Assembly: GCA_037349105.1 (NCBI GenBank)
Contig: JAYJMM010000083.1
Span: forward strand, 930,001-994,000
Source: Limnomonas spitsbergensis
Lineage: Eukaryota > Chlorophyta > Chlorophyceae > Chlamydomonadales
Direction of reading: 5' to 3'
Length of the DNA: 64,000 nt
The position numbers and the translations under genes were made by a program. The notes beneath the pieces are model-generated. The model was not told where the DNA came from, did not search any database, and was given only the letters and a program-made list of their open reading frames with translations. Each line of letters starts with the position of its first letter. The stretch's first letter is position 1. Positions 1 to 64,000 of the stretch are shown here, one piece after another.

Positions 1-250
1 ACTGCGCCATAGACGCCTGGTCTTCAAGGCCACAGGAAATGTGCGCCGCAGCAGCGGCATTCTGCCCCCTTGAGTACTATCACTACTCCACAAAATCAAG
101 TCTTGTCGCCCATTGATCCAGCATATGTACTACCGCAGCCTTGCTGCTGCGGCTCTTTGAGAAACAAATTTTCATAACCCGTCGCTGCCCTAGGTCTTGT
201 CGCCACCTAGCATAATCCGCCATTGGCCCGCTGGCCGCCGGCCCAGCACA
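1..250 (-). repeat. Start of the 3' LTR of copy 1, continuing beyond the window edge
   Basis: Read on the minus strand, this stretch follows the end of the PHD-bearing frame. It matches 54040-54292 (also minus) in several blocks, including the shared string AGACGCCTGGTCTTCAAGGC, and matches more weakly the region after 45152 downstream of copy 2. Recurrence just 3' of the integrase/PHD frame in two copies, and alone at 54.2 kb, is what an LTR would show. The exact terminus is not fixed; a GGCGGCCAGC block near 230-240 is shared by all three. Confidence 0.6.
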
Positions 251-390
251 TGCCGTGTACTAGGACCAGATGCGTTGCGCCTGAAAGTGTCTTCTGTTGC
301 TCAGTTTCCTGCCCTTTCCTGCCGGTTACGGCGTGGGTATCGTCATATGCTCAGCGGCCTTGCCGCCCTGGGCTTGGCCTTCCTTGAGGT

Positions 391-2139
391 TCAGGTATCG
401 GTGCACCCTTCAAGTGCCGATTCCTCCTCCTCCCTTGCTGCTTCCTTGGCCACCTTGGCCCTTCTGGCAACTGCCCTCAGGGTGACATTGGCCTCTCCCC
501 GGCCAGTGGTGTACGAGATGTCGTACAACCCGTTCGCCATTGGCCTTGCGATGCCCCGCTCCATTTGCCGTGTGGCCGGGTTGATGGCCATAACCTCCAC
601 CTCAGGCTTATCCATGATGTCGGCATCCGGGGCCGCCCTGGCTGCCGCTCTGGCAGCTGGGCTCGGCCGCCCCTGGATGGCTGCGCTGCGCTCTGGCACT
701 GCAGCGGGCCCTGCTATCTCAGCGGGCCCAGCTTCCTTGTCGTCCGGCTGGCACCACGGGCACAACCATTCGCCCTCAGGCACCTCATCAATTGCTGGTA
801 CCAAGCAATCCATGTGCCAACCTGTGTTGCAGACATCGCCCAACAGCATCACTTCTCCGCGATGTGGCAGTTGGCACACCTCACAAGACAAGCTGTTATT
901 GGGCCTCGCCCCACTGAAATCTACCACGCCCCGGAGGTTGGGCAAGTGGCACGGGGAGCAGTTGACAGCGTTCTCTGTCACTGTCAAGCCGTCTGCTCCC
1001 TCCAACACCAGTGTGCCTGTTTCCCCCAGCTTTTTAACTCTCAGGATCTCTGGCCTAGCCTTAGGATCCAGGCTACGGCGCTCCGATGAATATCTGACAT
1101 ACACGTAATCGCCCTCTGCGAAACGTCTGATCTGGGGGACATATCCTCCCACCCTGATCCTTGCATAGCGCAGCTTATCGCGGTGCTGTGCGATCTTAAG
1201 GTGCTCACCCGCAACTGGCAGCGCCTCTTTCATCCTAGCCACTCTGGCCAGGAGCAGGTCCGCTGTCTCCTCTGCTGTTGCCACCTTGGCGGTGCTCCAT
1301 AGGTCCGCCCCCACTCTGGAGGGGAACGTGGGTCTCTGCCCAAAAAGAACCTCGTAGGGCGCCATGCGCGTGGCCTGCTGCGGCGAGCAGCGAAAGCCCA
1401 GGGCCACCCATTGTATCATCTTGTCCCAGGATTCGTCGCTGCTGCCCTCCTGGCAGCATTTGCGAAGTCCTGTCTTGAGGGTCTGGACTGCCCTCTCGGA
1501 CAGCCCGTCTGCCTGGGGGTGATTGGCAGAAGTGGTGCGGTGGTCAATAAAACAATCCAGCAACATGTCCTGGAATTCTCCCTGGAACTCTGTCCCCTGG
1601 TCCGTCACCACCTCTGCGCAGCCCCCGAATCTTGCCACCACATTCTGGAAGAAAGCCAAGGCCGTCACATCTGACGCCTTGCTTGGAATGGGGATTAACT
1701 CCACCCACTTGGAGTAATGCTCCACACACACCATCACAAATCAATTGCCCCTGGGCGTGGTGGTGAATGGTCCACACAGATCCACTTCCCACCGGAAAAA
1801 TAACCCCTCAATGGGTAGTGGGTGCAGGTCGGGCTGTATGTGATTGAATGTGGACGCCCTGGCCCGATCACACACACCGTACTCCTGCACCACCTTCCTG
1901 ACTGCTGCTCTGAGCCCCCTCCACCAGTGTTGCTGCATGACCATGAAAGCCGTGCGGTGGCTGCCAAAATGGCCTGTACCAGCATGGGCCTCCTGGATCA
2001 CTGCCAGCCTGTCCTCTGGCCTGGGTACTACACATCGTCTTCCGTCAGGCATCAGCCGTATCAAAATTCCTCCCCTCTCTGATTCCCACAGGAAAGGAGC
2101 GGCCCTGCGCTGTACCCTTGCCTGCTCTCCTAGCTCCGT
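391..2139 (-). pseudogene. Integrase plus PHD finger of copy 1 (C-terminal part of Pol)
   Basis: Integrase joins element cDNA to host DNA. The N-terminal zinc-binding region (about 2000-1880) keeps its two His, but the first Cys of the C-x2-C pair is Tyr (EYGVCDRA; Cys in the other copies). The catalytic core shows VDLCGPF, VTDQGTEFQG and GLSERAVQTLK, supplying the D, D and E. A PHD finger follows at about 810-930: CEVC, GWHMDC and CPWC are present, but the fourth ligand is Gly (LLGDVC), which is Cys in copy 3. A TGA stop at 1741-1743 splits the gene without changing frame. About 150 residues follow the PHD, conserved between copies and of unknown role. The reading frame continues from the methyltransferase upstream. 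Confidence 0.85.
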
Positions 2140-4092
2140 TCATGGAGCGTGTATTTTCTCACGTAGGTATCTCAACACTGGTTCATCTGACCACACATCC
2201 ACCTTGGCTGGGGTCCCTGCCCCAAAACCGGGTGGATCACATTCTCCCTCTTTGTCACCACTCTCAACACTGCCAGCATCTGCCTTGGCCACAGGCGCGT
2301 TCCCACCTGGTTCCTGCGCTGCATCGGCCCAATCTGCCGCAGCGGATTCTCCCAGGCACTGCCTGTACGTCGCTGCCACCTCCCCACTGCCAGAGCATGC
2401 GTTTCCTGCAGTAGCAAGGGCGTAGGGGCTGGACATTAAAGTTGCACCAAGCACATGATCCCTGTCCTGGCCTGGCAACCGTGCTCTGCGCACCAGTTCA
2501 TTTGGTAATATTTTGGCACACTCAAGTGCCACAGTGAACCACGCACTCAATGCCCACGAATCCATGCACCTGCCCAGGGCTGCCCTCCTGGCAGCCTCTG
2601 GGAAGTTTGGTCGTGGCATCGTGGATCCTACAGCGTAACCCATGGCACGTTCCCGTTCATTTGCATTGGGCTCCTGCAGATCTCCCATGGGCATGTACAC
2701 CATCCCATTCTGCCCATTCCTGAAAGAATATGATGCGGGAGTCGCCATCAAGCAGGGCAGCACCCTCCTGGGCTGTCCTGTCACATTGATGCGATACCCC
2801 CCATTGTCCGGGCAAGCGACCACCTGGGCCCTGCTGCCCTTGTCCAGAATATTATCTACGACCCCCTCATGGGGCCTGGTCGATGCACGAATCACAAACT
2901 CGATATCTGCCGACGGGGCTATGTTCCCCCAATAGTTGCGCGTGCGGTGGGCGTAAGACCCCACCTGTGCCACATCAAACAGTGCAGGCGTCCCCAGGAC
3001 CCTACACACTTCATTGAACCCGTCTACACTGGCCTTTGTGCTCCTCTGATTCAGCTGCATCGCAACATTCTCAATCAGGTATGCGGGCGGCCTGGACATC
3101 TGCAGGACCTGCAAAGTGCCCAACAGCTTGACCAGCGGGAAGAAATACTTGCTTCTTTCACCCGCCAGCCCACGCCCCTTGCCTGCTGATGAGAGATCTT
3201 GACACTCCCATCCAGCCACCATAAACCACTGGCGCCCATCCTGGGCGCCTGCTCCCCGGAGGTGCTCTGCCTTAATGGCGTACACATCCTGGGGCAGCGC
3301 TCTGAACACATCCTCAAACGCTTTGACTGGGAGCAACTGGGGAAATCGCTTGTGCAACTGCACCAAACGACCCCCAGCAATCTCCCTCACTTCTTCGCTG
3401 ACATTCGCATACAAATATCGCACCACTGGAATTCCTGCCTTGAGCACCATTTCCAACCCAGAGCACATACCTCCAAAGGATTCGAAGAGAACCACTCCTT
3501 CTGTCTCCATGGTCCGCACAGCCTGTACCGACAGGCACTCTGTGTCCACCCCTGCATGTGCGTGAGGCGGTGCAACCCGGGGAAGGTCAGACAGTACCTC
3601 GCTGATCATTCCCCTGGCCCGTTCTCGACCACTGAACGCCTGTTCTGCTGTACTGACAGGCTGTGCCTGCTCATCATCCTCAGTGGCGGCAGAGGATATC
3701 TCCTGCCCAACCACGCCTGTCGCGCAAGTTGCCTTTGCAGCCCGCAACAGTTTCACTCCCCTTCTTCCTTCCTGTGCCATACGGACCAACTGGTCGGCAT
3801 GCCACTGGTTCACCCTGCTCATCCCTGTGAGCATGGCTACCTGCCTCCCGCTCTCCTCCCTCCTGACCACCGGCTCTGATGCTACTGCATCCAGCCTAGC
3901 CCCTGTGCGGTCAGCGGAGGACGGAAGAGGCGACCTGGACGGAATGTCCGCATTCTGGTGGCATGCTCCAGAGCGGTGGACAATGGTAATGTCCAGCTCC
4001 TGGAGCATGAGTGCCCACCTAGCATGCTGGCCCACTAGCGTCTGGTTGTCCATGAGGTAGGTCAGTGGCTCATGGTCAGTGATGAGGTGCAC
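2140..4092 (-). pseudogene. RNase H C-terminal part fused to a DNMT3/DRM-like cytosine-C5 methyltransferase
   Basis: One uninterrupted 650-codon frame. Residues 1-53 are the end of a Ty3-type RNase H (TDHEPLTYLMDN, HRSGACHQNADIPSR). After a linker, residues about 200-525 carry C5-methyltransferase motifs in order: motif I FESFGGMCSGLE (203-214), motif IV GWECQDLS with the candidate catalytic Cys at 297 (bases 3202-3204), motif VI LIENV (339-343), motif VIII YAHRTRNYWGN (380-390, close to the AHRARYFWGN of DNMT3 proteins) and a C-terminal motif IX/X-like region (about 474-520). The usual Pro before the Cys is Glu. Such enzymes transfer methyl from S-adenosylmethionine to cytosine. The frame ends at a TGA (2140-2142) and continues in the same frame into integrase. 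A one-base frameshift near 4090 separates it from the RNase H start. Confidence 0.88.
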
Positions 4093-4250
4093 CTTGCACC
4101 CAACAGCTTGTGACGGTACGTGCGCGCGGCATACACTGCAGCCAGCATCTCCCCCTGAAATGAGGAATAGTTCTTCTCACTCTTGTTCAGGGATCTGGAC
4201 GTGCATGCAACCATATATTCCCGCCCACTGTCATCGCACTGCCCTAGCAC
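4062..4250 (-). pseudogene. RNase H N-terminal part of copy 1
   Basis: The first residues (LGQCDDSGREYMVACTSRS and on through AAVYAARTYRHKLL) match the RNase H of copy 2 at 40420-40575. It is in frame with the RT upstream, separated by a TAG at about 4260-4263 where copy 2 has His. A frameshift near 4090 puts the rest of RNase H in the next frame. Confidence 0.8.
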
Positions 4251-4262
4251 TGCTCCAATGCC

Positions 4263-5414
4263 CTACTTAGAGAAGTCAGTGTACAACAAGAAGGGCCTTG
4301 GCGGTCCTTTGCCATCTGGCCCCGTTCCACTGTAATCCGGCCTGCGCATGACCCTATTGTGGAGCATGTCCAGCATGAGCTCCACATGATTGATGTGCTC
4401 TGCTGGTGTATCACTGTACACCAGCAGATCATCAATGAAAGCCACACAAAAGGAACTCAGGCCCGCTCTGGCTATCTCCTCTTCCATCATCCTCTGGAAG
4501 AAAGGAGGCCCATTGCGCAGCCCAAAATTGAGCTTGGAGTACATCCACAGCTCAGGTCCCATCCAGAATGCCGTCTTAGGCTGGTCCTCAGCTTTGATCG
4601 GTATCTGCATGAATCCCGATCTGAGGTCCACCTTACTGAATATCTTGGCCGTACCCAGGTTCTGAAAAATTGTCTCCATCCTGGGGATGGCAAACTCCTG
4701 CTTAGCCGTACGCAGGTTCAACCTGCGCATATCGTGCGCTATGCGGTGATCTGTCCACTCGCCTGTCTCAGCAATCTTTTTGGCCGCAACCACAGAGTTG
4801 GCTGCGAACTTGATAGGTCCCCCCTGGGGCACCTTCACAATGATACCAGCCTGTATCATCGGCTGGCACTTCTCTTTAAAAATGGCAGCCTTTGGAGGCG
4901 GCATGACCCGCGACTTCTGAAAGCACGAGCTGACCTCGTTTTCCAAAGCCAATGTAAACTCACCCTGCGTGCCGCAGTAGCCTGGCAGGTCCTCCATTGA
5001 GTAAGCGAACGCTCCCTGGCGGTCCCTGAGGCTCTGCTCAAGGGACGCCTGCTGCTCCTCCGTGAAGTCAGGGTGCTTGCCCAGCAGCCATCCTTCAGGA
5101 AGGACTGAGGACTCAGTCTTGACATATTCCGAAGGTGGTTCCACCACTCCTCCTGGCTGGAACACGTCAATCATCTCTGCCGCCTGCGGATCTTCCTCCG
5201 CGGCTGGTGCTTCCCTCCAGCGCTGCTGTTGCGCTGCCCGTCCTCCTGCTGGCTGTAAGCGCCCCCGCCCTGCTGGCACCCCCCATAGGAATGACAGCCG
5301 GCGGACGCAGCCAGCCTGACGTAAGCTTTGCTGCAGCCTCCTGGCTGGACACAAAAGCACCTTGGCCTGCTGTAAATCCCCCGCCTCGGACTCCCTGCCC
5401 AGTGGCCCGCGCAC
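4263..5414 (-). pseudogene. Reverse transcriptase of copy 1, thumb region deleted
   Basis: RT copies element RNA to DNA. Visible motifs are FSKVDLRSGFMQIPI, LNFGLRNGPPFFQRMM and the active-site FIDDLLVYS, a YxDD variant with Phe first as seen in many Ty3-type elements. The conserved lead-in FQPGGVVEPPSEYVK marks the true domain start near 5180; residues upstream of that in this frame are out-of-frame sequence. Compared with copy 2, about 100 residues are missing after LDMLH, where the frame jumps directly to RRPDYSGTGPDG, so the thumb/connection is deleted and this copy cannot encode active RT. The frame ends at LLYTDFSK, the first Asp segment of RNase H, followed by a TAG. Confidence 0.85.
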
Positions 5415-5661
5415 CCGGGATGCACACTGACAGCAGGAGCCACACCAGCATCAGCTGGAACGCTCCCGTAAGCACTCCCTTGAATGCTGTACAATTCAGG
5501 AGTCCCCTGCATGCTGGCGGCTGTCGCACAACTTGCGGCTGTTGCTCTGCCGGTTGCGCATCTATAGGCTCTGCAGCCGGCCCTGGCCGTAGCTGCTCCG
5601 TGGCCCATGTGATCTCTAGGTTAGCCTGGCTGATATTGACCGGCTGGCAAGGGCAATCCAT
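5167..5661 (-). pseudogene. Linker with a hydrophobic, membrane-like segment upstream of RT
   Basis: A strongly hydrophobic stretch (AFQLMLVWLLLSVCIPGARA, about 5400-5470) is followed by a Gly-rich block (GQGVRGGGFTAGQGAF). The same arrangement is conserved in copy 2 at 38900-39060, so it belongs to the family. It could be a signal-anchor or signal peptide with a GARA-like cleavage site. No standard Ty3/gypsy Pol domain sits here and I do not recognise it. A frameshift near 5170 separates it from RT. Confidence 0.55.
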
Positions 5662-5700
5662 GCCTGGTCTGCCGCCGCGATCCCTGTCTGCGGCCTTCCG

Positions 5701-6690
5701 CTACGCTTTCCTTGCGCGGCGCCTAGCCTTTTTTGTCTTCTTTCCCTGAAGCTCGGCTGTTTCCGCCCAGGCTGCATCGGCCCCCACTGGCCACGCTCCT
5801 GACGGCTGTCCCCTGCAGCGCTTGGCCTGCTGCCCCTGCCTGCTGGTGGGGCGCGGCATTTCTCCGCTGCCGTCTGCACCTGCAGACCATGCTGGTTCCT
5901 TGCACTTCTTCCTGCTGCCCCCAGCGTTGGCAAGCTGCATAGCTTGGTAGTCCACTCCGCTGGATTGAGCTGGGTTGCGCCACTGCTCTGGCCACCCACG
6001 GATAGGCCTGCCCTGGCCTGGCTGGACCCCGTCTGCATATGCCTGTGCCAACACGCTCCCAAAGGTTAGGATCTGCGTCCGCTGGACCGCACACATAGAT
6101 CCCTGCAAAGGCCCGCCGTCTGCGATCCTGTACCATTCTCTGATCAGCAGAGGGCGCCTGCCCTTGACCTCAGCCACTGCCGCCTCACGCTCCCAACGCG
6201 CTTGCCTGGCTTGCTGCAGTTCACCTGGCAAGTCCAACCCCTGGACGGCCCGTAACACCACAGCCCTTTCGCTGGGAAGCTCCTCTTCCCAGGCGCAATA
6301 CCACCTGCAGCCTTCTGCCTTGTCTGCGGCCAACTGCCGCTATCTGATGGTTCCCAAGGGCGTATCCCCCTCTGGACAGTCCTTGGCCCGATGGCCACTC
6401 TGGGCGCAGATGAGGCACCTGCCTGCCATCCCCTCTGGGACTGGACAGGCGAGATAGTCGTTCCCATGCTTGCCGCATCGCAGGCATGGCTCCCCGGTAG
6501 CTGACCCATGGCCCCAGGCTGGTTGCACCAAGTCACTGCATCTATGTCACGCTCACACTCCTCTGCGGGTGCCGCCGATGCCCTTAGTGCTGGCACACGC
6601 CTCACAGGCTGTACCGCTACAATTGCAGCACCTCCTGCTGGTCCCTTCCTCTAAGCTGACCATGCAACCCAGACACTGCTGGGGCATGTC
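5701..6690 (-). pseudogene. Zinc-knuckle and linker region between the 1311-codon frame and RT
   Basis: The minus-strand frame through about 6690-6340 has a run of Cys pairs and then two knuckle-like units, CLRCGKHGNDYLACP and CLICAQSGHRAKDCP, the second a clean CCHC. It matches the zinc-rich block of copy 2 at 37600-38030. Two TGA codons at about 6550-6560 replace a Trp and a Cys of copy 2, and a TAG at about 6337-6340 interrupts the frame. The following 210 codons (5701-6333) match copy 2 at 38120-38470, ending in a Lys/Arg-rich tail. Nucleic-acid binding is likely; the linker has no recognised domain. Confidence 0.65.
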
Positions 6691-6694
6691 TGCG

Positions 6695-9600
6695 TCATTC
6701 CCGCGCAGTGGCTCCCCGCTGTGGCTCCTCGCTGACTGCGCTGCGGCTGGTTAGGCTGCAAGCTCCCTTGGCTGCGCCCCCAGCCCGGCTCTCTGGCCTG
6801 GGCGGGTGCTGCACTGGCGCCTGGCTGCTGGCGGGTCCCTCCCGGCCATTGCTGCCTGCCGCCGCCGGCGCACCCCTGTCGCCATGCTCATCGCCTGAGC
6901 TAGCGCTGTCCGTTCCTGCACCCTGAGTGCTCAGCTTCCAGGTGATATTGCCTGGTAGCCACAACACCCCCTGCCCTTCTCGGGTTCTAACCCACTCTGC
7001 AAGCTGGCGCTTTACCACCCTCAGGTTGCGGCAAATATCATCGGCGTACACCAGAGCCGCCTGCTCTGGTCCCCTGCCGCTGGCCCACTTGGCCGCACTT
7101 CTGAGTTGGCGCACCCTGCGGGCCAACCCAGTTTGCAGCTGTCTGATGGCTGCTTGAAACCCCACTTCTTGCAAACCCGCTCCCTCCAGGAGCTCAGGCA
7201 GCATGCTCAAGTGCTCTTCTATGGTTCCGACATCGTCCTCCTCAGGCTCTACCGCTGTCCCTTCAGCTTTCCTCAGCTGGTACTCCAGAACGTGCCTGGC
7301 AACCCTCAGTCCCTCCAGCTGCCTGTCCGACTGCGCTCTGGCATCGTCCAGGCCTTCCCCTGCTGAGAAGTCTTCTTCATTCCACACTGCAAATTCTCCA
7401 GCGCTGTCGGCACTGTCGCTGTTGCAAAGCAGCCGATGCGCGGCGACTTCCGCTGAAACCCCATCTATGAGGGCTATTCTTCTGACGTCCAGCTCCTCCT
7501 CCAGGTCTTTGAGCGCCTGGTTGTGCTGCCACATCCTGGGATCTGGATTTGGCTCTGGCAGCATTCTGATCTTGAACAGCAGGCTGGATTCTGCCATGGT
7601 TGCGCTGCTGGCGACCAGCTCCTGGCCCGCCTCATGCAGGCCCATCTCCTCCTTCCTCTGCTTATCAAGCTGCCCCACAAATCTCTTCAAGGTAGACTTC
7701 CAGCGCTGAGTGCTGTACATGGCAGGGTCCCCCCACTTGTCCCTCGCCACTGGCTGCACCGGCTCACTCATTTGTCCGTCCCCTGAGCTGTCGCTGTTTG
7801 TCCCGCCTTCCGCTGCGTCCCAGGAAGCTGCCATGAGCGGGTCTGCAGCCTGCCGCGGGCTCACCCCCACTGCAGGCAGGCGCTCCCCCGGCTCAAACTC
7901 CCTGTCGAGGTTGCGCCTTGTTTCCTCAATGGCGTCCCTCTCCCAATCTCCGTTGCTCATCAATTTTTGCCTCAGCTGCTCCATCGCCTCCTCGAGGCTC
8001 TGCCCCGGACTCTCTGGTCCTGGGCATGCGGAGGCTGGCTCCCCCGGCCTGCCTGCACTCCTGGCCACTGGCCAGCCGATGCTGATCACGCCCACAGGCA
8101 GCTGGGGGCTGCTTGCTCCATACTGCCCATCTGACTCCGAGTCAGCCACCAGCGTTGGCAACCCCTCCAAGGGGTCTTCGCTCTCCCCGCCTGGTAGGCC
8201 CGTGTCCCACTGGCTTGGATCCTCCCCCTCGCGGAACCCCTGGTTTCTGCGGTCAGGGTGTCCTGCTACCAGTCTGCGTTCGCTGTTTGCCCTCAGAACA
8301 CTGGTCCCGCCGCAGCTACTTGAGAGTGTCCGGGGCTCTGCCCGGTCCCTGGGTTCCACTGCCAGCTCTGACATTTCCAGCTCCTGGTCCATTGATTCTA
8401 GCCACTCCCACTCTGATGCCTTTGCACCCAGTGTAGTGACGAAAGCTGCCTGGAATGGCGCAAACGGCCATGGCTGCTCTGACGACTCCTGGGACCCATC
8501 ATCACTTTCAGGATTGGGGTCCCACCTGCGGGCACCCCACCTGCCGATCCTCCAGTGACCCAGCGCTGGCTGGTCCCTCAGCTCCACCAGCTCTGCCTCG
8601 TAGGTTCCTGATCCTACTCCCTGGAACAAGGGATGCAGCGTGCGCACCCCTGCTGGGTGTGCCTGCTTCCACAGCTGCACTGTCACTGAATTGGCCTGCC
8701 AGTGTGGCGCCACGCTGCTGGCCCTGTCCTCCTGCCAGGCTCTCCTCTCCCTGCGCACCCACTGGTGTACACAGTCCTCCAACCGTTCTAGCTCGAACGG
8801 CGAGCGAGCCAGCTCAAACTCCCCCTCCCACATGGATCCATTGTCGGACGCTGGTCTCGCCCCGTATGGCCATGTGGGGCAATCCATCTCCGCAGGTGCC
8901 CACTGCGCTCCAACACCCCACATATGCTGCATGGCTGCCGACATCTGTCCAGGCAGCATGGTCCTTTGCAGCACCATCATCATGATGGTCCACACTGCGG
9001 GGTATGCACCCCTGTCGTACTCGTGTGCATGGTACTCTGCCTCATCCACATTGGCACACTTGACAATGGCTACATTCTCCTCGCTCCTTGCGAAGAAGAA
9101 TACCGGCAGGTCATTCCTGGAAGCGTGCATGCTGATCCACGCCTCTGACTCCGGGATCTCTCCCTCCTGCACCTCATCATAGTAGTATGACACTATTTGT
9201 TGCACCGGGATGGCTGCCCTGGCATCCCCAGGCGCCAATCCCCACGGTACAGCCAGGCCTGCTACCACTCTGGGTATGAGGATGGCTGCCACAATGATCT
9301 CCTCAAACCGCCTAGGCGTGCCCCCATGGCAGAGCCCAGCGCCGTCGTAGGTTCCCTCGGCTGTCCCAGTGCTCCCTCCGTACGTCCCTGCGGCCACTGC
9401 CTGCACGGGCACGTAGAAGGCGCAATCCCTCAGGCTGGAATGCTCCAGCAAGCTGTGGACGCAGTGCTGCGCCCATGGCGCGTTCATAAATCCTAGCTGC
9501 GCCCCTTGCCACACTCCATCTGTGCGCACGCTGTCAGGCACCTCCCATCGTGCCATGTCCACAGCGTTCACTGCTGTTACTCCCTCTTCGCCCACCAGGT

Positions 9601-10630
9601 GCACGACCCTGTAAACGCAATGAGACCAGATGGGAAGCCCCCACTCTTGCTGCATGAAATTGGCCATCACCGTGCTGGGCTTGATGTACCCTTTGAGCGC
9701 CGCGACCAGCAGCACCGCTGTTACTGCGTCCCAGGGGAAAACCAGCATGGCCACTGCCTGCATGGCAGCCTGCCGATTGACGCAAACCACCTCTCGGCCA
9801 GGCAGCAGCCTGTGGTTTTGGATCTTGCAAAGCCCATCCTGGTAATCCTCAGGTACTGTAAGCATTGCCTCTGTGGCTGTTGACTCTGGCAGCTCATCGC
9901 CCAGGCGGTACCACTGTACCAAGCCCCTGCTCTCTGGCGGGCCTGGCTGTACATGCCTGTGGTGGATATGCTCTCTACTGCTGGATCCGTCACGGCGGCC
10001 CTCACCGTCCTGGTCATATTCCATATCCTCGTCCCTTCCGGCGGACCACCTGTCGCTGATTCCACTGCCGGGCGGCCTACTGGTCATCTCAACCCACCCC
10101 TCAGGATTGTACCTGGAGGTTGTGCAGTGGTGGCCTCTAACGGGCCCTGCCGTTTCGTCCCCTGAACTCATCGCTGCGGCTCCCTGAGCCCTTCGGCGGC
10201 GACCTGTCCTGCTGACTGATCCCAGAGCCCTGGCGGCTGCTCCTGTTGCCACGTTTCCGATGTGCAGATATACCTCCGGGGTACCTGGGTATGACAACAC
10301 AGACCCCTGGTCAGGCATCGGGGTATCCTCCATGGAATCCGACCCTCTATCGGAGTCGGCGGAGCCATCCTCACTGGGACTGGCCTCCCCCTCCTCATCA
10401 CCATGCTGGTGCATAGCAGCCCGCGCCACCCTGTCTACTTCCTCCATCCTGTCGTAGTGATCGGCCAACTCCTTGATCAGAAACTTCTGTAACAAGTTAG
10501 GCCAATCCTCACACGGAGCTGGGCAACCCTTGCGCTTGAGATCCCTCAGGAACTCGCCTGCATGATGGACGGACCTGGCTGAACCTGCAGGCATAGTGCC
10601 GTAGTGATTCATAGCCAGTGACTCCATCAC
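6695..10630 (-). CDS. Open 1311-codon frame of unknown function in the giant retroelement
   Basis: This is the longest open frame in the window and has no internal stop, although its neighbours are decayed. The first 200 residues are acidic and Ser/Asp-rich. A block of about 350 residues (roughly 8860-9930) is conserved with copy 2 (23150-24250), with shared strings such as FPWDAVTAV, LPGQMSAA and EEGVTAV. The last 500 residues are Glu/Arg/Ser-rich and look disordered with helical stretches. I recognise no capsid, protease, envelope or enzyme motif. It is in frame with the CCHC-bearing segment upstream (10637-12226), separated only by a TAG at about 10634, so it was probably part of a larger polyprotein. 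Its start may therefore not be a real initiation site. Confidence 0.6.
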   Translation of the reverse strand: MMESLAMNHYGTMPAGSARSVHHAGEFLRDLKRKGCPAPCEDWPNLLQKFLIKELADHYDRMEEVDRVARAAMHQHGDEEGEASPSEDGSADSDRGSDSMEDTPMPDQGSVLSYPGTPEVYLHIGNVATGAAARALGSVSRTGRRRRAQGAAAMSSGDETAGPVRGHHCTTSRYNPEGWVEMTSRPPGSGISDRWSAGRDEDMEYDQDGEGRRDGSSSREHIHHRHVQPGPPESRGLVQWYRLGDELPESTATEAMLTVPEDYQDGLCKIQNHRLLPGREVVCVNRQAAMQAVAMLVFPWDAVTAVLLVAALKGYIKPSTVMANFMQQEWGLPIWSHCVYRVVHLVGEEGVTAVNAVDMARWEVPDSVRTDGVWQGAQLGFMNAPWAQHCVHSLLEHSSLRDCAFYVPVQAVAAGTYGGSTGTAEGTYDGAGLCHGGTPRRFEEIIVAAILIPRVVAGLAVPWGLAPGDARAAIPVQQIVSYYYDEVQEGEIPESEAWISMHASRNDLPVFFFARSEENVAIVKCANVDEAEYHAHEYDRGAYPAVWTIMMMVLQRTMLPGQMSAAMQHMWGVGAQWAPAEMDCPTWPYGARPASDNGSMWEGEFELARSPFELERLEDCVHQWVRRERRAWQEDRASSVAPHWQANSVTVQLWKQAHPAGVRTLHPLFQGVGSGTYEAELVELRDQPALGHWRIGRWGARRWDPNPESDDGSQESSEQPWPFAPFQAAFVTTLGAKASEWEWLESMDQELEMSELAVEPRDRAEPRTLSSSCGGTSVLRANSERRLVAGHPDRRNQGFREGEDPSQWDTGLPGGESEDPLEGLPTLVADSESDGQYGASSPQLPVGVISIGWPVARSAGRPGEPASACPGPESPGQSLEEAMEQLRQKLMSNGDWERDAIEETRRNLDREFEPGERLPAVGVSPRQAADPLMAASWDAAEGGTNSDSSGDGQMSEPVQPVARDKWGDPAMYSTQRWKSTLKRFVGQLDKQRKEEMGLHEAGQELVASSATMAESSLLFKIRMLPEPNPDPRMWQHNQALKDLEEELDVRRIALIDGVSAEVAAHRLLCNSDSADSAGEFAVWNEEDFSAGEGLDDARAQSDRQLEGLRVARHVLEYQLRKAEGTAVEPEEDDVGTIEEHLSMLPELLEGAGLQEVGFQAAIRQLQTGLARRVRQLRSAAKWASGRGPEQAALVYADDICRNLRVVKRQLAEWVRTREGQGVLWLPGNITWKLSTQGAGTDSASSGDEHGDRGAPAAAGSNGREGPASSQAPVQHPPRPESRAGGAAKGACSLTSRSAVSEEPQRGATARE

Positions 10631-10636
10631 AAACTT

Positions 10637-12226
10637 CTAGTGGTGCTTCTGAAGGGGCACCTGCCCTTCTTGCACCCACTGGGTCCCTCCCGGCACGTCT
10701 GCCTCCTGGTTGTTCTCAACCTGGGCTGTGCCGGTGGCCTGGTCAAAACCCCCATGGACTGACACCAGGCACGTGTGCCTCATGTGACCTTCCCACCTGG
10801 GAGCATCTTGCATCGTTACTGCGCCCTGCCGTCCTGGCGGGCCTGGCAGCTCGCGCTGGCCTGCTGCGGCCCTCCGCGCTTTCCACTCCTCAAAGGAAGC
10901 GCTTTGCTCGGCCTCGTAGGCCCTCCTCAGCTGGTCATCTGTGCCTTCCAGGCCTTGGCTGGACCCCTCAGCCTCTGGGCCCCTGTCTGGAACGACTGGA
11001 GCCCTAGGTCTGTCCATGCGACCGTTGTTGCCTGCTTGCACTGGCCTCCTGTACTCAGGGCAGTCGCTGGCGTAGTGCCCCGGCTGATGGCAGTTGAAGC
11101 ACACTCCCCCATCTCGGGGTCCCAGGACGATTGGCCTAGCTGCCCGTCCCTGCCCAGCCTGGGCCCTGCCCGGCGGACTCCGGACAGCTGCCCTCCTCCT
11201 ATCCTGTTCTTGGTCGTCCTTCCTGAACGACCTGGCTAGGCTCCCTGAGCCTCGCTCTAGGGAGCGGCCTCGGGGCTGGCTACCCCTCTGCCCTAGTCCT
11301 GGGCTCTCCTTCCTCGTACGGATACGCCTGTCGCTGTCCCCCTCACTTGGGGACCTGCGCCACCTGCCCCTGGCCTGTACATCGGCCGGGCTGCTATCTC
11401 CGGTGTTGTGCTCCGTCAGCTGGCTCTTGACCCCTGGCATGGGCACCACCACCTGGTGCTCCCTCACCTGCCCTCTCTGGGCGCTCCTGCTGCGCTCCCT
11501 GGGAGCCTTGTCCGCGGCCTCAACCGCCGCCGTTGTCCCCTTCCGCTCCCTGCGGGTATCGGGACTAGCCATCTTAGCTCTGTCGGCGCCCACCGGGTTT
11601 TTTAGACCAGGGTCCTTCTGCTCTGCCTCCACCGGTACCACCGTGCTGAGGGGCTCGCCTTCTCCCTCTGGGTCGCTATCCCACGGGGACGCGGGTAGAA
11701 ACATCTCTTGGATGCTGGCTGCCAGTTCCGGGTCCACTGGCACCTTGTTTTGCGGCCTCCCCGCCTGCATGTCTCCAATGGCCTGATACAGGCCTGGCAG
11801 CTGGTCTGCCTGCAGAATATACTCCTTCTGCACTTCTGTCATGACGCTATCCACGGACTTGATGTCACTCCACCTGGCCATCTGCAGGCGTAGGTACTTC
11901 ACAAAGGCCGTGCTTTGTTGGTACAGCTGCACCTCCTTGTCCTTTAGAGCCTTCTGCGAGAACCGCTGCTGGTAGAGCAGTCTATCCAACTCTCTGGATT
12001 CCCTGATGTGCAGAGCCCCCTGGGGCTCCGCCTCCCGCTGGCTCTCTTCCTCCTCCTCCTCATCCTTGCTGCCTGCCTGGTCCTGGCTGAGAGTTGTGCC
12101 ACTGTTCTGGGCTGCTTCTCCCTGTGTTGCCCTCTCCACCTCCGGGGGGACCTCCTTGTCCACCTCCCGGGAACTTGGACCTGGCCTTCTCCTGCAGGCC
12201 TCGGACTGCGGCCTGGCCGTTTGCAC
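10637..12226 (-). pseudogene. Gag-like segment with a CCHC zinc knuckle
   Basis: A 529-codon frame, highly charged (Glu/Arg/Ser-rich), with one canonical CCHC knuckle, CFNCHQPGHYASDC (about 11060-11105), the nucleic-acid-binding module of retroelement Gag proteins. It is in frame with 12263-12718 upstream (TAG at 12263-12265) and with the 1311-codon frame downstream (TAG near 10634), so the three are pieces of one ancestral reading frame. A CCHC located after the protease is unusual, because the Gag of this copy already has its own knuckle at about 13930. Confidence 0.65.
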
Positions 12227-12262
12227 CTCGGCTGCCCTTTCGTCCTTGCTGGGTACATGAAT

Positions 12263-12718
12263 CTATGAGCGCAGCCCTGACCTGACGTGCTCTAAGATCC
12301 GGATGTCGCAGCACTCAGACGTGTGCCATCCCTGCGCCCCGCACAGAGTGCACGGGTTCTCCTCGCTGGATTCATAGTATTTTCTGATGAACTCCTTCCT
12401 GGCTACCGTCATGGTCGCTGCCATGCGCGCTCTGCGGACACCCTCCGATACCTCTGCAGCAGCCCCCGCCTGCGGCTCTGCGCGGCTGTGCTGGGGTCCT
12501 TCCGCCTGTTTGCGCTCACGCCTTTCCTTAGGCGGCGCTGTCGCGGGCCCCACCGGCACCTCCCTGTGCGGCTTCTGGGCGTCCCGCGACTGCTGCGGCT
12601 TGCGGCTTTGCAGAGGCGCCTCCTGAGGCCCTCCACAGTTACTCCTTCCTGCCGTTTGCATACGGCCTACTTCCATATTAGTCGCAGCCCTCATGGCTGC
12701 ACCTGCACGGTGGGCCAT
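12263..12718 (-). pseudogene. Short segment with a CCHC-like knuckle after the protease
   Basis: The 151-codon frame ends with CTLCGAQGWHTSECCD (about 12310-12355), spaced like a CCHC knuckle. The upstream part is basic and low in complexity. It shares its frame with the Gag frame (13697-17374) and with 10637-12226, whereas the protease between them is in another frame. Confidence 0.5.
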
Positions 12719-12750
12719 GGCATGCTGTAAGAGGGGCTCATGCTCGTCCT

Positions 12751-13377
12751 CTACACTGGCCGCAGGCCATCCTCCCTTTTCGGCGAATCCACACTGGATC
12801 CCTGCCCACGCAACAGCCGCTGCCTGGTATCCCCCCCTGGGGATGCCAGCTCCAGCGGCAGCGTAAGGTCCCTGGACCCGCGCGCCCCCTGGGCACCCTC
12901 TCTGGGGCGTAGGGTCAGCCTTCCCGCTGCCTCTAGGACCCCATCGTACTTCAGGAACTCTGGGTTCCCCACCAGGTGTTCATATGCATCAGGCGGCGTT
13001 TTCACCACACGAACCACTGTGGGTTCCATGATGGCGTTAGGCCCGCCATAACCATACACCACATAAATAAACATAACACCATACAGGTCTGCCCCTGCAT
13101 TGTCCGTGGTACGGATCTTCTCATCCGTACGCACCAGCTCAGCGCCCATGGCTACTACCTGTTCAGCAATGTTCACAGTGATAACATGGCAAGAGCAAGC
13201 CGAGTCCATGAGTGCTTCTTTAGCCACCAGGACCTTGCCCATGACCATGAGACCCACGCACTGCTCCAGGTTACTCCTGTCGTTCAGGAAATACTGCAAC
13301 TTTTGCGCCGCCGACACAACCATGCTCTCTCGTTTGCCCCTACTGGCCTCACCATGCTGGTCAGTTCCCATTGGCAA
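12751..13377 (-). pseudogene. Retropepsin-like aspartic protease of copy 1
   Basis: Aspartic proteases of this class cut the Gag-Pol polyprotein. The catalytic-loop candidate is ALMDSACSCHVIT (about 13190-13225), giving DSA in place of the commoner DTG/DSG, preceded by a beta-rich segment (CVGLMVMGKVLVAKE) as in retropepsins. A later GVLEAAGRL-like stretch could be the second half. The frame differs from Gag, consistent with either a gag/pol frameshift or decay. Position after Gag and before RT supports the call; the non-standard catalytic triplet lowers certainty. Confidence 0.6.
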
Positions 13378-13709
13378 TGTAGGCAGGATAGTGAAGACAG
13401 CCTCTCGTTCAGCTTGAACACCTGCAGATGGATATCAATCATATCGTCAGCCAATCTGCTCAACACCAGCCTTTTTGCTCCCTTCCTGGAGGCAGGTTCC
13501 TTGAGACTCTGCTCAGGTTCCTCCTCCTGGGAAGGCTCGGGCAAGAATGACTTAGGGCGGGCGTTGTGAACCGCCTGTTTGAACTCCGCAGGCTTGGGCA
13601 CCAGCCCAACCTGCGTCATTAGGGCCACCGACTCGCTGAGCATCTCAGCCATCGTCTGGTGCCAGCCCTCAGGCTCCGCCTGCCCTGTTGGGCTGGTCAG
13701 GTGCGACAC
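13284..13709 (-). pseudogene. Gag-protease linker frame
   Basis: A 141-codon frame overlaps the 3' end of Gag by about 13 bases and the start of the protease frame by about 94 bases. It is rich in Glu, Pro and Lys (EPSQEEEPEQSLKEPASRKG) and has no recognised domain. It probably links Gag to the protease, with frame changes on both sides. Confidence 0.4.
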
Positions 13710-16700
13710 ATGTGCCGCTTGCTGTGCCTGACCACCCTGGCCTGGCCCTGGCCTTGGATACGGCCTGTTGCCCTGGTTCCGATCATACGGCCTGCCAGCC
13801 GCCTGTCCTGCGGCGGCCTGGGCGGTAGAGGATACTGCTGGTGCGGCGGCCTGGCCTGCCCAGCTGTTAAGTCGGTAGCCAACGGTGCTGGCCTGCGCTC
13901 ATCCCTGCGCTCATCTCTGCGCTCATCCCTGGCCCTGGGCACTCTGCAGTCCCTGGCCAGATGCGCTGTGCTACCACACTGGTAACACGCCTTGGACGCT
14001 CCCATCGCGCCCCCTGCGCTGTTGTGCTGCGCTGCGGGTTGGTCTGCCCAGGAAACTCCTCTGGGTTTACCCTCACTCCGCTGTTGCTGGGCTGCAGCGG
14101 GGCCTGCGGGGATCACTGTCCCATCAAGGCGCGCCCGCATCTCCCACTGTCCAGTCCGTTCTCTCCTCCCTCTGTTGTTCTGCGCCTCACCCTGGCCAGG
14201 TCCAATGTTGGCCACCTGCCTCAGGCTTGCACCTCCTAGGTCCCCCATTTCCAGGGCGAACTTTTCCCATAGCACCACCTGCTGAGTCAGCACTGTGATC
14301 TGGTCTTCATCCGTCATACACAGGTACCCTGGTACCGTGAAGACGAATTCTCTCAGCTTTGCATTTGTAGCAGCTGGCAGCCCGTCATGAAACATGTGCG
14401 AGACGGAGTGTCGCCTGCCAAAGTGGTCCACTGCATCCCTCGAGATCTGCAGCAACTGCGTTGTTGACAGCACTCTGTGAGCAAACGCCTCCACAGTCTC
14501 CTCTGACTTAACTTCCGGGTCGAGGGTGGTCTTCACCCCCAACCGGATGTTGGAGATAGCTGTCCTCTCCTCTGAGGTTGGCTTCCCCACCTCCGCTTGC
14601 ACCACCCTGATCCACAAGGTGAGCAGCGATGTTTCCCGGCACTGCTCCCCCACTGGGGCAGTCCACAGATCCCTGATCTTGTCCACTTCTCTGGCAGCCC
14701 TTTCTCCTGCGTGGGGCGCTGCCCTGATGGCCAACATCAGCGGCCCCACACACGCAGGCTTGCTGTCCCACAGCTTGACCAGCGACTTCACCAGCATAGC
14801 CATAGCTGATGGCGATTGGCACGATCCCGTGATCTCCCCTGCTACCACAGACAGTGCTGGCGGTTCATCTGACAGCGCCGGCCTGTTGTGTGAATCCCAA
14901 TAGCCACAAGCTTGGCAATACGTCCTGGCTGCAACCGCGCCCGGGTGCGACATGTTCCTTGCCTGCTCCCGATCGAGCCTTCTCATTTCCTGGTCACCTG
15001 ACTCCCGCATGGCCCCTGGCCCGCGCCTGTCTGCTCCAGTTGACCCTGAATCCTCTGATCCAGAGTGTGATCCAGATCCGCCGCCCCCTGATGGGTTGCG
15101 ATCCTGCTGGTATCCGATGTGTCTGTTATCTGGCTCCTCCTGAGCATGGTTCTCTCCGGACGGCTGTCTGCCTGCCCTGCCTGCGGAGCCTCTGCTCCCT
15201 GCAGGTGGCGGCCACCCCACCTCACTTCTGCTCTGCCGCTCCACAGGGCCGGATCTCCAAGGCTGTGCTCCCATGTCTGATTCTGCCTGCCCCCTGGGCG
15301 TTCCCTGGTTTTGCCAACCTTGCTGCGCTGCTCCGCTGTTTTCAGCCTGCCCCCTGGGCGGCTCCTGACCCTGCCAGTGTTGCTGATCGCCGTCTGCCTG
15401 CCCCCTGGGCGGCTCTCGGTTCTGTCGATCCTGTTGCTCTCTGCTGCCTGCCTGCCCCCTGGGCGGCTCCTGGCTGTATCCACCTGGCTGTTCCGTACTG
15501 CCTGCCTGCCCCCTGGGCGGCTCCTGGTACTGCCTGCCTGGCTGTGTTCCACCAGTATAGTCTCTGGCATAGGAGTCTGATCGCGTCTCCTCCCTGGCCT
15601 CCTGCCTTCTGGGTCCGCTGCTCCTAGTGCTGCCTGCAGGTTCAATTTCCTGCAGGGTCCCCCTTGTTGGTCCCACTTGTCTGGTCCTCAAGAACTCCTC
15701 AATGTGGTCCACTTGCACCTCCTGGCACATATTCTCCTTGCTCTCCACTATGCGCAGCAGCGCATATGACTCCTGTCTGCTGGCTTTGCGCGTGTCCACG
15801 CCTTGCTCTGCCATCATGGCAAGCGATCGGCTAGTCAGCTCTGCCCTTTCGCTGGCAGCTGGGCTGCTGGCCCTGGGCGCTTCCCCGCCTCTTGGCCGCC
15901 CCCTGAGGCTCGGCTCACTGCTGATCTCAAAAGCTTCTGATCTGGGTATCGGAGTTGGCACGGCCCTTGCCTGCTGCTGCCACCTGTGGACCTCTGTGAG
16001 TTCCTCAGGCCGCTGCGCCACTGTTTCAAATCCTTCCCACTCTTGATCCTCCTCATCCTCAGGCTCAGATCCAGGTTCCTCCTGATCTCCTGTCACGCCG
16101 TTACACCATTCGTCTGCGAAGGTCTTAACAGCCAGGGCCGCTTCGTGCTCCGCCCCTCCCTTGGACACCTGTCCAAGGGCGGCTAACAGCGTCGCCCTGT
16201 CCTGGCCTGTATGGGGAATACCCATCATGGCCTTTGTCGCCCACTCCCTCAGGTGATGGGCCTTGAACTCCTCAATTGCTGTGACCTGGTTACTGAAATG
16301 AGCAAACGTCCTGGAGCAAATCTGCTTCCACAGGTGCGTTGCCCACAACAATATTCTTGCCCAGCCAAACGGCTGCGGCTGTTCCTCTATCGCCTCTTCC
16401 ACCTTCACCACAGTCCTGGCCCTGGATCTCTCTGGATCTCCTGGGCTTTCCTCCAGTGCCCAAGCTGGGTTGTGGAAGAATCCATACAGGCTGCCCTTCT
16501 TGCTGGTGCTTGTACGGATCCTGCTGCCCGATCCTGTCTTGGATCGCTGCACCGGCTTACCCACACTGGGTGGAAACCTGGACAGTGGTGTTCCATAGAC
16601 CGTGGAACCTGCTCCTCTTCTAAACAGCATTCTGCGCTGTCGCAGCTGCTGCACAGGCCTCATCCCTGCCTTGGATCGCTGCACCCTTTCCTCCTGGGCT

Positions 16701-17440
16701 GGATCTGACAGCTCCTCCTCGGATATCAGGTCAGCCCAAGGCTTTCCCACCGGCACCGCTGATTTTTTAAGTGCTGCCAGCGGCTCTGCACTGGCTTGCC
16801 AGACCTTCCTGGTCACCGCTGGCTGGGCACCTGCCCCCTCGCGCTTGACCACTGCATGCACTCGCCTGCTCCCCATTTCCTCTCCACGTGGCTGAACTCT
16901 GTTGCGGCCTGCTAGCCCCTCTGGGGCTGCAGCGATCTCTGCACTGTGTTCCGGCTGGCAGGAGTCCACCAACACCCGTTGCGCAACCCTTGCCACCCTG
17001 GGCGGATTCTGTTGCGCAGCGGTGTCTGGACCACTGTCACGCCGTATGCCGCTGCTCTGAGACACCTCAGCCACCTGATCCAAGATCAGGTCTGGGGTTC
17101 CCGCCTGCGTCGGACCCTGCTCAAATTCCAGGCTGCTCCTGGAATCAGCGGGCAGTGGGCCTCCTCGCCCAATGCCTGTCCTCGTCACGCACACAGCACC
17201 ATCGGCCAGCATTCCTGCCTCTCTGGGCAGGAAGCGGTCAGGTCCCGATACCTTGCAGGCCCCTGCGGCCAGATCCACTGGCCCTGCCAGTTTCTCCGCC
17301 ATCCGCAGGGCTTCCTCTGCAATCAGTGAATCAGCCACCTCTATCAGGTCTGCACCTGGCTCCAGCCCCCGCACGCGCCCACTTCGGCGTCAGGCGTCGG
17401 GGTGCTGGTGCCTATCAGGGTGCAAGTTACACTCTGCCAT
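13697..17440 (-). pseudogene. Gag polyprotein of copy 1
   Basis: Gag forms the particle shell and binds RNA. The likely ATG is at 17438-17440: the following residues include RHQHPDA and, after a TGA at 17390-17392, RRSGRVRG, matching the copy 2 start at 22246. The N-terminal 500 residues are acidic and disordered. A helical capsid-like region lies at about 14200-14880 (VVQAEVGKPTSEERTAISNI, VPGYLCMTDEDQITVLTQQV). A CCHC knuckle, CYQCGSTAHLARDC, lies at about 13930-13995, followed by three DERR repeats. A Pro/Arg/Gly/Gln repeat array is at 15285-15545. Apart from the TGA the frame is open for over 1200 codons. Confidence 0.75.
15285..15545 (-). repeat. Tandem minisatellite inside gag coding an EPPRGQA-type repeat
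   Basis: The block CTGCCCCCTGGGCGGCTCC or a close variant recurs about every 50-60 bases (near 15290, 15348, 15396, 15450 and 15504). In the Gag frame each unit gives EPPRGQA followed by a Gln-rich spacer. Units keep frame, so this is a protein-level repeat. Confidence 0.8.
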
Positions 17441-17885
17441 TCCTATAGACAATTATACGATCCACACGATCCTGCAATGTGCTGGCAACACCAGAACAGG
17501 ATCTGCTAACGCTCAGGCTTCTGCCTCTTGTACCTACTGCAGCATGGTGAGGGTCTGCCAGTCAGGTCAAGACGACAGGTACAGCAAAAACAGGACAGGC
17601 CCTGCCTTCCTGCTTTTCTTGCTAATTAATCGGAATCTGGCGGAATCCTCCGTCGCCTTCAGCACTTCCCACCTTTCTGGCTGGGCAGCTTCTAGATGTC
17701 ACACGCCCTGCGTGGATGTAGCCCCTTGCGTGGTGTCCGCTCAGCTTTGCGGTCCTGCGGGGATGCTTTGGCCCACCAAAAAATTTCAACCTTGGATCTT
17801 CTATCCACAAATTCATCTCTGTCAATGATGACAGATTGGATCCACCTGATCACAATCTTCAATCACACAAGTAAAAATTGCTGGG

Positions 17886-17891
17886 TTTATA
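17886..17891 (-). promoter_or_regulatory. Candidate TATA box in the LTR of copy 1
   Basis: Minus strand reads TTTATAAACCCAGC. The same TTATAAACCCAGC occurs in copy 2 at 21821-21833, 214 bases from the inverted-repeat arm (222 bases here). Conservation of both sequence and spacing supports a promoter element. Confidence 0.5.
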
Positions 17892-18112
17892 AATCCACAG
17901 CCAATTCTTCAAGCCTCTCCTGGACCCAGCACTGTGTTGCCACACACAGTGATTCACAGGGTTTAACTTGGCAATCTCTCTCTGGAGATTACCTCAGCCA
18001 AATTGCAGTTCAAGCACCAAATTCCAGGCTGTTTGCTGACAAGCAAAATTCAAATTTTTGAAGCACAAACACCTTCTGCAGGAACTGGCAAATCAGGCTG
18101 ATCAGGCTCAAT

Positions 18113-18572
18113 CTACTTCGTCCCTTTCAAAAGGACACGCAATGTGCGCTTCAGGTCCGTGGCGGACTTCTCCCTCACGACAGTGATGGGCGCCTACGGG
18201 CAGACTTCGTGACTACTCACTGGCTGCGGGTGCTCAACGAGTTAAGCTTCTCAATTTGTCTTTGGATGTCAGGAAATAGCTAGGATTGGCGCAGGCCTTC
18301 TGGCCGTCTGGTCGCGATCCAGCTAGGCTATGTCAAGGGCACTTACCGCGTCACACGCGGTGAGGGGACGAGAGCGCAGACTGCGTACTTCTGTTCTGCA
18401 GGGGCCTCGATCCTCAACTGAGGTCTTCTTATCTCCTGCTATCTCAGCGGAGGCTGATCTAGTCTTGACTTGATGTAGGTACTGACGTTCGGAACACCTC
18501 GGGTCTCACGCACTGGGTGACGGCCGGAGCTTGTTACAGAAGAGGTCTGTCCTTTTGAAAGGGACGAAGTAG
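18113..18572. repeat. Long inverted repeat in the LTR of copy 1
   Basis: Arms 18113-18137 and 18548-18572 are a perfect 25-base inverted repeat beginning CTACTTCGTCCCTTTC. The 410-base interior resembles the interior of the segment at 21161-21608 (GTGGCGGACTTCT and GCGCCTACGGGC are shared or nearly so). It sits upstream of the candidate TATA box in both copies. Confidence 0.8.
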
Positions 18573-18839
18573 CTAGTTTGGCCATTGCCGAGAAAGATAT
18601 TGAATCGGCAAACCCCAATTCAGAGTACGGGAAAGCTAAACTCCTAGCGTAAGCGGGTATCTAGGTTCCGGTTCAAATAAGGAGAATCCGCAGGGAAGCT
18701 GCGAAGTCTCCGTGGTCGCTAACTGCGACCTAAACGGTTCTGGCACGTATACTGTAATATACCGTGACAGCGGCCCTCTATCACAAACATAGGGACATGC
18801 CAACTGACGCGTGAGAATGTGTCAGTTGAGTTCTAGAAA

Positions 18840-19970
18840 GTGAAGGAACATAATGGGGATATCGGCAACGAAACGGTGGACGCAGGCGCAAAGAAAGCAG
18901 CAACGCTCGAAGGAAAGTGTGACATTACGGTGAATGTTTCCCCCGACCCCTCGTACCAAAACAGTTACTGGCTGTTCAGCAGGCCCAGCGAGCCTACCGA
19001 GGACACCACTGATACAATGCCCCAGAGCCTTGAAAACCTAAGGGGGGCATTCCACACTCACATGCATGAGAGGCGCAGACTGGGACAGTGTGACACGACT
19101 AGCGTGTATTTCCAGGGCTGGCAAAAGATAAAGGCCAAAGCTGATGGTGCAATCAGCAACAGCTTCATGACTCATCCTGCCATCACTCTATCTGAACGGA
19201 AGAACACGCTGAAGTGGCGGCATGGGTGTCTATGGAATGACAAGCTGGCGTACAGGTACGGCAAAAGCAACACAGACAAGTGCCCTCTGTGTGGACATCC
19301 GGACAGTGCATGCCATTTCACCGGGGGATGCCAACACCCAGAAATGGGTAAAGTGTACACTGAGCGGCACCACCACACGGGACGGATATTGCTAAGGGCC
19401 ATTTCGAAGGGCAGCATGGGGAGAGACCTCGTAATGGCTGACCTTGGGTCAGCACACAAATGTGAAAAGGCAGGCGCACCCGTAATTTCGTGCAATAGGG
19501 TCCCGGAAGACATGTTGCTAGGGCTCAATACGAAGCCCGGGGAGAAAAAGAAGCTGCAACCCGACACCATGCTTGTCCAGCACAAAACTAACAAAGCAGA
19601 CACAACCATCTATATCATTAAGTTCAAATACTGCAGAGATACCCTACCAGAAAACAAGCTCGTAGCTTGCAAAAACCAGCATGCCCTCCTCATGGAGAAA
19701 CTCATGCAAAGTGGATATAGGCAGAGGAACATCAAGCTTGTCCCCGTCTTGATCGGGACGTCAGGCACAGTCTATCTCGAGCACACCCTCCAGAGCATGC
19801 AGCAATTGGGATTGTCCACCTACCATGCGAAAAAATGTGCACATACAATGCATGTGCAAGTTATTAAATACCTACATAGCATCGTGCAAACGAGGCGAAG
19901 AATTGAATACTGCCCCACTGGACCTGCTAAAACCGCTGGGAAAACAAATCAGAACCTCAAGCCGCCGTAA
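18840..19970 (+). pseudogene. C-terminal part of a LINE ORF2: RNase H end and zinc-finger tail
   Basis: The 376-codon frame begins in the last part of an RNase H domain (KEHNGDIGNETVDAGAKKAA, matching the usual GNExAD near the domain end). It then has a Cys/His cluster, CPLCGHPDSACHFTGGCQH, spaced like the C-terminal CCHC of many LINE ORF2 proteins. The RT and endonuclease are absent because of 5' truncation. The last 130 residues are basic and unassigned. The first codon is GTG inside the domain, so this is not a real start. The frame itself is intact to its TAA. Confidence 0.7.
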
Positions 19971-20070
19971 TCAATTATGATGTGTCTTCTTTTCTCACGG
20001 TAACGGCGCGGATGTGGCTTCGGCCCAGGCTGCGTTGTTTCCTTAACCCTCACGCCCCCACGGGGCGTAG

Positions 20071-20092
20071 CTTTCTTTCTTTCTTTCTTTCT
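20071..20092 (+). repeat. CTTT simple repeat at the LINE 3' end
   Basis: Five and a half CTTT units follow the LINE 3' region, resembling the simple-repeat tails of some LINEs. Confidence 0.75.
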
Positions 20093-20969
20093 ACAGAAAT
20101 TGACTGACACCACGATATGCGGACATGTCAGTACGAGGGCACTACAAAATAATAGGCTTCCCCTAGATAATAAAAAACGGCTCCAACTAAGGACCGACGG
20201 GGGGGAGCAGAGGTACATTATATATCACATCCTCGAAAGCTACAGAGCTTGACGAGAGCTCATATAACGTATATATAAGGATATGATATATAAATGTGGC
20301 GATCCGGGAAGGGGGCGATACGGGCGTGCAAGGGTTTGTCCATCCATTACATCTTGCAGCACCTCCAGCACCGGATAAAGACCGAATCGCCCCGATGGCA
20401 ATGACTACGTGGGCTGACGGATCCTTCTTGGGGCGGGGCGGGCTGAAACTGACTGATGAAATCATGCAAGGGGCAGAAGCAATAACGAGTGTTATGACCC
20501 AGCTCCTCTGGACACACTCTGGGACTTCGAGCCCGACTCGTCCAAAACTAGGCCATAGGAGATGACAGCCAACGCTCGGCCGTTTTGATCTCTCGGGGCG
20601 CCGAATCCCGACCGCGGCCCGCCGCCCCAGCCTTGTCGCCCCTTGGCATATGTGGAATTTATACCTCGTGAGCTGAACCTCCCAATACTGCCGGGGGGGG
20701 GCCTTGAATTGTCGTTGACGCTGCCGATAGGCAGGAGGATCAAATACCGTAGTAGTTGTCAAATAAAGAAGTCGTGTATTTTTAACCCCCCTGCTATAGT
20801 AGTCACCGGTACTCTTGCATTCCATGTTAAGGGTAATCTCAGTAATCTGCGTCTGCGGCGATTGTTCTCTCGCTCGTACCGACCGGCCTATGATATATTG
20901 TGAACAGGGCGGGACCCATATACTTAGCTCTTACATCGGGGGACTTCGACATATGCCGACACGCATGGC
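20093..20969. other. No recognised gene between the LINE and copy 2
   Basis: The stretch holds an AT-rich patch with TATATAT runs (20215-20300), a short run of G (20694-20702) and no frame with recognisable domains. It could include remains of the two facing LTRs, but I could not align it to them. Confidence 0.5.
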
Positions 20970-21160
20970 TTGTGTCACGGTATAATGCAGTATACGTGCC
21001 AAAACCGTAGGGACCGCTACTGCGGTCCCGGAGACTCCGCAGCCTTTTAGGGTTAGAAGCCCAGGTTTCCACTTTCGGGAAGATCTGAGGCCAAGATTTC
21101 CCGTACCTTAGTAATAAGGGCTTGCCGGGACATTGTATCCCGGCTTGCCCACAGTCCCTT

Positions 21161-21608
21161 ACTTCGTTCCTTTTAAGTGGACATGCCTCTATTTGTAAAC
21201 TGCACCGGCTAGATCACGGAGACCTACCCAGTGAAGAGCAACAACGCCAGTACCACTCAACTAGTCAAGCCTAGGACAGCCCTACAGCGTCTTAGCAGCC
21301 CTCGAACCCCAAAGCGAGACACTCAGCCCGACTCAGGCCAACGCCCGCAGTCTACGGCTACGGTCTCTCCCGCCGAGCGCGGTAAGTGACTCAGCGACCC
21401 CCCAGATTAGCTATCTTGAAGGTCAGCGTTTTAGCTAGAAGCCTAGTGCTAGACTCCGCGATTGTCATCTAGAAGTTCCAGCCACAGCTTAACGCGTTGC
21501 GCATTGTGTAAACACCGAGCCCGCCCGTAGGCGTCCGCCACACTCTGGGGAAGAAGTCCGCCACAGACCCGAAGCTAACCTCACGTGTCCACTTAAAAGG
21601 AACGAAGT
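21161..21608. repeat. Long inverted repeat in the LTR of copy 2
   Basis: Arms 21161-21183 and 21586-21608 are a perfect 23-base inverted repeat (ACTTCGTTCCTTTTAAGTGG then ACA). It corresponds in position to 18113-18572 of copy 1 but differs at several arm positions, with matching changes in both arms. Confidence 0.8.
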
Positions 21609-21821
21609 GGGATAGGCCTGATCAGCCTTACTCATCGAATTCTGCTGAGGGTGCATGTGCTGTGAGGACTGGAATTTTTTCTACATTACCAACGGATCCG
21701 CCTTGGACAGCTAGAAATCAACTGAGCTGAGAATTCGACATAGAGATTCCAAGCTAATACCTGCTTACGAGGGTGTGGTAACCCAGAAGCAGAGGTCGCT
21801 TGAAGATCAAGACTGTGGAGT

Positions 21822-21827
21822 TATAAA
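21822..21827 (+). promoter_or_regulatory. Candidate TATA box in the LTR of copy 2
   Basis: TATAAA within TTATAAACCCAGC, conserved with copy 1 on the opposite strand and about 420 bases upstream of the gag ATG. Confidence 0.5.
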
Positions 21828-22245
21828 CCCAGCTGATTAGTACATGTGCACTGGATTGCCTTTTGTGGTGAAAGTACTTTACCCGAGTGTGAAGGAAGCG
21901 AGTGAGGATCGGGGATCCAAGCTTAAGAGCAGAGTCCCAAGACTGTGTGCAGGAATTATCCAGAGCTGCAGACCGCAGCTTGAGCGGAACCTGCACAGCC
22001 TGAGGAAGCGGCACGACGGATCGGCAGGAAGCAGACGAGCCCAGCGATCCAGAAGGTGGGAAATAGGCGAGGAAAATTCCGCCAGTTCCGCAATAAAAGA
22101 TATAATTCCCGTTGCTTGACCTGTCTGGCAAAGCCTAACCAGCCTGCAGAAGGTAGAGGAGAGCGGAAGCGAGCTGTAAGCTGGCGCCCGGTTGTTGTGA
22201 GCCCACACAGTCAAACAGGTGCAGCTGTTCAGCGTAATTAGCACT

Positions 22246-24627
22246 ATGCAGGAGGCAATCGTAGATCCCAACCGCCACCAGCACCCAGATACTGCAAGAC
22301 GCAGTGGTCGGGTGAGGGGGATGGAACCAGGGGAGGATCCCATGACACCCATAAATGCGGCTGTGGCCGAGGAAGCTATGCAGATTGCCCTTGGATTGTC
22401 CGGAGATGACTATGCAGCGGTGGGGGAGAACAAGGCCCTGGGGGTCGAAGGTTCCCTTGCCTTGGATGCAGGTATGGTGCATGTTGAAGTGACACGCAGG
22501 GGTATCAGACGAGGCGGCGTCGCGCGCATTCCACCTGGGCTGAGCCAGGAGGAGGAGCGGTGGCCAGTGCCTGTCGATGGATCCCTGGACCCGACCTCGG
22601 AGCCACCCACTGTGAGGTCTTGGACCGGTGGTGTTGGAGAGGGTGGCGGGCCAGCACAACCTCCAGATGATCTGCCTGAAGAAGCAGGAGTGGGGGGAGT
22701 CGATGCTGAGCCGCACCCCCATGCGCCTGAGCAGTTGGGGGAGGTCCCTTTGGACGAATGGGAGTTGGATGGCCTTCCCCTCGGCCCTGACGATCTCCCC
22801 GACGTGTTGTGCCCAGGTACCCCCGCAGCAGAGGAGCCCGCCGCCGGGCCCAGGGCCGCAGCCTCCGAGGAAGGGAGTGGCAGCAGCCCCCTATTTCAGG
22901 CCCAGGAAGCCAAAGGGGACACCACCAGCCCCCCCCCCAGCCGCAGCCAGCGGCCATCGCAGCCGCAGGGCAGAGGGGGGCCCGCTGGAGATGACGTGGA
23001 TGGAGGAAGACGCAACCAGCGAAAGAGAAGAGAGGAGCGAGCCAGAGGGGGCGCATGACCCAGACGACATGGGCGATAGCGGCCTCGCTGCCGCAAGCGA
23101 CGGAGGGGCCCAACGCGCACCAGGGCCGGGGCACGGCGACCCCTGGCCCAGGAGGAGCTTCGTGCAATGGTACCTGGCAGGTACCGACATGCCAGAAGCA
23201 GCCACCGCCGAGGCCATGATCACCCTCCCAGTTCAGTGCGCAGACGGGCTATGCAGGTTGCAAAACCACTGGTGCATACCGCGAGGAGAGGTGATCTGTG
23301 TCAGCAAACAGGCCGCGCTGCAGGCGGTAGCAAGGATGGTCTTCCCTTGGGACGCGGTCACAGCGGTGGTCCTGACAGCGGCCATTAAAGGTTAAATCAG
23401 GCAGCACGGCCATGGAGGGGTTCATGAATGCCACGTGGGTGCACCCCATGTACGCGGGCTGCGTCAGCGAGCTCCTGGGCAGCGTGGCCAGAGAGGGGGT
23501 TACCGCGGTGGAAGAGCAGATCCGGACAGACACAGCCGTCCCGGACGCTGCCCGCGCCTACGGCATGTGGAAGCATGCCCATGACGGGTTTATGAGGATG
23601 CCGTGGGCAGAGAGCTGCGTCCTGGGCCTAACGGACCACCCGTTCCTGGCCAACTAGGCCTTCTGCGTGCCCACACAGGCAGCCGCCCGACAAGCGGTTG
23701 GCCTGGCGGCAAGGAGGGACCAAGGAGGGTACAGTGGGGCCGGGATACTCCACCCTGGGGCGCCTCGCCACTGCCCCAGCCTTGTCGAAAGGGGGCAGAA
23801 CATCGCCAGAGACATCATGGGCCAGGCGGTACCTTGAAGGTACGCGCCAGGAGAGGCCAGAATGGCTATCCCAGTTAGGCTGGCAGTGGCCTACTACCAT
23901 GAGGACCTGGAGGAGCAAGGCGACCAGCCGAGCCCCGTGCCACGAGCATGGGTCCACATGCACGCCACACGCGATGATCAGCCTGTGTGGTTTTTCTTCA
24001 AAACAGCCACTCAGGTGCAAAGCGTCAGATGCCCCTCAGTGGAACAAGCGGAGGAGCACGCGCTGTCCACCATCAGGGGAGCAGACCCAGCGGCGTGGTC
24101 CATCATGAAGATGGCCCTGAATAGGAAGTTGCTGCCAGGGCAGATGTCAGCAGCGGTAAAAAACATCGAGATAGTGGATGAGCTGTGGGCACCCCTGGAA
24201 CGCGCCGACTGCCCCACGCAGCCCTCGGCGCCATACACACCAGAGGCTGGCGAGTCCGCGTGGAGAGGCGAGCAGCATTTGCACATAGCAGGCTTGGGAG
24301 TTGCCTGAGACAGTGGTTGCAGGTGGAGCAGGCGGCCTACTAGCAGGCTGTCCATCCTGCACCCCCACTGGTCCGCTCCAGCCGGCACGGTTCGACTGTG
24401 GTGGCAGAGACACCCTGGGGGGCCGTGCACCCTCCACCCCCTGTTCAGCGGCGGCAACCACAATGCAGCCCTGCAGGAGCTGACAAGGCTGCTGGATCAG
24501 GGCATCGAGGACCGCCAGGAGACGCCGCGGGGGCGATGGGGAGCATTCCGGGAGTTCGCCAGCCCTGGCAGCACCGACAGCTCTGACGGAATGACCCTAG
24601 ACATGCCATCCGGCAACGAGGAACATG
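22246..24627 (+). pseudogene. Gag N-terminus joined to the unknown conserved block, copy 2
   Basis: The ATG at 22246 begins a frame with RHQHPDTARRSGRVRG, the family Gag start. An acidic Pro-rich region runs to 23056. The frame changes near 23000 and continues with the block shared with the 1311-codon frame of copy 1 (FPWDAVTAVVLTAAIKG, then EGVTAVEEQ, then LPGQMSAAVKN), through a TAA at 23393, further frame changes and a TAG at 23656. The Gag capsid, CCHC and protease of copy 1 are missing between the two parts. The frame is broken at 24627 by the Tc1 array and resumes at 36870, where removal of one duplicated TG restores the codon phase. Confidence 0.7.
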
Positions 24628-25757
24628 CAGGGCGGGTCATATGTATCGTAAAAACGTGGACAGGGCCCAGCAGTGCAAGGAGGTTAGGTCATGACTTGAT
24701 ATCAGTTACACATTGACTGTGCTCTAACCTGATTGCTAGCAGTGCACTAATACTGGTAGGCACCAACTGTCCCTTGAGATAATCAAACGCAAACACAATG
24801 GGCTTAAGGAGTCCACTTGACAGATTCACCAACTCCAATAAATTTATGTTTTGAGATAACTTGGCCAAGCTGAGGGGCCTGCCTCTAATTTTTTGAGGAT
24901 GTTATATTGCAGTGCTGGCCTCCATAGCTGAAGTATTACCTGTTGTAAAGCCTAGGGTTGTGGCTCTGAAACCACCAGTGCTGTTTTTTTCCAGCCTCGC
25001 GCAAAACCAGTCCTCGGCAGATCTGGCTGGCTCAGCTTAGATAAGAAGGGGGGCCTGGAATAAGGGACATGAAAATCAAGATGTGTGAATAAAGAGTGGA
25101 TACCAGACTTAAGGCATTCTGGAACTCAATGGCAGTGATAGGGGAGCTTGCATGGCTGAGGGGCTGCATGGGGCAAGGGGCATGGCTTCCTGGCAAGCCA
25201 CCTTTGCCCCAAATTTGCAGCCTCTGGAGTGGGGAATGGTGCAGAAATTGGGCGGGCAGTCTTAATTAGCTACTCTCAGGCTCTCTGAATCACCAGACAT
25301 CATAGCAATCTGACAGGTTTGGAGTGAATTCCAATCCATCAAAGACAGCCCTGATGTGGGCCACATGGAAGGCCATATCTGCATGTTGGATTGGCCAAAT
25401 GACCCAGGGAAGGTGGCAATGCCTCCGTCTATGGCCCACCTACACCCACATAAGGATCTACCTTAACCGGTTTTGGCCACTTTTCAGGCTCAGCCGCCGC
25501 AAGTTTGGTACCCAACAGGGCAGTTTTTGGCATCCAACTGCCATTCGGATTCAAATGATACCCCAACAGACCTCAATCAACCGTGTATGGCAAGCTGATT
25601 ACAGCACTTGACGATGTAGCAACACACCAGGTCGATCGAGGCAGTTCCTAGAGAGATTACTTCAAATTGCAGTTGGTACTGCTAGTGTGAACCAGGTTGG
25701 GACGGCAGGTCAAACCTCAGTACCCCTAAAACGTGTCGATACATCTGACCCGCCCTG
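24628..25757 (+). repeat. Tc1-type TIR module A1
   Basis: The left end reads CAGGGCGGGTCATATGTATC. The right end, read inward on the other strand, is CAGGGCGGGTCAGATGTATC: an imperfect TIR of about 21 bases. The first two bases, CA, fit Tc1-like termini. No convincing gene inside; a 95-codon frame at 25324-25611 is shortened in A2 and A5 by a one-base change and has no known domain. Left flank is TG of the retroelement. Confidence 0.85.
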
Positions 25758-27074
25758 TACCCGGAAGAAAAGCTCGCAGGTCTTGAACATCATCATTGGG
25801 ACCCGGACCATGCACACACATGGTGGACATGCCCTAGGGAAGTGCAACACCCACGCAAAGCGAAATAAGACCTGGCTACTCAAGAGCACAAAATTGGCAT
25901 CCCTAAAATTATTGCATTTCAGGGCCTCATTTGCTCCCATGGGGCTCACCTCTGAAGAACTCCGTTGGGCTATCGTAACGAGGTGGAATGAGAACCACGA
26001 CATCTCCAAGACAGCTAGGCAGCTTGGACTATCCGACAGGGTTGTGGAGCACTGGGTGCAGCGATATAAAGATTCCGGAGCTGTCCACGTCGCGCCAAAG
26101 TCCGGCAAGAAGAGGATCCTCAGCCCAGAGGCGGAGTCCCGGGCCTATGACCTGCTGCTGAGCAACCAGCATGGTGGTGCAAAAACAGTTGCACAGGAGC
26201 TTGGGACATTAGGCTTGGTCACCAGGCCAGTGGGGAAGAAGACTGTCATTCGAGCAGCCCGGAGGCACGCATCGGAGATTGGGAAAAAATTGAGGGTTCT
26301 GCGGGGTGCGCCTAGGAAGCAGCTTTCGGGGTCAACTCGACAGAAGCGTCTGGACTTCTGCAAAGCCAGCAAGGGAAGGGACTGGAGCCACGTCCTCTTC
26401 ACCGACCGGAAGAAGTTTCCATTTACCTACCCAGGGGTGAAGGTGCAGCCTGTGTCCTGGGGCGTGGAGGGTGAGGGTGAGAGAGCGGTACGTGAGGCAC
26501 CTCTCCAAATCACCCCCTGGTCCTCAACGTGTATGCGGGCATCTGCAAGTGGGGAATCAGCAAGCTTCACTTTGTGGCAGGCACCAGCAGCCAGAAGACC
26601 ACCTTCGAGAACAAGAAGTGCCAGGTGGCCAGGAATATCACCACAGAGGAGTATGAGGAGGTCGTGAAGGCGACATTCCTGCCTGAGGGACAGCGCCTCT
26701 TCACCCAGCACGACATTGCTACATGGTACCTTCATCAGGACAACGACCCTACTCACAGAGCAGCCATACCTGTGGTGAAGAGGTGGAACTCCCAGCGTGG
26801 CAGCAGCGTGGGCCTCCTCCAGAAGTGGCCTCCCAACAGCCCGGACTTGAGTCCGATCGAGAACTTTTGGGGATATATGCAGGCCAAGATGGACGCTAAA
26901 GGCTGCAGAACTCTCCGGGAGTTTAAGGTATCCCTGATCAAGGAGGTAGCAGCAGTACCCAAGGAGTACTTCTCTAAGCTGATGGGCAGCATGCCCAAAA
27001 GGATCGTTGCATGCATCCGCAAGAAGGGCGACAAGACAAAATATTGAAAATTCTTGCCACCCGCCGCTACAGCA
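25758..27074 (+). repeat. Transposase-bearing module B1
   Basis: Begins TACCCGGAAGAAAAGCTCGC and ends CCGCCGCTACAGCA. The two ends are not inverted repeats of each other, so B has no TIRs of its own. The terminal dinucleotides next to A are CA (left of A) and TA (right of A). Confidence 0.8.
25939..27047 (+). pseudogene. Tc1-like transposase in B1, two overlapping frames
   Basis: Cut-and-paste transposase of the Tc1/mariner superfamily. From the ATG at 25939: helix-turn-helix DNA-binding region (MGLTSEELRWAIVTRW, SKTARQLGLSDRVVEHW), then the first Asp in LFTDRKKF. The second part (from about 26515) is in another frame: VYAGICKWGI, then the second Asp in HQDNDPTH and the Glu in NSPDLSPIENFWGY. 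By count 39 residues separate the second Asp from the Glu, against 34 in Tc1. The frame change near 26490-26520 is shared by all five B modules. Upstream codons back to 25687 are A-module TIR sequence and are unlikely to be coding. Confidence 0.85.
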
Positions 27075-28202
27075 CAGGGCGGGTCATATGTATCGTAAAG
27101 CGTGGACAGGGCCCAGCAGTGCAAGGAGGTTAGGTCATGACTTGATATCAGTTACACATTGACTGTGCTCTAACCTGATTGCTAGCAGTGCACTAATACT
27201 GGTAGGCACCAACTGTCCCTTGAGATAATCAAACGCAAACACAATGGGCTTAAGGAGTCCACTTGACAGAATCACCAACTCCAATAAATTTATGTTTTGA
27301 GATAACTTGGCCATGCTGAGGGGCCTGCCTCTAATTTTTTGAGGATGTTATATTGCAGTGCTGGCCTCCATAGCTGAAGTATTACCTGTTGTAAAGCCTA
27401 GGGTTGTGGCTCTGAAACCACCAGTGCTGTTTTTTTCCATCCTCGCGCAAAACCAGTCCTCGGCAGATCTGGCTGGCTCAGCTTAGATAAGAAGGGGGGC
27501 CTGGAATAAAGGACATGAAAATCAAGATGTGTGAATAAAGAGTGAATACCTGACTTAAGGCATTCTGGAACTCAATGGCAGTGATATGGGAGCTTGCATG
27601 GCTGAGGGGCTGCATGGGGCAAGGGGCATGGCTTCCTGGCAAGCCACCTTTGCCCCAAATTTGCAGCCTCTGGAGTGGGGAATGGTGCAGAAATTGGGCG
27701 GGCAGTCTTAATTAGCTACTCTCAGGCTCTCTGAATCACCAGACATCATAGCAATCTGACAGGTTTGGAGTGAATTCCAATCCATCAAAGACAGCCCTGA
27801 TGTGGGCCACATGGAAGGCCATATCTGCATGTTGGATTGGCCAAATGACCCAGGGAAGGTGGCAATGCCTCCGTCTATGGCCCACCTACACCCACATAAG
27901 GATCTACCTTAACCGGTTTGGCCACTTTTCAGGCTCAGCCGCCGCAAGTTTGGTACCCAACGGGGCAGTTTTTGGCATCCAACTGCCATTCGGATTCAAA
28001 TGATACCCCAACAGACCTCAATCAACCGTGTATGGCAAGCTGATTACAGCACTTGACGATGTAGCAACACACCAGGTCGATCGAGGCAGTTCCTAGCGAG
28101 ATTACTTCAAATTGCAGTTGGTACTGCTAGTGTGAACCAGGTTGGGACGGCAGGTCAAACCTCAGTACCCCTAAAACGTGTCGATACATCTGACCCGCCC
28201 TG
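27075..28202 (+). repeat. Tc1-type TIR module A2
   Basis: Same ends as A1. One base is lost in the CCGGTTTGGCC stretch (27914-27924) relative to A1, A3 and A4; A5 has the same loss. Confidence 0.85.
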
Positions 28203-28383
28203 TACCCGGAAGAAAAGCTCGCAGGTCTTGAACATCATCATTGGGACCCGGACCATGCACACACATGGTGGGCATGCCCTAGGGAAGTGCAACACCCACG
28301 CAAAGCGAAATAAGACCTGGCTACTCAAGAGCACAAAATTGGCATCCCTAAAATTATTGCATTTCAGGGCCTCATTTCCTCCC

Positions 28384-29492
28384 ATGGGGCTCACCTCTGA
28401 AGAACTCCGTTGGGCTATCGTAACGAGGTGGAATGAGAACCACGACATCTCCAAGACAGCTAGGCAGCTTGGACTATCCGACAGGGTTGTGGAGCACTGG
28501 GTGCAGCGATATAAAGATTCCGGAGCTGTCCACGTCGCGCCAAAGTCCGGCAAGAAGAGGATCCTCAGCCCAGAGGCGGAGTCCCGGGCCTATGACCTGC
28601 TGCTGAGCAACCAGCATGGTGGTGCAAAAACAGTTGCACAGGAGCTTGGGACATTAGGCTTGGTCACCAGGCCAGTGGGGAAGAAGACTGTCATTCGAGC
28701 AGCCCGGAGGCACGCATCGGAGATTGGGAAAAAATTGAGGGTTCTGCGGGGTGCGCCTAGGAAGCAGCTTTCGGGGTCAACTCGACAGAAGCGTCTGGAC
28801 TTCTGCAAAGCCAGCAAGGGAAGGGACTGGAGCCACGTCCTCTTCACCGACCGGAAGAAGTTTCCATTTACCTACCCAGGGGTGAAGGTGCAGCCTGTGT
28901 CCTGGGGCGTGGAGGGTGAGGGTGAGAGAGCGGTACGTGAGGCACCTCTCCAAATCACCCCCTGGTCCTCAACGTGTATGCGGGCATCTGCAAGTGGGGA
29001 ATCAGCAAGCTTCACTTTGTGGCAGGCACCAGTAGCCAGAAGACCACCTTCATGAACAATAAGTGCCAGGTGGCCAGGAATATCACCACAAAGGAGTATG
29101 AGGAGGTCGTGAAGGCGACATTCCTGCCTGAGGGACAGCGCCTCTTCACCCAGCACGACATTGCTACATGGTACCTTCAGCAGGACAACGACCCTACTCA
29201 CAGAGCAGCCATACCTGTGGTGAAGAGGTGGAACTCCCAGCGTGGCAGCAGCGTGGGCCTCCTCCAGAAGTGGCCTCCCAACAGCCCGGACTTGAGTCCG
29301 ATCGAGAACTTTTGGGGATATATGCAGGCCAAGATGGACGCTAGGGGCTGCAGAACTCTCCGGGAGTTTAAGGTATCCCTGATCAAGGAGGTAGCAGCAG
29401 TACCCAAGGAGTACTTCTCTAAGCTGGTGGGCAGCATGCCCAAAAGGATCGTTGCATGCATCCGCAAGAAGGGCGACAAGACCAAATATTGA
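28384..29492 (+). pseudogene. Tc1-like transposase in B2 (module 28203-29519)
   Basis: Same domain order and same internal frameshift as B1. Shares with B3 the variants MNNK after TTF and DARGC near the C-terminus, and keeps DRKKF, QQDNDPTH and PIENFW. The C-terminus ends KKGDKTKY as in B1. Confidence 0.85.
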
Positions 29493-29519
29493 AAATTCTT
29501 GCCACCCGCCGCTACAGCA

Positions 29520-30648
29520 CAGGGCGGGTCATATGTATCGTAAAACGTGGACAGGGCCCAGCAGTGCAAGGAGGTTAGGTCATGACTTGATATCAGTTAC
29601 ACATTGACTGTGCTCTAACCTGATTGCTAGCAGTGCACTAATACTGGTAGGCACCAACTGTCCCTTGAGATAATCAAACGCAAACACAATGGGCTTAAGG
29701 AGTCCACTTGACAGAATCACCAACTCCAATAAATTTATGTTTTGAGATAACTTGGCCATGCTGAGGGGCCTGCCTCTAATTTTTTGAGGATGTTATATTG
29801 CAGTGCTGGCCTCCATAGCTGAAGTATTACCTGTTGTAAAGCCTAGGGTTGTGGCTCTGAAACCACCAGTGCTGTTTTTTTCCATCCTCGCGCAAAACCA
29901 GTCCTCGGCAGATCTGGCTGGCTCAGCTTAGATAAGAAGGGGGGCCTGGAATAAAGGACATGAAAATCAAGATGTGTGAATAAAGAGTGGATACCTGACT
30001 TAAGGCATTCTGGAACTCAATGGCAGTGATAGGGGAGCTTGCATGGCCGAGGGGCTGCATGGGGCAAGGGGCATGGCTTCCTGGCAAGCCACCTTTGCCC
30101 CAAATTTGCAGCCTCTGGAGTGGGGAATGGTGCAGAAATTGGGCGGGCAGTCTTAATTAGCTACTCTCAGGCTCTCTGAATCATCAGACATCATAGCAAT
30201 CAGACAGGTTTGGAGTGAATTCCAATCCATCAAAGACAGCCCTGATGTGGGCCACATGGAAGGCCATATCTGCATGTTGGATTGGCCAAATGACCCAGGG
30301 AAGGTGGCAATGCCTCCGTCTATGGCCCACCTACACTCACATAAGGATCTACCTTAACCGGTTTTGGCCACTTTTCAGGCTCAGCCGCCGCAAGTTTGGT
30401 ACCCAACGGGGCAGTTTTTGGCATCCAACTGCCATTCGGATTCAAATGATACCCCAACAGACCTCAATCAACCGTGAATGGCAAGCTGATTACAGCACTT
30501 GACGATGTAGCAACACACCAGGTCGATCGAGGCAGTTCCTAGAGAGATTACTTCAAATTGCAGTTGGTACTGCTAGTGTGAACCAGGTTGGGACGGCAGG
30601 TCAAACCTCAGTACCCCTAAAACGTGTCGATACATCTGACCCGCCCTG
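29520..30648 (+). repeat. Tc1-type TIR module A3
   Basis: Same ends as A1. The junction with B2 is GCTACAGCA then CAGGG, and with B3 is CCCTG then TACCCGG. Confidence 0.85.
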
Positions 30649-30829
30649 TACCCGGAAGAAAAGCTCGCAGGTCTTGAACATCATCATTGGGACCCGGACC
30701 ATGCACACACATGGTGGGCATGCCCTAGGGAAGTGCAACACCCACGCAAAGCGAAATAAGACCTGGCTACTCAAGAGCACAAAAATGGCATCCCTAAAAT
30801 TATTGCATTTCAGGGCCTCATTTGCTCCC

Positions 30830-31938
30830 ATGGGGCTCACCTCTGAAGAACTCCGTTGGGCTATCGTAACGAGGTGGAATGAGAACCACGACATCTCCAA
30901 GACAGCTAGGCAGCTTGGACTATCCGACAGGGTTGTGGAGCACTGGGTGCAGCGATATAAAGATTCCGGAGCTGTCCACGTCGCGCCAAAGTCCGGCAAG
31001 AAGAGGATCCTCAGCCCAGAGGCGGAGTCCCGGGCCTATGACCTGCTGCTGAGCAACCAGCATGGTGGTGCAAAAACAGTTGCACAGGAGCTTGGGACAT
31101 TAGGCTTGGTCACCAGGCCAGTGGGGAAGAAGACTGTCATTCGAGCAGCCCGGAGGCACGCATCGGAGATTGGGAAAAAATTGAGGGTTCTGCGGGGTGC
31201 GCCTAGGAAGCAGCTTTCGGGGTCAACTCGACAGAAGCGTCTGGACTTCTGCAAAGCCAGCAAGGGAAGGGACTGGAGCCACGTCCTCTTCACCGACCAG
31301 AAGAAGTTTCCATTTACCTACCCAGGGGTGAAGGTGCAGCCTGTGTCCTGGGGCGTGGAGGGTGAGGGTGAGAGAGCGGTACGTGAGGCAACTCTCCAAA
31401 TCACCCCCTGGTCCTCAACGTGTATGCGGGCATCTGCAAGTGGGGAATCAGCAAGCTTCACTTTGTGGCAGGCACCAGTAGCCAGAAGACCACCTTCATG
31501 AACAATAAGTGCCAGGTGGCCAGGAATATCACCACAAAGGAGTATGAGGAGGTCGTGAAGGCGACATTCCTGCCTGAGGGACAGCGCCTCTTCACCCAGC
31601 ACGACATTGCTACATGGTACCTTCAGCAGGACAACGACCCTACTCACAGAGCAGCCATACCTGTGGTGAAGAGGTGGAACTCCCAGCGTGGCAGCAGCGT
31701 GGGCCTCCTCCAGAAGTGGCCTCCCAACAGCCCGGACTTGAGTCCGATCGAGAACTTTTGGGGATATATGCAGGCCAAGATGGACGCTAGGGGCTGCAGA
31801 ACTCTCCGGGAGTTTAAGGTATCCCTGATCAAGGAGGTAGCAGCAGTACCCAAGGAGTACTTCTCTAAGCTGGTGGGCAGCATGCCCAAAAGGATCGTTG
31901 CATGCATCCGCAAGAAGGGCGACAAGACCAAATATTGA
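30830..31938 (+). pseudogene. Tc1-like transposase in B3 (module 30649-31965)
   Basis: As in B2, with DQKKF in place of DRKKF next to the first catalytic Asp. The frame break is shared. Followed directly by B4 without an A module. Confidence 0.85.
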
Positions 31939-31965
31939 AAATTCTTGCCACCCGCCGCTACAGCA

Positions 31966-31968
31966 CTG
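31966..31968 (+). other. CTG excision-footprint candidate between B3 and B4
   Basis: Elsewhere B is followed by GCA, an A module (CAGGG...CCCTG), then TACCC. Here the junction is GCA-CTG-TACCC. Three bases left from an element end (CTG, from CAG...CTG termini) is the canonical footprint of Sleeping Beauty-type Tc1 elements. Confidence 0.6.
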
Positions 31969-32149
31969 TACCCGGAAGAAAAGCTCGCAGGTCTTGAGCA
32001 TCATCAGTGGGACCCGGACCATGCACACACATGGTGGGCATGCCCTAGGGAAGTGCAACACCCACGCAAAGCGAAATAAGACCTGGCTACTCAAGAGCAC
32101 AAAATTGGCATCCCTAAAATTATTGCATTTCAGGGCCTCATTTGCTCCC

Positions 32150-33378
32150 ATGGGGCTCACCTCTGAAGAACTCCGTTGGGCTATCGTAACGAGGTGGAAT
32201 GAGAACCACGACATCTCCAAGACAGCTAGGCAGCTTGGACTATCCGACAGGGTGGTGGAGCACTGGGTGCAGCGATATAAAGATTCCGGAGCTGTCCACG
32301 TCGCGCCAAAGTCCGGCAAGAAGAGGATCCTCAGCCCAGAGGCGGAGTCCCGGGCCTATGACCTGCTGCTGAGCAACCAGCATGGTGGTGCAAAAACAGT
32401 TGCACAGGAGCTTGGGACATTAGGCTTGGTCACCAGGCCAGTGGGGAAGAAGACTGTCATTCGAGCAGCCCGGAGGCACGCATCGGAGATTGGGAAAAAA
32501 TTGAGGGTTCTGCGGGGTGCGCCTAGGAAGCAGCTTTCGGGGTCAACTCGACAGAAGCGTCTGGACTTCTGCAAAGCCAGCAAGGGAAGGGACTGGAGCC
32601 ACGTCCTCTTCACCGACCGGAAGAAGTTTCCATTTACCTACCCAGGGATGAAGGTGCAGCCTGTGTCCTGGGGCGTGGAGGGTGAGGGTGAGAGAGCGGT
32701 ACGTGAGGCAACTCTCCAAATCACCCCCTGGTCCTCAACGTGTATGCGGGCATCTGCAAGTGGGGAATCAGCAAGCTTCACTTTGTGGCAGGCACCAGCA
32801 GCCAGAAGACCACCTTCAAGAACAAGAAGTGCCAGGTGGCCAGGAATATCACCACAAAGGAGTATGAGGAGGTCGTGAAGGCGACATTCCTGCCTGAGGG
32901 ACAGCGCCTCTTCACCCAGCACGACATTGCTACATGGTACCTTCAGCAGGACAACGACCCTACTCACAGAGCAGCCATACCTGTGGTGAAGAGGTGGAAC
33001 TCCCAGCGTGGCAGCAGCGTGGGCCTCCTCCAGAAGTGGCCTCCCAACAGCCCAGACTTGAGTCCGGTCGAGAACTTTTGGGGATATATGCAGGCCAAGA
33101 TGGACGCTAAGGGCTGCAGAACTCTCCAGGAGTTAAAGGTATCCCTGATCAAGGAGGTAGCAGCAGTACCCAAGGAGTACTTCTCTAAGCTGGTGTATGT
33201 GCAGCATGCCCAAAAGGATCGTTGCATGCATCCGCAAGAAGGGCGACAAGACAAAATATTGAAAATTCTTGCCACCCGCCGCTACACCACAGGGCGGGTC
33301 ATATGTATCGTAAAAACGTGGACAGGGCCCAGCAGTGCAAGGAGGTTAGGTCATGACTTGATATCAGTTACACATTGA
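32150..33378 (+). pseudogene. Tc1-like transposase in B4 (module 31969-33289)
   Basis: Same DNA-binding and catalytic blocks (DRKKF, QQDNDPTH, PVENFW with the Glu kept). Shares with B5 a C-terminal frame change after SKLVYVQHA, which makes the frame read on into the adjacent A4 module to 33378. It has the same internal frameshift as the other copies. Confidence 0.8.
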
Positions 33379-34419
33379 CTGTGCTCTAACCTGATTGCTA
33401 GCAGTGCACTAATACTGGTAGGCACCAACTGTCCCTTGAGATAATCAAACGCAAACACAATGGGCTTAAGGAGTCCACTTGACAGAATCACCAACTCCAA
33501 TAAATTTATGTTTTGAGATAACTTGGCCATGCTGAGGGGCCTGCCTCTAATTTTTTGAGGATGTTATATTGCAGTGCTAGCCTCCATAGCTGAAGTATTA
33601 CCTGTTGTAAAGCCTAGGGTTGTGGCTCTGAAACCACCAGTGCTGTTTTTTTCCATCCTCGCGCAAAACCAGTCCTCGGCAGATCTGGCTGGCTCAGCTT
33701 AGATAAGAAGGGGGGCCTGGAATAAAGGACATGAAAATCAAGATGTGTGAATAAAGAGTGGATACCTGACTTAAGGCATTCTGGAACCCAATGGCAGTGA
33801 TAGGGGAGCTTGCATGGCCGAGGGGCTGCATGGGGCAAGGGGCATGGCTTCCTGGCAAGCCACCTTTGCCCCGAATTTGCAGCCTCTGGAGTGGGGAATG
33901 GTGCAGAAATTGGGCGGGCAGTCTTAATTAGCTACTCTCAGGCTCTCTGAATCACCAGACATCATAGCAATCAGACAGGTTTGGAGTGAATTCCAATCCA
34001 TCAAAGACAGCCCTGATGCGGGCCACATGGAAGGCCATATCTGCATGTTGGATTGGCCAAATGACCCAGGGAAGGTGGCAATGCCTCCGTCTATGGCCCA
34101 CCTACACTCACATAAGGATCTACCTTAACCGGTTTTGGCCACTTTTCAGGCTCAGCCGCCGCAAGTTTGGTACCCAACGGGGCAGTTTTTGGCATCCAAC
34201 TGCCATTCGGATTCAAATGATACCCCAACAGACCTCAATCAACCGTGAATGGCAAGCTGATTACAGCACTTGACGATGTAGCAACACACCAGGTCGATCG
34301 AGGCAGTTCCTAGAGAGATTACTTCAAATTGCAGTTGGTACTGCTAGTGTGAACCAGGTTGGGACGGCAGGTCAAACCTCAGTACCCCTAAAACGTGTCG
34401 ATACATCTGACCCGCCCTG
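33290..34419 (+). repeat. Tc1-type TIR module A4
   Basis: Same ends as A1. The preceding B end is CTACACCA rather than CTACAGCA. Confidence 0.85.
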
Positions 34420-34600
34420 TACCCGGAAGAAAAGCTCGCAGGTCTTGAACATCATCATTGGGACCCGGACCATGCACACACATGGTGGGCATGCCCTAGG
34501 GAAGTGCAACACCCACGCAAAGCGAAATAAGACCTGGCTACTCAAGAGCACAAAATTGGCATCCCTAAAATTATTGCATTTCAGGGCCTCATTTGCTCCC

Positions 34601-35829
34601 ATGGGGCTCACCTCTGAAGAACTCCGTTGGGCTATCGTAACGAGGTGGAATGAGAACCACGACATCTCCAAGACAGCTAGGCAGCTTGGACTATCCGACA
34701 GGGTGGTGTAGCACTGGGTGCAGCGATATAAAGATTCCGGAGCTGTCCACGTCGCGCCAAAGTCCGGCAAGAAGAGGATCCTCAGCCCAGAGGCGGAGTC
34801 CCGGGCCTATGACCTGCTGCTGAGCAACCAGCATGGTGGTGCAAAAACAGTTGCACAGGAGCTTGGGACATTAGGCTTGGTCACCAGGCCAGTGGGGAAG
34901 AAGACTGTCATTCGAGCAGCCCGGAGGCACGCATCGGAGATTGGGAAAAAATTGAGGGTTCTGCGGGGTGCGCCTAGGAAGCAGCTTTCGGGGTCAACTC
35001 GACAGAAGCGTCTGGACTTCTGCAAAGCCAGCAAGGGAAGGGACTGGAGCCACGTCCTCTTCACCGACCGGAAGAAGTTTCCATTTACCTACCCAGGGAT
35101 GAAGGTGCAGCCTGTGTCCTGGGGCGTGGAGGGTGAGGGTGAGAGAGCGGTACGTGAGGCAACTCTCCAAATCACCCCCTGGTCCTCAACGTGTATGCGG
35201 GCATCTGCAAGTGGGGAATCAGCAAGCTTCACTTTGTGGCAGGCACCAGCAGCCAGAAGACCACCTTCAAGAACAAGAAGTGCCAGGTGGCCAGGAATAT
35301 CACCACAGAGGAGTATGAGGAGGTCGTGAAGGCGACATTCCTGCCTGAGGGACAGCGCCTCTTCACCCAGCACGACATTGCTACATGGTACCTTCAGCAG
35401 GAAAACGACCCTACTCACAGAGCAGCCATACCTGTGGTGAAGAGGTGGAACTCCCAGCGTGGCAGCAGCATGGGCCTCCTCCAGAAGTGGCCTCCCAACA
35501 GCCCGGACTTGAGTCCGATCGAGAACTTTTGGGGATATATGCAGGCCAAGATGGACGCTAAGGGCTGCAGAACTCTCCAGGAGTTTAAGGTATCCCTGAT
35601 CAAGGAGGTAGCAGCAGTACCCAAGGAGTACTTCTCTAAGCTGGTGTATGTGCAGCATGCCCAAAAGGATCGTTGCATGCATCCGCAAGAAGGGCGACAA
35701 GACAAAATATTGAAAATTCTTGCCACCCGCCGCTACAGCACAGGGCGGGTCATATGTATCGTAAAAACGTGGACAGGGCCCAGCAGTGCAAGGAGGTTAG
35801 GTCATGACTTGATATCAGTTACACATTGA
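34601..35829 (+). pseudogene. Tc1-like transposase in B5 (module 34420-35740), most damaged copy
   Basis: A TAG at 34709-34711 interrupts the DNA-binding region (Glu in the other copies). The second catalytic Asp is Glu (QQENDPTH). The C-terminus has the B4-type frame change. This copy cannot make an active enzyme. Confidence 0.8.
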
Positions 35830-36869
35830 CTGTGCTCTAACCTTATTGCTAGCAGTGCACTAATACTGGTAGGCACCAACTGTCCCTTGAGATAATCAAA
35901 CGCAAACACAATGGGCTTAAGGAGTCCACTTGACAGAATCACCAACTCCAATAAATTTATGTTTTGAGATAACTTGGCCATGCTGAGGGGCCTGCCTCTA
36001 ATTTTTTGAGGATGTTATATTGCAGTACTGGCCTCCATAGCTGAAGTATTACCTGTTGTAAAGCCTAGGGTTGTGGCTCTGAAACCACCAGTGCTGTTTT
36101 TTTCCATCCTCGCGCAAAACCAGTCCTCGGCAGATCTGGCTGGCTCAGCTTAGATAAGAAGGGGGGCCTGGAATAAAGGACATGAAAATCAAGATGTGTG
36201 AATAAAGAGTGGATACCTGACTTAAGGCATTCTGGAACTCAATGTCAGTGATAGGGGAGCTTGCATGGCCGAGGGGCTGCATGGGGCAAGGGGCATGGCT
36301 TCCTGGCAAGCCACCTTTGCCCCAAATTTGCAGCCTCTGGAGTGGGGAATGGTGCAGAAATTGGGCGGGCAGTCTTAATTAGCTACTCTCAGGCTCTCTG
36401 AATCACCAGACATCATAGCAATCAGACAGGTTTGGAGTGAATTCCAATCCATCAAAGACAGCCCTGATGTGGGCCACATGGAAGGCCATATCTGCATGTT
36501 GGATTGGCCAAATGACCCAGGGAAGGTGGCAATGCCTCCGTCTATGGCCCACCTACACCCACATAAGGATCTACCTTAACCGGTTTGGCCACTTTTCAGG
36601 CTCAGCCGCCGCAAGTTTGGTACCCAACGGGGCAGTTTTTGGCATCCAACTGCCATTCGGATTCAAATGATACCCCAACAGACCTCAATCAACCGTGAAT
36701 GGCAAGCTGATTACAGCACTTGACGATGTAGCAACACACCAGGTCGATCGAGGCAGTTCCTAGAGAGATTACTTCAAATTGCAGTTGGTACTGCTAGTGT
36801 GAACCAGGTTGGGACGGAAGGTCAAACCTCAGTACCCCTAAAACGTGTCGATACATCTGACCCGCCCTG
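35741..36869 (+). repeat. Tc1-type TIR module A5, right end of the array
   Basis: Same ends as A1. Followed by TGCGTTC of the retroelement, where the internal A modules are followed by TACCC. Confidence 0.85.
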
Positions 36870-38122
36870 TGCGTTCTTCACCTCGCTGCAAGGGGGAGAC
36901 ATGGAATTGAAGTGGCCTGATTCAGACGAGGAGGACAAGGGGCTGCCACAGTTGCTGAATGACTCAGATTCCGAGGGAGAACCAGCAGCCGCTGCAGAGC
37001 AGCCAGTACTGCCAGCGGAGGGGGTAGGGGCGGTTGTAGAGCCCCCCACGACCGCAGCTAGCTCTGCGCAGCAAGTCAGCCAGCGGGAGCGAGGCCCATG
37101 GGAGCGGCCGGAGCTCGCGGCTACCCCAAGGGCTCACGCAGCCCCAGCGCCCAGCTGGAACGAGGGGCTCAGCGAGACAAGCAGCGAGGACAGCCCTCCA
37201 GACTATGGGGGACCCAGCTTACCCTCTCAGGCAGCTGCGGGGGAACCCGAGAACAAGCTTAAAGACTTCTGCAAGGAGCAATGGGCTGACGAACTGAGGC
37301 GATTCGTGGCCCAGCGAGACAAGCAGCGGCTTGAAGAGGAAACCCCAAGGAAGGACCGTCAAGGAGAGACCGAAACCAGGAGCAGCCGCATCGAGGATCG
37401 GCGCCCGCTTGAAGCACACCTCGGGCCAGCTGCCAGTACCAGAGGAAGGGCAAGGAACAGGCAGCAAGGGCCGGCCCCGTGGAGGAACCGCCAAGGGTCA
37501 GGGTCATCCAGGCGGCAACGCCAGCCCATGCTCTGGGGGCGACGTGCCTCGTGCAGGATGCGACCAGGCCCGAGTCGGCGAGCGCATTGTCCGGTGCGAC
37601 ACTTGTGGCACCCCGTGGCACGACCTGTGCATGAGGACCCCACGGACAGGGGCAGCCAGGGTGTGTCAGTGCTGCACGATCCCCGAGCGCGTGCTGCAAA
37701 GGTGCATGGGATGTGGAGCGAACCTTCGCCCAGCAAACCAGCCCAACAGGCGATGCTGCCGATGCCACGCCACAGCCTGCAGCAACTGCGCGGACAGACC
37801 AGGCGTCGGTGGCAGCCGGCGAGGGGTGTGGGCATGCTGCGGCTGCAACGACACGGTACCCCCGGCATGGGGCCACGGCTCCGACCACGGCGAGCCGTGC
37901 CAGCGATGCGGCAAAAGGAGGCATGCCTACCACGCCTGCCCCGCACCGGAAGTGCGGGCGGGCCGGTGCGCCATCTGCTACCAACAGAGGCACCTGACCG
38001 AGGCATGCCCTGAGCGGGACCAGCCGCTGGGCATCATCAGAAAAATGCAGATGGAGGAAGACTCCAGGCTCGGGGTTCGGTGGTGGTGCAATGTGCATGA
38101 GGCACTGCCCAGCAAAAGGTAG
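36870..38122 (+). pseudogene. Acidic linker and zinc-rich (PHD/knuckle) segment, copy 2
   Basis: Starts with an acidic stretch (MELKWPDSDEEDKG) in one frame. After a frame change near 37340 it carries a dense Cys/His region at about 37580-38030: RCDTCGTPWHDLC...CQCC, which resembles a PHD half; RCMGCG...RCCRCHATACSNC; then CQRCGKRRHAYHACP and CAICYQQRHLTEACP, two knuckle-like units. It matches copy 1 at about 6340-6690. Likely a nucleic-acid- or chromatin-binding module of the polyprotein. A TAG at 38120-38122 ends the frame where copy 1 reads through. Confidence 0.65.
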
Positions 38123-39394
38123 GTGGTGTTCAGGGCAACCCAAGGCAGGGCTATGGCCTCCGAAGTACGACAAGCCATCGAGGCGCGCAGGATGGATGAG
38201 GCCAGCCGGGCTAGGAGGAGGGAGCATCGCCCCGTACCACTCATGGAATGGTTCAGGGAAACGGATGACCAGCCCCTACAGCCATCCATGCACGCCGTCC
38301 AATGCCCCCAAATCCTGTCCATCGGTGCAGACCTGGACAAGGCCAACGACGAGGGATTGTGGCCAGACACGGGCGCGCCATTGGACGCCTGGCCCGTAGA
38401 GTGGAGGGTGCCAGAAAAAACCAGCATGTGGAGCTACCTGGCCATCCAGCGGACAATGCTCCAGCCCAACCAGCTGGGCAGACACCCGCAAAGGGAGGCC
38501 AGGGGCAACGTCAGTGTCAGAGACCAGCCCGTCAGCCAAGAGGCCCCGCACAGACCCGCTGCGGGCGATGCACGCCAGGCCGCGGCAGGGGAGCGTCAGA
38601 CCCCATTCAGCAGTGGAGAGGCCGGGGCAGCGGATTCCTCGAGGACCAGGGCAGCCGCAGCTCGGAGTGCGCGGAACGCCAGGAACCGCTCGCGCCAAGG
38701 GCGCAAGAGGGCGGCAGAAAGAGAGGTCAAGAGCAGCACGGAGTGCCCGTCGTCCCCCACCAAGATCAGCCAGGTGGAGCTGGAGATCTCCTGGAGGGAG
38801 GGGCCGGTAGGGCAAGGCCAGCCAACCACCCCGACACCGCCAGTTCCAGAAGGGCCGCAGCCCAGTCCCAGACGACAGCCCGCATGCCGGGGCCTACTGT
38901 CCTGCACAGCCTTCAGAGGACTCCTAGCGTGCCTCTGCCACTTGGCGCTGGTGTGGCTGCTCCTGTCCTGCTTCCCAGGGGCCCATGCCAGCGGACGAGG
39001 CGTGCGAGGAGGAGGCTTCACGGCGGGGCAGGGGGCATTCGTGAGCAGCAGGGAGGCAGCGGCAAAGCTGGAGCGTGGATGGCTGCGTCCGCCGGTCGAC
39101 ATGCCTGCAAGCCGCTCCGACCGCCAGCACGGCAGTTGGGACCAAGGCACCTCCAGTGCCAGGCCGCCAGATGCAGAAGGAGAGCCGCTGGCAGGGGGGG
39201 TCATCGACATGTTCCAGCCCGGAGGGGTGGTGGACGCACCCTCCGAATACGTCAAGACTAAAGAAGGGTGGCTGCTCGGGAAGCACCCTGCCTTTACTGG
39301 CGAGCAGCATGAGCAGCTGGAGCAGAGCCTGCGGGACCGCCAAGGAGCGTTTGCCTACTCCATGTTGGGGCTACCATGCTACTGCGGGGCATAG
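38123..39394 (+). pseudogene. Linker with membrane-like segment, copy 2
   Basis: Matches copy 1 at 5170-6330. A basic region (RNARNRSRQGRKRAAER) is followed by a hydrophobic segment (CLCHLALVWLLLSCFPGAHA, about 38930-38990), the Gly-rich GRGVRGGGFTAGQGAF and the RT lead-in FQPGGVVDAPSEYVK. The frame ends at a TAG (39392-39394) where copy 1 has Gln (CAG). Confidence 0.6.
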
Positions 39395-40875
39395 GGTGAG
39401 TTCACGCTAGCCCTAGAAGATGAGCACAGCTCGTGCTTTCAGAAGGCCAGGGACATGCCACCCCCTAAAGCTGCCATCTTCAAGGAAAAGTGTCAACCCA
39501 TGATAGAGGCTGGCATCATTGTCAGGGTCCCTCAGGGGGGTCCCATCAAGTTTGCGGCCAACTCTGTCGTGGCGGCCAAAAAGTGTGCCGAGACGGGCCT
39601 GTGGTCAGACCACCGCATCGCGCATGACATGAGGAGGCTGAACCTCCGCACAGCCAAGCAGGAGTTTGCCATCCCTAGGATGGAGACAATCTTTCAGAAC
39701 CTGGGCACGGCTAAGGTGTTTAGCAAGGTGGACCTGAGGTCAGGGTTCATGCAGATCCCGATCAGGGTCGAAAACCAGCTTAAGACAGCTTTTTGGATGG
39801 GCCCGGAACTCTGGATGTACACAAAACTGAACTTTGGGATGCGCAACGGGCCTCCCTTCTTCCAGCATATGATGGAAGAGGAGATCGCCAGGGCAGGCCT
39901 GAGCTCCTTTTGTGTTGCATTCATTGACGACCTGCTGGTGTACAGCGACACGCCCGCAGAGCACATCAAGCATGTCGAACTCATGCTAGACATGCTCCAT
40001 GAGGTGGGGCTGCGCACCCTGACAAGTCACTGTTTGGGTGTGCGACGCTTGAGTACCTTGGCCACAACGTGTTGGCCCACGGGCTCACGCCGCACGCAGC
40101 CAAGATAGCAGTTGTCATGGCTCTGCTTGAGCCCGCATCGGTCAAAAACATCCAGGAGGTTATGGGATTCCTGAACTTCTACCGGTGCTACATCCCAGAT
40201 TTCTCTAAGAAAGCTGCATGCATCAATGCCCTGCTCGTCAAGGGGGTTCCCTTTGTGTGGGGCCCTGAGCAGTCCCAGGCATTTCAGCTGATCAAAACTA
40301 AAATGTGTGAAGGCGGCAGGGTGCTGCGCAGGCCGGACTACAGCGGGACGGGGCCCGATGGCCTTGGGCCTCCACGGCCGTTCCTCCTGTACACCGACTT
40401 CTCTAAGCATGGCATAGGGGCGGTGTTGGGGCAGTGTGACGACAGCGGCAGGGAGTACATGGTAGCCTGTACTTCCCGTTCCCTGAACAAAAGCGAGAAG
40501 AACAACTCGTCGTTCCAGGGGGAGATGCTCGCTGCAGAGTACGCCGCCCGCACGTACCGCCATATGCTCTTTGGATGCAAAGTGCACCTGGTCACGGACA
40601 ACGAACCCCTCACCTACCTCATGGATAACCAGGCCCTGGTGGGGCAGCACGCCCGATGGGCACTCATGCTCCAGGAGCTTGACATTACCATTGTCCACCG
40701 GTCAGGGGCCTGCCACCAGAACGCAGATATCCCGTCTAGGTCACCCCTCCCGTCCTCCGACGACCGCAAGGGGGGACGGCTGGATGAAGCCGCCCCTGAG
40801 TCAAAGGACCTGAGTGGGGTTGCCAGCGGTATGCAGGTCGCTATGCTCACAGGCCTGGGTACAATGAACCTGTGA
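39395..40875 (+). pseudogene. Reverse transcriptase and RNase H, copy 2
   Basis: RT motifs: FSKVDLRSGFMQIPI, FGMRNGPPFFQHMM and FIDDLLVYSDTPAEH. A frameshift near 40020-40070 moves to a second frame with the thumb/connection (IQEVMGFLNFYRCYIPDFS) that copy 1 has lost. RNase H follows: LLYTDFSKHGIGAVLGQC, EMLAAEYAARTYRH, VTDNEPLTYLMDN and HRSGACHQNADIPSR. It ends at a TGA (40873-40875, Trp in copy 1), after which the element frame continues to a TIR insertion at 40901. Confidence 0.85.
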
Positions 40876-40900
40876 CACGCTGATCAGGTGGTGCGCCTAG

Positions 40901-41626
40901 GCTAGGAAGGGACGCCGGGCCCGGCGCCGGGAGAAATTTCTGCCGGTGAGCCAGCGAACCCCCTTCCGGCAAACCCCGGCGAAATGGGGGTTTGGCTGAC
41001 AACGCCCCCGGCGTCAGCCGGAGGTATTTTAAATTCCCTCACAGTCTCCCCGGCAAGAATTTCCCTCGAAATGAATGAAATAGACGATGATAGCGACTTT
41101 GAAATGCGTTGTGATGGCGCGGTCGAAGATGTCGAAGTACTCTAACAGGCCACTGCACCGCCCCCACCTCCCGCGAACTAAGCGAGCAAGGGTAAACCTC
41201 TCATGGCTAACGCGCCCTGCAGCTCAACAGCCTGCACCGCCGGAATATGCCCCCGCAGCTCGCAATCAACGACTGTGATCGAAGAGGCATTGAAGTATAG
41301 CTCATAAATAATAATCGCGTTTGTCTCTTATCTCGGATGCAGTCGAATAGGGGGCCGACCGAGCCACCTGCTACCATCAAGCTCCTCGCCTCATGGCTGG
41401 TGAATCCTCAGCATAAGGACTGGGCGGTGTGCGGAGATGCCAGCAAAGAAAGCTGGACTGCAGCGGATCCTACGCTAGAAAAATTGTAGAAAAAGTGTGA
41501 AAAAAATTCCGTCCATACCGCCGGCCAATTTTAGACCCCCGCCCGGCCTGGGCCGGGCAAAAAAGAGACCCTTCCCGGCGAAAACCGGCCACTTGGCTAC
41601 CCCCCGGCCCTTCCCTGCTAGTGGCG
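40901..41626. mobile_element. 726-bp non-autonomous TIR element inserted between RNase H and DNMT
   Basis: Flanked by GCCTAG on both sides (40895-40900 and 41627-41632). Deleting the insert and one GCCTAG rejoins the reading frame (RLAQEGRRG, compare RMAQEGRRG in copy 1). Its ends are imperfect inverted repeats: left GCTAGGAAGGGACGCCGGG; right, on the other strand, CTAGCAGGGAAGGGCCGGG. No coding capacity seen. The interior has GC-rich CCGGC-containing flanks and a central AT-richer part. Superfamily not determined. Confidence 0.7.
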
Positions 41627-41632
41627 GCCTAG

Positions 41633-43351
41633 CACAAGAGGGCAGACGGGGAGTGCACCGGCTGCGAGCCGCTGAAGCTGCGTGTTTAGTGGCCCCGTGC
41701 GGCCAAGCTATCTCCAGCGCAAAGGATGAGGATGACGAGCAGGCACAGAGCCACAGACTGCCAGTGCTGCAGAGAGGGCTTTCAACAGCAGGGCCAGGGC
41801 CATATCCTTGATCAACAATGTGCTGACAGACCTGCCCCGCTCAACCCCGGCCCACCTCCATGCAGGGGTGGATACGGAGTGCTTACCCGAGGAAGCGGTG
41901 CACGCCCTGGAAAAGGAGGGAGTGGTCCTGTTCGAGCCCTTCGGAGGTATGTGCTCTGGGCTTGAGATGGTGCTTAGGGCAGGCATCCCAGTCACACAGT
42001 ATCTGTATGCAGACACCAGTGCCACCATGCGGGAGATCGCAGGGGGCAGGCTGGTGCAGCTGCACAAGCAGTACCCGCTGCTGCTCCCAGCGCCAGCCTT
42101 CGAGGGGGCGTTCAGGACGCTGCCCCAAGACGTGTACTCCATTTCCGCCCAGCACTTCATAGAGGCTGGGGCCCAGCAGGGTCGCCAGTGGTTTATGGTG
42201 GCCGGATGGGAGTGCCACGACTTGTCGGCAGCCGGCAAAGGCAAGGGGCTCGAAGGGGACCGGAGCAAGTCTTTCTTCCCGCTCATCCGGCTGCTAGGCT
42301 CTTTGCAGATCCTGCAGAAGGCCAGGCCACCGGCATACCTGATTGAGAATGTCGCTATGCAGTTGAATCAGAGGAGCGAGAAGGCTAGCGTAGAGGCTTT
42401 TGGCGAAGTGTGCAGGATCCTGGGCAGGCCATCCCTGTTTGATGCGGCGTAGGTGGGCTCCTATGCCCACCGCACGCGCAACTACTGGGGCAACCTGGCA
42501 CCAGCTGCAGACATTGAGTTTTTTATCCAGGCATCACATAGGCCACACGACGGTATTGTGGATGACATTCTAGACGAGGGCAGTAGGGCCCAGGTTGTGG
42601 CTTGCCCTGATAACGGCGGGTACCGCATCAACGTGTCCGGACAGCCAAGGAGGGCGCTGCCTGCCTCATGGCCACCCCAGCATCCTACGCCTTCAGGAAC
42701 GGGCAGATCGGGCTAGTGTTCAGGCCTATGGGGGACCTGCAGGAACCAAACGCCAACGAAAGGGAGAGGGCCATGGGGTACGCAGTCGGGTCCACACTGC
42801 CTCGCCCAGACTTTCCTGAGGGGGATAGAAGGGCCGCCTTGGGCAGGTGCATGGATGCTTGGGCCCTAGAGGCTTGGCTCACCGTGGCACTTGAGGTGGC
42901 CAAGATCACCCCAAGGGAGCTGGCTCGCAGGGCCCGCTTACCCGGCCCGGACCGCGACCCCGCTATTGGTATGACCCTGAAGTCCACACATTGCGCCCTC
43001 GCTACTGCAGGCGAAGCATGCTCAGGCGAGGGGGAAGTGGCAGCTACGTACCGGCAGTGCCTGTGGGAGTCTGCGGCGGCCGACTGGGCGGATGCCGCCC
43101 AAGAACCAGGTGGGCAGCCAGAATCAGGAGTTGCTCCCGTTAGTTCCGATAAAGACGATGCAGGGGAAGTTGTGGACCCGCCAGGGTGTGCAGCCGGGCC
43201 TGCAGCCCGAGTGGACGTGTGGACGGACGAGCCAGTCCTGCAGTACCTCCACCTGAAAGTGCATCCCCCATGGGCCGAACCAGGAGAGCAAGCCAGAGTG
43301 CAGCGTAGGGCCGCCCCTTTCCAGTGGGAACCTGAGAGAGGGGCGTGCTGA
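41633..43351 (+). pseudogene. DNMT3/DRM-like cytosine-C5 methyltransferase of copy 2
   Basis: After a linker, the frame from 41808 carries motif I (FEPFGGMCSGLE), motif IV GWECHDLS (candidate Cys at 42213-42215) and motif VI LIENV. A TAG (42450-42452) replaces the Gln of copy 1 just before motif VIII (SYAHRTRNYWGN). A frameshift near 42660 leads to the C-terminal motifs (NANERERAMGYAVGST, RRAALGRCMDAW). As in copy 1, the motif IV Pro is Glu, so the substitution is a family trait. It is followed with a frameshift near 43345 by integrase. Confidence 0.85.
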
Positions 43352-45033
43352 TGAGGCTGATGCCAGATGGGCGGCGGTGCGTTGTTCCTAGGCCTGAGGA
43401 CAGGCTGGCAGTGATCAAGGAAGCGCATGCTAGCACAGGCCATTTTGGCAGCCACCGTATGGCCCTCATGATCATGCAGCAACACTGGTGGAGAGGACTT
43501 AGGGCAGCAGTCAGAAAGGCTGTCCAGGAGTGCGGGATGTGCGACAGGGCCAGGGCGTCCACATTTAATCATACGCAGCCCGACCTGCATCCACTCCCTA
43601 TTGAGGGTTTATTTTTCCGCTGGGGTGTGGATCTGTGCGGACCATTCACCATCACACCTAGAGGCAACCGGTATGTCATGGTGTGTGTGGAGCACTACTC
43701 CAAGTGGGTAGAGCTGATCCCTATCCCCAGCAAGGCGTCTGACGTAACGGCCTTGGCGTTCTTCCAAAACGTGGTCGCACGGTTTGGGGGATGTGCAGAG
43801 GTAGTCACCGACCAAGGGACTGAGTTCCAGGGGGAGTTCCAAGACATGTTACTGGATTGTTTCATTGACCACCGCACCACCTCTGCCAACCACCCCCAGG
43901 CAGATGGGCTGTCCGAAAGGGCCGTCCAGACCCTCAAGACGGGCCTACGCAAGTGCTGCAGGGACGGGAGCAGCGACGACTCATGGGACAGGATGGTCCC
44001 GTGGGTTGCCCTGGGCTTCAGGTGCTCGCCTCAGCAGGCTACGCGCATGGCACCCTACGAAGTGCTGTACGGGCAGAAGCCTGTGTTCCCCTCCAAGGTG
44101 GGAGCGGACCTGTGGAGCACGGCGCGGATGGCAACGGTGGAGGAGGCAGCAGACCTGCTCCTCGCCAGGGTGGCCAGGATCAAGGAGGCCCTCCCTGTGG
44201 CGGGCGAGCACCTCAAGATTGCACAGCACAGGGACAAGCTGCGCTATGCAAGGATCCGCGGAGGGGGGTATGTCCCCCAGGTCAGGCGGTTCGCCGTTGG
44301 GGACTACGTGTACGTCAGGTACGCGTCGGAGCGGCGCAGCCTCGACCCCAAGGCCATGCCAGAAAGAGCAGATGGCCTGACGGTGACGGAAAACGCAGTC
44401 AATTGCTCCCCATGTCATCTCCCCAACCTGAAAGGCAAGGTGGATTTCGGCGCCACCAGGCCCAACGTCAGCCTGTCGTGTGAGGTCTGCCGCCTCCCCG
44501 ACCGAGGGGAGGTCATGCTCCTGGGTGACACCTGCAACACCGGCTGGCACATGGATTGCCTATCGCCCGCGCTGCCTGCAGTACCCGAGGGGGACTGGAT
44601 GTGCCCCAGGTGCAAGCCAGGACCAGGGCCCGAGGCACCTGGCCAAGGGGCAGGCCCAGCCTCAGGGGCACCGCCCAGCAGCCCAGCCTCAGAGGCACCG
44701 CCCAGCAGCCCAGCCCACCTCGACGGGGCGGCAACCAGGGCAGCCAGGGCAGCGGCAAGGGCAGCCTTGGAGACCGGGGCAATGGACAAGCCGGAAGTGG
44801 AGGTCATGTCCACCAACCCAGCCACAAAGAAATGGAGCGGGGCATTGCCAGGCCCATGCCCAACGGGCTGTACGACATCTCGTACACCACTGGCAGGTGG
44901 GAGGCCAATATCACCCCAAGGGCGGTCCAGCGAAGGGCTAAGGCGGCCATGGACGCAGCAAGAGCAGAGAGGGAGTCAGCTGCCAAGGGGCAGACAGTCA
45001 GGAAGGGCGAGGAGGGATAGGAATCCCCTATAA
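43345..45033 (+). pseudogene. Integrase plus PHD finger of copy 2
   Basis: A 562-codon frame. Zinc-binding region with H28, H33, C63 and C66 all present (EAHASTGHFGSH, QECGMCDRAR). Catalytic core D96 (VDLCGPF), D156 (VTDQGTEF) and E191 (GLSERAVQ), 34 residues between the last two. PHD finger at about residues 376-423: CEVC, LLGDTC, GWHMDC, CPRC. The fourth ligand is Gly as in copy 1. A frameshift near 44825 moves the conserved tail (MERGIARPMPNGLYDISYTT) to another frame. This is the best-preserved integrase core of the family here. Confidence 0.85.
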
Positions 45034-45151
45034 TGGCAGTACGCGCTGAGCACTTGACGGAACCCACGCCATACCTGGAAGAATGAGCCGGTGCCAGCCC
45101 TAGGGGAACACCCCACGGGCGGCACGGCTGGCACTAGTAGGCAGCAGGCAG

Positions 45152-46293
45152 TGGGCCGACGGCCAGCAGGACGTAGCCTAGTACTCAAGTCAAAAGCTTT
45201 CCCGATGTACCGTAGTAACAGGAGCAGCGAGCCAAAGGAGTACATAGTGACGACGGCTAAAGCGCTGATTCAAGTAGTAGAATTGCATGACAATTGCCTT
45301 TGGAGTAGAGACTGCCGCAGGGCCATCCAGCAGAGGGGCAAGACTAGGATAGGACACCGCTGCTACTACACGCATCTCCTGTGGCCTAGGGCCAGGTGTC
45401 AACGGTGCAGTGGGGCGAGAGCAGCGGATGCTCTGCAGTTGTCTGTGTGCCTGCCAGAGGCTTTTGGATTGAAACGCTTCCAAGCGGTAGAACATATAGA
45501 TTCTGACAATTTCTGGGGGTTCTGTAGATTCTGGCGGTTTCTGATGGTTTCTGATGGTTTCTGATGGGTTCTGATGGTTCCTTATGGTGTCTGATGGTTT
45601 CTGACTTTTTATTGACTTTATCCAAGCATGACACTGGTGACGGTACCGGATTCTGTGTGCCCTGATCAGGCCAGAGTGAGATCGGTAGTAGCCCAGAGGC
45701 CTTTGTCGAGTGTGAGAACCGTGGGAGAACCTAGGGTAAGCCACGGAATTCAGATTTTCTTTGGTGAATTTCCCTTCGTGGATTTCCTGCAGGACATTTC
45801 CTGCAGTGGATTTTCTTCAGTGGATTTTCTTCTGACTGTCTGGATTGCAGTCAGTTGTTTAAGAGACTTCTGTGTTAGGGAACTGACAAGTTCTGAGTGT
45901 ACATATTTTCCGATTCCAATTTCAGTACCACCCCTAGTCCGGCTCCCCACGCACGCCCGGAGGGCTTATTGTGTGGGAGCGGGGGGCGAGTAAAGTAGGG
46001 GCGGTACCCACAGCTAGGGGCGCCCGGGTAGGCCAGCCTTCCCTCTTATAAAGTACGCTGTACCTAGTTACCCCTTTACAGCCCTTGTACCTCCGCAGTG
46101 TAGTACAAGGTGCACGTGTGTACGGTGTTAAACCATAGTTGTGAGTAGTGTGAGCCACTCTAAGGCAGTACGGACAGCTTCCACCATTTTGGCACGGTTA
46201 CTGCTTTATGGTGCGACACTTGCCTTAACATGAATACAGGATACGTAGCGGTTCGCAGAGCAGTATGGACGATTGGTATGTGTGAGTGGGCCG
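45152..46293 (+). repeat. 3' LTR of copy 2, truncated by a Tc1-type element
   Basis: Begins near GGGCCGACGGCCAGC, matching the start of the copy 1 3' LTR and the LTR fragment at 54292. Later blocks (GTACATATTTTCC, CCGGCTCCC, GGAGGGCTTA, GGTACCCAC, CAGCCCTTGTA, GTACAAGG, GTTACTGCTTTATGGTGCGACA) recur in the same order in 53390-53860 on the minus strand. A TATAAAG occurs at about 46049. The LTR is cut off at 46293 by the element at 46296. Confidence 0.65.
45500..45610 (+). repeat. Tandem repeat of a TTTCTGATGG-type unit in the LTR
   Basis: About ten imperfect units of 10-11 bases (TTTCTGATGG, GTTCTGATGG, TTTCTGGGGG and similar). Confidence 0.8.
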
Positions 46294-46295
46294 TA

Positions 46296-48059
46296 CAGGG
46301 CGGGTCAGATGTATGGACACGTTTTAGGGGTACTGAGGTTTGACCCGCCGTCCCAGCCTGGTTCACACTAGCAGTACCAACTGCAATTTGAAGTAATCTC
46401 TCTAGGAACTGCCTCGATCGACCTGGTGTGTTGCTACATCGTCAAGTGCTGTAATCAGCTTGCCATTCACGGTTTATTGAGGTCTGTTGGGGTATATCAT
46501 TTGAATCCGAATGGCAGTTGGATGCCAAAAACTGTCCCGTTGGGTACCAAACTTGCGGCGGCTGAGCCTGAAAAGTGGCCAAAACCCGGTTAAGGTATAT
46601 CCTTCAGTGGGTGTAGGTGGGGCATAGACGGAGGCATTGCCGCCTTCCCTGGGTCATTTGGCCAATCCAACATGCAGATATGGCCTTCCATGTGGCCCAC
46701 ATCAGGGCTGTCTTTGATGGATTGGAATTCACTCCAAACCTGTCTGATTGCTATGATGTCTGGTGATTCAGAGAGCCTGAGAGTAGCTAATTAAGACTGC
46801 CCGCCCAATTTCTGCACCATTCCCCACTCCAGAGGCTGCACATTTGGGGCAAAGGTGGCTTGTCAGGAAGCCATGCCCCTTGCCCCATGCAGCCCCTCAG
46901 CCATGCAATCTCCCATATCACTGCCACTGAGTTCCAGAATGCCTTAAGTCAGGTATCCACTCTGTATTCACTCTTTATTCACACATCTTGATTTTTATGT
47001 CCTTTACTCCAGGCCCCCCTGTCACGAGGCACCAGTGACCTTAAAGTATCACTGCGCACAGCAGTCACCAAAGGAGTGCTAGGAGCCCTTTACCAAGGGT
47101 AACCTGCTGTGCAGGAGCGATAATCTGTCTGGTAAGCAGATTATTCTCGACTTAATCCTCAGGTTACTGCACTAACCTTTGATGATTCTTCCCTTACTGT
47201 TGACAGAAGTTACGAAGTGAAGTCGACCCTGGTGAAGACTGATGCACTGATGTCGACATTTGACAGGTTGGGGCGGCTTAGACCGAACTTGTGGACGAAG
47301 CTGCCCGAAGTGATGAAGAGTGTAGAGCTGAATGAACGACTCTTGATGGAGAAGATCAACTGAAAGATCAGATGATCGACTTGGTAGCCAAGAAAGGCTG
47401 GGGAAGCAGCTTGCAGTGTCGACTTAAGTTCTAGAGATTGAGCTGAGAGCTCGCAGTGTAGAGGTGTCAAGCGAGAGAGCAAGAAGAATGAGGAGTGGAA
47501 GTAGAGGTGATGGAACTAGAGATAGCGAATAAGTGTAGTGTGTAACTAGAGCTATTCGCACAGTGTAGTATCCAGGCTTCGATACTTAATGATGTGGTCT
47601 TAAGAGCGAAAGGATCAGTGTAGAATTAACTAGAGATCTCCTTCTTATCTTAGCTGAGCCAGCCAGATCTGCCGAGGACTGATTTTGCGAGAGGATGGAG
47701 AAAAACAGCACAGGTGGTTTCAGAGCCACAACCCTAGGCTTTACATCAGGTAATACTTCAGCTATGGAGGCCAGCACTGCAACATAACATCCTCAAAAAA
47801 TAGAGGCAGGCCCCTCAGCATGGCCAAGTTATCTCAAAACATACATTTATTGGAGTTGGTGATTCTGTCAAGTGGACTCCTTAAGCCCATTGTGTTTGCG
47901 TTTGATTATCTCAAGGGACAGTTGGTGCCTACCAGTATTAGTGCACTACTAGCAATCAGGTTAGAGCACAGTCAATGTGTAACTGATATCAAGTCATGAC
48001 CTAACCTCCTTGCACTGCTGGGCCTGTCCACGTTTTTACAATACATATGACCCGCCCTG
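46296..48059 (-). mobile_element. Solitary Tc1-type module A with TA target duplication
   Basis: Inverse orientation of the A modules in the array: the right end (minus strand) reads CAGGGCGGGTCATATGTATT and the left end CAGGGCGGGTCAGATGTATG. TA flanks both ends (46294-46295 and 48060-48061), the standard Tc1/mariner duplication. It shows that A moves on its own, without B. It is more diverged from A1-A5 than they are from one another. It is enlarged by a 619-bp insertion at 47021-47639. Confidence 0.85.
47021..47639. mobile_element. 619-bp insertion of unknown type inside the solitary A module
   Basis: The flanking A sequence is continuous when it is removed. CCT occurs on both sides (47018-47020 and 47640-47642), a possible 3-base duplication. 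It begins GTCACGAGGC and ends TAGAGATCT, with no clear TIRs and no gene. It could be a solo LTR or a non-autonomous element. Confidence 0.5.
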
Positions 48060-48061
48060 TA

Positions 48062-48772
48062 CGCAATTGATTTGTGGTCGGAGGTCGAAAGTGTGGTCAG
48101 GCATGCCTGATCAAACTTTGTGCATTCCAGACTCAGCATAGTAAGTAAATGAAGGGTTTCAAACGTGCAAGGCAGCGTCCGCGCCTGTCGCAATTAGACA
48201 CATGGTTTCATTTGAATTGCGCCCCCCCCCCCTCAAGGCTATGCTATATTCTGAATCGTGTTTTGAATTGAACTTGCGGATCCTGGATTTCCGGGACGCT
48301 CTCGACCAACCATATCACTAGACCCCAGGGTATTAACGACTAACGCTGTCCACCCGTCGCCCCCGAAGACGTGACGTCCTGCTTTCGCATTGGAAGCTCG
48401 AGTAAGTAATTTACCACAGTCAGAGCATACGTAGATATCGACCATGCCCAGCAGCTTGCATGCCTGCACACATCAGACCGTACCTTAGTAGTGTACCTGG
48501 TTCTTCATCTCCACCGCTGCCTAACAGATACTCCGTGGGCGGAAACCGAGCGAGACCAAATCCCCCCCTTATCCTCTGGGGTCTGCGCCTATATTCCACC
48601 AGCGGCGGGCCCCCGTCGGCATTGCGAAGTTACGAATCTTCTCCCGATTGTGTGTCGACCTCCCATTGGCCACCCCAGCCTGTGATTAGCTAGCCCGTCA
48701 AATCCGCGTGCGTGACCGGTCCAGTCACCACCCGTGTGGCGCCGAGGCATCACTCTTCGACACTGAAGTCGG
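48062..48772. other. No recognised gene; upstream region of the CCT gene
   Basis: Contains a run of C (48222-48232) and no domain-bearing frame. It probably holds the promoter and 5' UTR of the plus-strand gene at 48773, but I see no clear TATA box. Confidence 0.45.
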
Positions 48773-51700
48773 ATGGCAGCCCAGGCCCATCAATTATTCA
48801 GCTCTAGCTTGTGCACATCAGTGCAGGCTGAGCCCCCCCGCCTGCCCACTCTGAGTGACACAGCATCAGCGGGAAATCAGCAGCAGCAACAGCAGGACTT
48901 CGGGCACTTAAGCGCCTTCTTCGACTTCTTGAAGACTATTGACCGCAGCATCAGCAGTGCCGCCGCCGCCGCATGCCCTGCAGCCTTCGCAGATATTGAC
49001 AAGCGGGACCAGCGAGGGATGCAGCGGCTCCTATTTAGCCTTTATCAACACCGAAAGGAGCAGCTTTGCACGCTGTTGGTAGAGCATGTGCTATGCTTGG
49101 CAGCAGCAGCGCCGCCGCAAGGCACGTCTATTGCGTTTGCACCTAGTGCCTCATCCGCTGCTGCTATGGAGCACAAGCTCCTCCGGCTCTCAACCTTCCT
49201 GCGCCCTTGCAATAGCGCGGAGGAGGAAAGCGGAGCGGGCGAGGGCGAGGCCCATGCGTCAGCAAGTGCCCCGCTTGTAAACCTGCTGGACCCGCAGCAT
49301 CCAGTTTGGGGACGGCTGTACTCTGCAGTACAGTCACTCTCTGACTCCGAGGTCAGTGGAACTGATTGTTTGATATATAACTGTAATTGTCAATTCTACA
49401 GGTTGGGTCCTTTCCGAACATGTATGGGGAGATGCATAGATCTGTTACTGTAGCCAGTGCCCCTCCAGCTTTAATTTTTGTGAAGGGTGTGCAGAGGGGG
49501 TATCTTGAAGGCTTCAAACATGTAATTGGGCAGGGTAATGCAGGCTCGCCAGGCGGGCGGTGCACATGCCCTGGACCAGAAACATCGGTAGACCCCGCCC
49601 TTAGTTTCAAAAGCTTCTGTACAACATGGATATAGATGACAGCATGCCTGTAGTGTGTCTGTGATGGATCTATGTCATTTGACTTTTGCGATCAAGGGAA
49701 ATACCTATTCTCTTAACAGGGCAGTACTGTTTACTGAAATCCCCACATGGTACACAAATACTAAGAAATCCCTTTTTCACTCTCAGCCTCATACCTTGGT
49801 CATCCCACCCTCATGCCTTGACCATGTAGAACGGCAGCATTTGCGCGCATGCAGATGTATGCCTGGTCAGCAAGCACAGCCTTGAATGAGCATATGACAG
49901 GCGGCCCGTGATCGCATCACAATTACTGCTGACCATCTGCAATGACTGGACACACTAATGGCCCCACTGCACAGGGACAGCAGGGGCAGGCTCGGCATAA
50001 TGACTGCTGGCCATCTTCAACAAGATGGAATCCCGAAGGCCTGGCAGGACATTTGCAGAGGCAGGCCCTCAGGCCAAAGACAGAACCCTACTGCACTATA
50101 GAAGCCCTGCACACTTTGCGCTTTGCGCCGGAAAGCCCCAGCCCTGAGAACAGCATCGTATCCTGCCCAACGACTGATGCATCGATGCACCTCAGCAAGA
50201 GGGTGAACTCATGGTTAGCCAGCGCAGGTGATGCAGCGGCCAGCGGCAGAAAGCCTCTGCCAGTGGGAGCAGCCGCAGAGGCCTCTGTCATGTTCAACAC
50301 AAGGCCTATTTTTATGCCTCCTCGCGACGTTAACTCCCCGCAGCGGTTTGACGTCGCCGCCAACGCTGCTCAGGCGACGTTGCACGTCAGAACATCAGCG
50401 CCCGCTGCCCACCCTGCGGTGGGCAGTAGTCACTTGCGATCGCCCTCGTCCGGCAGTTCATCTGGGATGCCTGCATCGCATTCATGCAGGAGTCCCAGCG
50501 CTGACGCAGCTGGCTGCCTCCTGATGCTGAATCGGGCGCTGGCAGTTGGGCATGCGGTTTTACCACCCAGAGCCCCGACTGGAGGGACGCCGCCACTTGC
50601 CACCAAGTCCAGAGGGCCTGCTGCGACCTCCGCAAAAGCAAACGCAGCACCCACCCAGCTTGACATGGCGTTTGCCCTGGAGCAGGCCTCTGCCATGCCG
50701 GCCAGCCCTCCGGGTGGCCCCCGCCTGAGCGTCCGCGCCTTGAGAGTCCAGCGGTACCTGGAGAAGAGGCGCCGGGGCGCATTCAAGCAGCACGTCAAGT
50801 ATGAAAACCGGAGGACTTCGGCGGCGAGACGTGTGAGGGTCAGGGGACGTTTTGTGTCTGCAAAGGTGCGGGGCAGGCAAGAGTACCGTATTTTTCTCGA
50901 GATCATCAGCTGACACGTTATGACTTATGATATGTCAGGTCTTAAATACGATATTTTGGATTCGCTCTGCCTTTCCGAATGACGAATTCATGAGTTGTTT
51001 GACAGGTTGGCAAGGACGTACACACAACTAATAGGGAGGGGGCGTGGAGCACGCTGTCGACGGGATATACACCGCTCGCAGTATGCCTTCGCGCGTGACG
51101 CGCCCCTTATGCCGAAACTGGCACCGCCCAAAACGTTCACTACTCTCCCTTGTGTAAAATTTTAGAGCTAATAAATGGTTTATGTGAGTTTCCGTGATCC
51201 CAATTGATGAAGTGATGTCTCGCGAGCAAGTCCCACAATTTGAAGAAGGTCAATGACTCATATATAACCGATATTTCCGGATTGCGCGTAGTTTATGTAG
51301 GAAAGGTGGCTATCAAAACACGTCTCCGGAGACAAGACCAAGGGGAGATGCATAGCCTTGTTAATACCTAAACAAATGAGTGGTGCAGATGGGTGCATCC
51401 TGACAGCTCATGTGCCTTCTGTTCAACTTGTCTTTTTGACATGCGTGGAGAGAAACAAGAACAATGAGGTTTGCCTAAATACGGGCAGAGCAAACATCGA
51501 CACACAGGTTTTCCTGGCATACAGTGGACTCCAATCAACTTCATTCAATTTTTTGAAGGAGCTGAAGTCTGTGTCAAAGTCCCCCGCTTGCAATGCCGTG
51601 GATCTAACATGAAGCAAGTCCAGCATCTGAAAACCATCATCAGAAATCCAATGTGTGATTTGTCTTGGCCACCGTGTTTCAGGAGAGTGGCGAGGTGGCT

Positions 51701-52339
51701 CGGCAGAAGTCATCAGGGCCCTCTCAGCGGCCTGAGTCCTCATCAGGCACAGTTTCTGGTCGAGAACGGGTCCAGAAGCAGGAGTCCCAGAGGCCCGCTC
51801 ACAATAGTACTGCTGCCCCATCATCCACACCTCAGCAGATGGGCAGCACCTCAGAGACCACCCGCAGCAGGCCGCATGAGCCAGCAAACGCAACACCGTC
51901 TTTCGCCCCTGGAAACAGGAGCAGCAGCCTAGCGACAGCGCACATGACGGCGTACCCTGGTGGCCCTCCTGTAGGGACGGAAGCTGCCACTGCACAAGGT
52001 ATGCCGCATCACCTGCCTGCGAGCCAAGTAGAAGCAATGGGATTCCAGCAGGTGGCTGCGCTGCAGATGTGGCCCGGGCAGACATTCTTTCACCCGCCGC
52101 CACAGATGTACATGTCTCCTTGGGGCATGCCGTTCCCGCCACATGTCATGTACGGCACGGGCGCTGGTGCAATGCCACTACCTCCCCGCCACGCCGGCCT
52201 GCCTCCCGCTCAGCATGAGGTTTCGGAGTCGATGGTCTCTGGGCCTGAACACTCCCCAAGCGTTTTCGAGCAAGAGCAGGACAACTTTTGCCTACATATA
52301 GAGCCCCTGACGCTGGGGATGGTGGGCAGGCTATCTTGA
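48773..52339 (+). CDS. CCT-domain protein, predicted three-exon host gene
   Basis: Predicted exons 48773-49351, 49975-50865 and 51683-52339, joined at GT-AG sites (GAG/GTCAGT, CACAG/GGA, AAAG/GTGCGG, TTTCAG/GAG), all in phase 0. This gives about 708 residues from the ATG at 48773 to a TGA. Exon 1: a Gln run and a helical region (LSAFFDFLKTIDRSI), unassigned. Exon 2 ends in a CCT domain at about 50730-50865: ALRVQRYLEKRRRGAFKQHV, YENRRTSAARR, RVRGRFVSA, matching the R-Y-x-EKR...F...Y-x-x-R...RxRGRF pattern of CONSTANS/TOC1-type proteins, with basic residues that could act as a nuclear signal. CCT proteins act in transcription, often in light or clock responses. Exon 3 is Pro/Met/Gly-rich, low in complexity. 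The exon 2 and 3 joins are inference; separate genes are possible. Confidence 0.6.
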
Positions 52340-53389
52340 GCCTGGATGTAACAACAGGGACCCCTGGGCATGCATTCTTGTGATGAGGCTTTTGTCATGG
52401 CCTGACGCAAGACAGCAAAATCCCTCTTGGCAGGCAGAACACTGCCCTCTTTTTCAGTGCCTCTTTTTTGTTGTAGCATAGGTAGCACTTCTGTGGACTG
52501 CACAGTATTTTTAGATATGGTGTGCATGTAGTGAACGTGTCTGTATGAGGTTACATGAATATTTTTAGGTTCCACTGATTTGAGAGTGAAAAGAGTGTGG
52601 AGTGTGAAATGGAGTGTGAAATGGATATTGAATTACTGGTCAGTGAAACCTTACCGGCACGCCTCTTCACTTAACCTTGGAGGGGAGTGTTGGTTTCCTA
52701 GCGTCTAATACATATGTACAAGTAGTTCCCATTATTTTTTATGAGGATGGGCCTAACCAGTCCCTCTGCTCTGCACTAGAAATGTAGTGCATTTTGTCGC
52801 AACTCTGGTGAGCTCCAATGTCAGCGTGCGGCTGGTAGTGCGCAGCCAGCCCGTATCCCGTCTTCTACGGCAAGATTTGGGTGATCTTCTAAACAAAGAC
52901 GTTCAAATTTAGTGTGGCCCAGTTCACCATGCGTTACGGTGGCGCAGCTAGTGGTGCTGAATCATCATGTACCTTTTGAGGCGCTGCACCGAATCATTGG
53001 GCGAATCTGGTGTGCCTAACCGTTTGGACTTGCCTAACGTCCTTACTTTGCTTCCCTAATTGTGTTGCATGTTTGCTGTCATGAAGTTTATCTTAATTTC
53101 TTTTTCTGTACCCGCTAGTGAGCGCCTGGTTTCGAAGCAATGGTAACAAGAGATGCACTTTGTTATGACCGCCTGAACTAGAATCTGCCTCCTCCCTCTA
53201 ATTTTTCAGTAAAAAAATCCCAGCAGTTCTCATGGAAGGGTGTTTAAGCAATGGGATGTGGGATGAAGAGGTAGGTAAGATATACATCTTCGCTTTCGAA
53301 TATGAGAGTTTCTAACTCGTTCTGCTTCTAGCTTAAAATGTAGTTATGGCAGCTTGTGACTCGTAGCCCTTCCCCGTTCATGTTTCTAA
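52340..53389. other. 3' flank of the CCT gene and intergenic sequence
   Basis: No recognisable gene. A short direct repeat of GTGTGAAATGGA is at about 52598-52625. TGTAA, a common algal polyadenylation signal, occurs at 52348, but too close to the stop codon to be persuasive. Confidence 0.4.
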
Positions 53390-54292
53390 ATCGCTTGTCG
53401 CGTAAGCGGGTCTCTGGGTTCCAGTTAAAATCAGGAGTCTCCGCAGAGAAGCTGCGGAGGCTAGGTGGCCGCTAACAGCGGCCTGAACGGTTCTGTCACG
53501 TATACGGTATATACTGTGACAGCTGTCGCACCATAAAGCAGTAACTGCAATACTATGGTAAATACCGTAAACTCCGGCCAAGGCGCCTTAGAGAAGCGTC
53601 CTCTACTCACAAACATGGTACATCATCGTACACACAGGCTCCTTGTACTGCATACAAGGGCTGTTAACAGGTCAACTGTAAGGCACAGCCCTAGTAGGAG
53701 AGTCTTCCTGCCTAGGGCCTGTCTGGGTGTCCCTGTCTCGTGGGTACCGTGCCTACTACTTCACTCGCTCCCCAGCGTTAAGCCCTCCAGGCATGCGCTG
53801 GGAGCCGGAAAAAAAGGTGGTATTAGAAAGAAACTTCTGAAAATATGTACGTAGAAGCTCAAATCGTCTCAGCAATTCTGCCTGGTTCAGGCCGTTTCAA
53901 AATAAATTTCCACAGAGTCTTCGCTGCTGATGCGCAAATACTGCGCTCAATCCCACAAATTTTAACTGCTCGGCCCTATACTGACTAGCAAACAAAGTCA
54001 TCTCAGAAGTCATCAGGCCGGGCTAGGGATAACCGCTGCTCTCGCCCCACTGCGCCCTATACGCCTGGTCTTCAAGGCCACAGGAAATGTGCGCCGTAGC
54101 AGCGGAATCCTGCCCCCCGCTGTGTTATCATCACACGAATTGACTAAGTATCTTCATTCATCGCCTCCAGCGTATGTACTACCGCAGCCTTGCTGCTGCG
54201 GCTTCTGAGAAACAAATTTTTTACACGTTGCTGCCATAGCATTCGTCCCAATCTTGCATTTCCAGCCTTCGGCCCGCTGGCCGCCTGCCCAC
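53390..54292 (-). repeat. LTR fragment of the giant retroelement family
   Basis: Minus-strand sequence matches the 3' LTR start of copy 1 (54292-54040 against 250-1), then the 45.9-46.2 kb blocks of copy 2, then the GTATACGTGACAGAACCG block also seen in the 5' LTRs at 18.7 and 21.0 kb. It therefore bridges the partial LTRs and shows that they are parts of one sequence. No internal element sequence adjoins either end, so it is a solo LTR or a truncated remnant. Confidence 0.6.
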
Positions 54293-54936
54293 CAAACAGA
54301 ATTTGCCTTCTGATGTTTTCAACATCCGGCACCATCAGTCGATGGTTGCGCCACCATAAGAGGCGTTTCACACCGGGTCGGATTGGTCAGATTGGTCACT
54401 TTCGCTCCGAAAGTGGCATGGGTTCGCTTCGCCAAAGCAACCACTTTGGGGCCGGATTGGCGACGCCAACTGAATATGGCATTTTGAGCCAGATTCACTA
54501 CGCGTCGGCCACTTTCGCCACATTGGCAATTTCCGAAGGCCATCTGCCTTCGCCCCTATATTTTCCCTTTCTCCGTCCTACCGCCTCTTTATCCTGTGGC
54601 CGAGAGCATCCGTTGTTATGGTTACGCCCGATGTAGAAAGGGCTAATTAACGTGACCGAAAGCAGACGGAGAAGGGTGCGGAGAAGGCACTGTCGAATGA
54701 GAAATGGAAGGCGAAAAGGAGGCTTGTAGCCGAGGTGTGTCTATGACGTTACACCACTGGACCGAGGTGTGTGTTGTCAGTTCGGCTTACTCGCCTGGTG
54801 CTTAGGCTAGGTGATGGTGAACATGCTATCGAATTGAGAGCAAGTGGCTACATGTTGCAGCAAAGGTCAACAAGGCACTGAAGAAGAAAAGTGAGTTGGT
54901 TTGCTATGGCTCCATGCGGCTCTGCATGGAATCTTA

Positions 54937-55560
54937 CATGAGTCCTAGCAGCAGGGCATGCCTGCTGCCCCAAGCCACGGCCATAGGCCGAAGTGTCACA
55001 GTATATAACCGTAAACGATACAATACGGTATATGCGGGTGAAGTGTGGCGATAACGGTCCCACCATAAAAGAAATCCAGTACATGTACGAACACCCCTTG
55101 GTAGTGGTTGAGGAGCCCACCTACCTACTCCACCCCCAACCACTTCCTGGGAAATTCCTTTATCCCACTACACTGGACAGGTACTGGATGGGATATAATG
55201 GATGGATACCATTATATCACGATTACCGAATTATCGTGCGACAGCCGGGATGTATCTGAATTGGACATGTAAAATTATTCCTAGCAGTAGGGCATGCAAG
55301 CTGCACCAAGCCATAGCCAAAGGCCGTGATGGATCTGTATTGGACATGTAAAATTAGTCATGGTGTCGCGGCACAGGGGTGCACAATAAGGAATGGGTGC
55401 ACCAAGCAAAAAGAACACAGGACAACATGGCATGCCTGCTGCACCAAGCCACGGCCATGGGCTGGGATGTATCTGAATTGGACATGTAAAAGTATTCCTA
55501 GCAGTAGGGCATGCTTGCTGCACCAAGCCGCCACGGCCACATGCTGGGACGTATTTGAAT
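54937..55560. repeat. Degenerate direct repeats with a CAGCAGGGCATGC core
   Basis: CCTAGCAGTAGGGCATGC and variants occur near 54944, 55278 and 55496, with a shorter version (ATGGCATGCCTGCTGCACCA) near 55427, each followed by (C)CCAAGCC..GCCA and often by ATCTGAATTGGACATGTAAAA. Spacing is irregular. Confidence 0.6.
55149..55245. repeat. Dispersed ~95-bp repeat, left copy
   Basis: Shares TTCCTTTATCCCACT, CAGGTACTGGAT and GGATGGATACCATTATATCA plus CGATTACCGAATTATCG with 60431-60522 in the same orientation. Contains short palindromes (TAATGGATGGATACCATTA, CGATTACCGAATTATCG). Confidence 0.75.
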
Positions 55561-55971
55561 TGGACCTGACACATGCTGGAGATAATCAGTCTTGTACGGC
55601 ATATACTGAACATATGCAGAAGGGAGGTTTGGTCCTAGAAAAGTGAAGAAGTCAGATGTCATGTGCAAAGCCCACGCTATCCTGCCTGGCGCCTCAGAGA
55701 TGTCAATCAGATCAGTCAGGTTGGCCCAAGCAATGACGGCGATCAAAGTGGTACGATGTAGACTCGCGACAACAACAAGTAGCAATGGAAGCAGGCAATC
55801 AATAGAATGTCCCATCTTGGAAGTAAGAGGAATACAATTTTGCTACTTTGGAGAATATATCTGGTGTAAATCGGTCTCCAACGGTCGGATTGGGAACGCG
55901 AGATAGCGTGGGTTCACTTCGACCAACTGCCACATTCAGTTCGCCGGTGTGAATCGCCTCTAACCCATCTC

Positions 55972-57129
55972 TTAATTCGAGCACGTTGGTGTGCTCAGCA
56001 ATAGAAAACCATGGATCAGATGTATACCCTTGGCCGGGTGCAAAAGTGACACAATGTTGACTTCCATATCAGTAGTAGGCATGGCATCCTCGCGAATAAT
56101 GTCGTCAGGGTTGTCAGCTGTTGCTGTCGGTGGAAGCTGAACATCGTCAACAACTGTTGCTTCAGGATCTGGAGACCCCATAGCCCCCCGTTTTCTTGTT
56201 GCAAGAGGAAGTGGCCAGATGGAAGGTGGGACAATGGCAGCTGGATCCAATCTCGTTTGCCTTCTTGTGACAATTGTTTTGAGGCATGGCATAAAATCAG
56301 GGTGTCGGGATAACGGGTCAGCCACATTAGTGACACCCTGTCGCCATTCCCATTTGAAGTTGAACCGTTGTAAATATTCACTCCACCGACATTGTCTTCG
56401 CGACAAGTTCGGTTGCGTCTGCAAATGAACCAGGGGATTGTGATCAGTGATCACTTTGAATTCAAGACCTTCGAGCATGTAACGCCAAATATTAAGGGCG
56501 TGTATGACTGCCCACAACTCCTGATCCCCGGTGGTCCAGTTGAGTTCTGCAGAGGTAAGTTTCTTACTCTCAAAAGCGATGGGTCGCCCAAACTGAGTAA
56601 TAACCGCTCCGATACCCCGAATGGATGCATCACAGCTAACTTCAATTTCCATAGGATTGTTGTAATCTGGCATTGCCAAAACGGGTGCCTGAATGAGGGC
56701 TTCTTTGACTTTGTCAAAAGCTACCTGGCATTCTGTGGACCAATACCACGCAATATCCTTCCGTGTCAGATTGGACAATGGCGCGATCATGGAAGCGTAG
56801 TTTTGTAAGTATTTACGGAAGTAATTGGTAAGCCCTGTGAAAGAACGTATGTCTTTCACCGTTGTCGGGACTGGCCAATTTTTGACAACCTCAACTTTTG
56901 CAGGATCCACCTTGATGCAGTCAGATCCAGCGATGTGACCAAGGAATTTGATTTCCTGTTGTTCAAATTGGCACTTTTTTAGTTTGACATAAAGCTTGTT
57001 ATCCTCAAGGATCTGCAGGATTTTGCCAACGTGGATTTCATGCAATGCAGCTGTTTTACTGTAGCAAATAATATCGTCCAGATATACTGCCACAAATTCA
57101 CCTAAGTGTTCTTTGAAGATACGCTGCAT
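55972..57129 (-). pseudogene. RT C-terminal half and RNase H of gypsy-2
   Basis: RT active site YLDDIICYS, then KCQFEQQEIKFLGHIAG and the connection FTGLTNYFRKYLQNYASMIA. RNase H: IEVSCDASIRGIGAVITQ, AELNWTTGDQELWAVIHAL, ITDHNPLVHLQTQPNLSRR, NVADPLSRHPD, with D, E and D residues in the expected order. The tail after about residue 290 is unassigned. No integrase follows; the 1.6-kb TIR element begins at 55961. Confidence 0.88.
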
Positions 57130-57721
57130 AAAGGATTGGAATCCGATTGGTGCATTTTTTTAGCCCCATGGGCAAAGTGCGCCATGCATATGTACCGAAC
57201 GGTGTGATAAACTGCGTTTTGGGGATATCATCCGCATGCAGCGGGAGCTGCCAATAGCCGCTGACCAAATCCATGGAACTGAAATATTTGCAGCCTTGTA
57301 GCTGGTCAAACATATCATCTGCTCTCGGGTGGTATCCCTTCATGGCAATTGTCTGACTATTTAGCATTCTGTAGTCCACTGTAAACCGAAGTGTCCCGTC
57401 TGGTTTAGCGGCAAAGACGATAGGACTTCCCCATGGCGATGTGCTAGGGATAATCAGTCCTCGTTTTAGAAGATCGCCCACTTGTTTTTCCACCTCCAGT
57501 CGTTCTACGGGACTTAACCGGTTGGACGGACGGAACACTGGTTTGTTTCCAGGCTCAAGCTGAATAAGTTCTGGGAGAACGTTAAGCTGACCTGGCATGT
57601 GTATACTATCTTGAAAGACACCGCGGAATTTTTCCAACACTGCTTTTATTTTTGGTGTGATAGAACTGTACAACACATTAGACTCCGCGCACCCCCAAAA
57701 AAAATCGGCCGTGCACACCAA
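57098..57721 (-). pseudogene. RT N-terminal half of gypsy-2
   Basis: Motifs LKRGLIIPSTSPWGSPIVFA, RFTVDYRMLNSQTI and FSSMDLVSGYWQLPLHADD are classic Ty3/gypsy RT. An extra base in the A/T run at about 57160-57167 shifts the frame at GLKKCTN (expected GLKNAPIGFQ), after which RT continues in the frame of 55972-57129. The first dozen codons belong to the adjacent TIR insert. Confidence 0.88.
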
Positions 57722-58328
57722 AAAGAATTTAGAAAACGGTCGCGCAGCGACGAAATTTTAATTAACTTTACGTTACGTCGTGCAGCAGGAAATTTAATTA
57801 AACATCGAGCATCACTGGAAATAATTTAAATCTCACTCCGCGCAGCACTTTCAGCCAGTACTGTCAAACTCGGTTACATCTTCGTTTGAAGCTAGCAGGC
57901 CCCGCATACCGTAGCCTCCTTCCCTTTCCTCCGACGATTCCTGGCCTCAGGAAACGTGTGGCTATTGGTGCCCGGGGGGCTCAGTGGTACTACGGAACTT
58001 GGCAGTCCACCCTGAGGTCTACGGTTCGAATCCTGACAATGTTCAGCACTTCCAGCCAGTAGTGCTCATCTGAGTCATCAGTAGTGTTGCTGTGCATGGC
58101 TATTTGAGCACTCTTGACAAGGATGGCTGGACGGATGTCGAATCAAACAGTCGCGCGCTAGCGCGCCGTTTTTTTTGTAAAAAGTGCTGTTTTTAATTCA
58201 TACCGCGCACCCCCAAAATAGTTGTTTGGGCACCTGACTGACGCTCCGCGCAGCGGCAATTTTTGAATTAATATTAGCGTGCACCCATGTTCGCGCACCC
58301 CAATAATTATTTAATTACGAGCGGAGTC
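57681..58328. mobile_element. 648-bp TIR insert between protease and RT of gypsy-2
   Basis: Ends GACTCCGC...GCGGAGTC. The left end continues GCACCCCCAAAA, a motif that recurs inside (58207-58218, and CGCACCCCAATAA near 58295). AT-rich TTAATTAA patches lie near both ends. It carries a tRNA-like sequence at 57970-58036. It interrupts pol where protease and RT are normally continuous. Target duplication unclear. Confidence 0.55.
57970..58036 (+). repeat. tRNA-like sequence (possible SINE head)
   Basis: A-box-like GGGCTCAGTGGTA and B-box GGTTCGAATCC with tRNA-like spacing (about 34 bases), which would give an internal Pol III promoter. I could not fold convincing acceptor and anticodon stems, so it is more likely a SINE-type tRNA-derived head or a decayed tRNA than a functional tRNA. 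Confidence 0.45.
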
Positions 58329-58926
58329 AAACCTGTTCTACGGTATTGGGGAACTCGACTTGTGTGGGTCGTGTTTGCAAATCTGGATCGTGCAAGTCGG
58401 CACAATCTGTAGCACTGACATATGGATGGATACCGGTGTCAATGACATTGACCATGAATAAAGGCACCTTCTTTCGTTGCAAACGCTTCATTTGAACGTT
58501 ATTAATCATGGGCTGAACCCCAGTGTCAGGCAATTCTTGTGACGGGATTGGTGTGAGGTGAGTCACAAAACCCTGGCCGTTTTTCAGAAGGCAAGTACCA
58601 TTTTCATAGGACAAAGTAGCTTTTTCTTGTCGAAGCCAATCATCACCTAGGATTACATCCATGGATGGTCCAAGATCCACAACAAAAGCATCAATGATTT
58701 TTCTGTACCTGATTCCATTGGCTGCCTTGATGCGTATGGTGGCCCGACACCTAGAGTGAGTTGTAGTGTGTGTACCATCTGCCAATTCAACCACTCTGTG
58801 ATCAGGTAAGCAATGTAACCCGGCATCACCCACTTTTCTTTTATTTACAAAACAATGGGAAGCACCAGAATCAATCGTAAAATTTGCTGATGAGCCATTC
58901 ACACTGCATGTGAATCTCATAGTCAA
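58327..58926 (-). pseudogene. Aspartic protease (retropepsin) of gypsy-2
   Basis: Catalytic motif TIDSGASHCFV, a second-lobe motif MDVILGDDWL and HRVVELADGTH are typical of Ty3/gypsy proteases (DSGA, ILGxDWL). The frame is intact for 199 codons. It overlaps the previous frame by 56 bases in another phase, as in a gag/pol frameshift. Confidence 0.85.
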
Positions 58927-59431
58927 AGTGGGTGCAGGCTTTCACCTGTACTGGTGAGTAAGCTGGATCAAAGTAAACTGCCACAGGAAATTTAATCCCT
59001 CTAGAACATTTCTCCTCTCCGGATGCTGTTAAATCGTAAAACAAAGGATACCCCTCAGGGTACACTGCCAGCTTCCGCATGCCTTGCAACCGAGGTTCCC
59101 ATTCAACACCTGGCTATTCGGGCACTAAGAAACATGCGGACAGAGAAGATAGATTCCTCCCCTTCTCATCAAAATATCTACTGATGCACTGGCGTATCAA
59201 AGGAAACGGTGGATTGGCCCACACGTGATTATTAACCAATGACTCTGTGAAGAAAGACTTGGCTGGACAACATAATGGTTTGCACAGGGCATTAGCACCA
59301 TCATCATCACTAAACCCATCCAAAGTGAAAGGTTTACCAGTCATCTCTTGCAATCGCAAAAACTCAATTATATTGATCAACCGACCATCCCCATGCGGTT
59401 GTTTGCAGGCTAGCTGATGCTCTAACCCGCC
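58871..59431 (-). pseudogene. Dam-like NPPF methyltransferase-type domain between Gag and protease, gypsy-2
   Basis: The frame continues in phase from Gag through a TGA (59435-59437). It has FSDDDGANALC, VWANPPFPLIRQCI (NPPF at about 59204-59215), ACFLVPE, then a TAG (59114-59116) and PGVEWEPRL, YPEGYPLFYDL. The pattern NPPF ... (V)PxWPxxxW ... L, with the TAG falling on a Trp position, resembles the methyltransferase-like domain of DIRS-type elements and Dam-related N6-adenine methyltransferases (D/NPPW/F motif). Activity is uncertain: the AdoMet-binding motif is not obvious. Confidence 0.5.
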
Positions 59432-59434
59432 TTC

Positions 59435-60285
59435 TCACATCCTGTACTTAGGGCACCCGTATTGGTGCTTGGCCCCTGTCCACTCGCACCGTGCACACAC
59501 ACCATTGTAGTTGTTAATGTGACCCTGGTGCTGATGTTGCTGGTGTGGTCCCTGGCTTGGGCCTCTGCCACCACCACGTCCTCCACGTCCCATGTTCTGG
59601 TTGGGACCGCCTCGGCCACCGCCACGTACACCTGCCGGGGGCTGTGGAGCATGAGGGTAGGGATCTGATTTAGGCACAACCGTAGCCCCTGTCAGTGAGG
59701 TGGGCTGTTTATCTCCCCAAGAGACATTGCGCTTAGGGAAGGGTGCCTGCCCTTTATGATCCCCTTTAGGGGTTGCATGTGAACCCGCTCGTTGTTGCAG
59801 GTCAATGGTGATGACATGTTCAGCACACTTCTTCCAATCATTCCATCTTAGACCGGTGACAGGGTCTACATGTGACAGCTCTTTGTGCTTGTCAGCTAGA
59901 CCCTTCCAAAACAAATTGAATAGGTCAGGATCAGTAGGGCTAGGGGCACCCGCCCTGTTGATCAGGGTTTTGATGGTGTGCTCATATTCAGTGACTGATT
60001 GGTTGTTTTGCTTGATCTCAAATAGGTCCTGTCGAGCAATCACTGCCCGGTTTGGCTTGCTGTAATGGGCAGTAAGGCAGTCACAGAATTGTTCCCATGT
60101 GATGATCTGTCCCGACAGCTGGATTGGCTTAGCTGTATCGAGGTAGGTATCGAGTGCTTTACCCCCCAACAATTGCATACCACGGGCAGGCCAAGCCACC
60201 CGGGGAATGAAGTTTCCTGTCATGTAACTTTCAAACACAAACAATGCATCCTCAATCCGCTCATTTTCATTCCCATATAATTTTT
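59435..60285 (-). pseudogene. Gag of gypsy-2 (N-terminus missing)
   Basis: Capsid-like retrotransposon Gag region: GMQLLGGKALDTYL, ITWEQFCDCLTAHYSKPN, DLFEIKQNNQSVTEYEHTI, INRAGAPSPTDPDLFNLFWK. A Gly/Arg-rich stretch and a zinc-knuckle-like CARCEWTGAKHQYGC follow. In-frame coding continues upstream to about 60285, where it meets a TAA and unrelated sequence. The first Met is probably internal. Confidence 0.8.
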
Positions 60286-60430
60286 AAGGGAGTGGGACTT
60301 TGACCCCCCGCGACCTGAATTTTGACTGGTATTTAAGTCATTTTAATTAACTCCTGTTCCGTGTTCTGTTGAAATTCCGAACTGCCCACCTCGCGGTGGC
60401 TCAGCCCGAGCCCTTGCGGCCCTACCGGCG

Positions 60431-60522
60431 GGAAGTTCCTTTATCCCACTGCATTGGTCAGGTACTGGATACACAGGATGGATACCATTATATCACGATT
60501 ACCGAATTATCGTGCGACACTG
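60431..60522. repeat. Dispersed ~95-bp repeat, right copy
   Basis: Direct counterpart of 55149-55245. The two copies bracket the TIR element's right part and gypsy-2. Confidence 0.75.
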
Positions 60523-60980
60523 GCCATGGCGATGGCATCGGCCTCCGCTGCAGCCGCAGCCACTACCGCTGCCTCCTCTGCTGCTGCTGCTTCTGCTGCC
60601 CGCTGAGCTACTGCAGCCGCCTCCAGGGCGCTAGCCCTCCCGTTGGGATCTGCCACCTCGGCGTTCACCCAGTTCATGAGCCCCACGCAAGCCTCGCCCA
60701 TCTTGTCCTGGAGCTCTTCTGACCCCTCATCCTCCTCCGCCAGGATAATGGCATCCCGGGCGGCAATGAGCATGTCAATGCCCTTCCGAGTCTGGCTGAT
60801 GTCCTCATACACGGGGATGAGACCTTTGTGCTGCCACTCTCTTGAGCGCATGATATCGACCCATGCCCTCTCATTCTCGGTGGCCTTAAGCTCGCTGCTC
60901 AGCCACCCTGTTTCATGTCCGTGATCCCTTGAAGACCCGGGCGCTGCCCATGCCTTGGGTGGTAGGTGCGTTGTAGGCAC
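60507..60980 (-). CDS. Ala-rich helical open frame, unrecognised
   Basis: A 157-codon frame beginning at a GTG, with no clear ATG. The middle is charged and helical (RKGIDMLIAARDAIILAEED, ELQDKMGEACVGLMNWVN). The last 50 residues are Ala/Glu-rich and predicted coiled-coil or low complexity. It overlaps the dispersed repeat at 60431-60522 and adjoins the 3' end of copy 3. It could be a fragment of a Gag-type protein or a chance frame. Confidence 0.35.
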   Translation of the reverse strand: MPTTHLPPKAWAAPGSSRDHGHETGWLSSELKATENERAWVDIMRSREWQHKGLIPVYEDISQTRKGIDMLIAARDAIILAEEDEGSEELQDKMGEACVGLMNWVNAEVADPNGRASALEAAAVAQRAAEAAAAEEAAVVAAAAAEADAIAMASVAR

Positions 60981-61221
60981 CGAGTTGGGGTATACATACC
61001 CCTAAGAGTCGCCGCAATACATCTATATCCTTTTACATCACGATCAATGCCCCACGGAGTGGCACATCGTTACACCTGCCGGGTACTAGGACAAGCCGCG
61101 TTGCACCTGAAGGTGTCTTCCGCTACGCAGGTGCTCGCCCGTTCCTTGCCGGTTACAGCGTGGGTACCGTCAAGTGCTCAGCGGCCTTCATTGCCGCTCT
61201 GGGCTCGGCCTTCCCTGAGTG

Positions 61222-62760
61222 TTAGGCCTCCGTACACCCTTCTAGGGCTGACTCCTCCTCCTTCCTCGCTGCTTCCTTGGCCACCTTAGCCCTTCTCGCA
61301 ACTGCCCTCGGGGTGACATTGGCCTCCTCCCGGCCAATGGTGTACGAGATGTCGTACAACCCGTTCGCCATTGGCCTTGCGATGCCCCGTTCCATTTGCC
61401 GTGTTTCTGGGTTGGTGGACATAACTTCCACCTCAGGCTTGTCCATGACTTCGGCCTCCGAGGCTGCCCTAGCGGCCGCTCTGGCTGCTGGGCTAGGCCG
61501 CCCCTGGACCTCCGCACCGAGGTCTGTTTCCGTAGTGGGCCCAGCTCCCTTGCCTTCAGGCGTGCATCTTGGGCACATCCACTCGCCCTCAGGCACTTCT
61601 TCGAGTGCCGGTACCAAGCAATCCATGTGCCAACCTGTGTTGCAAACATCGCACAAAAGCATCACTTCCCCGCGATCAGGCAGCGTGCACACCTCGCATG
61701 ACATGCTGTTATTGGGCATGGTCCCACTGAAATCTACCACCCCCCTGAGGTTGGGCAAGTGGCACGGGGAACAGTTGACAGCGTTTTCTGTCATTGTGAG
61801 GCCATATGCCCCTTCCAGAACCAGGGTTCCCGTTGCCAACAGCTGCTTCACCCTTAGTATCTCAGGCCTCGCCTTGGGATCAAGGCTGCGGCGCTCTGAT
61901 GAGTACCTCACATATACGTAATCTCCCTCTGCTAAGTGCCTGACCTGGGGGACGTATCCCCCCCCTCGGATCCGCGCATAACGCAGCTTGTCGCGGTGCT
62001 GCGCATTTTTTAGATGCTCACCCGCGACTGGCAGCGCCTCCTTGATCCTGGCCACTCTGGCCAAGAGCAGGTCCGCTGCTGCCTCCGCCGTTGCCATCTT
62101 GGCTGTGCTCCACAGGTCCGCCCCCACTCTGGAGGGAAAGGTGGGCCTCTGCCCAAACAGGACCTCGTATGGCGCCATGCGCGTGGCCTGCTGCGGCGAG
62201 CAGCGGAATCCCATGGCCACCCAAGGCACCATTTTGTCCCAGGACTCGTCTCTGCTGCCCTCTTGACAACACTTGCGCAGTCCCGCCTTGAGGGTCTGGA
62301 CAGCCCTATCGGACAGCCCGTCTGCCTGGGGATGGTTGGCAGAAGTGGTGCGGTGATCAATGAAGCAGTCCAGCAACATGTCATGGAACTCTCCCTGTAA
62401 CTCTGTTCCCTGGTCCGTCACCACCTCTGCGCAGCCCCCGAATCGTGCGACGACATTTTGAAAGAAAGCCAAGGCCGTCACATCAGACGCCTTGCTTGGA
62501 ATGGGGATCAACTCTACCCATTTGGAGTAATGCTCCACACACACCATCACACACCGATTGCCCCTGGGAGTGGTTGTGAATGGTCCACACATAATGTCCA
62601 CTCCCCATCGAAAAAACAACCCCTCAATGGGCAGTGGGTGCAGGTTGGGCTGTGTGTGATTGAAGGTGGACGCCCTGGCCCTATCACACACACCACATTC
62701 CTGCATCACCTTCTTGACCGCTGCTCTGAGCCCCCGCCACCAGTGTTGCTGCATGACCAT
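61222..62760 (-). pseudogene. Integrase plus intact PHD finger of copy 3
   Basis: A 512-codon open frame from within the zinc-binding region (QECGVCDRAR present). Catalytic core: first Asp in VDIMCGPF, with an extra residue compared with VDLCGPF of the other copies, and second Asp in VTDQGTELQG. The catalytic Glu is Asp (GLSDRAVQTLK). The PHD keeps all ligands: CEVC, LLCDVC, GWHMDC, CPRC. The conserved tail ends EEESALEGCTEA. The start is truncated by a TAG at 62809 in place of a Gln. Confidence 0.85.
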
Positions 62761-63630
62761 GAAGGCCGTGCGGTGACTGCCAAAATGGCCAGTACATGCA
62801 TGGGCCTCCTAGATCAGCCTGTCCTCTGGTCTGGGTACCACGCAACGTCTACCGTCGGGCATGAGCCTCATCAGCACTCCTCCCGACTCTGATTCCCACT
62901 GGAATGGAGCTTCTCTGCGCTGTACCCTGGTCTGCTCTCCTAGCTCTGTTCCTGGAGCATGTGTTTTCTCGCGGAGATACCGCAACACAGGCTCATCTGA
63001 CCATACATCCACCCTGGCAGAAGGCCCTGCATGGCACCTTGGTGGTTCTTTCTCACCCCCTTTGGCCCCGTTCACATTGCTGCCAGCATCTGCCCTTGTT
63101 ATAGGCGTGTTCCCACCTGGTTCCTACGTTGCGTCGGCCCAATCTGCCGCAGCGGAATCTCCCAGGCACTGCCTGTATGACGCGGCCACTTCCCCACTGC
63201 CGGAGCACGCATCTCATGCGGTAGCAAGGGCGTAGTGGCTGGACTTTAAAGTTGCACCAAGCGCAGGATCCCTGTCCGGGACCGGCAGCCGTGCTCTGCG
63301 CACCATTTCCCCTGGTATGATTTTAGCGCACTCTAGTGCTACATTGAGCCATGCTTCCAGTGCCCATGAATCCATGCACCTGCCCAGGGCTGCCCTCCTG
63401 GCAGCCTCTGGGAAGTCTGGGCGTGGCTGCATGGATCCTACAGTGTACCCCATGGCACGTCGGTTCATTTGCATTGGGCTGTTGCAGGTCCCTCATGGGC
63501 ATGTACACCATCCCATGTTGCCCGTTCCTAAAAGAATATGATCATGGAGTCGCCATCAAGCAGGGCAGCACCCTCCTGGGCTGGCCTGTCACGTTGATGC
63601 GATACCCCCCATTGTCAGGGCATGCTGTCA
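62761..63630 (-). pseudogene. DNMT C-terminal part and DNMT-integrase linker, copy 3
   Basis: 62809-63075 matches the linker (VDVWSDEPVLRYLREK, LMPDGRRCVVPRPEDRL). 63214-63474 matches the DNMT C-terminus (RRAALGRCMDSWALEAW). 63542-63630 matches VACPDNGGYRINVTGQPRRV. A TGA at 63214 and frameshifts break it. The catalytic part is absent because of truncation near 63630. Confidence 0.8.
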
Positions 63631-64000
63631 CGACGTATGACTGCACCGTGCGTTTGACTGCGACAACTGCTTTTTCGGTTGGAAGTTTATGTGTGAACCT
63701 GAACAAGTGTGTTTGCCGTCTTAGAGGATCCCGAACTGGGTCCTTCACTTTTTCTTTCTTACTTTGATCTCACGGCCTTCAATAGACTCTTAACGTTTCT
63801 AGCTATTGTTCCTGATTATCAATCTGCAAGTTAATCGTCAATCCAAGTCTTACTAAGGGGAAACTGGCAGAGCAATTAGGCCAACAACGACTCTATACGC
63901 ATCAACAAGTCTCCTGATACGAAGCTGGCAGAGCACCTAGGCCAACAGTCGACCATCTGCAGGAATTAGCGTTATTCCTGCCTCTTAACAAGGCATATAT
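63631..64000. other. No recognised gene; short direct repeat
   Basis: Unrelated to the giant retroelement. Two imperfect direct copies of CTGGCAGAGCAATTAGGCCA-like sequence at about 63864-63886 and 63924-63946, 60 bases apart. Nature unknown. Confidence 0.5.

Follow-up and report, generated by a model that had tools for sequence, protein, structure and literature searches.

A giant Gypsy-type retroelement with a DNMT3-type cytosine methyltransferase domain between RNase H and integrase in the green alga Limnomonas spitsbergensis

Does a retroelement of a green alga carry a cytosine-C5 DNA methyltransferase (DNMT) as a regular part of its Pol polyprotein, and what might such an enzyme do there? 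The question arises from a 64,000-nucleotide stretch of Limnomonas spitsbergensis DNA (contig JAYJMM010000083.1, positions 930,001 to 994,000; hereafter the window), which holds three copies (A, B and C) of one element, every one of them damaged. A first-pass annotation, made from the sequence alone, had read DNMT motifs in order within one frame that starts in RNase H and is in phase with the integrase. DNMT-bearing retroelements have already been reported and are rare; the present element extends them.

Element copies in the window

The copy A frame (2140-4176, minus strand) is open for 678 codons, and its Pfam domains agree with that reading. RT_RNaseH matches residues 26-60, the C-terminal part of RNase H (3997-4176, minus strand) being in the same frame as the methyltransferase. 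DNA_methylase (PF00145) matches residues 318-381 with an E-value of 1.6e-5 and 25 bits, above the curated cut-off of 22; this profile search had been named as a possible refutation, and a methyltransferase fold is what it found. The methyltransferase domain proper, which is DNMT3-like, occupies ~2482-3579 (minus strand), with motifs I (FESFGG, residue 231), IV (WECQDLS, 323), VI (IENV, 368), VIII (AHRTR, 409) and IX/X (ERERAMGY, 507; GRCMD, 535) in unpermuted order. The catalytic Cys codon lies at 3202-3204 (minus strand), with Glu immediately before it. Neighbouring frames in the methyltransferase phase match the zinc-binding domain of an integrase (Integrase_H2C2, 1741-2139) and an integrase core (rve) with a PHD finger at ~751-885 (391-1740), both on the minus strand; in-frame TGA codons stand at 2140-2142 and 1741-1743.

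The rest of copy A is also on the minus strand. Its reverse transcriptase (RT) frame lies at 4263-5450 (RVT_1, 4e-17), and ~320 bp present in copy B and in locus L087 are missing at the RT/RNase H (RH) junction. Between RT and the CCHC region, an open frame of 1313 codons (6695-10636) has no Pfam match at E 0.1; a large match-less polyprotein stretch before RT is also seen in a stop-free copy (L086/L087). Further open frames contain a CCHC zinc knuckle matched by Pfam (10637-12262), an aspartic-protease-like DSA motif recognised by eye (12751-13434, no Pfam match at E 1) and a Gag-like product of 1230 codons (13697-17389), whose CCHC match near the end is under the curated cut-off. The 5' terminal repeat A1 (18136-18769) is 98.6% identical to A2 just beyond the window. 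The whole element covers contig C83:928551-948769 (20,219 bp), crossing the left window edge, and has a 4-bp target duplication, CCGC. Scanning the 64-kb window for Rfam families (gathering threshold) and for tRNAs gave no matches.

Copy B (plus strand, ~37.8 to 46.2 kb as judged from its homology with copy A and the repeats) had been thought to repeat the arrangement, and in content it does. RT and RH frames (39395-40875) and integrase with PHD finger (43336-45033) are matched by Pfam, and the N-terminal methyltransferase half, with WECHDLS (41736-42452), matches DNA_methylase at 1.8e-5 and 24.8 bits. The reading frame is broken, however: the C-terminal half (42614-43351), which aligns to copy A, is in a different frame and gave no Pfam match when scanned alone. 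Copy C (minus strand) bears out the partial arrangement claimed for it, with integrase and PHD finger (61222-62808, Pfam) next to a C-terminal methyltransferase remnant (~63290-63625, the start being approximate, by offset from copy A). Its likeness to copy A stops at 63625 and resumes near RNase H outside the window; in the DNA beyond the window, the 828 bp equivalent to copy A 2818-3645 (motifs I-VIII) are absent, with other sequence instead. The 3' repeats of copy C (53400-53766; B1 53524-53766 and a truncated A2 53400-53521) are separated from the coding part by an insertion (54295-61072), within which another Gypsy-type RT and RNase H is found (55972-57159, minus strand).

The window has several other features. 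An array of ~2,445-bp units with 98-99% identity and open frames of 332-351 codons spans 24628-36870, the single unit frame scanned (25612-26667) giving helix-turn-helix matches (HTH_23, HTH_28), and an inverted piece related to these units (95-97%) lies at 46292-48060. Fragments of the A repeat occur at 20973-21587, the remainder of the element missing. A gene with a CCT motif (1.9e-10), which is typical of plant and green-algal regulators, is found at 49933-50913.

Abundance, ends and selection

Across the 260-Mb genome (124 contigs), the motif-IV pattern AGWEC[Q/H]D has 497 exact sites, with none for the reversed control and none for the same pattern with Pro in place of Glu. Numbers are similar for an integrase pattern (464) and an RT pattern (343, an undercount because the pattern omits two Leu codons). 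Among the matches listed, a same-strand DNMT site lies 1-3 kb upstream of 85 of the 97 integrase sites checked (the first 100, less 3 outside the shared range), the spacing being 1610-1621 bp in at least 79 of those 85 pairs; the other 12 integrase sites have no nearby DNMT site. Conversely, 85 of 100 listed DNMT sites are paired with an integrase site in the matching arrangement. These counts make the arrangement a family trait and not a chance insertion, as had been proposed.

Intact members had also been sought as a check, and long stop-free family members do carry the domain. The 678-residue frame had 1746 candidate places, of which the best 65 were scored, a choice that favours whole copies. 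In 59 of the 65 the match is uninterrupted by stops, and 14 belong to stop-free frames of 5,043-5,256 codons. One such frame (contig C35), scanned in five pieces, matches CCHC knuckles, RT, RNase H, DNA_methylase, H2C2, rve and PHD, and has a large stretch without match ahead of RT. On contig C112 (600894-637137), three DNMT copies of this family are spaced at 17.13-17.14 kb, under one element length, possibly as a head-to-tail array. A second family (contigs C3, C41 and C120; L103-L111) has a Gag-like frame of 1,144-1,151 codons and, in several copies, a Pol frame, which at 2,253 codons has the domain order of family 1. Its motif IV, AGFMCTDLS, in which Met precedes and Thr follows the Cys, has 82 exact sites (control 0), and DNMT motif sites in the genome number 579.

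A PF00145 search for host enzymes recognised no cellular DNMT3 among 123 scored places of 665 candidates, a search by which exon-split genes could be missed. The strongest places (L091-L094, on C30, C93, C14 and C37) are other C5-methyltransferases with a P-C motif; some look like phage or large-virus enzymes, and endogenous viral genes are possible. The guess that the host is a green alga fits both the named relatives (see below) and a genome rich in chlorophyll a/b-binding proteins, with 111 matches to the family (best 176 bits), which among 14 control prokaryotes was met in Synechococcus only.

The ends were compared in copy A and ten copies picked for long frames. The elements are 18.6-20.3 kb long in these 11 copies, and their repeats follow the layout A1-coding-B1-A2-B2, i.e. 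split direct repeats. A1 (left) and A2 (near right) are 627-645 bp long and 99.4-100% identical (98.6% in copy A). B1 (~210-245 bp) stands immediately ahead of A2, and B2 closes the element, adjoining A2 in 10 of 11 copies; in the C37 copy ~1.7 kb of partly duplicated coding sequence comes between. All 11 copies have the termini TGTCAC (left) and GCGACA (right), and the B1-A2 junction reads GCGACA-GC-TGTCAC in 10 of 10. Exact 4-bp target duplications were found in eight of the 11 (CTTA, ACCG, TAGA, AAGC, CATG, TTAT, CATA and CCGC) and not seen in C4, C109b and C27. Of three family 2 copies fetched, two have the A1/A2 pair (99.9-100% identical) and the B-GC-A junction, and the third gave no such pair; one of the two paired copies also has B2 (61 bp), with AAAGT on both sides by eye. 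A plain-LTR reading fails, as conserved sequence follows the 3' repeat copy.

The first-pass description of a giant Ty3/gypsy-type element is therefore right in size and type, and has to be amended for the ends. The Pol order RT-RH-INT with H2C2 and rve, the TG..CA termini and the short target duplication are Ty3/Gypsy features, and two full terminal direct repeats are absent; since split repeats take the place of full LTRs, we call the element Gypsy-type and not an LTR element. For Gag and protease, the evidence is the CCHC matched by Pfam and the DSA motif seen by eye. The split repeats are a feature of part of the DIRS order, yet the pieces scanned gave no Phage_integrase match for a tyrosine recombinase and have an rve integrase instead.

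In 11 of 11 family 1 copies, a segment of 23-25 nt located ~200 bp inside A1 can pair without mismatch with a second segment at the A1/internal boundary, which begins no more than 3 bases from the boundary itself. In copy A, a perfect 25-nt arm within A1 (18548-18572, minus strand) would be the candidate self-priming primer, and its partner at the boundary (18113-18137, minus strand) the candidate primer-binding site. Two subfamilies differ by a paired change that preserves the complementarity (CTTTCTAAAGG or CTTTCAAAAGG). In the controls, A against B2 gave at most 9 and 500 control draws at most 11. In family 2 the complementarity is 15 nt in one copy and 8 (background) in the other, whose A1 end is uncertain. 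Self-priming is known in Tf1-type elements, which the arms resemble, and priming by the 5' region of the RNA is a candidate mechanism predicted here.

Between copies A and B, dN/dS (Nei-Gojobori) is 0.04 for RT, 0.08 for RH, 0.16 and 0.06 for the two DNMT halves and 0.10 and 0.06 for INT, at a dS of 1.1-2.6, near saturation. Between two open-frame subfamilies, in two comparisons with one partner in common, it is 0.050 and 0.046 for the DNMT (355 codons), 0.059 and 0.029 for INT, and 0.015 and 0.012 for the RH side. Within a subfamily, L058/L063 gives 0.081 for the DNMT and 0.246 for INT; L062/L064 gives 1.27 for the DNMT, at a dS of only 0.004 with too few changes, and 0.783 for INT over a poorly aligned stretch. 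Among nine loci examined, L060 has no motif-IV frame, L062 is without the motif-X string and L064 without the motif-VIII string as written. By these estimates, the DNMT domain is under purifying selection that is nearly as tight as that on the integrase and looser than that on RT/RH.

A CpG-decay signature of self-methylation was looked for in the elements and in the A1/A2 pairs and was not distinctive. No clear excess of transitions at CpG was found in copy A (6/71 CpG sites against 33/579 other C/G sites) or copy C (5/76 against 50/673). The observed/expected CpG ratio of the elements (0.51-0.63) is below that of sampled flanks (0.65-0.83), and two other window repeats have 0.44 and 0.70. 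The A1/A2 pairs of 13 copies have 25 mismatches in 8,387 columns (edges included), of which 10 are transitions and 4 of these CpG to TpG/CpA; a GTG/GAG mismatch at one place at the A1/A2 end, in 7 of 13 pairs, was read as the repeat edge.

Enzyme class and relatives

The annotation had called the domain DNMT3/DRM-like. In sequence and predicted structure it is closest to DNMT3: at E 0.1 it matched 24 PDB sequences, every one of them DNMT3A, 3B or 3C (best 1e-4). The DRM-like part of the label is out, because motifs I to X are not permuted. Identity to the catalytic domain of human DNMT3A and DNMT3B is ~19-25% in structure rows, and these enzymes have P-C-N where the element has E-C-Q. Pfam scans of the frames and ORF pieces found neither the ADD nor the PWWP domain typical of animal DNMT3, and so the DNMT3-type label refers to the catalytic domain.

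The catalytic motif is E-C-Q and not P-C-Q. In the profile alignment of relatives and window rows (eight distant rows excluded), 103 rows cover the position ahead of the catalytic Cys, of which 88 have Glu there, 13 Pro, 1 Gln and 1 Ser. A motif search of the 147 non-distant relatives with the domain found Glu in 113, Pro in 18, Ser in 3 and Gln in 1, the motif being absent or partial in 12. The window copies have Glu, and not Pro, directly before the Cys. The Cys itself is kept in 101 of 102 rows and the motif-VI Glu in 82 of 83; at motif VIII, 68 of 70 rows retain the first Arg and 67 the second. Pro is the usual residue before the catalytic Cys in C5-methyltransferases, and the DNMT3A rows agree; in our judgement it is typical of the class and not defining, the fold and the catalytic residues being what defines it. 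The Glu, as a departure from PCQ, could lower activity. An origin from phages or giant viruses was considered and rejected: a profile scan found 56 virus loci with weak matches only, whose motif-IV strings all have Pro and never Glu, and a scan with a single protein as query found no loci.

Protein searches, each scoring the best ~8,000 candidates by shared words, collected 159 distinct related proteins. Named sources are Haematococcus, Cymbomonas and Closterium, plus one protein labelled Chrzof1, which we take to be Chromochloris. Single frames with RT-RH-DNMT-INT-PHD occur in 12 of the 159, and a further 46 keep part of that order (13 RT-RH-DNMT, 11 DNMT-INT-PHD, 8 RH-DNMT, 4 DNMT-INTz-INTc, 3 RH-DNMT-INT-PHD, 3 DNMT-INTz and 4 single variants). 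DNMT-RT order is seen in three (P0017 and P0096 from Closterium, and P0158). Two have RT-RH-INT-PHD without a DNMT (P0020 and P0022), and another two are other Pol parts without it. The remaining 94 have the DNMT alone, including eight distant bacterial or phage-like enzymes; in some of the DNMT-only proteins (P0019, P0135, P0154, P0156) a protease stands ahead of the domain, with or without CCHC, and P0152 has no further Pfam match. In P0002, P0004 and P0133 a second accessory domain, PF01585, presumably the G-patch domain, lies beside the DNMT.

The DNMT tree was built from 73 of 109 rows, leaving aside fragments without a linked Pol part, and a second tree from 52. The 73-row tree, whose bootstrap had not settled, gathers the DNMTs of retroelements into a single group and separates them from DNMT3A and from the eight distant rows; seven of the eight fill less than half of the columns, and the placement of the single DNMT3A row (branch 2.83) is unsure. 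Elements with the DNMT before RT form one clade (99/94) and those with it after RH another (97/84), with 100/99 in the 52-row tree. The window copy is sister to P0001 and P0120 (98/91), and this is the same with both genome families included. P0135, with its DNMT after the protease and before an RT-like start recognised by eye, nests within the post-RH clade, so the position of the DNMT has changed more than once and a simple account of two captures at two fixed positions is rejected. An RT tree of 30 rows groups two pre-RT elements with three DNMT-less ones (100/99), apart from the rest. Together the trees associate related DNMTs with at least two RT lineages and at least two positions; either transfer between elements or repeated capture from one kind of donor could account for this spread. 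The locus is indeed a further case of a DNMT-bearing retroelement, as had been suggested, but its relatives show that the lineage is widespread, and that this is no isolated fresh capture.

Possible roles of the methyltransferase

The closest known system is KnitGypsy-Dnmt3 of Klebsormidium nitens, a Gypsy-type element which, like the window element, has an unrearranged DNMT3-type domain with conserved key residues in the Pol frame and repeats in DIRS order with Gypsy domains; its Ka/Ks is below 0.2 (PMC5890265). The host is different, and the likeness is drawn from the description and not from compared sequences. The size, PHD finger, E-C motif, target duplications and self-complementary arms are features of the window element that do not appear in the available description of KnitGypsy-Dnmt3, and no relative from the protein searches is named as Klebsormidium. 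SymbioDIRS-Dnmt3 and SymbioLINE-Dnmt are also retroelement DNMTs under purifying selection, the former with a DNMT3 inside Pol that has CG activity in yeast (PMC5890265); they are a tyrosine-recombinase DIRS element and a LINE, whereas the window element has a DDE integrase (rve) and target duplications. DIRS1 shares the Pol order RT-RH-methyltransferase and the PAT group the split direct repeats (PMC3266345). Their methyltransferase is, however, adenine-type, Dam-like and structurally unrelated (PMC5890265), and they have a tyrosine recombinase and no target duplication (PMC3266345). A Phalaenopsis Ty3/Gypsy element is likewise giant (25 kb) and has captured a nucleic-acid modification enzyme, an AlkB m6A RNA demethylase, in an extra ORF and not inside Pol (PMC9289625). 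One published sentence names 'green algae' while pooling elements with adenine- and cytosine-type methylases (PMC6338049), and DNMT elements are described in streptophytes and dinoflagellates, apart from a cellular ChloroDNMT group (PMC12344493). Searches of the open-licence PMC literature listed no paper on DNMT-bearing Gypsy elements of chlorophytes with the present features.

Homology, predicted fold, catalytic residues, selection, abundance, near-identical repeats and 4-bp duplications are directly supported. Beyond these, we infer that the enzyme may mark the cDNA or alter host silencing, as the annotation had proposed. On balance, we consider it probable that this giant Gypsy-type retroelement, with its DNMT3-type C5-methyltransferase between RNase H and integrase, methylates its cDNA or the DNA of the insertion site. 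The domain would be made within the Gag-Pol chain, lie beside RT/RNase H in the particle, and methylate the double-stranded cDNA before or during integration; the target may alternatively be the DNA around the insertion, where the PHD finger of the integrase would read the chromatin. New copies would thereby arrive with the host's mark already on them. The position of the domain after RNase H, as in DIRS1 (PMC3266345), and the CG activity of SymbioDIRS DNMTs in yeast (PMC5890265) argue for such methylation of cDNA or insertion site. The lack of a clear CpG-decay excess, the atypical motif IV and the DNMT-less relatives P0020 and P0022 count against a methylating role, as do the 12 integrase sites with no DNMT site near them, the absence of an intact motif IV in L060, and dN/dS values that within a subfamily are not uniformly low.

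If the domain no longer methylates, an E-C motif IV might mark a module that binds nucleic acid or SAM and serves the handling of cDNA or the structure of the particle. Most rows have Glu (others Met, Ser or Gln) instead of Pro, as this would suggest. A module that only binds would be expected to lose its catalytic residues, as DNMT3L has done, yet the Cys, the Glu of ENV and the first motif-VIII Arg are retained at the frequencies given above, which makes a non-methylating module unlikely. On the side of such a module, the KnitGypsy domain gave no methylation in yeast, a result that its authors call inconclusive (PMC5890265). We hold it equally improbable that the enzyme acts in trans, silencing host genes, competing elements or DNA viruses and so earning host tolerance. 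An antiviral role has been proposed for element-borne methylases (PMC6338049), and 579 motif sites could affect the host methylome, but the benefit would be common to rival elements and the gain for the element itself small. An RNA substrate, such as the genomic RNA of the element or its primer, is less probable again: C5-methyltransferases of the DNMT2 kind act on tRNA, RNA was raised as a substrate for SymbioLINE by de Mendoza et al. (PMC5890265), and the m6A RNA demethylase of orchid Gypsy elements is active (PMC9289625), but the closest fold and sequence are those of DNMT3, a DNA enzyme, and none of 48 PDB matches at E 0.01 was named DNMT2. That a methyltransferase gene of the host or of a phage landed by chance in a dead copy, or that the arrangement is an artefact of assembly, is suggested by the broken window copies and is refuted by the genome-wide counts, with the long stop-free frames, the 12 single-frame relatives, purifying selection and the virus motif-IV strings (P-C in 56 of 56, E-C in none) also against it.

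Returning to methylation of the cDNA, we tentatively suggest that the element may belong to an old green-algal lineage whose replication is not fully described, combining a DDE integrase, internally regenerated ends, self-priming and DNMT3-type cDNA methylation. The integrase would insert the cDNA with 4-bp target duplications, the cDNA ends would be regenerated from the internal B1-A2 junction, the first strand would be primed by the 5' region of the RNA folded onto the A1-boundary site, and the tethered enzyme would methylate the product. If true, elements whose ends are regenerated from within would need cDNA methylation in order to function, whatever their integrase type. Such a need is suggested by the recurrence of unrelated methyltransferases after RNase H or inside Pol, in DIRS1 (adenine type), SymbioDIRS (DNMT3) and the present lineage; Ngaro and Viper, described as being without the enzyme (PMC3266345), weaken it as a strict rule.

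What was an oddity of Klebsormidium and Symbiodinium becomes, with this finding, a broad and recently mobile lineage. The element provides a naturally occurring form of the catalytic motif that departs from the usual one, and ties the enzyme to unusual terminal repeats. Eukaryotes routinely use cytosine methylation against retroelements, and here an element present at hundreds of sites maintains such an enzyme under selection, its terminal repeats being near-identical in every long-frame copy sampled, which makes the paradox a testable one.
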